A DNA stretch of 46,873 nt from Candidatus Methylacidiphilales bacterium (lineage in GTDB: Bacteria > Verrucomicrobiota > Verrucomicrobiia > Methylacidiphilales > JANWVL01): contig JANWVL010000178.1 of the NCBI GenBank assembly GCA_025056655.1, positions 1 to 46,873 of the forward strand, in the 5' to 3' direction. Of this stretch, positions 1-46,873 are shown piece after piece. The stretch's first letter is position 1. Every line of letters begins with the position of its first letter. The notes beneath the pieces were generated by a model. It ran no database searches and was not told the DNA's origin. It saw only the letters and a program-made list of their open reading frames with translations. Position numbers and translations under genes: made by a program.

Positions 1-629
1 CTGGCTTCAGGGTATGTCTTTAAAAAATTTTCTGAATAGCCTTTTTGATATAATCCGATATCTATACCTAGTGGCAAAATTCTGGACTTTATTTTTGGAA
101 TAAGTTGTGCAGCCTCTAGGGCTTCTTGCTTGCTTGTAAAATGTACGGCCGCAGCGTTACGGAGGATAGGCGTTTCAATCCAGCGGAACGATAAAGCTTT
201 AATCCAGCGACGACGATGAAGCATACCGTAGCGATTAAGCACCCCAAGAGGACGAATTATATAGGGAACTCGTTTGATCCGAGCTATCCATGCTGCTACA
301 AAGGAGGAAAAAGAGAAGAGCGCATGAATATGGACAATGTCGTAGCGACGGATATTTCGCCACAACCAGAATGCCATCGGAAATGAAATTTTATAGAAGT
401 GAATTTGTTTTTTGAAATAAATTCTATAAACATAAGCTGACTCTTTTATCAACTGACCTAACGGAACTTTATTGCCTTGGTTTTCTCGCTGTAGGTCGTG
501 GTCAGTAGTAACTGTAGTTACTTTAACGCGATGTATTTCAAGCGCACGCTCTATATTCCGTATGGCTTGACTTGGCCCTCCATCAGAAAGAGCTATCGAC
601 GGGATGGCGTGGAGAAGATGTAGAGGCAT
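1..629 (-). CDS. Glycosyltransferase family 4, N-terminal part (cut by left edge)
   Basis: The minus strand is open from an ATG at 629 to the window edge, giving 209 residues without a stop. The start MPLHLLHAIPSIALSDGGPSQ resembles the N-terminal acceptor-binding Rossmann domain of GT4 (GT-B fold) enzymes, including the GGPSQ loop; a YDIVHIHALFSF stretch and an RPLGVLNRYG segment fit the same family. The C-terminal nucleotide-sugar domain with the EX7E motif lies outside the window. It starts 5 bases after the asparagine synthase stop, so it is probably the next gene of the same polysaccharide operon. Sugar donor and acceptor cannot be told. Confidence 0.85.
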   Translation of the reverse strand, partial: MPLHLLHAIPSIALSDGGPSQAIRNIERALEIHRVKVTTVTTDHDLQRENQGNKVPLGQLIKESAYVYRIYFKKQIHFYKISFPMAFWLWRNIRRYDIVHIHALFSFSSFVAAWIARIKRVPYIIRPLGVLNRYGMLHRRRWIKALSFRWIETPILRNAAAVHFTSKQEALEAAQLIPKIKSRILPLGIDIGLYQKGYSENFLKTYPEA

Positions 630-634
630 AAATA

Positions 635-2443
635 TTACTTAAATTCAACCTGACCTAAGACTTTCAACACAGACGCTAAACACCAGGTTCGATACCAAGC
701 GTTGAGAGGCACGGGCGAAAACTTTTCTATTTCGAAAAGTTGCTCTGAGAATTCCTTCTGCAACCATTCTTTGAAAGGAAAAACAAACCCGCGCTTAGGT
801 TGCCTTAATATCCAAGCTGGAATTTCTGGAACTGCTTTCTTTAGAAGCGACTTAGAACGCGTCACTCTTACTCTTGGCGGAAGTATATCAAGGGCCATTG
901 CCAGACGCGCATCAACTAACGGTAAGCGCAATTCAATCCCGTGAGCCATCGAGAAAATATCACTGTCACGGAGCAGTTGATTCGTTAAATAACGTGTTGT
1001 TTCAAGTTGCACAATAACCGAAAGCGGATCTTCAGGTAACTCCGAATCACTAATTTCTGAAAAGGGTTCTTGTGTGGGCTCCTTGCCAACGATTTTTTTT
1101 GTAATTAAAAATGCCTCATCTGGCGTAAAAATTCCGCGAAAGGCATGGTATGCATGTAACCAAGAGCCTTTCCCCTTCAGATATGCTAGTAATCGCCGAT
1201 AAACAGACCCTTGAGGCTTTCTAGCTAGCCATGGAATTAGCACCTTTCGAAAGGGAGAATGATATAATCTATAAATCTGTGGCACTCGATAAAAGGAAGG
1301 ATATCCCCCGAATAATTCATCCCCTCCTACCCCAGAAAGAGCTACCTTCATACCTTCCCTTCGTGCTAATAAAGATACACACCACGTGTTAAAACCATCT
1401 ATAGTCGGGAGATCTAAATGTAGTAAGAAATTTCTAAGCTCAACTTGACCTTGACTAGCACTTAAAATCCATGTAATGTGCTCGGTATTGAAATGATGAG
1501 CCGTTTTTTCAGCAAGATTAGCCTCATTATATAAGCGTTCATGGAAGCCTATGGAAAAAGTATAAATTTTAGAATTCTCCCCCAACAGCTTCCTAACTAG
1601 CGCTAAAATTACAGTCGAGTCAATTCCACCACTTAGAAATATTCCGACTGGAACGTCACTCACCAAATGTCTCTTTATTGATTCCTCGAGCCAAAAACGT
1701 GTGTAAGCTATAGGATTTTTGCAATCCACAATACTTATTGACTGGTTTTCCGAAATATTATCATTCATAGATATAGAAAAATGAAACTTGCCTTTTCTTA
1801 AACTTGAGTGATGTTCAATTCTAACAGATCCCTTGTCCCAAATTAGATAAGCACCACTGGGCACTTGCCGTATCTCACTCCATAGTGTTTGCGGTGAAGG
1901 AACACTACCCCATAATAAAGTATCCCGAAAGCTATTCGGACACACTGTGTCGCCATTGGTTCTTAAAACCTTAGATTCTGAAGCGAAGATGAGTGTCCCA
2001 TCTTTGTTGTAACGATAATACAAAGGCTTAATTCCGTAAGGATCTCTCGCTAATATACCTTCTTTCCTATCTTCATCCCAAAAGGCAAAAGCATACATTC
2101 CAGCAAGATACTTAAAAACGTGTTCCTTATACTTAATGATGAGATATAGTAGGATTTCTGTATCAGATTGACTTTTAAAAGATTTTGTATCAATATGACT
2201 TTTCAAAGCTAGATAATTATAGATTTCACCGTTGAATACGATACCTTGCCTTTTACTAGTTGAGAGCATCGGCTGTCGAGCGCTAATAGATAAGTCGATT
2301 ATTGAAAGTCTTGTGTGGATAAGAATAGCATTTTCCGTTTTCCAAAAGCCATGATCATCTGGACCTCTATGCTTGAGAGATCGGATTAAAGCGTCAGGAT
2401 CACTGCCGTTGATTGAGCCAAAAAAACCAGCTATCCCGCACAT
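635..2443 (-). CDS. asnB: Asparagine synthase (glutamine-hydrolysing), AsnB type
   Basis: 602 aa. It has the class II glutamine amidotransferase N-terminus MCGIAGFFG with Cys2 as nucleophile, RGPDDHG near residue 26, FNGEIYNY and SDTEILLYL. The C-terminal synthetase domain has the PPi-loop motif FLSGGIDST and a later SGVGGDELFGGYPSF. The family converts aspartate, glutamine and ATP to asparagine; homologues inside exopolysaccharide clusters often amidate sugar carboxylates or other intermediates instead. It sits between glycosyltransferase genes, 4 bases from the one upstream and 5 from the one downstream, so a role in surface polysaccharide modification is plausible. That role is inference from context; the enzyme family is clear. 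Confidence 0.93.
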   Translation of the reverse strand: MCGIAGFFGSINGSDPDALIRSLKHRGPDDHGFWKTENAILIHTRLSIIDLSISARQPMLSTSKRQGIVFNGEIYNYLALKSHIDTKSFKSQSDTEILLYLIIKYKEHVFKYLAGMYAFAFWDEDRKEGILARDPYGIKPLYYRYNKDGTLIFASESKVLRTNGDTVCPNSFRDTLLWGSVPSPQTLWSEIRQVPSGAYLIWDKGSVRIEHHSSLRKGKFHFSISMNDNISENQSISIVDCKNPIAYTRFWLEESIKRHLVSDVPVGIFLSGGIDSTVILALVRKLLGENSKIYTFSIGFHERLYNEANLAEKTAHHFNTEHITWILSASQGQVELRNFLLHLDLPTIDGFNTWCVSLLARREGMKVALSGVGGDELFGGYPSFYRVPQIYRLYHSPFRKVLIPWLARKPQGSVYRRLLAYLKGKGSWLHAYHAFRGIFTPDEAFLITKKIVGKEPTQEPFSEISDSELPEDPLSVIVQLETTRYLTNQLLRDSDIFSMAHGIELRLPLVDARLAMALDILPPRVRVTRSKSLLKKAVPEIPAWILRQPKRGFVFPFKEWLQKEFSEQLFEIEKFSPVPLNAWYRTWCLASVLKVLGQVEFK

Positions 2444-2447
2444 AGAT

Positions 2448-4643
2448 TCAGAGTATATTGATTTTTGAAAAAAAGCATGTTAATTTTTTGTCAAAATTCT
2501 CTAATCCATATGCCTCTATAACTCTTGTCCTGAGATATTCAGGATTATAAAATTGATGGTTAGGGTGCATCCGCTTCAGTAATGAAATTAAATTTAACAT
2601 CAATTGGTTTTCATCATTCGGATTAATCAAAACGCCTAAATCGCCATTAAGTAAAGGCTCCGCAGAAGCATCCAAATTTCCAGCTAATACAGGCAAACCA
2701 GATGCAAGTGCTTCAAGAAACACAATACCAAAGCCCTCCCCTGTGCTAGGCATGACGAATAATTCCGCTGATTGATATAGGTAGGGAAGCTCATGCGCCG
2801 GAACGTATCCGGTAAGAGTTACTGAATCTTGAATGCCTAGTTTTTGAATAGTCTCTTTAATATATGGCAAATCATCCCCCTGCCCCACGAGCACATAGTG
2901 AGCGTTGGTAACTTCTTTCAAAATACTTGGCCAAATCTTTAATATACGGTCATATCCCTTGTATCGTTCAAGCCTAGATAGGTGACATACTGTTAACACA
3001 ATTTTTTTCTCTATAGGAATACCATATCGTCTTAATATTCTACGATTCTTAACACCTATTCTAAATCGTTCACTATCCACTGTATCAGGCAACACAAAAA
3101 ATTTATTCTCAGCAATTTTTTGCTCCTTAATTACAATGGTTTTGGTAAATTCACTTACTGGCAACAAGTAATCTGCTTCTTTTAATCCATTAATTCTATA
3201 TTGATTTTTTAATCCCCACACATCAATTCCGTGCAGGCACACTGCATATCGAATCTTTATATACTTCTTTATCAAATTAGCCACAGGGCTAAAATTAACA
3301 TGAGTTGTGATAATATAGTCAGGCCGCTCGATAAATGCCCACCAGATTAAATGGACTGTGTAGAAAAAAGTTCCTAGGTGACCAAAGCCGAAAAAAGATA
3401 TGTAACTGTTTGCTAATTGGTTATCCTTTATCCCGATATGCCTTTTAGGCAAGGTTCGAACATGGATTCCGGTGATTTTTTTAATTCTCCTATACAAGAT
3501 GTTGGAATAAGTTCCAATTCCACCACTACTCGGATCAAAGTCAGGAGCCCAAAGATGAATTATCTTTTTTTTAAATGGTTTAGAATATGATTCTATAGCA
3601 GAATCTGCAGCTTTTATAAATTTATTTACACCGTTTTCTATATTGTGAAATTTTATAGATTCTAAAGCAAAAGAAGACATTTCAACAATTTCACGCCGAT
3701 CCATCTCTGCCACATTCGACAAGGATTGCTGAAGTGCCTCTAAGTCTCCCCCAGGGATAACCCATCCATTTCTTCCATCCTGAATTAAATCCAAAGCTGC
3801 TCCCATCTTGTCCGTAGCAATAACTGGCAACCCTGAAGCGAGACCCTCTGGCACCACCAGTCCCCAACCGTCATATCTTGATGGCACACAGAGTATGTCA
3901 GCTTCAGCATAGACTTGAGGTAATTCAGACCAGTCCTTGAACCCTAAAAAGCGACATTTAGAATTACACTCCTTTAGCTCAGTAGCAAGTTTTGCTTTTA
4001 ATTCACCTTCTCCGAGTATAATAAGCTCAAGCCATGGATACTTAAAAAAAATCTGCTTATATGCTCTACAAAGCAAATCTATTCCCTTGCGAAAAATAAG
4101 CGATCCAGAAAACAAAATTTTGATGTTTTCATGAATTAACTTAGATGAAGTTCTGTGAAATCGCTTAAGGTTTGAGTAATACGGAATGTTGAAATAATCC
4201 CTCCTCAGTCCAAACTCTTTTTGATAACTCACAACGGCATATTCACCAATTCCCCAAATAGGGACTGGATTTTTATGCAAGGCTTTAAGAAGCACTTTAC
4301 GTATCAATCTTCCAAGACGAGGATGTTGATACCCTAAACGCTCCCCCCAGAAAACCCAAGGGCGTTTTTGTGAAGCTCTCTGATTGATAAGTTCAAGTGC
4401 TCTTAGGTCATAATAATAATTAAAAATCACTAAATCTGACTCTTGAACCCATTTCCGCGCTTTATGTTTGTCATCCTCGAGAATACATAGATCGTGCAAA
4501 TAATCCTCCTTCTGCATCCATAAGCGCTTTGAACTTTGGCCAGTCATATAAACTACCCTTAATCTATTTTTTAGCTCCTGATTGATCGCATTGAAAAACT
4601 CAACTTGGTAAGGAGATGGAAAATGAGTAACAACAGTAATCAT
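2448..4643 (-). CDS. Two-domain glycosyltransferase (GT4-GT4 fusion)
   Basis: 731 aa, about twice the usual GT4 length. Residues 1 to about 345 form one GT-B enzyme: N-terminal MITVVTHFPSPYQVEFF, a donor-domain start at ILFSGSLIFRKGIDLL, and the acidic motif YDGWGLVVPEGLASGLPV, with Asp in place of the first Glu of EX7E. Residues about 360 to 731 form a second: IIHLWAPDFDPSSGGIGTYS, VCHLSRLERYKGYDR and a full EX7E motif in GEGFGIVFLEALASGLPV. No signal peptide or membrane segment is seen. A fused pair could add two successive sugars to one acceptor. The reading frame is unbroken through the linker, so this is not two genes joined by an obvious frameshift. Substrates are unknown. Confidence 0.9.
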   Translation of the reverse strand: MITVVTHFPSPYQVEFFNAINQELKNRLRVVYMTGQSSKRLWMQKEDYLHDLCILEDDKHKARKWVQESDLVIFNYYYDLRALELINQRASQKRPWVFWGERLGYQHPRLGRLIRKVLLKALHKNPVPIWGIGEYAVVSYQKEFGLRRDYFNIPYYSNLKRFHRTSSKLIHENIKILFSGSLIFRKGIDLLCRAYKQIFFKYPWLELIILGEGELKAKLATELKECNSKCRFLGFKDWSELPQVYAEADILCVPSRYDGWGLVVPEGLASGLPVIATDKMGAALDLIQDGRNGWVIPGGDLEALQQSLSNVAEMDRREIVEMSSFALESIKFHNIENGVNKFIKAADSAIESYSKPFKKKIIHLWAPDFDPSSGGIGTYSNILYRRIKKITGIHVRTLPKRHIGIKDNQLANSYISFFGFGHLGTFFYTVHLIWWAFIERPDYIITTHVNFSPVANLIKKYIKIRYAVCLHGIDVWGLKNQYRINGLKEADYLLPVSEFTKTIVIKEQKIAENKFFVLPDTVDSERFRIGVKNRRILRRYGIPIEKKIVLTVCHLSRLERYKGYDRILKIWPSILKEVTNAHYVLVGQGDDLPYIKETIQKLGIQDSVTLTGYVPAHELPYLYQSAELFVMPSTGEGFGIVFLEALASGLPVLAGNLDASAEPLLNGDLGVLINPNDENQLMLNLISLLKRMHPNHQFYNPEYLRTRVIEAYGLENFDKKLTCFFSKINIL

Positions 4644-4650
4644 ATCTTCA

Positions 4651-5871
4651 TTAAACCAAACTTAAAATTCTTTCTGCAACGGTATGAGGTAAAAAATTTT
4701 TTTCTACATATGTGTTTCTTGACCATATTTCTAGGCTTCTAGGATTTAGTAAAATTTCATCAAGGACTTCAATTATTCTTACAGAACTGACCTCATCCAA
4801 TATCTTGCCATTAACGTTGTCCTTTACAACTTCACCGCAGAAACGAGAGGCTATCACTGGCAATCCTCTATTTATAGCTTCAAGCTGAGTTATACCAAAG
4901 CCATCTGAATGCGTGGGAAAAACAAAAACATCAGCTTCTGAGTAAAATCGGTCAACCTCGCCTCTTGCTACCGCACCGAAAAATTTAACTTTCTCTAAGC
5001 TCCATTTTTTTTTTGCAACCGAAAGATCAATTTGTATCGGTCCAACAATCCAAAATTCTATAGGCCTTTCTTTCAAAAATTCTGCCGCTTCTAGAAGTTC
5101 GACTATTCCTTTTCTGATACTAACTTGTCCTAAGAACAATACCCTCAAAGGCCGTTCTATATCAAATTTCAGAGGATAACTTTTCTTGTGATTCTCAACG
5201 GCTCTCTCATACGCAAGGGGCACGATCTTCAACTTTATTGAGTCTATACCAGCGCGCATGACTAACTCTTTCGACCAGGCTGAATTTACTAAGATCACAT
5301 CGGCAACTGAGCATTCCTCGCGCCACAAATCCCAATATAAATTCTTTATCGGTCTCCACTTTGGTGCAAGCTCTGAGTATTGTCGCACCTTTTCTGCTAT
5401 AATTTTTTCTTCTTCGCTACCTGGATCGATTTGCCCTAAGATCGTTTTCCAGCCATTTTCCTTGGCCCATTTGAGGAGGTTTCGTGCGGCATAGCTGTAG
5501 GCAAAGAGAATACCCTTTTCTATCGAATTTTTTTTTACGAAGTCGCTGAGCAGTCGAAGCGCCTGTTTCTGAAACCATTCGTTGCGCTCCATGAAAAGCT
5601 CTGAACCGCGCCATCCCCTCGCCCTCGCCTGGAATTCCCATGCAAGGGAAGCGCAGTTATTAACCAACACGGGAATGCCCTTCAAATCTGCATGATAACG
5701 CTCTCGAATATGTCTATGTGGAATGTAACCCCAGGCGCTCCTGGGACTCGCCCACAAATCTGTCACCAGTGCCGCAAGGCACCCATGCGTAGCTAAAGCT
5801 CGTGCTACGCCGTAGTGCTCCCGCGCGCCAATTTGAGCCACAATCCAGGGCCTGCAGGCAGCTCGATTCAT
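4651..5871 (-). CDS. Glycosyltransferase family 4
   Basis: 406 aa, normal for GT4. The donor-binding half shows LRVLFLGQVSIRKGIVELLEA, then FFGAVARGEVDRFYSEADVFVFP and the acidic motif SDGFGITQLEAINRGLPV (a DX7E version of EX7E). The N-terminal half (MNRAACRPWIVAQIGAREHYG) is less conserved, as expected for the acceptor domain. The stop lies 7 bases before the start of the fused glycosyltransferase; rsmD is 35 bases upstream. Base composition changes within the gene: 5761-5820 has 36 G+C in 60, while 4681-4740 has 18 in 60. The 5' part therefore resembles the chromosome and the 3' part the AT-rich polysaccharide block. Sugar specificity is unknown. Confidence 0.88.
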   Translation of the reverse strand: MNRAACRPWIVAQIGAREHYGVARALATHGCLAALVTDLWASPRSAWGYIPHRHIRERYHADLKGIPVLVNNCASLAWEFQARARGWRGSELFMERNEWFQKQALRLLSDFVKKNSIEKGILFAYSYAARNLLKWAKENGWKTILGQIDPGSEEEKIIAEKVRQYSELAPKWRPIKNLYWDLWREECSVADVILVNSAWSKELVMRAGIDSIKLKIVPLAYERAVENHKKSYPLKFDIERPLRVLFLGQVSIRKGIVELLEAAEFLKERPIEFWIVGPIQIDLSVAKKKWSLEKVKFFGAVARGEVDRFYSEADVFVFPTHSDGFGITQLEAINRGLPVIASRFCGEVVKDNVNGKILDEVSSVRIIEVLDEILLNPRSLEIWSRNTYVEKNFLPHTVAERILSLV

Positions 5872-5906
5872 AAAGATACCTCTTTAGTTCAAGAGCATCA
5901 CCCTGT

Positions 5907-6482
5907 CTATGCTAGATTCAAACCTTGATGCAAATTGTAGAAGCTGACGCACGTCTCGCCGTATTTCCTTTTTTCGTAGCAACACCAATTACCTCCCACA
6001 AGCACAGGCGGCATACGCGATGAAGTTTCTAAAACCAAAATCGTTTCAGAATGAGCAATCTTTTGCGAATGAATAAATAACTCTAAATAAGACACCTCAG
6101 GCCAATCATAAGGTGGGTCAGCAAAAATAATATCAAAAGCCACCCCCCTCACTTGCTTTAACCATCGAAACACATCCTCGCAATATATCCTAGCCTCGTT
6201 ACTTTCCAACTTCAGAGCCCTCAGATTCTTCCGTAGCATTTTCACAGCATCACGATTTACTTCCACCCATGATACACTGCTTGCGCCACGGCTATAGGCC
6301 TCTATCCCATAAGCTCCCGTCCCAGCGCACAGATCTAAAACTCGAGCCTCGATGATCTCGGGTCCAAGCATCGAGAAAACTGCTTCTCGCACACGACCTT
6401 GTGTTGGTTTGAGGCCTCTGCATCTGGCAACATTTATGCAGCGCCCTCTCCACATCCCAGCAATAATCCGAATGTGTGCCAT
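5907..6482 (-). CDS. rsmD: 16S rRNA (guanine(966)-N2)-methyltransferase RsmD
   Basis: 191 aa, the usual RsmD length. It begins MAHIRIIAGMWRGR, matching the family's RIIxGxxRGR start, followed by GLKPTQGRVREAVFSML. The S-adenosylmethionine loop is DLCAGTGAYGIEAYSRGA at residues 50-67 and the catalytic amino-methylase motif is DPPY at 122-125. The enzyme methylates N2 of G966 in 16S rRNA of the assembling 30S subunit. It is divergent from the cysJ-like gene with only 36 bases between the two ATG codons, so promoters must overlap the genes or each other. It may lead the polysaccharide operon by position only. Confidence 0.95.
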   Translation of the reverse strand: MAHIRIIAGMWRGRCINVARCRGLKPTQGRVREAVFSMLGPEIIEARVLDLCAGTGAYGIEAYSRGASSVSWVEVNRDAVKMLRKNLRALKLESNEARIYCEDVFRWLKQVRGVAFDIIFADPPYDWPEVSYLELFIHSQKIAHSETILVLETSSRMPPVLVGGNWCCYEKRKYGETCVSFYNLHQGLNLA

Positions 6483-6518
6483 ACAGAAGCTTTGACGAAA
6501 TTATGAAAAAAGGATTAT

Positions 6519-7700
6519 ATGAAAAGCTCTATGAATGATTCATCCGAGGCTACGCCATCATCGCCTTACAACCGCTTAAACCCTTTTCAAGCACCACTCA
6601 TTGAAAATCGTCGTCTAAATAAACCCGGTTCTCAAAAAGACACCCGACACATCGTTTTTTCAATTGAAGGTAGCCAGCTCACCTATGAAGTAGGAGCATC
6701 TCTAGGAGTCTATGCACGAAACTTTAAAACTGTCGTCCACGAGCTCCTACAGGCATTAAAATGGCCAGCAGATCTCTCATACAACACTAAACCCGAAAGC
6801 GAGACGCGCCCAATTTTTGATGTGTTGCTAAGCGATTTCATCCTCAACCGTGTATCTAAAAAATTCGTTAAACTTGTCTTTGATCACCTACCTCAGGGTA
6901 AATCAAAAGATTCTCTACGAGCCATTGTCGAGGATCCCGACTTACTCGATGAATATACTCATTCACGAGACTACGTAGATGTCTTAAGAGAATATCCAGC
7001 GGAAGGCCTCACACCAGAAGAAGTGCTTCCTACTTTTAATAAAGCTGTCCCAAGGCTTTATTCGATAGCCTCCAGTCTCAAGGTTCACCCCAACCAAGTG
7101 CACCTCACAGTTGGAGTAGTCTGCTACCATACCCATGGCCGCACAAAATATGGCTACTGCTCCGGCTACTTGGCTCACGAGTTACCGCTCGGCTCTACCA
7201 CCGGTGTCTATCTACAACCCTCAAAACATTTCCACCTCGCTCCACCGGATCGGCCCATCATCATGGTCGGCCCGGGCACAGGCATCGCTCCGTTTCGCGC
7301 CTTTCTCCAAGAGCGTGAGGCTACTGGGGCTACAGGAAAAAACTGGCTCTTTTTCGGCGATCAACATGCTGCAACCGATTTTCTATACGGAGAAGAATTC
7401 GAATCATATCGTCAAAAAGGGCTTCTCACTTACCTCCACACCGCGTTCTCCCGTGACCAAAGCGAGAAGATCTACGTGCAGCACCGAATGCTCGAGAACA
7501 GCCGTCAGCTCTGGGATTGGCTCCAAAATGGAGCTTACTTCTACGTCTGCGGAGATGCAAAACGTATGGCTAAAGACGTTCACGAAACCTTAATCCAGAT
7601 CGCACAAAAAGAAGGCGGCCTAGATCGAGAAGCGGCTGAAAATTACGTAAACGTCACCCTCAGCAAAACTGAAAAGCGTTATCTCAAGGATGTGTATTAA
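6519..7700 (+). CDS. cysJ: Sulfite reductase [NADPH] flavoprotein alpha-type, lacking flavodoxin domain
   Basis: 393 aa. It begins with the linker YNRLNPFQAPLIENRRLNKP found in CysJ-like proteins, then the FAD-binding domain with PRLYSIASS near 177-185 and GVVCYHTHG. The NADPH domain has MVGPGTGIAPFRAFLQERE, WLFFGDQ, YVCGDAKRMAKDVHETL and a terminal YLKDVY aromatic stack on FAD. The N-terminal FMN/flavodoxin domain of E. coli CysJ is absent, so electrons must reach the sulfite reductase haemoprotein by a separate carrier or directly. AGGA lies 5 bases before the ATG. A second ATG at 6531 is possible. No cysI, cysH or cysN lies nearby, so the exact electron acceptor is inferred from family resemblance. 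Confidence 0.85.
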   Translation: MKSSMNDSSEATPSSPYNRLNPFQAPLIENRRLNKPGSQKDTRHIVFSIEGSQLTYEVGASLGVYARNFKTVVHELLQALKWPADLSYNTKPESETRPIFDVLLSDFILNRVSKKFVKLVFDHLPQGKSKDSLRAIVEDPDLLDEYTHSRDYVDVLREYPAEGLTPEEVLPTFNKAVPRLYSIASSLKVHPNQVHLTVGVVCYHTHGRTKYGYCSGYLAHELPLGSTTGVYLQPSKHFHLAPPDRPIIMVGPGTGIAPFRAFLQEREATGATGKNWLFFGDQHAATDFLYGEEFESYRQKGLLTYLHTAFSRDQSEKIYVQHRMLENSRQLWDWLQNGAYFYVCGDAKRMAKDVHETLIQIAQKEGGLDREAAENYVNVTLSKTEKRYLKDVY

Positions 7701-7704
7701 GGGT

Positions 7705-9357
7705 TCATTCCTTCAAATTCACAATTTTCCCTTCGAAGATTTCTAGCGCCTTTTGTATTGCAGGATCTTTAAGAAACTCCTCTTCACTGATTTTGCCAGG
7801 AGGCTTGGTAGATTGTGCAGCCTCATCGATTCTCGCAGAAGGGACAGATTCGTTTTTCCTTAAATCCCCTTGCTTGGGCTCACATTTAAGCTCCGTCTCG
7901 CTTTCGACGACATAACTCACCGTCGTGGATTTGCCCAATAATGACGTTAAGCGGCTCGAGACAAAATCGAGATTGCTAGGAGATAAAAAAAACGGCAGCT
8001 TGTGTTTCAAGGCGGAAGGGATCCGGATGACGACTTTGTCGTTCTCATAACCCTGATACCGCAAAGTCAGAATAGCTTCGCGTTCCAGCGATCGTTCTTG
8101 GGCAAATACCTCGACTACCTTATTCCAAGCCTGCTCTGGTGTCATGAAGCTTGGATGGCCAGAAACAGAAGTGCTAGAATTCGTGGCAGTAGACTGAACG
8201 CCTGGCTCAGCAGAAAGCGATGCATCGGAAGTTTGAATCAACTTCGAGAGCACAGCTTCAATCTGCAGCTTGTGTTGAAGATGGCAGAGTCGCAACAATG
8301 TAACTTCTAAAAGAATATCCTTAGCAAGGCTGTAGCGGAGCGAAGCTTCAAGTTGGCTCAGCTCACGCATCCATTCAAGCACTGTTGCTTGATTAGTTAA
8401 CCGAGAAAGATGCAAGATCGACTCCCTCTCTTGCTCTGAAATTTCATTCTTCAGTGCATCTGGCTGCGTCTGAGCGACGATAATATGCCTCAGAAGACGC
8501 ATTAAATCTTGACTCAGCCGTGAAAAATCACGCCCTGCCTGCGAGAGCGCACGGCATTGTGTCAAGACAGCACCCACATTTGCCTGGGCTATCGCCTCAA
8601 CCAGGGCCACAATTGGCGCAAAACCAGTGAGACCAAACATCTCACTAACTCCCTCCTCAGTGATAGGCGAACCATAAAAACTAATCACTTGATCAAGCGC
8701 CACTTCTGCGTCACGTAGGCCGCCATCGGCATGACGAGCTAAAAGACGCAAGGCCTCCGGCGAAGCCTCCACGTGCTCGTTTTTGCAAATATATGCTAAG
8801 TGATCCGCAATTAACTTTTCTGGAATTCTTCTGAAATCAAAACGTTGACAGCGAGAGAGAATCGTCGCCGGCACTTTATGAGCTTCGGTCGTTGCAAAAA
8901 TGAATTTCACATGCGATGGCGGCTCCTCAAGCGTTTTAAGTAACGCATTGAAGGCCTCATGGGTAAGCATGTGCACCTCGTCGATGTAATAAATTTTGAA
9001 ACGTGCAGCATTCGGCGCATAGCGCGCGCTCTCTCTGAGTTCACGGATGTTGTCAATATTCCGATTGGATGCACCATCAATCTCGATTACGTCAAGCGAA
9101 CGGCCTTCCGCAATTTCTACACATACGGGATCTTTCGGATCAAAATCAACACGAGGGCCATTAGGACAATTTAAGGCCTTAGCGATGATACGCGCTGTAG
9201 AAGTTTTACCTGTTCCTCTCGGCCCCACTAGAAGATACGCTTGCGCTATACGATTCAGGCGGATGGCATTCTCAAGCGTCTTGGTGATGTGATCCTGACC
9301 AATAATTTCAGCAAACGTCTGTGGCCGATATTTCCTCGCAAATACTTGATAGCCCAT
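7705..9357 (-). CDS. dnaX: DNA polymerase III subunit gamma/tau
   Basis: 550 aa from the ATG at 9357, chosen because MGYQVFARKYRPQTF is the canonical start and AGGAGAGG lies just before it; a GTG at 9384 would add nine unlikely residues. Clamp-loader AAA+ motifs are GPRGTGKT (45-52), DEVHM (126-130) and sensor SRC (168-170). The protein loads the beta clamp and, as tau, joins polymerase cores to the helicase. Odd points: the usual four-Cys zinc module keeps only Cys64 and Cys79, the middle two being Asp; and a run of eight T residues (coding strand) at codon 456 could allow slippage to a shorter form. It converges on the cysJ-like gene with 4 bases between stops. Confidence 0.96.
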   Translation of the reverse strand: MGYQVFARKYRPQTFAEIIGQDHITKTLENAIRLNRIAQAYLLVGPRGTGKTSTARIIAKALNCPNGPRVDFDPKDPVCVEIAEGRSLDVIEIDGASNRNIDNIRELRESARYAPNAARFKIYYIDEVHMLTHEAFNALLKTLEEPPSHVKFIFATTEAHKVPATILSRCQRFDFRRIPEKLIADHLAYICKNEHVEASPEALRLLARHADGGLRDAEVALDQVISFYGSPITEEGVSEMFGLTGFAPIVALVEAIAQANVGAVLTQCRALSQAGRDFSRLSQDLMRLLRHIIVAQTQPDALKNEISEQERESILHLSRLTNQATVLEWMRELSQLEASLRYSLAKDILLEVTLLRLCHLQHKLQIEAVLSKLIQTSDASLSAEPGVQSTATNSSTSVSGHPSFMTPEQAWNKVVEVFAQERSLEREAILTLRYQGYENDKVVIRIPSALKHKLPFFLSPSNLDFVSSRLTSLLGKSTTVSYVVESETELKCEPKQGDLRKNESVPSARIDEAAQSTKPPGKISEEEFLKDPAIQKALEIFEGKIVNLKE

Positions 9358-9387
9358 ACCTCTCCTAAATAATAACTCAATCACCTC

Positions 9388-10653
9388 CTACATGCTGGGA
9401 ACGGCTCCGCCTGCACCACTGAGTCCTTCGATAATACCTATTAACGGCATAAAAAGTGCAATAACTATAATGCCGACAACGACAGCTAGAAAAACAATCA
9501 TCAACGGCTCAAGAAGAGACGTCAGGCCTGAGACTGCATTGTCCACTTCCTCTTCATAGACATCTGCCACCTTGATTAACATTTCAGGAAGACGCCCTGT
9601 CTCTTCACCGACTCGCACCATGCTGATCACCATCGCCGGAAAAAGTCCTGAACTTTCAAGTGGCACGACCACACTCTCCCCCTCTTTCACACTATCGTGC
9701 ACTTTGACTATAGCTTGAGCGACGACGTGATTCCCCACAGTGTCTTTCGTGATATTGAGGGCCTGCAGGATCGGCACACCACTGGAGACTAACGTTCCCA
9801 ACGTGCGAGTAAACCTCGCAATAGAAGTCTTTTGAACAATCGGCCCAACAATTGGCAGCTTCAGCCGCCAAGCATCAAGCACTGCTGAAGTCTTGGGATT
9901 CGAATTAAGATATTTCACAATAAGGACGACAAGGATGATGCCCCCGACTAGGACAAGGACGTGGCTTTGGATAAAATGGCTAACGTTGATCACCATCTGC
10001 GTAAGCCACGGCAACTCTTTACCTCCAAGAATTTCATTAAAAATTTGTTGAAACTTTGGCACCACAAAGACCATCAAAACCCCCACTATAAGAGCCGCAA
10101 TGGCTAGGACTACCACAGGGTAAACGGTCGCAGAAAGAATTTTTCCACGAATCCGCTCAGCTTTTTCTTGAAACTCTGCAAGACGCTTCAATACGACCTC
10201 TAGCACGCCCCCGACTTCTCCCGCACGCACCATATTAACGAAAAGTTTACTGAAAATTTTCGGATGCTGTGCAAGCGCCTCAGAAAAAGTGCTGCCACTT
10301 TCGACGTTCTCTTTCATGCTCACCAAGGCTTGGTGAAGCGCACGATTGCGTTCTTGCTGGATCAGCGCCTCCATCCCACGAACAAGGGGCAAACCTGCCT
10401 CGATCAGCGTCGCTAGCTGGCGTGTAAAGGTGGTGAGAACTTTAGTCTTAACTTTTGTCCCACCCAGAAAAAATGAAAAAGACTTTTTTACGCCCACGCC
10501 CTCTTTAGTAGAGGTCCTAGCGGGGATCAGCCGAGTAGGGAAATAGCCTTGCTGTCTGATCTGCGATGAAGCGTCTGCCTCAGATGCTGCTTCGATCACG
10601 CCACTGATTTGTTGGCCGCGGGCGTCAACGGCTGTGTAAGAGTATTGGGGCAT
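9388..10653 (-). CDS. pilC: Type IV pilus/type II secretion inner-membrane platform protein (PilC/GspF family)
   Basis: 421 aa, typical of the family. The N-terminus MPQYSYTAVDARGQQISG is the standard PilC/GspF start. Two T2SSF domains follow, at about 70-195 (FTRQLATLIEAGLPLVRGM ... SKLFVNMVRAGEVGG) and 275-400 (FTRTLGTLVSSGVPILQAL ... MVISMVRVGEETGRLPEML), each followed by hydrophobic membrane segments, the last near 385-410 (IVFLAVVVGIIVIALFMPL). It anchors the assembly ATPase at the inner membrane. It follows the two ATPase genes with a 15-base gap, so one transcript is likely. Pilus versus type II secretion cannot be decided: no major pilin, secretin or PilT is in the window. Confidence 0.92.
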   Translation of the reverse strand: MPQYSYTAVDARGQQISGVIEAASEADASSQIRQQGYFPTRLIPARTSTKEGVGVKKSFSFFLGGTKVKTKVLTTFTRQLATLIEAGLPLVRGMEALIQQERNRALHQALVSMKENVESGSTFSEALAQHPKIFSKLFVNMVRAGEVGGVLEVVLKRLAEFQEKAERIRGKILSATVYPVVVLAIAALIVGVLMVFVVPKFQQIFNEILGGKELPWLTQMVINVSHFIQSHVLVLVGGIILVVLIVKYLNSNPKTSAVLDAWRLKLPIVGPIVQKTSIARFTRTLGTLVSSGVPILQALNITKDTVGNHVVAQAIVKVHDSVKEGESVVVPLESSGLFPAMVISMVRVGEETGRLPEMLIKVADVYEEEVDNAVSGLTSLLEPLMIVFLAVVVGIIVIALFMPLIGIIEGLSGAGGAVPSM

Positions 10654-10668
10654 AGGATAAGGTAGCGT

Positions 10669-12354
10669 TTACGTGTATTTTAAGACTTCTTCAATGGTCG
10701 TTTCACCATCAAAAATGTTTCTCAATCCATCAGCACGGAGCGTGGTCATCCCAAGTTCAACTGCCTTTTGACGTATTACAATCGAAGGAGCTTTTTGGTT
10801 TATCAATTCACGGATTGGCTCCGTAACGTCGAGCAATTCATATATTCCTTTGCGCCCCTTGTAACCAGTCCAATTACAATGCTCGCAGCCTCGTCCGTAG
10901 TAAAATTGCTTATCACCGACGTCATGAGGCGTAAGGCCGATCTGCCTCAAGACTGCTTCGGTAGGCTCATACGGAGTGCGGCAGTGAGGGCAAATTTTAC
11001 GAATCAAACGCTGAGCCAGCACGCCTTCTAAGCTTGAAGAAATCAGGAAGGGTTCAATCCCCATATCGATTAGCCTTGTGATGGCACCCGGAGCATCATT
11101 TGTATGGAGCGTAGTAAACACAAGATGACCCGTCAGTGATGCTTGGATAGCAATCTGAGCCGTTTCAAAGTCACGGGTTTCACCGATCAAAATTCGGTCC
11201 GGATCTTGTCTCAAAAAGGCTCGGAGCGCGCGTGCAAACGTTAAGCCGATTGCTTCATTGACTTGCACTTGCATGATCCCCTCGATTTCGTATTCAACAG
11301 GATCTTCGACCGTAAGAATTTTAGTATCGATCGTGTTAATTTCTCGCAGACAAGCGTAGAGAGTCGTAGTTTTGCCTGACCCCGTCGGCCCCGTGACAAT
11401 GAAAATACCATTCGGCTTTTGAATTGTCTCTCGAATATAAGCCAGCAGATGTGGCGGCATACCAAGCGCATCAAGATCGAGATTGACGGTGGTGCGATCA
11501 AGAACGCGAAGAACCACAGACTCACCAAATTGTGTGGGCAATGTGGAAACACGCAGATCGACAGGGCGCCCAGCCATGATCGTCTGAATACGGCCATCTT
11601 GAGGAATGCGTCGCTCGGCAATATTGAGATTCGACATGACTTTGATGCGAGAAGTTATCGCTGCTGCTAGAGATCGGGGCGGTGGCGTCATTTCATAAAG
11701 TGCGCCATCTACGCGATACCGAATCTTGAACTCATGCTCAAAGGGCTCAAAGTGAATATCACTAGCCCGGGCTTTGATTGCTTGAACGAGCACTGAATCA
11801 ACATATTTGATAATCGGCGCAGCGCTTGCTTCAGCCTGGAGATCTTTTTCGGAAATATTGTAGGCATCGCCAAGTGAAATTTCTCCAGCGAGTTGGGAGA
11901 CAAGATCCTCGACATTAGCCGTCTCCGAGCCGTAATATCGCTCAATAAGGCTCTGCACCTGAGCTATCGGGGCAACAACTATTTGAACCTCATATGGAAG
12001 ATTGTTACGCAGCGTGTCGATGTTTTGCAGATCGAGTGGGTCTGTAAGAGCTAAAAACAAGATGTTATTTTCAAATCCAACTGGTAACGCCCCATGGATA
12101 CGCGCCGTCTGAGGCGGAATACGACTCAATACATCAGGCGGAAACTCTGTGTGTGTGAGGTCAGGGACGTATCCCGCTCCTAATTCTTGGGCTATAAGTT
12201 GAAGAATCTCGTCACTCGTGGCGATACCAAAATCGCTAATGACTTGTAAGATGGGTTTGCCTGAACGCTGCTGCTCATCGCGTAGATCTGAATATTGCAC
12301 ATCATCAATACGGCCATTGTTTTTGAGGAAATTAAGAAGTGTTATAGGATTCAT
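10669..12354 (-). CDS. pilB: Type IV pilus/type II secretion assembly ATPase (PilB/GspE family), copy 1
   Basis: 561 aa. An MshE-type N-terminal domain covers about 1-145, then the secretion ATPase core with RASDIHFEP (196-204), Walker [10 protein letters not shown] (322-330), [14 protein letters not shown] as Asp/Walker B region and [12 protein letters not shown] as His box. A C-terminal tetracysteine site has CPHC and CEHC. The hexameric ATPase drives pilin or pseudopilin insertion via PilC/GspF. It starts two bases after the stop of a second ATPase gene of the same family. The Walker B region reads GETRD where the family usually has GEIRD, a mild deviation. Which of the two copies is the extension motor is not decidable from sequence. 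Confidence 0.92.
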
Positions 12355-12356
12355 AG

Positions 12357-14069
12357 CTAATTCTTATCTCCAAGAGTGGTAGAAATAACTTCCTCGGGGG
12401 TCGTGATACCAGCAAGGACTTTGCGTATGCCATCTTCACGTAGCGTGCGCATGCCCAGAGCACGAGCTCGAGCACGGATGGCAGACGTGGACTGTCGATC
12501 GTTAATCATGTTGCGTATCTCATCGTCTAAAATGAAAATTTCAAATATGCCAAGACGGCCTTTATATCCTGAACCACGACACTTATCACATCCACGACCT
12601 CGCCTGAATTGAGCTTGTTCAATTTGGGTTGGGGTTAAATTTAAGGCTCGCAACTCTCCCTCTGTCGGCTCGTAAGGCATAGCACACGATGAGCAGACTT
12701 TGCGGACAAGTCGTTGAGCCATGACGGCACGCACTGAAGAGGCCACAAGGAAAGGTTTGATACCGATATCTATGAGTCGCGTAACAGCGCTGGTGGCATC
12801 GTTTGTATGTAGGGTGCTAAAAACCAAATGCCCAGTTAGTGAAGCATTAATAGCGATCGAGGCTGTCTCAGAGTCTCGTATTTCCCCGATCATAATGATA
12901 TTCGGAGCTTGTCGGAGAATAGAGCGAAGCGCAGCTGCAAAGGTCATTCCTACTTCTTCGTTAACTGGGACTTGGTTGATGCCGGAGAGTTGGTATTCGA
13001 CGGGGTCTTCTACGGTGATGATTTTCCTGTCGGGCTTGTTAATAGAATTTAAGCAGGCATAGAGCGTAGTAGTTTTTCCGGAGCCGGTCGGTCCAGTGAC
13101 AAGAAAGATACCATCCGGTAAATTGATGATACGCTCCATCGTGGCTGCATCATCGCTGAAAAAACCTAAGTCAGGAAGCCCAAGCAATAGACTCGATTTA
13201 TCGAGGATACGCATGACGATCCCCTCTCCGTGGACCGTCGGAATGGTAGAGACACGCAAGTCGAGTTGTTTACCATCAACAAGTGTCAGTTGGATGCGGC
13301 CATCTTGCGGGAGACGTTTTTCAGCGATACTCATCCTAGACATGATTTTAATGCGACTAATGATCGCAGATTGAAGGCGCTTCGGAGGGTCTCTCATCTC
13401 TTGGAGCACACCATCTATGCGGTATCGAAGCCGTAACCGCTTTTCAAGCGGCTCCAGATGGATATCACTAGCCCGCATGCGGTGGGCATCGAGGATCATA
13501 CTATTTACCATGCTAATAATGGGCGCATCGCCTTCCGTCGCAGGTGCTGCCTCCTCATACTGAGTATTTTGCTTTAGAATGAGCTGGGCGTCATTGTTCT
13601 CTTTGCTTGAGATTAGTGTGTCGATGGATTCAGAGAGCGATCCATAGTATCGTTTAATCGCTTGCTGAATAGTATCAGGCGGAGCCACGACGAGCTCGAT
13701 GTCTGTATTCAGGAGATTCCGCAAGGTGTCTTGCGTCTCAAGGTCATATGGATTAGAGATGGCGATACGCAGGATAGGCCCATCTTTAAGAATAGGCATG
13801 ATTTGATACCGCTGAGCAAAATTCTTAGGCACTGCTTTGACTGCGTCTTCGTGAATATGATCGAGATTCTCGACAAAAGGCATGCCGGCATCAGCAGCTA
13901 TGGCACACCAAATGTCATTAGGCATGATGAGGCCTTGGAGCTCGAGTTCTTTGGCTATACTGTTTCCGTTTTTTGCAGCAGAGGCCTGCACTGCCTCAGC
14001 ATCGCTCTGGTTGATGTAACCGTGACGAACAAGGATTTCGAGAATGGCTGATTCAGGCAAGGGCATCAT
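12357..14069 (-). CDS. pilB: Type IV pilus/type II secretion assembly ATPase (PilB/GspE family), copy 2
   Basis: 570 aa, same architecture as its downstream neighbour: MshE-type N-terminal domain, RASDIHLEP, Walker [26 protein letters not shown] His box, and tetracysteine pairs CSSC and CDKC. Its Asp-box reads [14 protein letters not shown], with RQAPN instead of the usual RQDPD, while the Walker B Glu is kept. ATG occurs twice at the start (14069 and 14066). The 124-base upstream gap carries an ATTCAG-G-CTGAAT palindrome. Tandem motors followed by one platform gene suggest either a hetero-oligomer or two interchangeable motors; retraction (PilT) is less likely because both have the long N-terminal domain. 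Confidence 0.92.
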
Positions 14070-14141
14070 TTCTCGTAAATGTATCTTTTGCTCGAGCTTC
14101 TTGTCTATGGGATTTTTTTTGAAAAAAATATAATAATGTTG

Positions 14142-14154
14142 ATTCAGCCTGAAT
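14142..14154. promoter_or_regulatory. Palindrome upstream of the pilus ATPase genes, possible operator
   Basis: ATTCAGCCTGAAT has 6-base arms around one central base. It lies about 75 bases before the ATG of the first pilB-like gene, next to A/T-rich tracts at 14111-14140. A dimeric repressor or activator could bind here, but a 13-base palindrome alone is weak evidence. The surrounding gap (14070-14193) shows no convincing terminator for glgC and no clear -35/-10 pair. Confidence 0.3.
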
Positions 14155-14193
14155 AGCCCTAAGCTAGAGTCTTCGTGGGAATCAACCTTATCA

Positions 14194-15498
14194 CTAAATC
14201 ACTGTATTATCAGGAATCATCGTCCCCTTAGGGATAACGATGATCCCGTCTCGGATGCAGGCAAGAGGATGATCGAAATGACTGGGTTTGCCTTCGGGCG
14301 TGATAATGCAGTTCTTCCCTATTCGCACATTTTTATCAATAATTGCATCGCTGATCACGCTCCCATCGCCAATTCCTAACGGCACGGGAAACTCATTAGG
14401 CGGACGTTGATCTTCATAGTAGTCGGCACCCATGATTAATGTGTTTTTAATTTTAACATTGTGGCCGATTATAGTCCGGTTGCCGAGAAGGGAGCGCTCA
14501 ATGTTCGCAGAGCCAATTTTAATGCCCGTGCAAAGAACTGTTCGGGTAAGGTTAGCACTGCCAATGACATTTGGACGAAGATTTCTCGGCCTTGTATAGA
14601 TCGGAGCTGATGAAAGTCCGTAATCAAATGAAGGGTGCTCGTTACAAAGATCGAGGTTAGCCTCGTAAAATGCCCGCACTGTCCCGATATCTTCCCAGTA
14701 ACCCTGAAAAATAAAGGAATATACGCGATATTGTTCGATAGCGTAAGGGATAACTTCCTTACCAAAGTCAAGCATACTGTTATTTAGAAGTCGATGCAGG
14801 ACGGAACGATTGAAGATGTATATTCCCATGGAAGCCAGATACAATTCATCATCAGGAGATTTACCTAGTCTTATTAAGCTATCAGAATCGAGCCGCAGAG
14901 AGTCTAAAAGTTCTGCAGTCTGTGGCTTTTCGACAAATCGCTTGATCCGACCTTCTTGATCTACACACATAATTCCGAAACCACGCGCCGCTTCCCGTTT
15001 CACAGGAATTGTGCAAACGGTCACATCAGCCTTACGAGTGATGTGCTCAGCTAAGACGTCCCGGTAATCCATCCGGTAGAGTTGATCTCCGCTTAAAATC
15101 AAGACGTAATCGTGAAGGACGTTATCGAAATGCTTGAGATTGGCACGAACTGCGTCCGCCGTGCCTTGATACCAGCCAGACGTGGGCTCCGGTGTTTGCT
15201 GAGCTGCCATCAGCTGAACAAAGCCGCGAGAGAATTCCTCAAAGTGATACGTCTGCTGGATATGGCGATGCAGTGATGCACTGTTATACTGCGTCAGAAG
15301 ATAAATGAAGCGCATCCCTGAATTAATGCAATTGCTTATAGGGATATCCACCAGACGATACTTACCTGCTAAAGGAACAGCTGGCTTAGCGCGATCCTTG
15401 GTTAACGGATAAAGCCGCGTTCCAGCCCCACCCCCTAGAATTACAGCCACAGTCCTAGGAATCGCAGAGTGAATCGTGCTGAGCAACGTGGGATTCAT
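14194..15498 (-). CDS. glgC: Glucose-1-phosphate adenylyltransferase (ADP-glucose pyrophosphorylase)
   Basis: 434 aa from the ATG at 15498; a TTG four codons upstream is possible but less likely. The nucleotidyltransferase signature GGGAGTRLYPLTKDRAKPAVP is followed by GKYRLVDIPISNCINSG, and the substrate-binding FVEKP and YWEDIGT motifs are present. The C-terminal third is a left-handed beta-helix-like region (IGSANLTRTVLCTGIKIGSA). The enzyme makes ADP-glucose, the glycogen precursor, and is usually allosterically controlled. No glycogen synthase or branching enzyme is adjacent. It lies 49 bases downstream of a membrane zinc peptidase gene on the same strand, so it may share its transcript. 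Confidence 0.96.
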   Translation of the reverse strand: MNPTLLSTIHSAIPRTVAVILGGGAGTRLYPLTKDRAKPAVPLAGKYRLVDIPISNCINSGMRFIYLLTQYNSASLHRHIQQTYHFEEFSRGFVQLMAAQQTPEPTSGWYQGTADAVRANLKHFDNVLHDYVLILSGDQLYRMDYRDVLAEHITRKADVTVCTIPVKREAARGFGIMCVDQEGRIKRFVEKPQTAELLDSLRLDSDSLIRLGKSPDDELYLASMGIYIFNRSVLHRLLNNSMLDFGKEVIPYAIEQYRVYSFIFQGYWEDIGTVRAFYEANLDLCNEHPSFDYGLSSAPIYTRPRNLRPNVIGSANLTRTVLCTGIKIGSANIERSLLGNRTIIGHNVKIKNTLIMGADYYEDQRPPNEFPVPLGIGDGSVISDAIIDKNVRIGKNCIITPEGKPSHFDHPLACIRDGIIVIPKGTMIPDNTVI

Positions 15499-15547
15499 GC
15501 CCACATTCAATCGCGCTACACTCCCAATGCAATAATTAATCTCGATC

Positions 15548-16237
15548 TTATTCTCTGCGCGTCAAAAGCGGTAAGAGATACCAGAGGAAATACACGAGCG
15601 AGGTAATAAATGCCGCTACATAAGTCAATGCAGCTGCATTTAGCACACGTTCCACACCGACCGCCTCTTCGCCCGCACGCACGAGATTCATCTTTTGCAA
15701 AATCAATTTGGCACGACGCGATGCATCATATTCCACAGGCAATGTGATTAAGTTAAACAGCATAATGATCCCCCAACAAATCGCCATAAACCATGCCATC
15801 GCAACGACATTTGTGATTAAACCCGTCCCAAATCCAATCAATGGCAGCCACAATACTGCCTGGCTGGCAAACGTAGTCACACCCACGGCCGCCATCCGCC
15901 ACTGCAAGGGCGCATATGCGATTTTGTGCTGAATCGCATGGCCACACTCATGTGCAGCTACCCCCAGTGCTGCTGGCGAGCTTCCATGATAAACTTCCGA
16001 TGATAAGACTAACCGCTTATGTATAGGATCATAATGATCCCCGAGGGGAGACGGATGCTCCACTATCTCCACATCATGTATCCCAGCTGTTTGCAAAATC
16101 CTCCGAGCCGCTTGATAACCCGTGTAGCCAGAGGATACAGGGATTTGCTGATAGCGATAAAAGGTGCTTTTTACCCGCCCCATCGCTACAAGCGAGAGCA
16201 CCATCGTCACAGCCATGATCAATATTGCTAACGTCAT
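15548..16237 (-). CDS. Membrane zinc metallopeptidase, YugP family
   Basis: 229 aa, the usual length for this family. The zinc motif HECGH is at residues 96-100 (GVAAHECGHAIQH), with a preceding LVLSSEVYHGSSPAALGVA segment typical of YugP proteins. Hydrophobic segments lie at 2-20, about 118-160 (two adjacent) and about 207-225 (YVAAFITSLVYFLWYLLPL), so it is a multi-pass inner-membrane protein with the active site near the membrane. A glutamate in the later VEYDASRRA motif is the likely third ligand. Substrates of the family are not established. A weak promoter candidate lies upstream. Confidence 0.9.
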   Translation of the reverse strand: MTLAILIMAVTMVLSLVAMGRVKSTFYRYQQIPVSSGYTGYQAARRILQTAGIHDVEIVEHPSPLGDHYDPIHKRLVLSSEVYHGSSPAALGVAAHECGHAIQHKIAYAPLQWRMAAVGVTTFASQAVLWLPLIGFGTGLITNVVAMAWFMAICWGIIMLFNLITLPVEYDASRRAKLILQKMNLVRAGEEAVGVERVLNAAALTYVAAFITSLVYFLWYLLPLLTRRE

Positions 16238-16275
16238 AAGTCTTCAGTCTTTTGTTTTTTTGTTTTAACGCCCAT

Positions 16276-16303
16276 ATTCTACCTCCATTCTCTCAACGTG
16301 CAA
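16276..16303 (-). promoter_or_regulatory. Candidate sigma-70-like promoter of the YugP-family gene
   Basis: On the minus strand TTGCAC (16303-16298) and TAGAAT (16281-16276) are separated by 16 bases, about 38 bases before the ATG. The -10 matches 5 of 6 consensus positions, the -35 only its TTG. The 112-base gap otherwise holds T-rich sequence at 16251-16266 and nothing else recognised. Confidence 0.35.
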
Positions 16304-16349
16304 GCATACAAGCCTTAAAATTTCCCTCCCCATCACTCCGTCCCATTTA

Positions 16350-17906
16350 CTAATCTGCCCCTAGCACCACAAACTCATAACGGTGGTTGCGATAAATATA
16401 CAACAATAATTTTTGCTCAGGCTTTAATTCCTCCTGAAGTTTCTTAAATTCTTGAAGCGAATACTCCCGCAGCGCTTCACCTCCTTGTATTTCCAGCGCA
16501 ATAATGATATCCCCCAATCGCAAAACCTCAGACGCCACAGTCTGGCTTACTACACTTCGCACTACAAGACCTTTCACCTCTTTCGGCACATTCCAACGGC
16601 TACGGAAATCATCCTCCAACGTGACCACCTGAACGTCAACAATCGGATTTTTCTTTCTCAAACCCTCTCTGACTTGCACCACATCCCTCACCTTAAGCGG
16701 AGCATTTTCAAGCTGATCAATCTCCACCTCCACCTGATACTCGCGCCACCTCCTCCCATCACCTTTCACGTGCTCCCCTCGCAAATAATCCAGCACAATC
16801 TTCTCCCCCGGAGCTGTCTGCCCCACATAAAAACGCAAATGTCCTGGGCCTATTATCCGCTCCCCGTTACACCGGATCACAATGTCCAACGGCCGCAATC
16901 CTACCCTATCTGCCGGCGATCCCTTTATCACATCAACAATCAACGCCCCACCGTCTCGATCAAGCTTATAAAAATCCAAAAAATCCGTCCGCAACGGCCT
17001 CAGATGACATCCCAACCTACCTCGCCTAATCGCCCGCCCCTCCCGTATCTCCTTATAAACACGGTGCGCCAAATTAATCGGCACCGAAAAACTCATCCCT
17101 TGAAAAGCTCCACTCCCAGATAAAATCGCCGTGTTTATTCCCACAATCTCCCCACGACTATTCACCAACGCCCCGCCAGAATTCCCCGGATTCAACACCA
17201 CATCGCTCTGAATAAAATCCTCATAATTATTCGTAAACTGCGGAGCCCGATTCTTACCACTCACCACTCCCCGACTCACACTACTGTTGAAATCATACGG
17301 ATTACCGAATGCCCACACCTGCTCCCCCACCTGCAACAAGTCCGAATCCCCGATCCTTGCAGCCTTAAGCCCACCCGCTTCCACCTTCAACACCGCCAGA
17401 TCCGTCAGCTCATCCAAGCCTACCACCCTAGCCTTCATCCGCCTTCCATCATACGTCCTCACGCGAATGTCCAAGGCATGCTTCACCACATGAGCATTTG
17501 TTAATATAAACCCCTCCTCGTCCATAATCACCCCTGCCCCCAATCCCTCATCTCGCGGCAAACGCAGCCCATCCTCCATCCCACTTTCAACTCTCTCCCT
17601 CTCCTCATCCCACCCATCCATAAAAAAATCATCCCCTACCGATGCCGGCTGCAACGTCGTAATATTCACCACCGAAGGCAAGACCTGCTGTATCATCACC
17701 ACCTGCTCCTGATTTAGCCTCTCAAGAAGCGAACCCTCCTTCCCATCTCCAGCATACCACCTCGGCTCACTCGGCTCGCTGACCACTCGCCCTGCACTCA
17801 CCGACAAAGCCTTCCTCTCCGCCCTCCAGTCCAAGTAAAATAGCACCCCTAGCACCAATATCCCCACTAGACTCAACTCTGCCACTCTCAAATTAACTCT
17901 CTCCAC
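16350..17906 (-). CDS. HtrA/DegP-like periplasmic serine protease with PDZ domains
   Basis: 518 aa from a GTG start preceded by AGGGGGG. A single N-terminal membrane anchor or uncleaved signal lies at about 10-27 (ELSLVGILVLGVLFYLDW). The trypsin-like domain has His139 in LTNAHVV, Asp169 in LTDLAVLKV and Ser243 in NPGNSGGALV. A PDZ domain follows at about 310-380 (GSPADRVGLRPLDIVIRCNG) and a second, more divergent one at about 440-510. The family degrades or chaperones misfolded envelope proteins and is often stress-induced. Codon use is markedly G-rich (GTG, AGG, GAG), mirroring the C-rich plus strand here. It is divergent from tyrS. Confidence 0.93.
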   Translation of the reverse strand: MERVNLRVAELSLVGILVLGVLFYLDWRAERKALSVSAGRVVSEPSEPRWYAGDGKEGSLLERLNQEQVVMIQQVLPSVVNITTLQPASVGDDFFMDGWDEERERVESGMEDGLRLPRDEGLGAGVIMDEEGFILTNAHVVKHALDIRVRTYDGRRMKARVVGLDELTDLAVLKVEAGGLKAARIGDSDLLQVGEQVWAFGNPYDFNSSVSRGVVSGKNRAPQFTNNYEDFIQSDVVLNPGNSGGALVNSRGEIVGINTAILSGSGAFQGMSFSVPINLAHRVYKEIREGRAIRRGRLGCHLRPLRTDFLDFYKLDRDGGALIVDVIKGSPADRVGLRPLDIVIRCNGERIIGPGHLRFYVGQTAPGEKIVLDYLRGEHVKGDGRRWREYQVEVEIDQLENAPLKVRDVVQVREGLRKKNPIVDVQVVTLEDDFRSRWNVPKEVKGLVVRSVVSQTVASEVLRLGDIIIALEIQGGEALREYSLQEFKKLQEELKPEQKLLLYIYRNHRYEFVVLGAD

Positions 17907-18019
17907 GCCCCCCTTACATACCCTGCTCCGCTTCTCACGTCACGACCATTTCCAACCCCCCCCACATTCCTTAAATCCCACTTTTCACTTCTCCCACTCT
18001 CCTCTACCATCCCCCCGCC
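17907..18019. other. Divergent intergenic region htrA-like / tyrS
   Basis: 113 bases, pyrimidine-rich on the plus strand with very few G. It must carry the start signals of both genes, but I see no clear -35/-10 pair and no Shine-Dalgarno sequence before the tyrS ATG (the bases before it are CCATCCCCCCGCC). No T-box-like stem or antiterminator is apparent. Confidence 0.5.
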
Positions 18020-19210
18020 ATGCACCTCTCGCCTGAAGAACAACTCGCCATCCTCACCCGCGGCACCGAGCGACTCATCTCCCCCGACCAACTCCTCCGC
18101 CAACTCCACTCCGCCACCACAAAAAAACAACCCCTCCGCGTCAAAATGGGCGTCGACCCCACCGCCCCCGACATCCACCTCGGCCACTGCGTCGGCCTCC
18201 TCAAGCTCCGCCAATTCCAAGACCTCGGCCACACCGCCGTCCTCATCATCGGCGACTTCACCGCATCCATCGGCGACCCCTCAGGCCGCAACACCACACG
18301 CCCCACCCTCTCCCGCGACACCATCCTCGCCAACGCCCACACCTACCAAGAACAAGCCTTCAAAATCCTCCGCCGCGACCAGACCGAAGTCGTCTGGAAC
18401 GGCACCTGGTTCAACAACATGACCGCCCACACCCTCCTCGAGCTCCTCAGCCGACGCTCCGTCTCACAAATCCTCCAACGCGAAGACTTCAAATCCCGCC
18501 TCGAATCCCACCACCCCCTCGCACTCCACGAAATCTGCTACCCCCTCCTCCAAGGCTGGGACTCCGTCATGGTCAAAGCCGACGTCGAAATCGGTGGCTC
18601 CGACCAACTCTTCAACCTCCTCATCGGCCGAGACCTCCAAGAACAATGCCACCAACCCCCACAAACCATCATCACCCTCCCCCTCCTCGAAGGCACCGAC
18701 GGCGTCCACAAAATGAGCAAATCCCTCGGCAACACCATCAGCGTCAACGACCCCCCAAAAGAAATGTTCGGCCGCGTCATGAGCATCCCCGACCCCCTCA
18801 CATCCCGCTGGAGCGAAATCCTCTTCGCCGAAACTCCCGACCCCAGCCTCCACCCCATGGAAGCTAAAAAACGCCTAGCCCAAAAAATCATCACCCTCTT
18901 CCATTCCGCCTCAGCAGCACAACAAGCCCGCGAAGAATTCGAGCGCATCTTCTCCCTACACCAACTCCCCACCGACATCCCCTCCCTCACCCCCCCAACA
19001 CCACTCCCCCTCACCAAACTCCTCGTCCACATCCACGCCGCCCCCAGCAACAGCGAAGCCCGCCGCCTCATCCTCGCCGGAGCCGTCTCCATCAACCAAC
19101 AAAAAATCACCGACCCCACCACCACCCCCGACTACTCCACCCCCTTCATCCTCCGCTGCGGCAAACGCTTCTTCGCCCAAATCCAACCCCCACCCCACCC
19201 CCCCAAATAA
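18020..19210 (+). CDS. tyrS: Tyrosyl-tRNA synthetase
   Basis: 396 aa, typical of the shorter class Ic TyrRS branch. The HIGH-equivalent HLGH is at 53-56 (GVDPTAPDIHLGH), VGGSDQ-type motif as IGGSDQLFN at 191-199 and KMSKS at 231-235. The C-terminus holds an S4-like RNA-binding segment (NSEARRLILAGAVSIN). It charges tRNA-Tyr in the cytosol. Odd points: the gene is extraordinarily C-rich (38 C and 1 G in 18961-19020), codons end almost always in C, the protein is enriched in Pro, Thr and His towards its end (IQPPPHPPK tail), and no Shine-Dalgarno sequence precedes the ATG. Confidence 0.96.
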   Translation: MHLSPEEQLAILTRGTERLISPDQLLRQLHSATTKKQPLRVKMGVDPTAPDIHLGHCVGLLKLRQFQDLGHTAVLIIGDFTASIGDPSGRNTTRPTLSRDTILANAHTYQEQAFKILRRDQTEVVWNGTWFNNMTAHTLLELLSRRSVSQILQREDFKSRLESHHPLALHEICYPLLQGWDSVMVKADVEIGGSDQLFNLLIGRDLQEQCHQPPQTIITLPLLEGTDGVHKMSKSLGNTISVNDPPKEMFGRVMSIPDPLTSRWSEILFAETPDPSLHPMEAKKRLAQKIITLFHSASAAQQAREEFERIFSLHQLPTDIPSLTPPTPLPLTKLLVHIHAAPSNSEARRLILAGAVSINQQKITDPTTTPDYSTPFILRCGKRFFAQIQPPPHPPK

Positions 19211-19481
19211 CCCACATCCACCAACCACTTCCATTCCCCGCCCCAAACCAACACACCCCACCCAATGCACCCCCAGTCCCCCCCACACATGCACGCCACC
19301 ATCCTCCCAAATCTTACCACACAGCCTTCTGAGTCAGACCAAACACAACCCGTTCCCCTATCACACGTTCATTAAAGAACCAACCCCAGCCCCCAAGTCA
19401 CAACTTTTCCGCCCCCCCAAATAAGCCATAAATTCACACCTCAGCATTCACACCCCACGCAAGACTTAATCCAGCCAGAGA
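19211..19481. other. C-rich intergenic region after tyrS
   Basis: 271 bases without a credible gene. 19201-19260 contains 33 C and one G, so the strand asymmetry of tyrS continues outside coding sequence. No hairpin with a T tract is visible after the tyrS stop. AGAGA directly before the next ATG at 19482 is the only weak ribosome-binding candidate. Confidence 0.6.
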
Positions 19482-20744
19482 ATGAAACAGCCATCCTTCA
19501 TGCACCCCCCTCTCACAAACCCCTCCACCATCCGACAGCTCCTCGGCCCCAATAAAAAGTGCCACCTAGCCGCCAAACCCTACCCCATCACCCCTAGACA
19601 ATTCCAAGTCCTCCAACGCCTCGGCAAAGCCCTTCACGCCTTCCAACGCGCACTCCACCTCCTCTACAAATACAGCTACCAAGGAAAAACCCTTCCCCAA
19701 ATCGCACAGCTCCTCGACGCAGGAAAACCCGCCCCCCTCATCCGCGCAGCACGACACCCAAGCCACCACAACCAACTCCCCAAACTCATCCGCCCCGACC
19801 TCCTCGTCACCGACAACAATTTCAGCCTCTGCGAAATAGACTCCATCCCCGGCGGCATCGGCCTCACCGCATGGCTCCAAGAGACCTACGCAACCACTCA
19901 CCCAAACGTCATAGGCGCACCGAATGGCATCCGTCACGCCTTCCACACCACATTCCCCTCCGCGGACGTGCTCGTCTCCCAAGAAGCTGCCGACTACTAC
20001 CCGGAATGGCACCACTTCCTAAACGGCCAAAATCTCTACTGGGCCGAAACCTACCAACCCACCGGCCGCCCCATATACCGTTTCTTCGAAACATTCGACC
20101 ACCACCTAATGCCCTGGCTCTCCCTCGACCCCCCCACCCCAATGCAGCCGCCACTCAAGCCCCAACTCGAAGAAAAACTCGCCCTCGCCCTCTTCTGGCT
20201 CAAACCACTCGAAACCTTTTGGCGCCAACAAATCGGCGAAGCCTACTTCCAACTCCTCCGTCAAATCATCCCCCGCACCTGGATCCTCACCCCAGAGCCT
20301 CTCCCCTGGCACGCCGTCATCCCCGAACTCAACGTCCACTCCTGGAGCGAAGTCGCCTCCTTCTCCCAACGCCAGCGCCGCCTCGTCCTCAAAATCTCCG
20401 GCTACAGCCCCCTAGCCTGGGGCTCTCGCGGCGTCACCTTCGGGCACGACATCCCCAGCGAAGCTTGGCGCGCTGCAATCGAGACAGCCCTCCAAAAATT
20501 CGAGACCCAACCCTACATCCTGCAGCCTTTCATCGAGGGCCGCCTGGAGACTCACGAATACTTCACAGACGATAGCCTCACCGCCACCGCCCCCCTCACA
20601 GGCCGCACCCGCCTCTGCCCATACTACTTCGTTCACAACGACCAAGTCACACTCGCCGGCATTCTCGCCACACACTGTCCCGCCAACAAAAAAGCACTTC
20701 ACGGCATGAGTGAAGCTGTTTTAATGCCGTGCGCGTTAGAATAA
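19482..20744 (+). CDS. Uncharacterised ATP-grasp-like protein
   Basis: 420 aa, function not recognised. Two regions recall circularly permuted ATP-grasp ligases: RPDLLVTDNNFSLCEIDSIP near 104-123, and VLKISGYSPLAWGSRGVTFG near 302-321 followed by SEAWRAAIETAL and QPYILQPFIEGR, where Lys would bind ATP and the Gly-rich stretch would form the grasp loop. No signal peptide or membrane segment is seen. If the fold is right, it joins a carboxylate to an amine or thiol using ATP, but no substrate can be proposed. C-rich composition like tyrS. It ends 17 bases before the mscS-like ATG, so the two may be cotranscribed. Confidence 0.65.
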   Translation: MKQPSFMHPPLTNPSTIRQLLGPNKKCHLAAKPYPITPRQFQVLQRLGKALHAFQRALHLLYKYSYQGKTLPQIAQLLDAGKPAPLIRAARHPSHHNQLPKLIRPDLLVTDNNFSLCEIDSIPGGIGLTAWLQETYATTHPNVIGAPNGIRHAFHTTFPSADVLVSQEAADYYPEWHHFLNGQNLYWAETYQPTGRPIYRFFETFDHHLMPWLSLDPPTPMQPPLKPQLEEKLALALFWLKPLETFWRQQIGEAYFQLLRQIIPRTWILTPEPLPWHAVIPELNVHSWSEVASFSQRQRRLVLKISGYSPLAWGSRGVTFGHDIPSEAWRAAIETALQKFETQPYILQPFIEGRLETHEYFTDDSLTATAPLTGRTRLCPYYFVHNDQVTLAGILATHCPANKKALHGMSEAVLMPCALE

Positions 20745-20761
20745 CTCTCCGATTCAACCCT

Positions 20762-21886
20762 ATGGAAAACGCAACTCAAAACTGGCTTAACATCCTCGAA
20801 ACGCTTCTCCGCCACATCCGCCCCGCAGAATGGTTCACCTTCGCTCTCTTTGTATTTCTCGGCCTCCTGGCATTCTGGCTGATCGATCAAAAGATCGTGC
20901 GCCTCATCCGCCGCTGGCTCATTGCCCACGATGCCCACACGATCACCACCATCATCCATCTTATCCGACTGCCGTTGGCCATCACCATTCTGGCTTACTT
21001 CACCCTGCTAGGGCTGGAGCAAATCACTTCACTCCCCGAGTCCATTCAAAGCCGACTGCAACGCATCTACCCCACGGCCAATCTCGCCATCATCATCTTC
21101 TTCCTCTATCGCGGCGTAGATATTATCGCCGTCATCCTTCGCCGCTACTGGAGCATCCAGGAAAACACTCTCAACAGCCGATGGACTGAAATCGGCACTT
21201 TCCTTGCCAAAGCCCTGATTATCGGCATTGGCGGGATGACTCTCTTGCAGATGCTTGGCATTCCCATCCTGCCCATGCTCACCGGCGCAGGTTTCCTGGG
21301 CGCCGCTCTAGCCCTCGCCTCGCAATCCACCCTGGCAAACGCCATCGGTTCGCTTGAACTCATCTTCGATCGCCCCTTCCAAGTAGGCGACCGCATCAGC
21401 TTTCTAGATTACGACGGATTCGTCACTCGCATGGGCATCCGCTCCATCGAGATTACAAGCCTCACTGGAGAACGCATCACCTTGCCGAACAAAGACGTCG
21501 TCGATAAACAAATCCGCAACTATTCAAAGACCAACGACCCCCAACTCATAGGCTGCACTCGCATCCTTCTCACAGTCGGAATCGTCTATCAACACAGTCG
21601 CACTGAGATCCAGAAGGCTTGCCAAATCCTCGAAGAAATCCTGCGCAGCCATCCCAAGGTCAAAAAAGCCTTCGCGCGGTTCCGCGCGCTGGCTCCCTCT
21701 TCCCTTGAGATTATCGGCATCGCGTGGGCTGATTACAAAAACGGCGATGAATTTTTCGCGCTCCAAAGTGAATTACAGTTAGAAATCAAAGATCGCTTCG
21801 ACAAAGCTGGCCTACAATTCGCCTACCCGACCCAGACTTTGTTCATAGAAAAGTTGCCAGGGGGGGGGATCGAACCCCCGACCTAA
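20762..21886 (+). CDS. MscS-family mechanosensitive channel
   Basis: 374 aa from the ATG at 20762; a GTG at 20729 would overlap the preceding gene. Four hydrophobic segments lie at about 22-45, 65-90, 107-125 and 155-180, then the pore and beta-domain signature GAGFLGAALALASQSTLANA and FDRPFQVGDRI. The family opens under membrane tension and releases solutes on osmotic downshock. The last residues (about LPGGGIEPPT) are encoded by bases that are the antisense strand of a tRNA-Met gene: the CDS stop at 21884-21886 lies inside it. The conserved domain ends before this tail, so the original stop was probably lost or the tRNA arrived later. Confidence 0.9.
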   Translation: MENATQNWLNILETLLRHIRPAEWFTFALFVFLGLLAFWLIDQKIVRLIRRWLIAHDAHTITTIIHLIRLPLAITILAYFTLLGLEQITSLPESIQSRLQRIYPTANLAIIIFFLYRGVDIIAVILRRYWSIQENTLNSRWTEIGTFLAKALIIGIGGMTLLQMLGIPILPMLTGAGFLGAALALASQSTLANAIGSLELIFDRPFQVGDRISFLDYDGFVTRMGIRSIEITSLTGERITLPNKDVVDKQIRNYSKTNDPQLIGCTRILLTVGIVYQHSRTEIQKACQILEEILRSHPKVKKAFARFRALAPSSLEIIGIAWADYKNGDEFFALQSELQLEIKDRFDKAGLQFAYPTQTLFIEKLPGGGIEPPT

Positions 21887-21927
21887 GGCTTATGAAACCT
21901 CCGCTCTAACCCCTGAGCTACCCTGGC
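21855..21927 (-). tRNA. tRNA-Met (anticodon CAT)
   Basis: 73 bases fold as a full cloverleaf: acceptor GCCAGGG/CCCTGGC with discriminator A, D-arm GCTC/GAGC, anticodon loop TTCATAA with CAT at 34-36, and T-arm GGGGG-TTCGATC-CCCCC. The 1-72 pair is G-C and the anticodon stem has no run of three G-C pairs, so it is not the initiator; elongator Met is preferred over lysidine-modified Ile. CCA is not encoded. It lies 54 bases after the rplQ stop on the same strand and overlaps the mscS-like CDS by 32 bases on the other strand. Confidence 0.95.
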
Positions 21928-21981
21928 TTGTCCAAGGATTGGAATAATGAACTCAATCGCCGCTAAGAGCAAGCTTTCTGC

Positions 21982-22461
21982 TTATTTTTGCTCTTCCTTC
22001 TCCGTCGGAGACTCTTTCACCTCTACGACCTCTTCTTTCGAAGTCGCTTTTTTCTTTCCTTCGACAATCTGCGGTGCGTCATCGGTCTTAACGCTGTAAT
22101 TCACCCACTCAAGAATAGCCATTGGTGCGGCGTCGTTGCGCCCTGTAGAACGGCTGCCTAGACGTAAAATGCGAGTATAGCCGCCTTTGCGGTCCTGCAT
22201 AGCAGGGACAATCTCCTCAAAGAGTTTTTTGATTGCCTCTTTGTCCCCTTTCACTCTCGCAATAGCCAGCCTTCTGTGGTGCAGCGTCCCTTTTTTGCCG
22301 AGAGTGACCAGTTTCTCGGCAAACGGACGTGTCGCTTTAGCTTTGGCCAGCGTAGTGGTGATACGATTATGACGGATAAGAGCTGTAGCAAGTTGAGCGA
22401 TCGTCCTCTCACGATGCTCCTTCTTTCTACCAAGTTTACCACGTATTTTTCGATGTCTCAT
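21982..22461 (-). CDS. rplQ: 50S ribosomal protein L17
   Basis: 159 aa; begins MRHRKIRGKLGRKKEHRERT, the canonical L17 start, with RDRKGGYTRILRLGSR later (here QDRKGG). About 30 extra residues at the C-terminus are Lys/Glu-rich (KKKATSKEEVVEVKESP) and beyond the usual end at about 125. Last protein gene of the alpha operon, 19 bases after rpoA. A 6-base inverted repeat GAGCAA/TTGCTC straddles the stop codon, without a T tract, so read-through into the tRNA-Met gene is plausible. Confidence 0.97.
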   Translation of the reverse strand: MRHRKIRGKLGRKKEHRERTIAQLATALIRHNRITTTLAKAKATRPFAEKLVTLGKKGTLHHRRLAIARVKGDKEAIKKLFEEIVPAMQDRKGGYTRILRLGSRSTGRNDAAPMAILEWVNYSVKTDDAPQIVEGKKKATSKEEVVEVKESPTEKEEQK

Positions 22462-22480
22462 AAGCCCGAGAAATTTGACG

Positions 22481-23506
22481 TTACACCTTCGCAGTTTTAG
22501 ATTCCACAGTCTTATTCAAAATCTCGACAATTTCAGGATCAAATTTCATGCCGAGCGTCAACCCAAGCTCCTGCAATTTCTCTTTGATTTCGTTCAAAGA
22601 TTTCTTACCGAAGTTGCGGAACTTCAACATCTCGCTTTCAGTCTTCATAGCAAGCTGGCCAACGGTGAGAATATTTGCATTGTTCAGGCAGTTGGTCGCA
22701 CGCACGGAAAGCTCGATTTCATTGACGCTCATCGTGAGGAGTTTGATTAACTTATTATCCTCCTGCGTCGCTTCAGACTTACTCTTTTCAAATTCGACCA
22801 CATCCTCTTGGAAGTTGACGAAGATATCCAGATGCTTACGTAGGATACCTGCCGCTTGAAGCAAAGCATCCTCAGGCGTGATGCGGCCATCCGTCCAAAT
22901 ATCAAGAATTAGCTTGTCGTAGTCCGTTTTTTGCCCGACGCGACTGTTTTCAACCGTATATTTAACTTTACGGACGGGCGAGAAAAGCGAATCAATCGGA
23001 ATAATGCCGATCGGCTGATCTGGCTTTTTATTGGCCTCTGCAAGCGCAAACCCGCGCCCTACTTTGACTTCCATCTCCATGTAAAATTTCTGCTTTTTAT
23101 CTAAAGTGCAGATAATTTGATCAGGGTTGACGACCTCAACGCCGGGCTCGAGTCTAATATCCCCGGCAGTAACTGGGCCTTCTTTGTTAACGGAGAGGAC
23201 CAAATTCCGAGTCTCGCGATTAGGGAGCTTGAAAAGCACCTTCTTAAGATTCAAAATGATCTCCGTGACATCCTCGACGACATTAGGCAGAGTGCAAAAC
23301 TCATGTTGAGCCCCTTCGATTCGAATTGAGGTGATAGCCGCCCCTTCAAGTGAGGAGAGAAGGACTCGCCGGAGGGAGTTTCCAATAGTGTGACCGTAGC
23401 CGATCTCAAAAGGCTCGGCGATGTATTGAGCATAGGTGTCTGTCCTCGTCTCGGTGTTCTTAACGAGGCTTTTAGGCATTTCGAAGCTTCCTAGTCTGAT
23501 GGGCAT
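22481..23506 (-). CDS. rpoA: DNA-directed RNA polymerase subunit alpha
   Basis: 341 aa. The N-terminal dimerisation domain has EPFEIGYGHTIGNSLRRVLLSSLEGAAITS and GVQHEF-type IEGAQHEF. The C-terminal domain, which contacts UP elements and activators, has LSVRATNCLNNANILTVGQL and GKKSLNEIKEKLQELGL. Between them lies an acidic linker (VVEFEKSKSEATQEDNK). It nucleates core polymerase assembly. The 132-base gap upstream is the longest inside the ribosomal cluster and holds hairpins, so rpoA may have separate regulation from rpsD. Confidence 0.98.
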   Translation of the reverse strand: MPIRLGSFEMPKSLVKNTETRTDTYAQYIAEPFEIGYGHTIGNSLRRVLLSSLEGAAITSIRIEGAQHEFCTLPNVVEDVTEIILNLKKVLFKLPNRETRNLVLSVNKEGPVTAGDIRLEPGVEVVNPDQIICTLDKKQKFYMEMEVKVGRGFALAEANKKPDQPIGIIPIDSLFSPVRKVKYTVENSRVGQKTDYDKLILDIWTDGRITPEDALLQAAGILRKHLDIFVNFQEDVVEFEKSKSEATQEDNKLIKLLTMSVNEIELSVRATNCLNNANILTVGQLAMKTESEMLKFRNFGKKSLNEIKEKLQELGLTLGMKFDPEIVEILNKTVESKTAKV

Positions 23507-23545
23507 AAGGATTTATTTTAAGTTCTCGAGGTTGTTTGATTAAGT

Positions 23546-23597
23546 GGTAAAATGAGCTGGGTTACCCTCTCCTTGCCTAGCCTAGGCTTGAGAAGAG
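23546..23597 (-). other. Hairpins in the rpsD-rpoA intergenic region
   Basis: GCCTA (23575-23579) and TAGGC (23583-23587) form a perfect 5-base stem over a 3-base loop, with partial pairing of flanking CTCT and AGAG sequences to about 23567-23597. Next to it GGTAA (23546-23550) and TTACC (23562-23566) could form another stem. No U tract follows in the minus-strand RNA, so a Rho-independent terminator is unlikely; a protein-binding leader, processing site or attenuator is possible. Confidence 0.35.
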
Positions 23598-23638
23598 GAC
23601 CGACAGCTCGAGAGAAGAAAAACCGTAGATTACTTGCA

Positions 23639-24247
23639 TTATCGGGAGTAAAGTTCGACGACAAGCTGCTCGTTGGCCACTGGAGCAATTTCTTCGCGTG
23701 TAGGAAGCCGCTTTACTTCGCCGCGAAACTGCTCTTTATCAATCACTAGCCAGTCGGGCACAGGAGAAAGCTGCATCGCTTCGAGGCTACGCGCAGCATA
23801 TGCACGAGATTTAGGACGATCGCGGACTTCAATGACGTCTCCTGTTTTAACCTGAAAGCTGGGAATATTCACCACTCGGCCATTGACGAGGATGTGGCGG
23901 TGTAAGACGAATTGCCGCGCTGCACGTCGAGAGCTCGCTAGGCCAAGACGGAAAACAACATTGTCCAGTCGAGTTTCCAAAAGTTGAAGCAAAATATCAC
24001 CAGTGACACCGCGCTTTCTCGATGCAATCTCAAAATAGCGTCGGAATTGCCTTTCAAGAATGCCATAAGTGTAACGCAACTTTTGCTTCTCTCCGAGGGC
24101 AACGGCATAATCTGATTGCTTCTTGCGGCCTTTGATACCGTGAACGCCCGGAGGATAGTTGCGACGTTCAAGTGCTTTATGAGGGCCAAACAAAGCAGCG
24201 CCGAAACGGCGGCTTTTCTTGGTGCGAGGTCCTGTATAACGAGCCAT
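23639..24247 (-). CDS. rpsD: 30S ribosomal protein S4 (zinc-free type)
   Basis: 202 aa. MARYTGPRTKKSRRFGAALF lacks the cysteines of zinc-binding S4. PPGVHG and GEKQKLRYTYGILERQFRRYF follow, then the S4 RNA-binding domain (RLDNVVFRLGLASSRRAARQFV, HILVNGRVVNIPS). S4 is a primary 16S rRNA binder and, in E. coli, the translational repressor of this operon. It lies 28 bases after rpsK. Confidence 0.98.
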   Translation of the reverse strand: MARYTGPRTKKSRRFGAALFGPHKALERRNYPPGVHGIKGRKKQSDYAVALGEKQKLRYTYGILERQFRRYFEIASRKRGVTGDILLQLLETRLDNVVFRLGLASSRRAARQFVLHRHILVNGRVVNIPSFQVKTGDVIEVRDRPKSRAYAARSLEAMQLSPVPDWLVIDKEQFRGEVKRLPTREEIAPVANEQLVVELYSR

Positions 24248-24275
24248 AGGTTAATTTGTGTATAACGTTCGTTAA

Positions 24276-24848
24276 TTACACGCGACGTGGTTTCCGTGGA
24301 CGGCATCCATTGTGGGGGATGGGCGTCGTGTCGACGATAGAGGTAATTTCAATGCCAACTGATTGAATGGCACGGATCGCCGATTCACGGCCTGACCCCG
24401 GGCCTTTGACGCGCACTTGCACTTCACGCAGTCCATGAGCCATTGCACGCTTGCAAGCATCTTGCGCGACAACTTGAGCCACATAAGCCGTGGACTTTTT
24501 CGACCCACGAAATCCACATTTGCCTGCGCTCGACCAGGCTATCACATTACCATTAAGATCTGTAAGCGTGACAATCGTGTTGTTGAATGTGGCGAGTATA
24601 TGAGCAATCCCTGTAGTGACGTTTTTAGCTCCTTTTACCTTTGCAATTTTGATTTTTTCAGGCGTCTCACCTAGCAAATCTGCTGCTGTAAGCGGGCTAA
24701 CTTCTTCAACCACAGGCGGCGTAGCTTCAACTTTGGCATCTGCTTTCTTGGCCGCCTTACTGGACTTCGATGATTTGCTGGACTTGGTTGTTTTGGATGG
24801 CTTATTCGATGTCTCAGGTGTTGAGGGAGATGGAGTCTCTTCAGACAT
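24276..24848 (-). CDS. rpsK: 30S ribosomal protein S11 with N-terminal extension
   Basis: 190 aa against about 129 usual. The S11 core starts near residue 70 ([20 protein letters not shown]) and ends with the conserved [12 protein letters not shown]. The first 65 residues are low-complexity Ser/Lys/Pro with [17 protein letters not shown], probably disordered. The ATG at 24848 is only 21 bases from the rpsM stop and no Met lies between the extension and the core, so the extension appears genuine. S11 lines the mRNA exit platform of the 30S subunit. Confidence 0.97.
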
Positions 24849-24869
24849 AGGCTTGAAGGGGAATTAGTA

Positions 24870-25265
24870 TTAGACTTTGCCTCTCTTGGCATCTTTGTTG
24901 CGCTGCACACCGACCGTCTTGCGAGGACCTTTGCGAGTGCGAGCGTTGGTCGAGGTGCGTTGACCGCGAACAGGAAGACCGCGACGATGGCGGATGCCGC
25001 GGTAGCAGCCGATTGCTTGGAGGCGTTTGAGGTTTTGTTGGATTTCACGCCGTAGATCGCCTTCAATTACGTATTTATTCTCTTGGACAACTCTAATGAT
25101 TCGGTTGATTTGTGAGTCCGTGAGGTCTTTGGCGCGAATGTCGGGGTTGATCTCTGCTTGTTCGCAAATGATCCGGGCACGAGCGCGACCGATGCCGTAT
25201 ATGTAGGGCAAAGAGGCAACTATTTTTTTGTCACCAGGAATTTCTACTCCAAATATTCTTGGCAT
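24870..25265 (-). CDS. rpsM: 30S ribosomal protein S13
   Basis: 131 aa. [30 protein letters not shown] is the helix-two-turn-helix start, and the [27 protein letters not shown] tail reaches the P site. S13 contacts P-site tRNA and the 50S bridge. It follows rpmJ by 17 bases and opens the alpha-type group rpsM-rpsK-rpsD-rpoA-rplQ. Confidence 0.98.
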
Positions 25266-25282
25266 AAAATATAAGGTCGAGG

Positions 25283-25399
25283 TTACCCTTGCCTCTTTTT
25301 GAGGCGAGGGTTCTTTTTATTAATAACGTAGATTCGCCCTTTGCGTCGGACGATTTGACAATCAGCTGTCTTTCTTTTGACGGATGCGCGGACTTTCAT
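25283..25399 (-). CDS. rpmJ: 50S ribosomal protein L36 (zinc-ligand-poor type)
   Basis: 38 aa read directly from the minus strand: ATG at 25397-25399, TAA at 25283-25285. It begins [14 protein letters not shown] and ends NPRLKKRQG, the standard L36 frame. The zinc ribbon ligands C-x2-C-x12-C-x4-H are reduced to a single Cys (TADC), so zinc cannot be held as in the usual form. It lies 23 bases from infA and 17 from rpsM, the classical infA-rpmJ-rpsM order. Confidence 0.96.
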
Positions 25400-25422
25400 G
25401 GTATTGTGGTTTGAAATTGAGA

Positions 25423-25641
25423 TTACTTTCTACTGATGACACGACCTCGGGTCAAATCATAGGGTGAAAGTTCTACCAAAACTTTATCGCCGGGCAAGAC
25501 TTTTATAAAATTTAACCGCATTTCCCCTGCAGCATGGCAGAGAATGCGATGACCGTTCGAAAGGCTTACGCGTAGAAGGTTGTGATTCATGACTTCAACG
25601 ACGGTGCCTTCGATTTGGATATTTTCTGAGTTGGCAGACAT
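25423..25641 (-). CDS. infA: Translation initiation factor IF-1
   Basis: 72 aa, the usual length. The OB-fold reads [20 protein letters not shown], then [41 protein letters not shown]-1 occupies the 30S A site during initiation. The start at 25641 is forced because the fold begins within ten residues; the gene therefore overlaps the 3' end of map by 55 bases in another frame. Confidence 0.97.
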
Positions 25642-26384
25642 GTGAGGATCTCCGCTTCTTTTTCGGTGATGACAATGGTGTGTTCAAAATGAGCTGATGG
25701 AAGTCCATCTCGAGTGACAGCTGTCCATCCATCAGCGAGGATGCGAACATCTGGCGTGCCTAAGTTTACCATCGGCTCGATGGCCAGTGTCATTCCAGGC
25801 TTGAGTATAGGACCTGTGTGAGGTTGACCAAAATTTGGCACTTGAGGCTCTTCATGAATGTGACGACCGACGCCATGCCCGACAAATTCTCTTACGACGG
25901 AGAAGCGGTGTTTTTTGATATAAGATTCAATGCTATGAGATATATCTCCCACCCGAGCCCCTGCGCGCGCCGCAGCAATGCCGTGATAGAGAGCTTCTTC
26001 AGTCGCTGTGATGAGTCGCGCGATGTCGGCGGAAATTTCTCCGATGGGAATGGTCGCCGCGGTGTCTCCTATCCACCCGTTATGCAGGATGCCGACATCT
26101 ATTTTTACAATGTCGCCATATTGGATGCGGCGCGAGCTGCCGATACCGTGGACGACTTCTTCATTGATGCCTATGCAGATGTGGCCGGGAAACTTTCGAT
26201 AACCGTAGAACGCGCTTTTAACGCCGTATTCGCGCATAAGGTCAGCAGCAGCCTGATCAATCTCACGCGTAGTGACTCCTGGAGCGAGAAGATTTTTGAG
26301 TTGCTCAAGGATGGTCGCTGCCAGGGCTCCGCTTTCTCGCATGGCTTGGATTTCTGGTTCGCGCTTTATTGGAATTTGTGCCAT
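25587..26384 (-). CDS. map: Methionine aminopeptidase, type I
   Basis: 265 aa. N-terminal IPIKREPEIQAMRESGALAA, then GYRKFPGHICIGINEEVVHGI with the His near 80, metal-ligand Asp residues in DIVKIDVGILHNGWIGDTAAT, HGVGRHIHEEP and the Glu motifs GMTLAIEPM and FEHTIVITEKEAEIL. It removes the initiator Met from nascent proteins. The usual C-terminus falls at about EILT; the extra 17 residues ([17 protein letters not shown]) are read through the first 55 bases of infA. adk, often beside it, is absent. Confidence 0.97.
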   Translation of the reverse strand: MAQIPIKREPEIQAMRESGALAATILEQLKNLLAPGVTTREIDQAAADLMREYGVKSAFYGYRKFPGHICIGINEEVVHGIGSSRRIQYGDIVKIDVGILHNGWIGDTAATIPIGEISADIARLITATEEALYHGIAAARAGARVGDISHSIESYIKKHRFSVVREFVGHGVGRHIHEEPQVPNFGQPHTGPILKPGMTLAIEPMVNLGTPDVRILADGWTAVTRDGLPSAHFEHTIVITEKEAEILTCLPTQKISKSKAPSLKS

Positions 26385-26407
26385 GTGGGGGATGAAAGGA
26401 TGTGTGT

Positions 26408-27898
26408 TTACTTGCTAGAAAGCGCGATGGTGATGCCAGCTATGACGAGGATACCAATCAGCGCGTAAATCCACACCAGTGTAGTATCGTCGACAGTCCG
26501 GCTTTGTGTAGTGGCTTGAAACGCAGAACGCCCGCGGATACGCCCCTTTTTGAGGAAACCGTCATAATGACGTTGGAGAAGGTAGGTTTCCATTTGCCTC
26601 ATGACGTCTAGCACTACTCCCACCACAATCAGGAGACTTGTGCCTCCGAAGAATTGAGCCGTGACGTTGGGGATTTTAAGATTATGATGGATGATTAATG
26701 GCAAGATGGCAATGAAGGCAAGAAAAACAGCGCCAGCAAAGGTTAGCCGCGTCATAGCATGATCAAGGAACATAGCAGTGCCTTCTCCTGGACGCACACC
26801 CGGGATAGCTCCATTGTTCTTCTTAAGATCTTCTGCGATCTGAACAGGATTAAAGACCATCGCTACCCAGAAATAGGAGAAGAAAAAGATCATTAGCCCA
26901 TAGAGGACGTAATACATCCAGCCGTGGGTGAGGTTATTGATGAATTGCTGAATGCCGATGGGCATGTTTGGAATGATGCTTAGAACTGTGCTCGGAAAGA
27001 GAATGATAGATTGTGCAAAAATCACTGGCATCACACCTGCATAATTCAGCTTCAGAGGAAGATAGGAAGACTGGCCTCCGAAAATTTTGTTTCCGCGTAT
27101 TTGTTTAGCATATTGGACTGTAACCTTCCGTATTGCTTGTGTGATAGCGACGGTGGCAGCAATGACGGCAAAAAGAAAACCGAGTAGTGCGACAACTAAA
27201 AGGGGGCTCGTCACAACACTTCCTGCCGTGATTTTATTCCAAGCTTGGATCAGCGCTGCAGGAAGCTGAGCAAGGATACCTACGGTAATGATAATTGAGA
27301 TGCCGTTTCCTATTCCCTTATCAGTGATTTGTTCTCCCAGCCACATGAGGAGCATGGTGCCAGTCGTTAAGCTAAGAATTGTAGTAAACCGAAAAAGCGG
27401 GCCAGAATCAGAAACCAAGGGTGTCCCTTCTCTCAGGATGATCTCTTGAATCCCTTTGAGAAGTGGAATGCTTTCGGGCTTTTCAAAACCAATGGCCAAA
27501 AGGTAGCCTTGGAAAACGCAAAAAACAAGCGTCAAGAGGCGCGAATACTGAGTGATTTTCTGACGCCCCCCTTCTTCTCTCGAAAGTTTGCCGAGACTAG
27601 GCACGATTGCCGTGAGAAGTTGCATCATGATGCTTGCAGTGATGTAGGGCATTACACTGAGAGAAAAAATAGCGCAGTTTTCAAGCGCTCCCCCGCTGAA
27701 AAGATTGAAAAGACCAATGACTGAGCCTTGAGCTTGTTGATCAACAACACTCTCAAAGAACATTCCCAATATCGTGGAGTTAACACCGGGCACCGGTATC
27801 GCAGCCCCGACCCGTGCGATAACTATCACCGCAAGAGTAAAGAGGATGCGTTGGCGAAGCTCTGGAATCTTGAAGCAATTTGAAAAAGCCGAAAACAT
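26408..27898 (-). CDS. secY: Protein translocase subunit SecY with extra C-terminal helix
   Basis: 496 aa against about 440 usual. Ten membrane helices are visible, with plug-region motif FNLFSGGALENCAIFSLSVMPYI, SLGKLSREEGGRQKI, and the ribosome-binding loop RGNKIFGGQSSYLPLKLNYAGVMPVIFA, ending in the usual cytosolic HYDGFLKKGRIRGR (to residue 457). Beyond it lies a 39-residue tail with an 11th hydrophobic helix, about 474-493 (LVWIYALIGILVIAGITIAL). SecY is the pore of the Sec channel. The tail would put the C-terminus in the periplasm. It lies 16 bases after rplO and 23 before map. Confidence 0.97.
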   Translation of the reverse strand: MFSAFSNCFKIPELRQRILFTLAVIVIARVGAAIPVPGVNSTILGMFFESVVDQQAQGSVIGLFNLFSGGALENCAIFSLSVMPYITASIMMQLLTAIVPSLGKLSREEGGRQKITQYSRLLTLVFCVFQGYLLAIGFEKPESIPLLKGIQEIILREGTPLVSDSGPLFRFTTILSLTTGTMLLMWLGEQITDKGIGNGISIIITVGILAQLPAALIQAWNKITAGSVVTSPLLVVALLGFLFAVIAATVAITQAIRKVTVQYAKQIRGNKIFGGQSSYLPLKLNYAGVMPVIFAQSIILFPSTVLSIIPNMPIGIQQFINNLTHGWMYYVLYGLMIFFFSYFWVAMVFNPVQIAEDLKKNNGAIPGVRPGEGTAMFLDHAMTRLTFAGAVFLAFIAILPLIIHHNLKIPNVTAQFFGGTSLLIVVGVVLDVMRQMETYLLQRHYDGFLKKGRIRGRSAFQATTQSRTVDDTTLVWIYALIGILVIAGITIALSSK

Positions 27899-27914
27899 GG
27901 ATATTCAGGAGAAG

Positions 27915-28364
27915 TTATTTCGAAATAATTTCGACCGTTCCTCCCACGGCTTCTATCTTAGCTCGCGCCGCTGCACTGACAGCATGAACTTTGAATTGAA
28001 GCGGTTGCTTTATTTCTCCTTGAGCTAGAATTTTGACGCCATCCCAACGGCCATTCACAAGTCCATGTTGACGGAGAACCGCTTCATCTATTATCCCCGT
28101 AAGTCCGCGTTCCTCTATCGCTTTTAAGTTAACGGGCGCGTATCGAGTAGCAAACCGTGCATTGTTAAACCCTCTCTTAGGAATGCGGCGTATGAGGGGC
28201 ATCTGCCCCCCTTCAAATCCCAATCGTATGCTCCCACCCGATCGAGCCTTTTGGCCTTTATGTCCTTTTCCGCTAGTCTTGCCGTGACCAGAGCTTTCGC
28301 CACATCCGAGTCGTTTTTTGCGGTGTCGAGCACCAGGTTTGTTGCTGAGTTGTGGAAGTTTCAT
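27915..28364 (-). CDS. rplO: 50S ribosomal protein L15
   Basis: 149 aa from the ATG at 28364 (MKLPQLSNKPGAR); a GTG two codons upstream is possible. KKRLGCGESSGHGKTSGKGHKGQKARSG is the L15 glycine-rich tail, which threads into 23S rRNA. It lies 23 bases after rpsE; rpmD (L30), which normally lies between them, is missing. Confidence 0.97.
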   Translation of the reverse strand: MKLPQLSNKPGARHRKKRLGCGESSGHGKTSGKGHKGQKARSGGSIRLGFEGGQMPLIRRIPKRGFNNARFATRYAPVNLKAIEERGLTGIIDEAVLRQHGLVNGRWDGVKILAQGEIKQPLQFKVHAVSAAARAKIEAVGGTVEIISK

Positions 28365-28387
28365 AGACACGAATCCGAGATTATGGT

Positions 28388-29107
28388 TTATGGAGTAGAT
28401 TGAGATGACGAATCGTTCGTGTGGTTATCAGACGATATCGATGAAGAGGCTTTCCACTTTTTTCCCCTAAGGGTGTAGATCTCCTCCGGAGATCTCAACC
28501 TGCAGAGCGCATGAAGAGTGGCGTGGACAACATTAAACGGGTTAGCTGACCCAAGCGATTTAGCTAACACATCTCGCACTCCTGCAGCTTCACAGACTGC
28601 TCTGACTCCTGCTCCAGCGATAATACCCGTCCCAGGAGATGCAGGACGAAGCAGAACGTAACCTCCATCAAAGTGTGCCTCTACGGCGTGAGGAATAGTG
28701 CCATCCTTGAGCACAATATCATAGAGCCTTTTGGTCGCATTCTCAGTCGCCTTGCGAACGGCGTCAGCAACCTCATTGGCTTTACCAAAGCCCACCCCGA
28801 CTTTACCTTTGCGATCACCGACTACGACTAGAGCGCTAAATCCGAAGCGCCGACCGCCCTTGACAACTTTCGTGGTGCGATTGATGTGAACAACTTTATC
28901 TATTAACTCCGATGTGGGAGCCCGGTTAGAACGATCGGTGGTTCGAGAATTTCGCGTGCGATTGTTGCGCGAATTGTTTTTCCGATTCTTAGAGAGAGAA
29001 TCAGATGTCTCGGCATTCGGCTCTGAGATTAAAGCCGCATTTTCAATGCCTTCATTAAGTGTTTCTGTATTTACAGTGGATTCGATGTCTTGAGTAGGGT
29101 TAGGCAT
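28388..29107 (-). CDS. rpsE: 30S ribosomal protein S5 with N- and C-terminal extensions
   Basis: 239 aa against about 165 usual. The S5 core starts near residue 66 ([31 protein letters not shown]) and has [17 protein letters not shown] and [15 protein letters not shown]. The first 65 residues are Asn/Arg/Ser-rich ([16 protein letters not shown]), the last 20 Ser/Asp/Asn-rich. S5 shapes the mRNA entry channel and decoding accuracy. Both tails are in frame with no internal stop and probably disordered. Confidence 0.97.
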
Positions 29108-29119
29108 ATGAATTAACTT

Positions 29120-29479
29120 TTAAAATTCTAATCCAGCCTCACGTGCCGCATCGGCGAGCGCTTTAACTTTTCCATGGTAGATAAATCCGCCTCGGTCAAA
29201 AACGACTTGATGGATGTTTTTTTCTTTTGCTCGCTGAGCAATAAGGGTGCCAATGACCCTTGCGCTATTGACGTTGGCAGATAATTTTTTTGCGCGTAGT
29301 TCCTTTTCAGTAGTAGCCGCACTCGCTAAGGTCACGCCGGCTTCATCATTGATGATCTGAGTGTAGATGTGCTTGCCAGAAAAAGCCACACTAAGGCGTG
29401 GGCGCTTTGCGGTGCCACTGATTTTTTTTCGAATTCTTTTGTGGATGCGTTTGCGAACAATGCGACGGGATATGCGCAT
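29120..29479 (-). CDS. rplR: 50S ribosomal protein L18
   Basis: 119 aa. [32 protein letters not shown] and the terminal [26 protein letters not shown] are characteristic. L18 binds 5S rRNA. It lies 12 bases from rpsE and 15 from rplF. Confidence 0.97.
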
Positions 29480-29494
29480 ATGATATGAACGAGG

Positions 29495-30037
29495 TTATTT
29501 GCTTTGAGCTGTTTTCCCTTGTTTGCGACGGATATATTCACCGACGTAGCGTATGCCCTTCCCTTTATAGGGTTCTGGAGGATAAAATCTCCTGATGTCA
29601 GCAGCAACAGCTCCCACTTTCTGCTTATCTATGCCTTCGACACTGATGTTCACGCTATCCGTGACGGTTATCTTTATCCCTTCCGGAATCTCATAGTTGA
29701 TTGGGTGGGAAAAACCAAGATTGAGGACCAGTGTCTTGCCTTGAACCGCTGACTTAAATCCCACTCCTTCGATTTGAAGATCTTTTTTGAAACCCTGTCG
29801 CACACCAATAATATGATTAGCAATTATAGCTCGAGCGAGCCCATGCCAAGCTTTGTGCTGACGGGTTTCTCCTTTATTTTCTAGGTAAGCACGTGATCCA
29901 TCGAGTTTAAGGGTAATTTGAGGAGGCAATGTGTAACTGAGTTTACCTTTCGGTCCTTCGATATTCACAAGGTTATCTATGACGTTCAGTTTTACGTCAC
30001 TCGGGATCTCTATCGGTTTCTTGCCTATTCGAGACAT
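29495..30037 (-). CDS. rplF: 50S ribosomal protein L6
   Basis: 180 aa, normal. MSRIGKKPIEIPSDVKL start and the second-domain FYPPEPYKGKGIRYVGEYIRRKQGKTAQSK end with the universal EPYKGKGI motif. L6 sits near the factor-binding site. It lies 13 bases after rpsH. Confidence 0.98.
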   Translation of the reverse strand: MSRIGKKPIEIPSDVKLNVIDNLVNIEGPKGKLSYTLPPQITLKLDGSRAYLENKGETRQHKAWHGLARAIIANHIIGVRQGFKKDLQIEGVGFKSAVQGKTLVLNLGFSHPINYEIPEGIKITVTDSVNISVEGIDKQKVGAVAADIRRFYPPEPYKGKGIRYVGEYIRRKQGKTAQSK

Positions 30038-30050
30038 AGATTACAATCAA

Positions 30051-30443
30051 TTAATGGACGGTGAGTAGTAATTCTCCTCCTAACCCTAATTTTTTAGCTT
30101 TATGGCCAGTTATGATGCCTTTAGGAGTTGATAATACTGCAATACCCATACCACCTAGAACTCGAGGTATTTCCTTGCAGGAGACGTAACGTCGAAGGCC
30201 AGGCTTACTTTCACGTTGAATGTCCGTGAGCGCGTATCTCTTACCTTCCACTCGAAGACGGACTTTGAGAAGCGGCTTTTTGCCGTTGGGTATGATCTCA
30301 ACATCACTCAGGTAACCCTCTTCTTTTAAGACTCGGGCAATTTGCCCTTTTACGCGGGAATGGGGAACTGTAACTTCAACTAGATGTGCTCGCACCGCGT
30401 TACGGAGGCAAGTAATGAAGTCAGATATGGGATCGGTTTGCAT
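30051..30443 (-). CDS. rpsH: 30S ribosomal protein S8
   Basis: 130 aa from the ATG at 30443 (MQTDPISDFITCLRNAVRAH), the canonical start; an upstream in-frame extension would run into rpsN. RVLGGMGIAVLSTPKGIITGHKAKKLGLGGELL matches the C-terminal rRNA-binding domain. S8 binds 16S helix 21 and represses the spc operon in E. coli. It lies 14 bases after rpsN. Confidence 0.97.
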   Translation of the reverse strand: MQTDPISDFITCLRNAVRAHLVEVTVPHSRVKGQIARVLKEEGYLSDVEIIPNGKKPLLKVRLRVEGKRYALTDIQRESKPGLRRYVSCKEIPRVLGGMGIAVLSTPKGIITGHKAKKLGLGGELLLTVH

Positions 30444-30457
30444 AGCCTTATCTGGTT

Positions 30458-30643
30458 CTACCAACTTGCTTTCATTACGCCTGGTATTTCCCCCCACTGG
30501 GCGAGCTCCCTAAATTGTATACGGCTGACCCCAAATTTACGGATATAGGCCCTACGACGGCCAGAAATTTTGCAGCGGTTATAAGCGCGCGTCCTAAACT
30601 TGGGTGTGCGTTTTTGTTTAGCGATCCAGGATTTCTTAGCCAT
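30458..30643 (-). CDS. rpsN: 30S ribosomal protein S14, short form without zinc site
   Basis: 61 aa from the ATG at 30643 ([12 protein letters not shown]); the longer open frame upstream has no S14 character. The length and [11 protein letters not shown] core match the short zinc-binding S14, yet only the first zinc Cys (NRCKI) survives: the partner is Ser and the second pair reads SRIQ in place of CRIC. So it is a short C-minus S14. It ends [18 protein letters not shown] as usual. It lies 19 bases after rplE. Confidence 0.96.
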
Positions 30644-30662
30644 AAGAACGTAGGTGTTTGGT

Positions 30663-31238
30663 TTATTTAGCAGTAGTTTGTAGATTTCTATTTCGATCGG
30701 AAAAAGGCATGCCGAAGAGCTGTAATAACTCCTTAGCCCGCTCGTCATTCCTTGCCGTAGTTACGAATGTGATGTCCATCCCTATATTTCTTTTAACTTT
30801 ATCGAGCTCAATTTCTGGAAATATCGTATGATCTTTGATACCCAGGGTATAATTTCCGTGACCGTCAAATGCTCGTGCAGAGACCCCTCGAAAATCACGA
30901 ATACGAGGAAGCGCCATTACAATGAGCCGCTCCATAAACTCATACATCATCCGCCCGCGTAAAGTCACTTTTAGGCCAATCGGTTGATTTTTCTTGAGCT
31001 TAAAGTTGGATATGGCTTTCTTCGCTTTTGTTTGCACAGGTTTTTGACCAGTTATCGCAGCTATATCTTTTTCAGCGTCTTCAAGAGCTGTCTTTTCTTC
31101 CGTCGAGCCGATGCAACAATTTACAACAATCTTCTCGATCTTAGGTATTTCGTTAATGTTGGAATAACGCCCAGACTCCATTAAGCTTGGAACGATTTTT
31201 TCTCGATAAAGGCGATCAAAATTTGCCCTAGCGTTCAT
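30663..31238 (-). CDS. rplE: 50S ribosomal protein L5
   Basis: 191 aa. [39 protein letters not shown] and [20 protein letters not shown] are L5 motifs. L5 binds 5S rRNA and contacts P-site tRNA. It lies 11 bases after rplX. Confidence 0.98.
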
Positions 31239-31249
31239 AACTCAACCAG

Positions 31250-31558
31250 TTATTTAGATTTGGCTGCTCTTTTTCTTTGAAATCGCTCTTCGTATTTTTT
31301 AACATCCATGACCTTTGAGGCGTGGATTGGCGCTTCTCGTTGCACAAAACCGCCCTTAGGATTTTTTGGGTTGGGCTTAACTGCCTTCGTGACAATATTT
31401 ACTCCTTCGACGATCACACGGTTCTTCTTAGTAAGCACCTCCAGCACTTTGCCTTTCTTATTTTTGTGAACACCGGATATAACAATCACCTCTTGACCTT
31501 TCTTGACGTGAACACGGTGCCGCCTGGGAGCTAGCTGCGCTTTTCTCATACGATTCAT
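31250..31558 (-). CDS. rplX: 50S ribosomal protein L24
   Basis: 102 aa from the ATG at 31558; another ATG at 31549 (MRKAQ) is equally possible. The KOW motif [25 protein letters not shown] is followed by [13 protein letters not shown] and [11 protein letters not shown]24 starts 50S assembly. It lies 7 bases after rplN; AGAGG in the rplN end is a distant ribosome-binding candidate. Confidence 0.96.
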
Positions 31559-31565
31559 AGAGCTA

Positions 31566-31931
31566 TCAGACGACCTCTGGTGCAAGAGAGATAATTTTCA
31601 TAAAGTTCTTATCACGCAGCTCCCTTGCAACTGGACCAAAAATACGCGTGCCACGGGGATTCATATCCTTATCTATCACCACAATCGCGTTGGAGTCAAA
31701 GCGAAGATACGAACCGTCGCTACGTCGAATCGGATGCTTTGTGCGCACCACTACTGCACGGACTACATCACTCTTTTTCACCGTGCCATCTGGAGCTGCT
31801 TCTTTAATGTTGGCCGTTATGATGTCTCCGACGCGTGCAGTAAGAGATTTTCGGCCTACCACACCAATCATAGTTGCTTGCTTTGCGCCTGTGTTATCAG
31901 CAACAGTGAGCCATGAACGAATCTGAATCAT
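31566..31931 (-). CDS. rplN: 50S ribosomal protein L14
   Basis: 121 aa, normal. [18 protein letters not shown] start; [37 protein letters not shown] is diagnostic. L14 forms intersubunit bridges. Its ATG overlaps the rpsQ TGA (ATGA), so the two are translationally coupled. Confidence 0.98.
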
Positions 31932-32254
31932 AGATTTACCTCCTGAACTGTCGAAGAAGAGGGTTCTGCCTTTTTGTCAATAGACACAAGCTGCCATCGC
32001 TTGAGGCGACTCAGCGGTCGTGTCTCACGAATTCTTACAATATCACCTACCCGCGCTTCATTCTTCTCATCATGCGCATAGTAGTTCTTATGCACCGTGA
32101 TAATTTTACGGTAGCGAGGATGTGCAATCCGACGAGCTACCCTCACGACAATCGTCTTGTCCATTTTATCAGAGATAACCTCTCCAACGCGCTCTTTTAC
32201 TACAGGCTTGCGCGTCGTTGCCGAAGCTGGGACATCGATATTGTCATTATTCAT
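31928..32254 (-). CDS. rpsQ: 30S ribosomal protein S17
   Basis: 108 aa from the ATG at 32254. The OB fold reads [61 protein letters not shown]. About 20 extra residues at each end compared with typical S17. A 68-base gap separates it from rpmC; I see no hairpin-plus-T tract there. Confidence 0.97.
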
Positions 32255-32322
32255 AACCAAACTTTACTTCGTTCGAGGGGGAGAAAGTGTAGATGATACT
32301 GCCAAGTTTTGCATCACTTTTT

Positions 32323-32520
32323 TTACGTTTTCTTAAGCTCTCGTTCCCTCAAGATAGTTTTCCCACGTGCAATAATCTTTTTAAGCTCTCTAATGCGATG
32401 TGGCTTCTCCAGCTGCCCTGTGACTTTCTGTATCCGAAGGTTAAACAGCTCTTGTCTAGCCTCCTGGCATTTACTTCTTATCTCTGCATCAGATAGCGCG
32501 CGTAATTCCTGGAGCTTCAT
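32323..32520 (-). CDS. rpmC: 50S ribosomal protein L29
   Basis: 65 aa, normal. [14 protein letters not shown] start and [29 protein letters not shown] are the L29 helical hairpin. L29 borders the nascent-peptide exit. It lies 18 bases after rplP. Confidence 0.97.
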
Positions 32521-32538
32521 ATGTCTTGTAAAGTTGGG

Positions 32539-32964
32539 TTAATATCCAAGTTGAGTAGTGCGATCAATAAAACGCGTTCGCACAGATAACTTGCTGGCTG
32601 CAAGACGGAAACACTCCCTCGCAGCAGCCTCAGTAAGCCCGTCCAATTCAAAGAGGATATTCCCCGGCCTTACGACTGCCACCCAAAATTCAGGTGCTCC
32701 TTTCCCCTTACCCATACGAGTCTCAGGGGGACGCTTAGTGACTGATTTGTCAGGAAAGACGCGGATCCATAGCTTGCCCTTACGCCGCATATTCCGAGTG
32801 ATGGCGACACGAGCCGCCTCAAGTTGTGTATTTTTAATCCACCCCCGCCCAAGTGCCTGCAGGGCATAGGATCCAAAGGCTATCGTTGTTCCACGAGTTG
32901 CGTTTCCTGCGCGACTCCCTCGTTGACTCTTTCGATACTTTACGCGTTTGGGTAACATTGCCAT
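32539..32964 (-). CDS. rplP: 50S ribosomal protein L16
   Basis: 141 aa. [48 protein letters not shown] and [19 protein letters not shown] are L16 motifs. ATG codons at 32964 and 32958 are both usable. L16 organises the A-site tRNA region. It lies 4 bases after rpsC. Confidence 0.98.
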
Positions 32965-32968
32965 AACG

Positions 32969-33613
32969 TTACACTGTCAATAAGACATCCTCCTTCCGAC
33001 AAATCCAGACTTTGATTCCAATTTTGCCAGCCACTGTATTGGCTTCAGCAAATCCATAATCCACATCTGCTCGAAGTGTGTGTAATGGAACTTTCCCTTC
33101 GAGGTATTGCTCAGAACGTGCAATCTCAGCGCCACCAAGACGTCCAGACACTTTAACACGAATTCCGATAGCACCAGCTTCTTGAGCGGATTGCACAGCT
33201 TTTTTCATAGCTCGTCGGTGTGAAATACGCCGTTCGATTTGCATCGCGATATTCTCTGCAACCAGTTGCGCATCGAGCTCAGGAGTCTTAACTTCCTTCA
33301 CCTCTACGAAAATCTCACGCGAGGGATCAACAATCTCAGCAATCATCCTTTTAAGATTGTCGAGTTCAGCTGCCTTTCTCCCGATCACAAGCCCAGGTCG
33401 TGCCGAAAAGATATTCACTCGAAGACGATTACCAGATCGCTCGATGAAGACTTTAGAGACCGCTGCTTCACGAAGCTTCTTCTTCAAGAACTGGCGAATG
33501 CGGTAATCCTCGATGAGAAATTCCGAGAATTGCTTTTTATTTGCATACCACATAGAGCGCCAGTTGCGATGGACGCCGACTCGAAAACCGATTGGGTTAA
33601 CTTTTTGTCCCAT
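32969..33613 (-). CDS. rpsC: 30S ribosomal protein S3
   Basis: 214 aa. [20 protein letters not shown] start, KH-domain motif [16 protein letters not shown] and [15 protein letters not shown]3 is at the mRNA entry and has helicase activity in the family. It lies 15 bases after rplV. Confidence 0.98.
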
Positions 33614-33628
33614 AGTTTATTCAGCTAC

Positions 33629-34036
33629 TTAGTTTGAAGTGTCAGATGATTCAGTTTTTTTCGTTGACTTTTTGGATTTGCTTGCTGACGGCTTAGTTAC
33701 TGGAGGCTGGTCCGTCAGCACAATGCGGATATGACTCGTGCGCTTTATTATTGGCCCAGCACTGCCTCGCGCTTTGGGTTGGTAACGTTTGAAACTCGGC
33801 CCTTCACCAATAGTTGCCTCGCGAATGTAGAGCGTCTCAGGCAGCAGATTATGATTATTCTCTGCATTTGCGATCGCTGATTTCAGCGTCTGGTAGATCA
33901 GACGCGCTGCTTTCTTAGGATAATATTCAAGCCGCCGCAATGCAAGAATAGCAGGCTCTCCTTGTATAGCACGAGCGACATCTCGAGCTTTGAATGCTGA
34001 GATACGCGCGTAACGGTAAATAGATTTCACTTCCAT
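33629..34036 (-). CDS. rplV: 50S ribosomal protein L22
   Basis: 135 aa against about 110. YARISAFKARDVARAIQGEPAILAL start, SAIANAENNHNL, and the beta-hairpin loop GEGPSFKRYQPKARGSAGPIIKRTSHI that lines the exit tunnel. The last 25 residues are Lys/Ser-rich (SASKSKKSTKKTESS). No clear ribosome-binding site precedes the ATG; it starts 5 bases after the secreted-protein gene, so translation probably depends on ribosomes finishing that gene. Confidence 0.97.
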   Translation of the reverse strand: MEVKSIYRYARISAFKARDVARAIQGEPAILALRRLEYYPKKAARLIYQTLKSAIANAENNHNLLPETLYIREATIGEGPSFKRYQPKARGSAGPIIKRTSHIRIVLTDQPPVTKPSASKSKKSTKKTESSDTSN

Positions 34037-34041
34037 ACTTT

Positions 34042-35121
34042 TTATTTTGTATTGGAAAATTTCTTTTTCGGAATTTTGAGCTTATCGGATGGCAGCTTAG
34101 CCTCTGCTTTTTGGACAGCGAGAATCACTCGATCTTTCGTTTTGAAGATTTCGTTTCCTCTCACTTCCTCAATCACAGCAGCAGAGATAGTCTCACGGGT
34201 CTGCAAGACCTTGATACTGCCAATTACTATATCATTTCGAAGCACGTAGAAGGGCATGCCTACTTCGACTCCATGGCTTGATCCGACGTTGATAATCACC
34301 GTCTTAAGATCAAGGTTAACGCCGACAATTTGCGCATCTGCTAGGCTTTGTGCCATCGGTATAGGGCTAGCCCCTTTCCCTTCAATTAATCTTTGTGCAC
34401 TGCGATAAGTCTGTTCAAACTGTGCCCGCAGCATCGGGTTATAACCTGAACCCGAACGAATCAAATTTAGACTAGCTTTTGACAATTCATCAAGGGCTTT
34501 GATCGCCTGACGCCGCTCTTGTTCTGTATTGTATAATTCTTTAACAGCTTGCACGAGCCGTTGCTGTAAAGCTTGAGCATCTCCAGTGAGAATATCAATG
34601 CCCATAGCTTCATTTGCCAGGCGTTGTTGTTGCCATTGTTGACGAAAAAACTCCGCCTCAGCATTAGCCAATATAAGCGCATCTCTAAGGCGATGCGCAT
34701 AGGCCAGAAGCTGATCGTAATTCATCAACTCCAGACTATCGCGGGGCACATCTACCGCCTGCAGTGCATCTTGCACCGACCGAGCAATCGCTTCGGCTTT
34801 ACTCTCAATACTATCCTCGGTCACTCCCAAGATAGGAATTTGCAGATCCTCCCGGGCGTCTCTTGCCCCATCAGTGGATAGTTTATTGAGTGTTGGAATC
34901 GAAGAAGGATCCGCTTCACTAGAACTCACCTTTGCAGCCGAATCATCGTGCAAAGACGTTCCCTGTGAAGCGCCTTCTTCCGGCTTCAAAGAACGTTCCG
35001 AAGAAGATCGAGCTTCCTCGGTGCGCCCAGCTTGCGCAAGGCACAGCAAAGGCGCGCATGCTATAGCTATTCCAAAAGAATAGCAAGCAATTCTTTTCGA
35101 AAAATTATTTCTACTTAGCAA
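34042..35121 (-). CDS. Secreted coiled-coil protein of unknown function inside the S10 operon
   Basis: 359 aa from a TTG at 35121, which overlaps the rpsS stop by 11 bases; no ATG exists nearby, and the open frame reaches 35181 only inside rpsS. From this start a signal peptide is evident: basic RNNFSKR, a hydrophobic stretch to about residue 28, and AQA cleavage site at 29-31. Then come a Ser/Glu/Ala-rich disordered part (32-95), a long helical, probably coiled-coil part (about 135-225, rich in Gln, Glu, Arg, Leu) and a C-terminal beta-rich domain (about 262-337) with [20 protein letters not shown], reminiscent of small beta-barrel domains such as that of MreC. It is cotranscribed with ribosomal genes by position. 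No family recognised; an envelope scaffold is only a guess. Confidence 0.8.
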
Positions 35122-35392
35122 CAGCCTTTTCAGTATGCGCTCCGTGCTTCTTAAAGGTTCGGGTTGGCGAAAACTCTCCAAGCCGATGCCCGACCATGTT
35201 CTCCGTCACAAAAACTGAATGGAATATCTTGCCGTTGTGCACAAGAAAAGTGTGGCCGACAAAATCCGGCGTAATCATTGACCTGCGAGACCAAGTCTTT
35301 ATTGGCTTCTTTACTCCAGAGTTGTTCATCTTCTCTATTTTCTCCAGAAGATGATCATCTACAAATGGACCTTTTTTAAGACTTCTACCCAT
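35111..35392 (-). CDS. rpsS: 30S ribosomal protein S19
   Basis: 93 aa, normal. [20 protein letters not shown] start, [43 protein letters not shown] core. S19 contacts the A-site finger. Its stop overlaps the probable start of the secreted coiled-coil gene instead of leading to rplV as in other bacteria. Confidence 0.98.
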
Positions 35393-35409
35393 AGGCTTGT
35401 TATCTAGGT

Positions 35410-36249
35410 TTACTTCTTGCGACGGTCTTGCACAATAAATTTGTCAGAAATTTTGTGCTTACGACGTGTCTTCAGTCCCTTAGCAAGTTGCCCCCAAGGC
35501 GAGACAAGATGCTGACGTCCCCCTCCTCCTTTACTTTTACCCTGCCCCCCACCGTTCGGATGATCAACTGGATTCATGGCCATCCCTCTGACAGTAGGTC
35601 GTATCCCTAGCCACCGCTTCCTACCCGCTTTACCAAGCGACTGGTTAAAGTGGTCGATATTTGAGACTTGACCTATTGTTGCGTAACATTTCGCATGGAT
35701 CTTCCGGATTTCACCTGACGGCATGCGAATATTTGCATAGCCGGCATCCAGAGCCATGAGCGTAGCTGAGGACCCAGCTGAACGACAAATCTGAGCTCCG
35801 CGGCCCGGAATCATTTCTATATTATGTATCACTGTGCCCAGGGGAATTTTTTCTAAAGGAAGAGCATTTCCCACCGTAGGCTCGCAGTCTGGGCCACTCA
35901 TTATGGTTTGTCCGACAGTTAGTCCGTTAGGTGCAATAATGTAGCGCTTTTCGCCATCTTTGTATTCCACTAAAGCGATGCGTGCGGTGCGTATGGGATC
36001 GTATTCGATTGTTTTTACTTCAGCTGGTATGCCATGTTTGTCGCGTTTGAAATCTATAACCCGTATGCGTTGTTTATGCCCGCCTCCGATGTGCCGGCAC
36101 GTAATACGCCCGTAATTATTTCTACCTCCAGTCTTGCGACGCGCAATCGTCAACGGACGATAAGGCTTATCTGTCGTGATGTCCGAAAAATCATCGAGCT
36201 CTGTAAAACGCAAGGACGGTGTCAATGGACGAAATTTTTTTAATCCCAT
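35410..36249 (-). CDS. rplB: 50S ribosomal protein L2
   Basis: 279 aa, normal. [32 protein letters not shown] and the C-terminal [21 protein letters not shown] with the peptidyl-transferase-near His. L2 supports subunit joining and catalysis. It lies 17 bases before rpsS. Confidence 0.98.
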
Positions 36250-36270
36250 ATTATTCCTTCTCCTTTTACT

Positions 36271-36555
36271 CTAAATGAATTCAATTGTTTGCCCTTCTTT
36301 TAGCTTCACATAAGCCTTCTTAAACTTTGGCGTTTGACGTATAAGCCCGTTACGAGTTCGCTTGGTCTTGCCTTTTACCACAACAATATTTACTCGCTCA
36401 ACATCTTTATTAAATAGAGCTTTAATTGCCTTTTTAATTTCCAATTTATTGGCTGAACGATCTACCTCAAAGACGTAACTGTTGCTGGCCTTTGCCGCAG
36501 CAGTGCCTTTTTCCGTAATCCGAGGTCTTCGTATAATCTCGTAAGGATCTCGCAT
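36271..36555 (-). CDS. rplW: 50S ribosomal protein L23
   Basis: 94 aa. IIRRPRITEKGTAAAKASNSYVFEVDRSANKLEIKKAIKALFNKDVERVN is typical. L23 docks trigger factor and SRP at the exit tunnel. It lies 6 bases after rplD and 21 before rplB. Confidence 0.98.
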   Translation of the reverse strand: MRDPYEIIRRPRITEKGTAAAKASNSYVFEVDRSANKLEIKKAIKALFNKDVERVNIVVVKGKTKRTRNGLIRQTPKFKKAYVKLKEGQTIEFI

Positions 36556-36561
36556 AATCTT

Positions 36562-37176
36562 TTATTTCTTTAATCGTGCTGCTATCTTGCCCATTGCCTC
36601 TTCGGTAATGATAATGTTATGATATGAAATCAAATCCTCTGCATTACATTGATCTGCATCGGTAACCCCAAGTGTCGGAACGTTACGCGCTGCTAAATAG
36701 AGCTTCGGATCCATTTTTCCAACGATAATCAAGGTCCGACCTTTCAAATTTAGAGGATCGAGTATCGAAAGGAGTTCCTTCGTCTTTGGATTTTTTAATT
36801 CTATGGGAGAACTCAAGCTCACAGCCCCATCCATTACCCGCATGCTGAATGCTTTTTTAAGTGCAAATTTCTTCACACGCTTAGGGATCTTCTTCGAGAA
36901 ATCGCGCGGCTGTGGCCCAAATACAACTCCGCCTCCTCTCCAAATCGGTGAAGCGACATACCCGGCTCGTGCACGCCCTGTCCCCTTCTGGCGCCACGGT
37001 TTCTTTCCTGATTTCTGGACAGTGCCTTTCGTCTTTGTAGCTCGCGTGCCTTGACGCCGGTTTGCACGATATGCTGTGACCACCTCAAGAAGAGTCTGCG
37101 TCCCTTTCCGATTCGGGATGAGGGGAACGTCCAAAAGTTGGCTAGCTTGTTCCAATGTGAGAGTTTGGGTCTTCAT
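36562..37176 (-). CDS. rplD: 50S ribosomal protein L4
   Basis: 204 aa. [30 protein letters not shown] is the tunnel loop; [10 protein letters not shown] and later [26 protein letters not shown] complete the fold. L4 also represses the S10 operon in E. coli. It lies 8 bases after rplC. Confidence 0.98.
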
Positions 37177-37184
37177 GGAATCAA

Positions 37185-37889
37185 TTACTTTTTGGCAGGC
37201 TTTGTCTCAGCTTTTTTAGCGGCCTTCTTAGGCTGTATTTTAGGTCGTGGCTGTCCCTTGATTGCAGGCCGAATGACTACATGGCTTCCCCTTGCTCCAG
37301 GGACTGCACCCGCGACTAGTATAATATTATCCTCAGGGCGGACTTGGATCACCTCAAGATTCTGTACAGTCTTACGCTCATTTCCCAGATGCCCGGGCAT
37401 CCCATGATTTTTAAATACACGCCCTGGAGTTGAACGTTCACCGATTGCCCCATTGCGCCGATGCATCTTCGAGCCGTGGGATGCCGGCTGACCAGAAAAG
37501 TTATGTTTTTTAACAACTCCTTGAAAGCCTTTCCCTTTCGTTCGGCCGATCACGTCTACCCACATCCCGACTTTGAAACGATCCACACTCACAACGTCCC
37601 CCAAATTCACTTTGTCTAAATCATCTTTCGGATCTATGGGGAACTCACGGATAAAACGTTTAGGTGCCGCATTCGCTTTCTTGCAATGACCAATCAGGGG
37701 CTTAGAAGCACGTGTTTCTTTCTGATCAAAAACACCCAGCTGCACTGCTGAGTAGCCATCCTTTTCAACAGTTCGCACCGCCAAGACAGTATTCGGCTCC
37801 GCTAAAATTGCCGTAACCGGCCGTATCACCCCCTTGGCATCATACACCCTCGTCATGCCTAGTTTTTTACCTAGTATACCTATCTTCAT
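37185..37889 (-). CDS. rplC: 50S ribosomal protein L3
   Basis: 234 aa. GILGKKLGMTRVYD start, the GKGFQGVVKKHNFSGQPASHGSKMHRRNGAIG loop, and VAGAVPGARGSHVVI. The final 25 residues are Lys/Ala-rich (KIQPKKAAKKAETKPAKK), longer than usual. It lies 14 bases after rpsJ. Confidence 0.98.
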   Translation of the reverse strand: MKIGILGKKLGMTRVYDAKGVIRPVTAILAEPNTVLAVRTVEKDGYSAVQLGVFDQKETRASKPLIGHCKKANAAPKRFIREFPIDPKDDLDKVNLGDVVSVDRFKVGMWVDVIGRTKGKGFQGVVKKHNFSGQPASHGSKMHRRNGAIGERSTPGRVFKNHGMPGHLGNERKTVQNLEVIQVRPEDNIILVAGAVPGARGSHVVIRPAIKGQPRPKIQPKKAAKKAETKPAKK

Positions 37890-37903
37890 ATTTAGCTCGA
37901 TCT

Positions 37904-38212
37904 CTATATCTTAATGGTGATGTCTACTCCTGCAGGCAAGTTAAGCTTTTTAAGCTCATCTACAGTCTTAGAAGTGGGATCAATAATATCAATCAACCGC
38001 TTATGCGTCCTCAACTCAAAAGTATCCATACTTTTCTTATCAACATGCGGAGAGCGGTTCACTGTGTAGCGCTCGATTTTGGTGGGAAGCGGGATAGGCC
38101 CCGCCACAGCGGAACCTGTTCTCCGTGCAGTCTCCGCAATCTCATTCGAAGCCCGATCTAGGAGTCGGTAGTCAAACGCCTTTAGACGAATTCTGATTCT
38201 AGGTGTAGCCAT
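37904..38212 (-). CDS. rpsJ: 30S ribosomal protein S10
   Basis: 102 aa, normal. [72 protein letters not shown] matches S10 throughout, split here only by description. S10 also binds NusB in antitermination. It lies 14 bases after fusA with no tuf between them. Confidence 0.98.
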
Positions 38213-38226
38213 ATATAAAATACTCT

Positions 38227-40383
38227 TTAGTTTTTCTTATTTGCATCCGTGATCTGTGCCACGATCTGTGCGGGCACTTGTTCAAAATGTGAAGGCTCCA
38301 TCGAATAGGCTGCACGTCCCTTAGACAGCGATCGAATAGTATTCACATATCCAAACATTTCAGCCAAAGGCACTTCAGCGTGTATAATTGAAGTGTTTCC
38401 CTTCGTCTCTACGTTAATGATTTTTCCACGGCGACGATTAAGATCACCCAATATATCCCCCTGAAACTCATCCGGTGTAGAAACTTCGACTTTCATGATA
38501 GGCTCAAGCAGTATAGAATTGGCCTTCTTCAACGCATCTTTCAATGCAAATATCGCTGCCATTTTGAAAGCCAACTCGCTTGAATCAACCTCATGATAAC
38601 TTCCAAACACAATGTCTATCTTTATATCAATAACAGGGCTTCCGTTAACCACCCCATTCAGTAATCCCTCCTCTAACCCCTTTTTCACAGCAGGAATATA
38701 CTCTTTAGGAATCACCCCGCCGACGATCTTGTTTTCTATAACAACTCCTTTACCTCGCCCGTTAGGCTCAACTCTGATACACACATGTCCGTATTGACCA
38801 CGTCCACCCGTTTGCTTGATTAACTTACCCTCACCGTCCGCAGGCTTCAAAATAGTCTCTCTATAAGCAATCTGAGGTGCCCCCGCAATGGTCTGCACAT
38901 TAAATTCCCTGCGCATCCGATCCAAAATGATATCAAGATGCAGCTCACCCATTCCGGCAATGATAGTCTGACCAGTCTCCTCATTCGTTGAAACTCGAAA
39001 TGTCGGATCTTCCTCCATCAACCGGGAGAGACCTTCTGCCATCTTCTCCCGATCAGCTTTAGTTTTGGGTTCAACAGCCATAGAAATAACTGGCTCCGGG
39101 AAAGACGGCGGTTCAAGACTTATAGGAAAATCTTCGGCTGCAAGTGTATCCCCCGTTGTGATGTTTTTCACGCCTACTAACGCAGCAATATCTCCCGAAT
39201 AGACCGTTTCTATATCATCCTTTTTATCTGCTTGCACCTGGATGATTCGCGACACTCGCTCTCTCTTACCAGTCCGTGTATTGACGACTACGTCCCCTTT
39301 TGAAAGTTTCCCTGAATAAACCCGGAAAAAGACAAGTTTGCCGACAAACGGATCCGTCCAAAGCTTGAAAGCCAATGAAGCAAACTTCCCATTATCATCT
39401 GCCTTAGCCTCTAAAGGTTCAGAAGTATCTTTGTTAACCCCTCTTGCAGGCGGAATATCTAGCGGGCTCGGCAAATAATCCACCACTGACTCGATCAAAC
39501 TTTGGATACCTTTATTCTTAAAAGCAGCGCCACCAATTACTGGCACAAATTTTAATCCGATAGTCAAGCGGCGTATGGCTTGCTTAAGTTGTTGAGGCGT
39601 GGGTTTCTTTTCTTCTAAAAACAATGTCCCAATTTCATCATCTAAGTTTGCCACAGCTTCTATAAGATCCTCTAAGGCTTTTTCAGCCACGGCCTTATAC
39701 TCATTCGGAATTTCAGTAACCTGGTAAGTGGACCCAAGGACATCATCATCTGAATATATAATCGCTTTTTGATTAATTACGTCTATCTGACCGCAAAGTT
39801 CGTTTTCTTTCCCTAATGGAATGAGAACGGGCCATGCGTTAGCACCAAGCTTGGTGCGCATATCGTTTATGGCGTTCTCAAAATTTGCACCGACACGATC
39901 CATTTTATTAACAAATGCAATTCTAGGCACGTTATACTTATTCGCCTGCCTCCACACCGTCTCCGATTGAGGTTGCACCCCCGCAACTCCACAAAAAACT
40001 GCAATCGCTCCATCGAGCACACGCAACGACCGCTCAACCTCTGCTGTAAAGTCTACGTGTCCGGGAGTGTCTATAATATTTATTCTGAACTTCTGGCCTT
40101 CAAAGATCTTATATAAACCTTCCTCCTTGCGAACAGGCCAGAAACAGGTCGTAGCAGCACTCGTAATCGTGATTCCGCGCTCACGCTCCTGTTCCATCCA
40201 ATCCGTAACCGTAGTGCCTTCGTGCACCTCTCCCATTTTATGAATACTCCCTGTGTAAAATAAAATGCGTTCAGTAGTGGTTGTCTTCCCAGCATCAATA
40301 TGTGCACAAATGCCGATATTACGCGTCCTTTCCAAAGGATAAGCGCGTTTAGGTGAATTTGGATTTGAAACTGAACCACTCAT
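38227..40383 (-). CDS. fusA: Elongation factor G
   Basis: 718 aa. GTPase motifs are AHIDAGKTT (G1), RGITI (G2), DTPGH (G3) and NKMD (G4), followed by EF-G domains II-V with TGGRGQYGH in domain IV and [29 protein letters not shown] at the end. It drives translocation. Gap of 11 bases after rpsG. A single standard copy; no sign of the mitochondrial-type EF-G2 features. Confidence 0.98.
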
Positions 40384-40394
40384 ACACTGTCTCT

Positions 40395-40871
40395 CTACTT
40401 AAATCGCAAATGAGCAAACGCACGATTAGCCTGTGCCATCTTGTGAACATCATCACGTTTCTTGATCGCGCTACCTTGGCCAGCCGCTGCATCTAGCAGC
40501 TCAGACGCCAAAGCCTCATACATCGGCACCCCCTTACGTTTATCGGCGAAACTCACTATCCATCGCATGGCTAACGACAGCTGTCTCTCAGGAGCAACTT
40601 CGACAGGCACTTGATAGGTCGCACCTCCAATTCGTCGGCTTTTAACCTCAACCCGCGGCTTAACGTTTTCTATTGCACGGTTTACAATCTCAAGTGGATC
40701 TCCGTCCTTGTTTTTTTCATTAATCAAATCAATCGCTTTGTAGACGATACGCTGCGCCAAGGTCTTTTTCCCACAGCGCATGACCTTATTAATCAAAAGC
40801 GCAACGTTAACTGACTCAAACTTCGGATCAGGCTCTATCTGCCGGCGTATTGCTCTGCGACGTCTTGCCAT
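40395..40871 (-). CDS. rpsG: 30S ribosomal protein S7
   Basis: 158 aa. [20 protein letters not shown] start, then [40 protein letters not shown] and a terminal [16 protein letters not shown]7 nucleates 30S head assembly. It lies 15 bases after rpsL. Confidence 0.98.
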
Positions 40872-40886
40872 ATACCAATACTCAAT

Positions 40887-41327
40887 TTACTTCTTCGCTC
40901 CTTTACTAGCCGGAGCAGCCGATGCACCTCCAGCTTTAGGTTTCTTCACACCATATTTACTACGTGAGACATTACGGGTAAGCTTATTAGTGTTACTCGG
41001 TCCCGCCGCTCCAAGCGCATCCAGCGTTCCACGGACTATGTGGTAACGCACCCCAGGCAAATCTTTAACACGACCGCCACGCACTAAAACAATAGAATGC
41101 TCCTGAAGATTGTGCCCCTCCCCAGGAATATAAGCAATCACTTCATTCCCGTTAGTCAAACGCACTTTAGCAACTTTGCGCAATGCTGAATTCGGCTTTT
41201 TGGGCGTGCGAGTCATCACTTGCACACACACCCCACGTCGTTGTGGACACTTGTCCAAAGCAGGAGCCTTGGTCTTCGCTCTGACCTTCTTACGCCCCTT
41301 CCGCACTAATTGATTAATCGTAGGCAT
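40887..41327 (-). CDS. rpsL: 30S ribosomal protein S12
   Basis: 146 aa from the ATG at 41327 ([12 protein letters not shown]); a TTG two codons upstream is less likely. Decoding loops [11 protein letters not shown] and [13 protein letters not shown] carry wild-type lysines at the positions whose change gives streptomycin resistance. The C-terminal 22 residues are Ala/Gly/Lys-rich ([16 protein letters not shown]) and additional. First gene of the ribosomal series, 177 bases after the rlhA-like stop. Confidence 0.97.
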
Positions 41328-41333
41328 AGGCAA

Positions 41334-41510
41334 ACTCTATTTCCCCACAGCTTTTCAGTGCACCAGAAGTTCCTGAACCACTCAGAAACCCCTGCACGCC
41401 ATACTTCAACACTTCCGTAAGCTTAGCTCGAAGCCCTCAGAAGTCCGGCTGTGAGAGATTGAAACAATGCCAAGAGCCCAAACGCAATCAAGCCTTTTTT
41501 TAAATTATCT
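41334..41510 (-). other. Leader region of the str-S10 cluster
   Basis: 177 bases between the rlhA-like stop and rpsL, the longest gap on the minus strand in this half of the window. The main ribosomal promoter would be expected here. A TTGATT with a poor ATTGTT 17 bases later (around 41442-41475) is the best pair I can see, and it is not convincing. GATTG/CAATC could pair across 41449-41482. No strong terminator is visible. Confidence 0.35.
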
Positions 41511-44114
41511 CTACCTACTAAACTCCCTATCCTCAAAAGTGCCCCTCACAACCCCAACCCCGTTTATCGCCGAAAGTTCCCGAATTAAACATTCAGCCGT
41601 CTTTCCCCCCCTGTGCAACGCCTCATAACTCCTCAACAACCTAAGTGCCTCAGCTCGACTCTCATTCAATAATTCTATCCTAAAATTCCTAATTCCTGCT
41701 TGCTTAAATACCGAAAAATAGGCAGCCCCACTCTGCGACCGCGCATGAAACACAGTATTCCGGCATCCCACATCAGCTATCACAGGGTGCCTTAACCCAA
41801 CTCGGTCTTCTAGCTCCACACGGTAACACTCGCATGGGCGACCGCAATTCGTATGATCCGTGCCCTTGGACAAAAAGGCTGCAAACACACAATGCTCCAT
41901 ATGAAACATAGGCATGTGTTGATGAAGCGTGACCTCAAGCCCTCTACCTCCCATAGCCTCAGCGAGCCGTATAATTTGATCCCACGTTAAATCATAACTT
42001 ACCGTCACCGCCTCTAATCCCCATTCCATAAACCATCGCGCCGACCACGGATTCGCAACATTTAAAGAAAAATCCCCAATACATTTCAGCCCATGAGTTT
42101 TAGACTTAGGTGTAAAAAAGAAGAGTCCGCCTAAGTTTCTTATCAAAACCCCATCAGGATTCGCTGCATGGATCACATTAAAAAAACCTATCTCTCCAGA
42201 TTTTTGGATCCGCGGCGTCGCCAGGTAAATTTCTGCATCGCCATTCGCCAGGGCTTTTAGTTTTTCGACTGCCCCCTGATATCTTCGTATATCTTCGAAA
42301 TCAAGGTAAATCCGCTTCCAGCCGCACTCTACCGCCACCTCAGCTTGTTCCTCCGTGCGACACAAAACGCTCCATGTAAGATGGCTTCCATCACCGTAAG
42401 GTTCAAAACCGCAAACACCAATAAAATCGATTTGCTTTATAACCTTAACTGTTCGATCAGATAAATTGTTTTCATTTACAAAATATAACGCTTTCTCTTT
42501 CCTCCGCTCATAAACCCATTGAATCCATCCCTCACATGGCATTATTTGATACAAAAGCTCAACCGCCTTACGTCGCATGCGGTTAATCTCACTCAGCGGC
42601 AAAAAGACCTTCCCCTCTATCTGACAGTCAAATCTCTCTAGGGCAAAACAAGTCTCCCCAAGACGCGCGACATGCGCCTCGACACATTCCGAAGTTAAAT
42701 ACACATTCCGCGCTGCCACGACAATCGTATCGGAAACAACCCTTACCTCCCACTGATCTGAGCCGCCGGTCACACTAAAAATTAATTCCGCAGGCTTCCC
42801 AGCAGAGCATTTCCAATTAGCTTTGATGAATACTTTTAGGATTTCCTTATCCTTCGCAAAACGTTGACGAATTTCGCGCCTGAGTTGCGGATCATCTGTC
42901 TTGAAAACCTTATCGCCCGCCTTGATCTTTGCTTGATTGATCAGCCCTCGTTCAAAAAAAAGCCAATCGCCTCTTACCTGATAAACTCTACCTCCCAGAA
43001 GATCACTTTGATCACCGCCATTGTCAAATAAGACACCGTCACCTCGCCTTAATGAAACTTTCACTCCCACCAAGCGAACTCCGTTCCCCTTCACCTCAGC
43101 TATCTCACCAACAAATGCACCTCGTTTATTCGAATACAACCCATGCACAAGCTTTTGATGATTTACCCCTTCCAACCACCCCGAATAAAGTCCTCGCGAA
43201 AACATCATCTCCATCTCATAGTTGACTTTCGTCCCATTCTTGCTCCGTCTATCACATTCAACAACTTGAGCCTCGATACTCTTCCATGCCTCGTCAATAG
43301 CTGAACGATAAGCACCAGTGATAGCCGCCACATACTCAGGCGTCTTCAATCTGCCCTCTATCTTGAAACTAGATATCCCCGCAGCAATTAACTCAGGTAT
43401 ATAATCAATCGCTGCTAAATCCTGGGGAGACAACAAATATCGCCTCTCTCCCAGATCCTTAATCTCGCCGTCCACCCAAAGACGATAAGGTAAACGACAA
43501 GCTTGCGCACACTCGCCACGGTTCGCACTTCGACGCCCAAGCGCCTCACTCGTTAAACATTGCCCCGAATACGCCACACACAGTGCCCCGTGCACAAAAA
43601 CCTCCAAAGGCACACCACAACCCCCAAAACGCCTAAGCTCTCGTATCGAAAGTTCACGTGCTAAGACCACTTGTTGAATCCCCAGCTCTCGCACCACCTC
43701 AACCCCTTCCGGTGAAGTCACAGTCATCTGCGTCGATGTATGCAGAGCCACACTCGGAGCAAAACGCTTCGCCAAAAGGCATAAGCCTATATCTTGCACA
43801 ATTACTGCGTCCACCCCGCTCTCCTCGGCCATTTTCAAGATTCTCACAGCTAAGGGAAGCTCATCAGTAAAAACCAAGGTATTCAAAGCAAGATAACCTC
43901 GAACTCCCCTCTGATGCAGATAATCCATCAGAGTTTTCAGTTCGCATAAGCTAAAATTATCAGCACGCATCCGTGCATTAAAACCATCTTTAAGCCCAAA
44001 ATAAACGGCGTCTGCACCACAAGCTACCGCAGCCCGCACACATTCCCAATTCCCAGCGGGAGACACCAACTCCGGCTTACGACGCACTATGCCATCCTTA
44101 GTCGAAGAAACCAT
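41511..44114 (-). CDS. U32 family protein related to RlhA (23S rRNA hydroxylase), long form
   Basis: 867 aa. PELVSPAGNWECVRAAVACGADAVYFGLKDGFNARM is the U32 TIM-barrel start; HTSTQMTVTSPEGVEV and the cluster motif HGALCVAYSGQC followed by GECAQAC supply four cysteines, which bind a 4Fe-4S cluster in the RlhA/TrhP group. A DUF3656-like middle (about 330-560) follows. The last 300 residues look like a second, degenerate U32 unit with MEHCVFAAFLSKG and NCGRPC. E. coli RlhA hydroxylates C2501 of 23S rRNA and is about 650 aa. The substrate here may be rRNA, which would fit the ribosomal neighbourhood, but tRNA is possible. Confidence 0.85.
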   Translation of the reverse strand: MVSSTKDGIVRRKPELVSPAGNWECVRAAVACGADAVYFGLKDGFNARMRADNFSLCELKTLMDYLHQRGVRGYLALNTLVFTDELPLAVRILKMAEESGVDAVIVQDIGLCLLAKRFAPSVALHTSTQMTVTSPEGVEVVRELGIQQVVLARELSIRELRRFGGCGVPLEVFVHGALCVAYSGQCLTSEALGRRSANRGECAQACRLPYRLWVDGEIKDLGERRYLLSPQDLAAIDYIPELIAAGISSFKIEGRLKTPEYVAAITGAYRSAIDEAWKSIEAQVVECDRRSKNGTKVNYEMEMMFSRGLYSGWLEGVNHQKLVHGLYSNKRGAFVGEIAEVKGNGVRLVGVKVSLRRGDGVLFDNGGDQSDLLGGRVYQVRGDWLFFERGLINQAKIKAGDKVFKTDDPQLRREIRQRFAKDKEILKVFIKANWKCSAGKPAELIFSVTGGSDQWEVRVVSDTIVVAARNVYLTSECVEAHVARLGETCFALERFDCQIEGKVFLPLSEINRMRRKAVELLYQIMPCEGWIQWVYERRKEKALYFVNENNLSDRTVKVIKQIDFIGVCGFEPYGDGSHLTWSVLCRTEEQAEVAVECGWKRIYLDFEDIRRYQGAVEKLKALANGDAEIYLATPRIQKSGEIGFFNVIHAANPDGVLIRNLGGLFFFTPKSKTHGLKCIGDFSLNVANPWSARWFMEWGLEAVTVSYDLTWDQIIRLAEAMGGRGLEVTLHQHMPMFHMEHCVFAAFLSKGTDHTNCGRPCECYRVELEDRVGLRHPVIADVGCRNTVFHARSQSGAAYFSVFKQAGIRNFRIELLNESRAEALRLLRSYEALHRGGKTAECLIRELSAINGVGVVRGTFEDREFSR

Positions 44115-44128
44115 AGCCCCTAATCAAC

Positions 44129-44875
44129 TTACACACGTCTCCTCTCCTGCAAAACCCTCTCTACACGAACCAAGTCCTCCTCTCGATCCACACCACACGC
44201 ATGAAACGTCACACCCATCACACCTATCCTCATCCCAAGCGCTACCGCACGCAGCTGCTCCAACCCTTCACATATCTCCCAAGCCTGCTGTGGAGTATTG
44301 ACAAACCGCTCCAACGCCTCTCGCCGATATCCATACAAACCGACATGTCTCCACACTTTTCCAGCAGGCACAGGCCAACTCTTTGCGTAGGGAATCTCAG
44401 AGCGTGAAAAATAAACCGCTTGCCCATCATCTCGAAATATAACTTTCACCACATCCCGATTTCGCCACTCCTCCTCAGACTCGATCGGATGAGCAAGTGT
44501 AACCATATCCCACTTCCCCGCCACTAAAAACTCAATTAAATTATCAACCTCCCTCGCCTCAATCAATGGCTCATCTCCTTGAACGTTGAGCCACCATTCC
44601 GCATCAATCGTGCGCGCCACTTCTGCCATCCGATCCGTGCCCGTTGCATGCAGACTCGATGTCATCACAACTTCTCCCCCAAAACCTTCCACTACACGCT
44701 TTATCCTCTCGTCATCTGTCGCCACAATCACACGCGCCCCATGTTGATTTTCAATCACCGACTCCCACACCCACTGAATCATAGGCTTCCCGAGTATGGA
44801 AGCTAACGGTTTACCCGGAAACCGTGTCGAACCGTATCGGGCTGGTATCACAATAACCACCGAATCCGTTTTCAT
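44129..44875 (-). CDS. kdsB: 3-deoxy-manno-octulosonate cytidylyltransferase (CMP-KDO synthetase)
   Basis: 248 aa from the ATG at 44875, chosen because its ATGA overlaps the stop of the preceding heptosyltransferase-like gene. VIPARYGSTRFPGKPLASILGKPMIQWVWE, VATDDERI, TSSLHATGTDRMAEVA and NVQGDEPLI are KdsB motifs. It activates KDO for addition to lipid A in the cytosol, so the cell makes LPS. It lies 14 bases before the rlhA-like gene and is probably cotranscribed with the two GT9 genes. Confidence 0.97.
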   Translation of the reverse strand: MKTDSVVIVIPARYGSTRFPGKPLASILGKPMIQWVWESVIENQHGARVIVATDDERIKRVVEGFGGEVVMTSSLHATGTDRMAEVARTIDAEWWLNVQGDEPLIEAREVDNLIEFLVAGKWDMVTLAHPIESEEEWRNRDVVKVIFRDDGQAVYFSRSEIPYAKSWPVPAGKVWRHVGLYGYRREALERFVNTPQQAWEICEGLEQLRAVALGMRIGVMGVTFHACGVDREEDLVRVERVLQERRRV

Positions 44876-45972
44876 AGCCACACCAATACCTTTCTTACTT
44901 CATCCCACACCTCTGAAAAGCTAATCGAGCTAATCAATTCCCCCACCCGCCGAGTCTGCACAACCCGATGTCGAGACGGATCCACCCCCCTCGGCCCGCA
45001 AGCCTCAATTGAAGAACCTCGATCCGTTGGCGCAAACAACGTAACCGTCGGCGTCCCAACTGCCACAGCGATATGATAAGGACCAGTATCTCCCGATAAA
45101 AAAATCCTCCCATCACGTATCAATGCAGCAAGCTCTCTCAAGCTAAGTTCTCCACAATAATTATAAACACGATGGACCCCATCCGATTGAGATAGAGCGG
45201 AAAGTCTCTCCGCAAGAGCCTTCTCACTTTCATTACCCGTCAACACGAGATCCCAACCAGTGCTTAAAAAAACTTTTCGCGCTATTTCTGCCCAACGCTC
45301 CAAGGGCCAGCATTTACTCTCACGTGAAGCGCCAGGATGAATGATAAAATAAGGGTTCCGATCCCCATGTGGATTTTGTTCATTTATATGCAGACGGATT
45401 TTTTCTTCCTTAACGGTCAACCCCAGTGCGCGTGCCATAGCACAATTATTCTCTACAGCATGGCCAGTCGCATAGTCAGACTCTCCCGCTCGCCGCATTT
45501 CATGCTGATTTGCGAACCAACTGGCAAAACGACTCCATCGCGTGCGATAACGCAGAAACCCTCTTATTCCGCACCAATAAAGCCACGGAATAAGATCCGG
45601 CTCTGTGCAATTAGCCACAAGCGCAAGCCTATAATTAGTCCCTTTCAAGCTTACTTTCAATTGCCCCAATCCACGATACTTCCCCCTCACACAAAATACA
45701 TCGCCCACACTCGGTGAATCCCAATACAACGACTGATTAGGATGCCTCACCAAAAAACCCACACGTTCACGCCCTAAATTCTCAGCCAACGCCGCCAACA
45801 AAGGCGTGCAGAGGACAGTATCCCCCAGCGCAGTATTCGCGACAACCAGAACTCCGACTCCCTTTCTCAACTCATCTTGACAACGCTCCAAATCCCACGT
45901 CTTCAACAACCCCAAACAGTGGGCAACCTTATGGCTATACTCCCAACTAGGATCAAGGCCTGGAAAGTTCAT
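44872..45972 (-). CDS. GT9 heptosyltransferase-like glycosyltransferase
   Basis: 366 aa. After a 38-residue N-terminal segment comes VLVVANTALGDTVLCTPLLAAL, the GT9 start with the GD motif, then FIIHPGASRESKCWPLERWAEIARKV and VLTGNESEKALAE, and the donor motif FLSGDTGPYHIAVAVGTPTVTLFAPTD. The family adds heptoses to the LPS inner core (WaaC, WaaF). Which linkage is made cannot be told. ATGA overlap with kdsB and a 10-base gap to the other GT9 gene indicate one operon. Confidence 0.9.
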   Translation of the reverse strand: MNFPGLDPSWEYSHKVAHCLGLLKTWDLERCQDELRKGVGVLVVANTALGDTVLCTPLLAALAENLGRERVGFLVRHPNQSLYWDSPSVGDVFCVRGKYRGLGQLKVSLKGTNYRLALVANCTEPDLIPWLYWCGIRGFLRYRTRWSRFASWFANQHEMRRAGESDYATGHAVENNCAMARALGLTVKEEKIRLHINEQNPHGDRNPYFIIHPGASRESKCWPLERWAEIARKVFLSTGWDLVLTGNESEKALAERLSALSQSDGVHRVYNYCGELSLRELAALIRDGRIFLSGDTGPYHIAVAVGTPTVTLFAPTDRGSSIEACGPRGVDPSRHRVVQTRRVGELISSISFSEVWDEVRKVLVWL

Positions 45973-45982
45973 CTCTTACTTT

Positions 45983-46873
45983 TCAGTCTATTGTTTCCAT
46001 CAACTCACACACCTTGGAAAAAACGAGTTCCGCAGTGATCTCTCTCATATCGGCATCAGCAGGACACCGATAGCCTAAGGGTCTCGGCAACTCCACAACG
46101 CGATGACGATCCCCGTATCCATACGGGCCCACACGGCTCGCAGGATTGTTACAGTGAATAAGCGCTACAACTCTAGCTCCGACTGCAAATGCTAAATGCA
46201 TCATCCCCGTATCCGTGGATACCACGACTTTCGCGCTTCCCAACAATGCAGCCGATTCCTCGATACTCAACTTTCCTACACAATCCACCACATTGAGTTG
46301 TCCCAGTCGCCGCTTCAATTCATCCCTACGATCCAGATGATCGCGCCCACCCAAAATTATAACATTCACTAAAGGCCACTCTCTCTTAATTAACATGATC
46401 AACTCCACATACCGATCAATAGGCCAATCCCGCCAGGCCGCACGCTTCCCTCCACCAATCTGCAGCACGATTCTATGCCCATCGCTGAACCCCAACTCCC
46501 TCCTCGCGCGTGCCTCAAAACCAACGCGCTCTTCCTCTTTCACTTGATAAACCAGGTGCGGCTCTGCTGTATCCGCACCCACATACCGCGCTACCCGCAA
46601 GGTTTGTTCTACTCCATGTATCTCATCCCAATCCGCAAATGTCAAATTATGCCCGCACAATTCATTCATCCGACTCATGTGCGTAATGCCCACCGTCCGC
46701 CCTGCATCGAGCAGAAAACTCAAACAACGTGGCTCTGGATCGTTACCTCTCAAATGCAAAAGCGCATCCCACGGGCCATCCTCTTTCAGTCTCTGATAAA
46801 GCCGATAAAAGCGAATCCATCCCTTTTTCAGCCTATAAATTTTCGACACATAAGGATTATGCTCAGCCAATGC
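45983..46873 (-). CDS. GT9 heptosyltransferase-like glycosyltransferase, N-terminus cut by right edge
   Basis: The minus strand is open to the window edge and the usual GT9 N-terminus (the GD-containing first strand) is missing, so the gene continues beyond 46873; the TTG near 46870 is just a Leu codon. Visible are ALLHLRGNDPEPRCLSFLL, HRIVLQIGGGKRAAWRDWP, VIILGGRDHLDRRDELKRRL and the donor motif VVSTDTGMMHLAFAVGARVVALI. It belongs to the same LPS core operon as the next GT9 gene and kdsB. Confidence 0.88.
   Translation of the reverse strand, partial: ALAEHNPYVSKIYRLKKGWIRFYRLYQRLKEDGPWDALLHLRGNDPEPRCLSFLLDAGRTVGITHMSRMNELCGHNLTFADWDEIHGVEQTLRVARYVGADTAEPHLVYQVKEEERVGFEARARRELGFSDGHRIVLQIGGGKRAAWRDWPIDRYVELIMLIKREWPLVNVIILGGRDHLDRRDELKRRLGQLNVVDCVGKLSIEESAALLGSAKVVVSTDTGMMHLAFAVGARVVALIHCNNPASRVGPYGYGDRHRVVELPRPLGYRCPADADMREITAELVFSKVCELMETID

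Follow-up and report, generated by a model that had tools for sequence, protein, structure and literature searches.

Ordinary replication skew typically amounts to about 2.5% in GC skew, with the sign set by the leading or lagging strand, according to SkewDB (PMC8941118). The nearest published case of a stronger disparity is Microgenomates bacterium Ch65, where one strand holds 29.83% C and 14.97% G; gene distribution gives no explanation, one sign runs over the whole closed chromosome with no trend in AT skew, and the authors give no cause (PMC7143001). The literature searched, which did not extend to subscription papers and preprints, gave no account of skew domains of a few kb that alternate along a bacterial chromosome. 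APOBEC/UNG/REV1-type mutagenesis leaves C->G and C->T changes on an exposed strand, clustered into strand-coordinated tracts.

The genome studied here (Candidatus Methylacidiphilales bacterium, GCA_025056655.1, referred to as G000) comprises 2,435,586 bases in 178 contigs, and the window is the whole of its contig C178, 46,873 nucleotides. G000 is similar to Ch65 in the strong excess of C over G on one strand that does not result from gene distribution; in contrast to the one sign described for Ch65, the sign in G000 changes back and forth every 5-20 kb and the AT skew follows the GC skew (compared with PMC7143001). A single genome-wide sign of the Ch65 type was thus not found in G000. In both coding and non-coding DNA one strand has more G than C and more T than A, as in ordinary replication skew, whereas the skew of about 0.99 at silent sites and the polarity changing many times per contig differ from it (compared with PMC8941118). 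The features of the window, named according to Pfam and NCBIfam, are the following.

15548-16237, minus strand: zinc metallopeptidase, left flank; fourfold sites C 0.39, G 0.18.
16250-21900, no strand: skew island with C-rich, G-poor plus strand; domed profile with its peak at 19.15-19.45 kb.
16350-17906, minus strand: HtrA/DegP-type serine protease (Trypsin_2 and PDZ) with G-rich coding strand; plus-strand fourfold sites C 0.57, G 0.05 (n=231).
17907-18019, no strand: intergenic gap between the divergent HtrA and tyrS genes; skew -0.82; transcription flips, the sign is unchanged.
18020-19210, plus strand: tyrS (tyrosine-tRNA ligase); fourfold sites A 0.10, C 0.88, G 0.00, T 0.02 (n=218).
19211-19481, no strand: intergenic gap 3' of tyrS; skew -0.70 (126 C, 22 G).
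19482-20744, plus strand: ORF of 420 aa in the island core, without Pfam or NCBIfam match; fourfold sites C 0.72, G 0.05.
20729-21886, plus strand: MscS-type channel, fading right flank; fourfold sites C 0.53, G 0.18.
21855-21927, minus strand: tRNA-Met, right edge of the island.
21982-41333, minus strand: low-skew block with rpoA, secY and EF-G (the ribosomal-protein genes between these were named by the initial annotation); fourfold skew of the sampled genes about zero, mildly negative at EF-G.
41334-46873, no strand: second island of the same sign, ending at the contig end; U32 peptidase, cytidylyltransferase and two GT9 genes; skew -0.30 to -0.43.

The strong asymmetry reported at 16250-20744 by the initial annotation was confirmed, with 1-kb GC skews of -0.375 to about -0.60 (16,001-20,500), and its base counts were exact on recount: 38 C and 1 G at 18961-19020, 33 C and 1 G at 19201-19260. 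Overall, the skew was -0.4 to -0.7 across 16.3-20.7 kb on both gene strands, strongest in tyrS and in non-coding DNA, with the most extreme 300-base window (-0.73) at 19,151-19,450; in 1-kb windows it decayed to about -0.1 by 22.5 kb and by 15 kb. The maximal 1-kb |skew| of the window was 0.620; in 300 shuffles of 30-base blocks the maximum averaged 0.302 and never exceeded 0.370. The plus-strand C excess was common to the minus-strand HtrA gene, the plus-strand tyrS and both gaps, in agreement with the earlier suggestion that the bias tracks the DNA strand and not the gene, and the fourfold sites of the HtrA gene bear out its G-rich coding strand. The flanking MscS-type and metallopeptidase genes were indeed milder, and the weaker bias in the same direction noted at 41511-46873 was recovered as the second island.

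The island of the window belongs to a mosaic that spans the genome and includes both skew signs. Equally strong skews were determined in other contigs of G000, with the sign alternating at intervals of 5-20 kb and with values of up to about ±0.99 at degenerate sites. Of 40 contigs sampled, 14 under 3 kb were left out and 26 (532 kb) were analysed; |skew| exceeded 0.4 in 97 of 519 one-kb windows, spread over 13 contigs. The gene-level work left out 12 of the 26 contigs, short or low in GC, which were counted in the 1-kb window tally; the codon-position, intergenic and strongest-window fourfold statistics come from 7 contigs and the later gene-level analyses from 14. The ORF caller was a simple one, with length and G-at-position-1 filters, and not a trained gene finder. 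The 175-kb contig C110 swung from +0.65 to -0.52 in 1-kb windows and from +0.99 to -0.88 at degenerate sites. The initial annotation had held that an equal chromosome-wide skew on this replichore would make the island ordinary; the neighbouring domains of G000 have the opposite sign.

The skew of the flanking DNA was followed by codon position 3 with r = 0.89 (257 genes) and by intergenic DNA with r = 0.90 (62 regions), so codon choice is insufficient as an explanation, as had been proposed; positions 1 and 2 followed it less (r = 0.58 and 0.64). Neighbouring genes on opposite strands agreed in skew (r = 0.73 at 0-1.5 kb, 63 pairs), the correlation length being about 4 kb, and the AT skew followed the GC skew. 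In the strongest windows, fourfold sites were 0.81 C vs 0.02 G, alike for plus and minus genes. Coding density was about 90%. The strong islands hold ordinary core genes (DNA polymerase III delta', phosphotransacetylase, FtsJ-type methyltransferase), and core genes such as rpoA and secY are found also in the unskewed zones. The mutational, position-bound nature of the mosaic is well supported.

The contigs C5, C20, C65, C75, C115, C120, C160 and C177 had a GC content of 0.31-0.39 vs 0.44-0.58 elsewhere and nearly no strong skew (one window above 0.4, in C160); they may be contaminants or have been imported recently. At one contig end (C95, bases 1-74), 74 consecutive C are perhaps an assembly artefact.

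The relatives used for comparison were 60 genomes of the same order, none of them from the family of G000. The standard deviation of the orientation-corrected fourfold skew was 0.11-0.26 in eight order relatives and 0.54 in G000. The mosaic was absent in the sampled order relatives, in which 6 of 548 windows exceeded 0.4, all six in one genome (G022). At the tyrS loci of varied bacteria (80 gathered, two under 6 kb left out), the skew exceeded 0.45 in 1 of 78 (L113, from G060), compared with 18 of 24 pieces of G000; the best named match of the tyrS itself was a Verrucomicrobiaceae bacterium MAG, with 52%, which would put G000 within Verrucomicrobiota or close to it. In G022, a member of the same order, the fourfold skew of contig C4 (L065-L067) stayed uniform, at about -0.6 to -0.8, along 49 kb. 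In G060 (Verrucomicrobiaceae bacterium CE-Jul18-43; L113, L200-L219), 61 of 386 windows exceeded 0.4, and the domains extended over tens of kb with short unskewed gaps of lower GC, which are perhaps imported DNA. G022 and G060 share the fourfold signature of the G-rich strand with G000 (G 0.74 and 0.82), but their uniform and broad domains are without the 5-20 kb mosaic.

Screening 288 phylum genomes for 60-base runs without G proved to be a poor way of detecting mosaics. None of 318 windows exceeded 0.4 in the 18 genomes with usable stretches (of 20 with high run counts). No mosaic was detected in G184, G172, G246 and G286, which scored above G000, or in G118, slightly below it (0 of 202 windows above 0.4); these five are AT-rich, low in GC or unskewed, and the high score of G286 probably came from tandem repeats. 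Other genomes, among them G221, G340 and G219, also scored above G000. The periodic-G pattern was rejected as a detector since it cannot separate skew from high GC3. G-free minisatellite-like runs of CCACCTT-type units occurred in several genomes of the phylum, e.g. G200, G219 and G113. In G141 (contig C1, L246), the skew moved mildly and smoothly between +0.23 and -0.33, with a fourfold standard deviation of 0.45, and this genome is a candidate second mosaic genome.

A transcription-coupled asymmetry, caused by R-loops, an exposed non-template strand or long antisense transcripts, has several observations in its favour: the skew correlated with gene direction (-0.37, with the peak at zero lag), the coding strand was mostly C-rich in 21 of 27 strong islands (77% of coding bases), and a match for RNase HI was absent in G000. 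However, RNase HI was absent in 11 of 14 genomes while RNase HII was present in all 14, and a C-rich coding strand is the opposite of that expected from R-loops on sense transcripts. The divergent HtrA and tyrS genes have a common sign, the rpoA/secY block is unskewed, the intergenic skew shifted only modestly with gene arrangement (pooled -0.12 between plus genes and +0.23 between minus genes), and order relatives with a comparable gene-direction offset lack the mosaic. With a correlation of that size and with opposite-strand neighbours in agreement, the sign is not set by gene direction, and we consider this explanation unlikely; transcription or the tolerance of G-rich messages may modulate the skew.

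Altogether, 24 strong sign switches were found in 14 contigs (462 kb). Coding and non-coding DNA are affected strand-wise as in a replichore skew, but such a skew has one sign per replichore and two switch points per chromosome; as both signs alternate in G000, the mosaic is not a replichore skew. A ramp, having one parameter more than a step, was better by >2 log units in 19 of the 24 switches and the converse was seen in none; the ramp widths were mostly 1-6 kb, and the best step position fell inside genes for 20 switches. The full-length gene of pyruvate carboxylase (biotin carboxylase, carboxylase and biotinyl domains) switched from -0.61 to +0.29. Within-gene switches were determined in 9 of 24 long genes of G000 vs 5 of 18 in order relatives, with the largest likelihood gains of 62 and 15, respectively. 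The GC content of fourfold sites climbed from 0.46 to 0.74 with |skew| and dipped from 0.65 to 0.51 at the switches (mean over 16 chosen from the 24), which is expected if a single process fades out; a mixture of two polarities would be expected to keep the GC high. The ramps, the in-gene switches and the GC dip argue against inversions, chimeric assembly and many origins. Twenty-four skew peaks were symmetric along the strand (half-widths of 3.0 and 3.75 kb; p 0.39) and hence gave no sign of a resection tract running in one direction.

The skew changed more steeply at tRNA genes than at positions chosen at random (12 tRNAs, including the tRNA-Met at 21855-21927; p about 0.01 to 0.05 by window size), an association sought post hoc, after the data had been seen.

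Strong skew in broad domains is known in the related lineages G022 (49 kb) and G060 (with unskewed gaps), and a replichore skew as strong as that of G022 could have been fragmented by numerous inversions and by imported DNA without skew. The abrupt between-gene borders expected of inverted or imported segments were not found; ramps prevailed, most of the best steps fell in genes, and an intact pyruvate carboxylase gene changed its sign. In addition, the unskewed zones are low in GC, where a block that had flipped and was still in transit would be expected to be rich in it, and rpoA and secY, located in unskewed zones, are hardly imports. This explanation is largely refuted and, in our estimation, quite improbable. 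Selection on DNA or RNA, through codon choice, motifs or G-quadruplexes, would be in accordance with the G4-type motifs, at 0.95 per kb in strong islands vs 0.004 per kb in neutral DNA. However, this enrichment follows from composition, no k-mer stood out much beyond the Markov expectation, and the bias spans intergenic DNA and both gene strands; selection is a very unlikely cause.

Many replication initiation sites, each with minus skew to the left and plus to the right, would suit some narrow minus-to-plus switches, e.g. that near 8.35 kb in C105. Nevertheless, upward and downward switches were equally wide, their increments were unskewed (0.01 to 0.075), and a sawtooth of sharp rise and gradual fall, sought among the switches of G000, was not found; overlapping opposite forks should also hold the GC high where it dips. 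There is little chance that this is the origin of the mosaic. An artefact of assembly or binning, conceivable for a genome of 178 contigs with 3.1% estimated contamination, is scarcely credible with the pattern lying within contigs and with ramps, intact conserved genes and a coding density of about 90%.

In domains of 5-20 kb, substitution is pushed to G on one strand (C on the other) and falls to almost nothing at the borders, and the polarity of each domain is fixed by where it lies, irrespective of gene direction, replichore or gene order. C is the first base to drop on the G-rich strand, followed by A and then T, while G reaches 0.7 or more. When a single intensity drives C->G, A->G, C->T and minor T->G, the model comes near the saturated likelihood (86755-86760 against 86666), and the transitions-only model failed by about 3,240 log units, so C->G is required under the equilibrium that the model assumes, with substitutions left unpolarised.

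The best explanation overall, to which we give a probability of roughly 0.35, is a mutation process that is tied to position, selects one of the strands and acts where that strand is exposed as single-stranded DNA, with C being placed across from lost bases; its molecular cause is weakly inferred. The G-rich strand would be repeatedly single-stranded over a few kb in each domain, e.g. during recurrent repair of gaps or breaks at fixed sites. On the exposed strand, C and A would be lost or deaminated, and bypass inserting C opposite the damaged or abasic site would result in C->G, A->G and some C->T; long-term action could saturate silent and non-coding sites. A spectrum that needs C->G would be expected if C and A are lost or deaminated on the exposed strand and C goes opposite the gap. 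The C->G and C->T changes on one strand resemble APOBEC/UNG/REV1-type mutagenesis; unlike in the latter, A->G is also strong in G000. Orthologs of REV1, a deoxycytidyl transferase, are not known from bacteria, and E. coli frequently follows the A-rule. The repair genes looked for in G000 were ordinary: one Y-family polymerase, MutS, two DnaE, one UDG and an AddB-type nuclease. No match for a Y-family polymerase was obtained in G022, which has the same base signature, and this speaks against a Y-family polymerase as the C-inserter. The preference of strong islands for C-rich coding strands, a residual link to transcription, and the symmetry of the skew peaks also count against the exposed-strand explanation.

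More speculatively, strands may separate more readily once one of them has become G-rich, which would lock the polarity of the domain. The chromosome would then be split into few-kb domains of lasting polarity by a self-reinforcing process, in which the G-richer strand is more exposed and is driven further to G; we regard this as a possible but rather doubtful reading. If true, strand asymmetry would be a spontaneously chosen, inherited local state and no record of replication or transcription.

The direction of replication is routinely read from GC skew, which also serves for origin finding and assembly checks. Silent sites swinging from almost all C to almost all G within a few kb indicate that another, location-bound source of asymmetry can dominate. 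The mosaic is not accounted for by ordinary replication, by transcription or by the rearrangement of genes, and it points to a position-bound mutation process undescribed in the literature searched. The mosaic gives a C->G-rich mutation spectrum and would be a natural record of where one bacterial DNA strand is habitually exposed.
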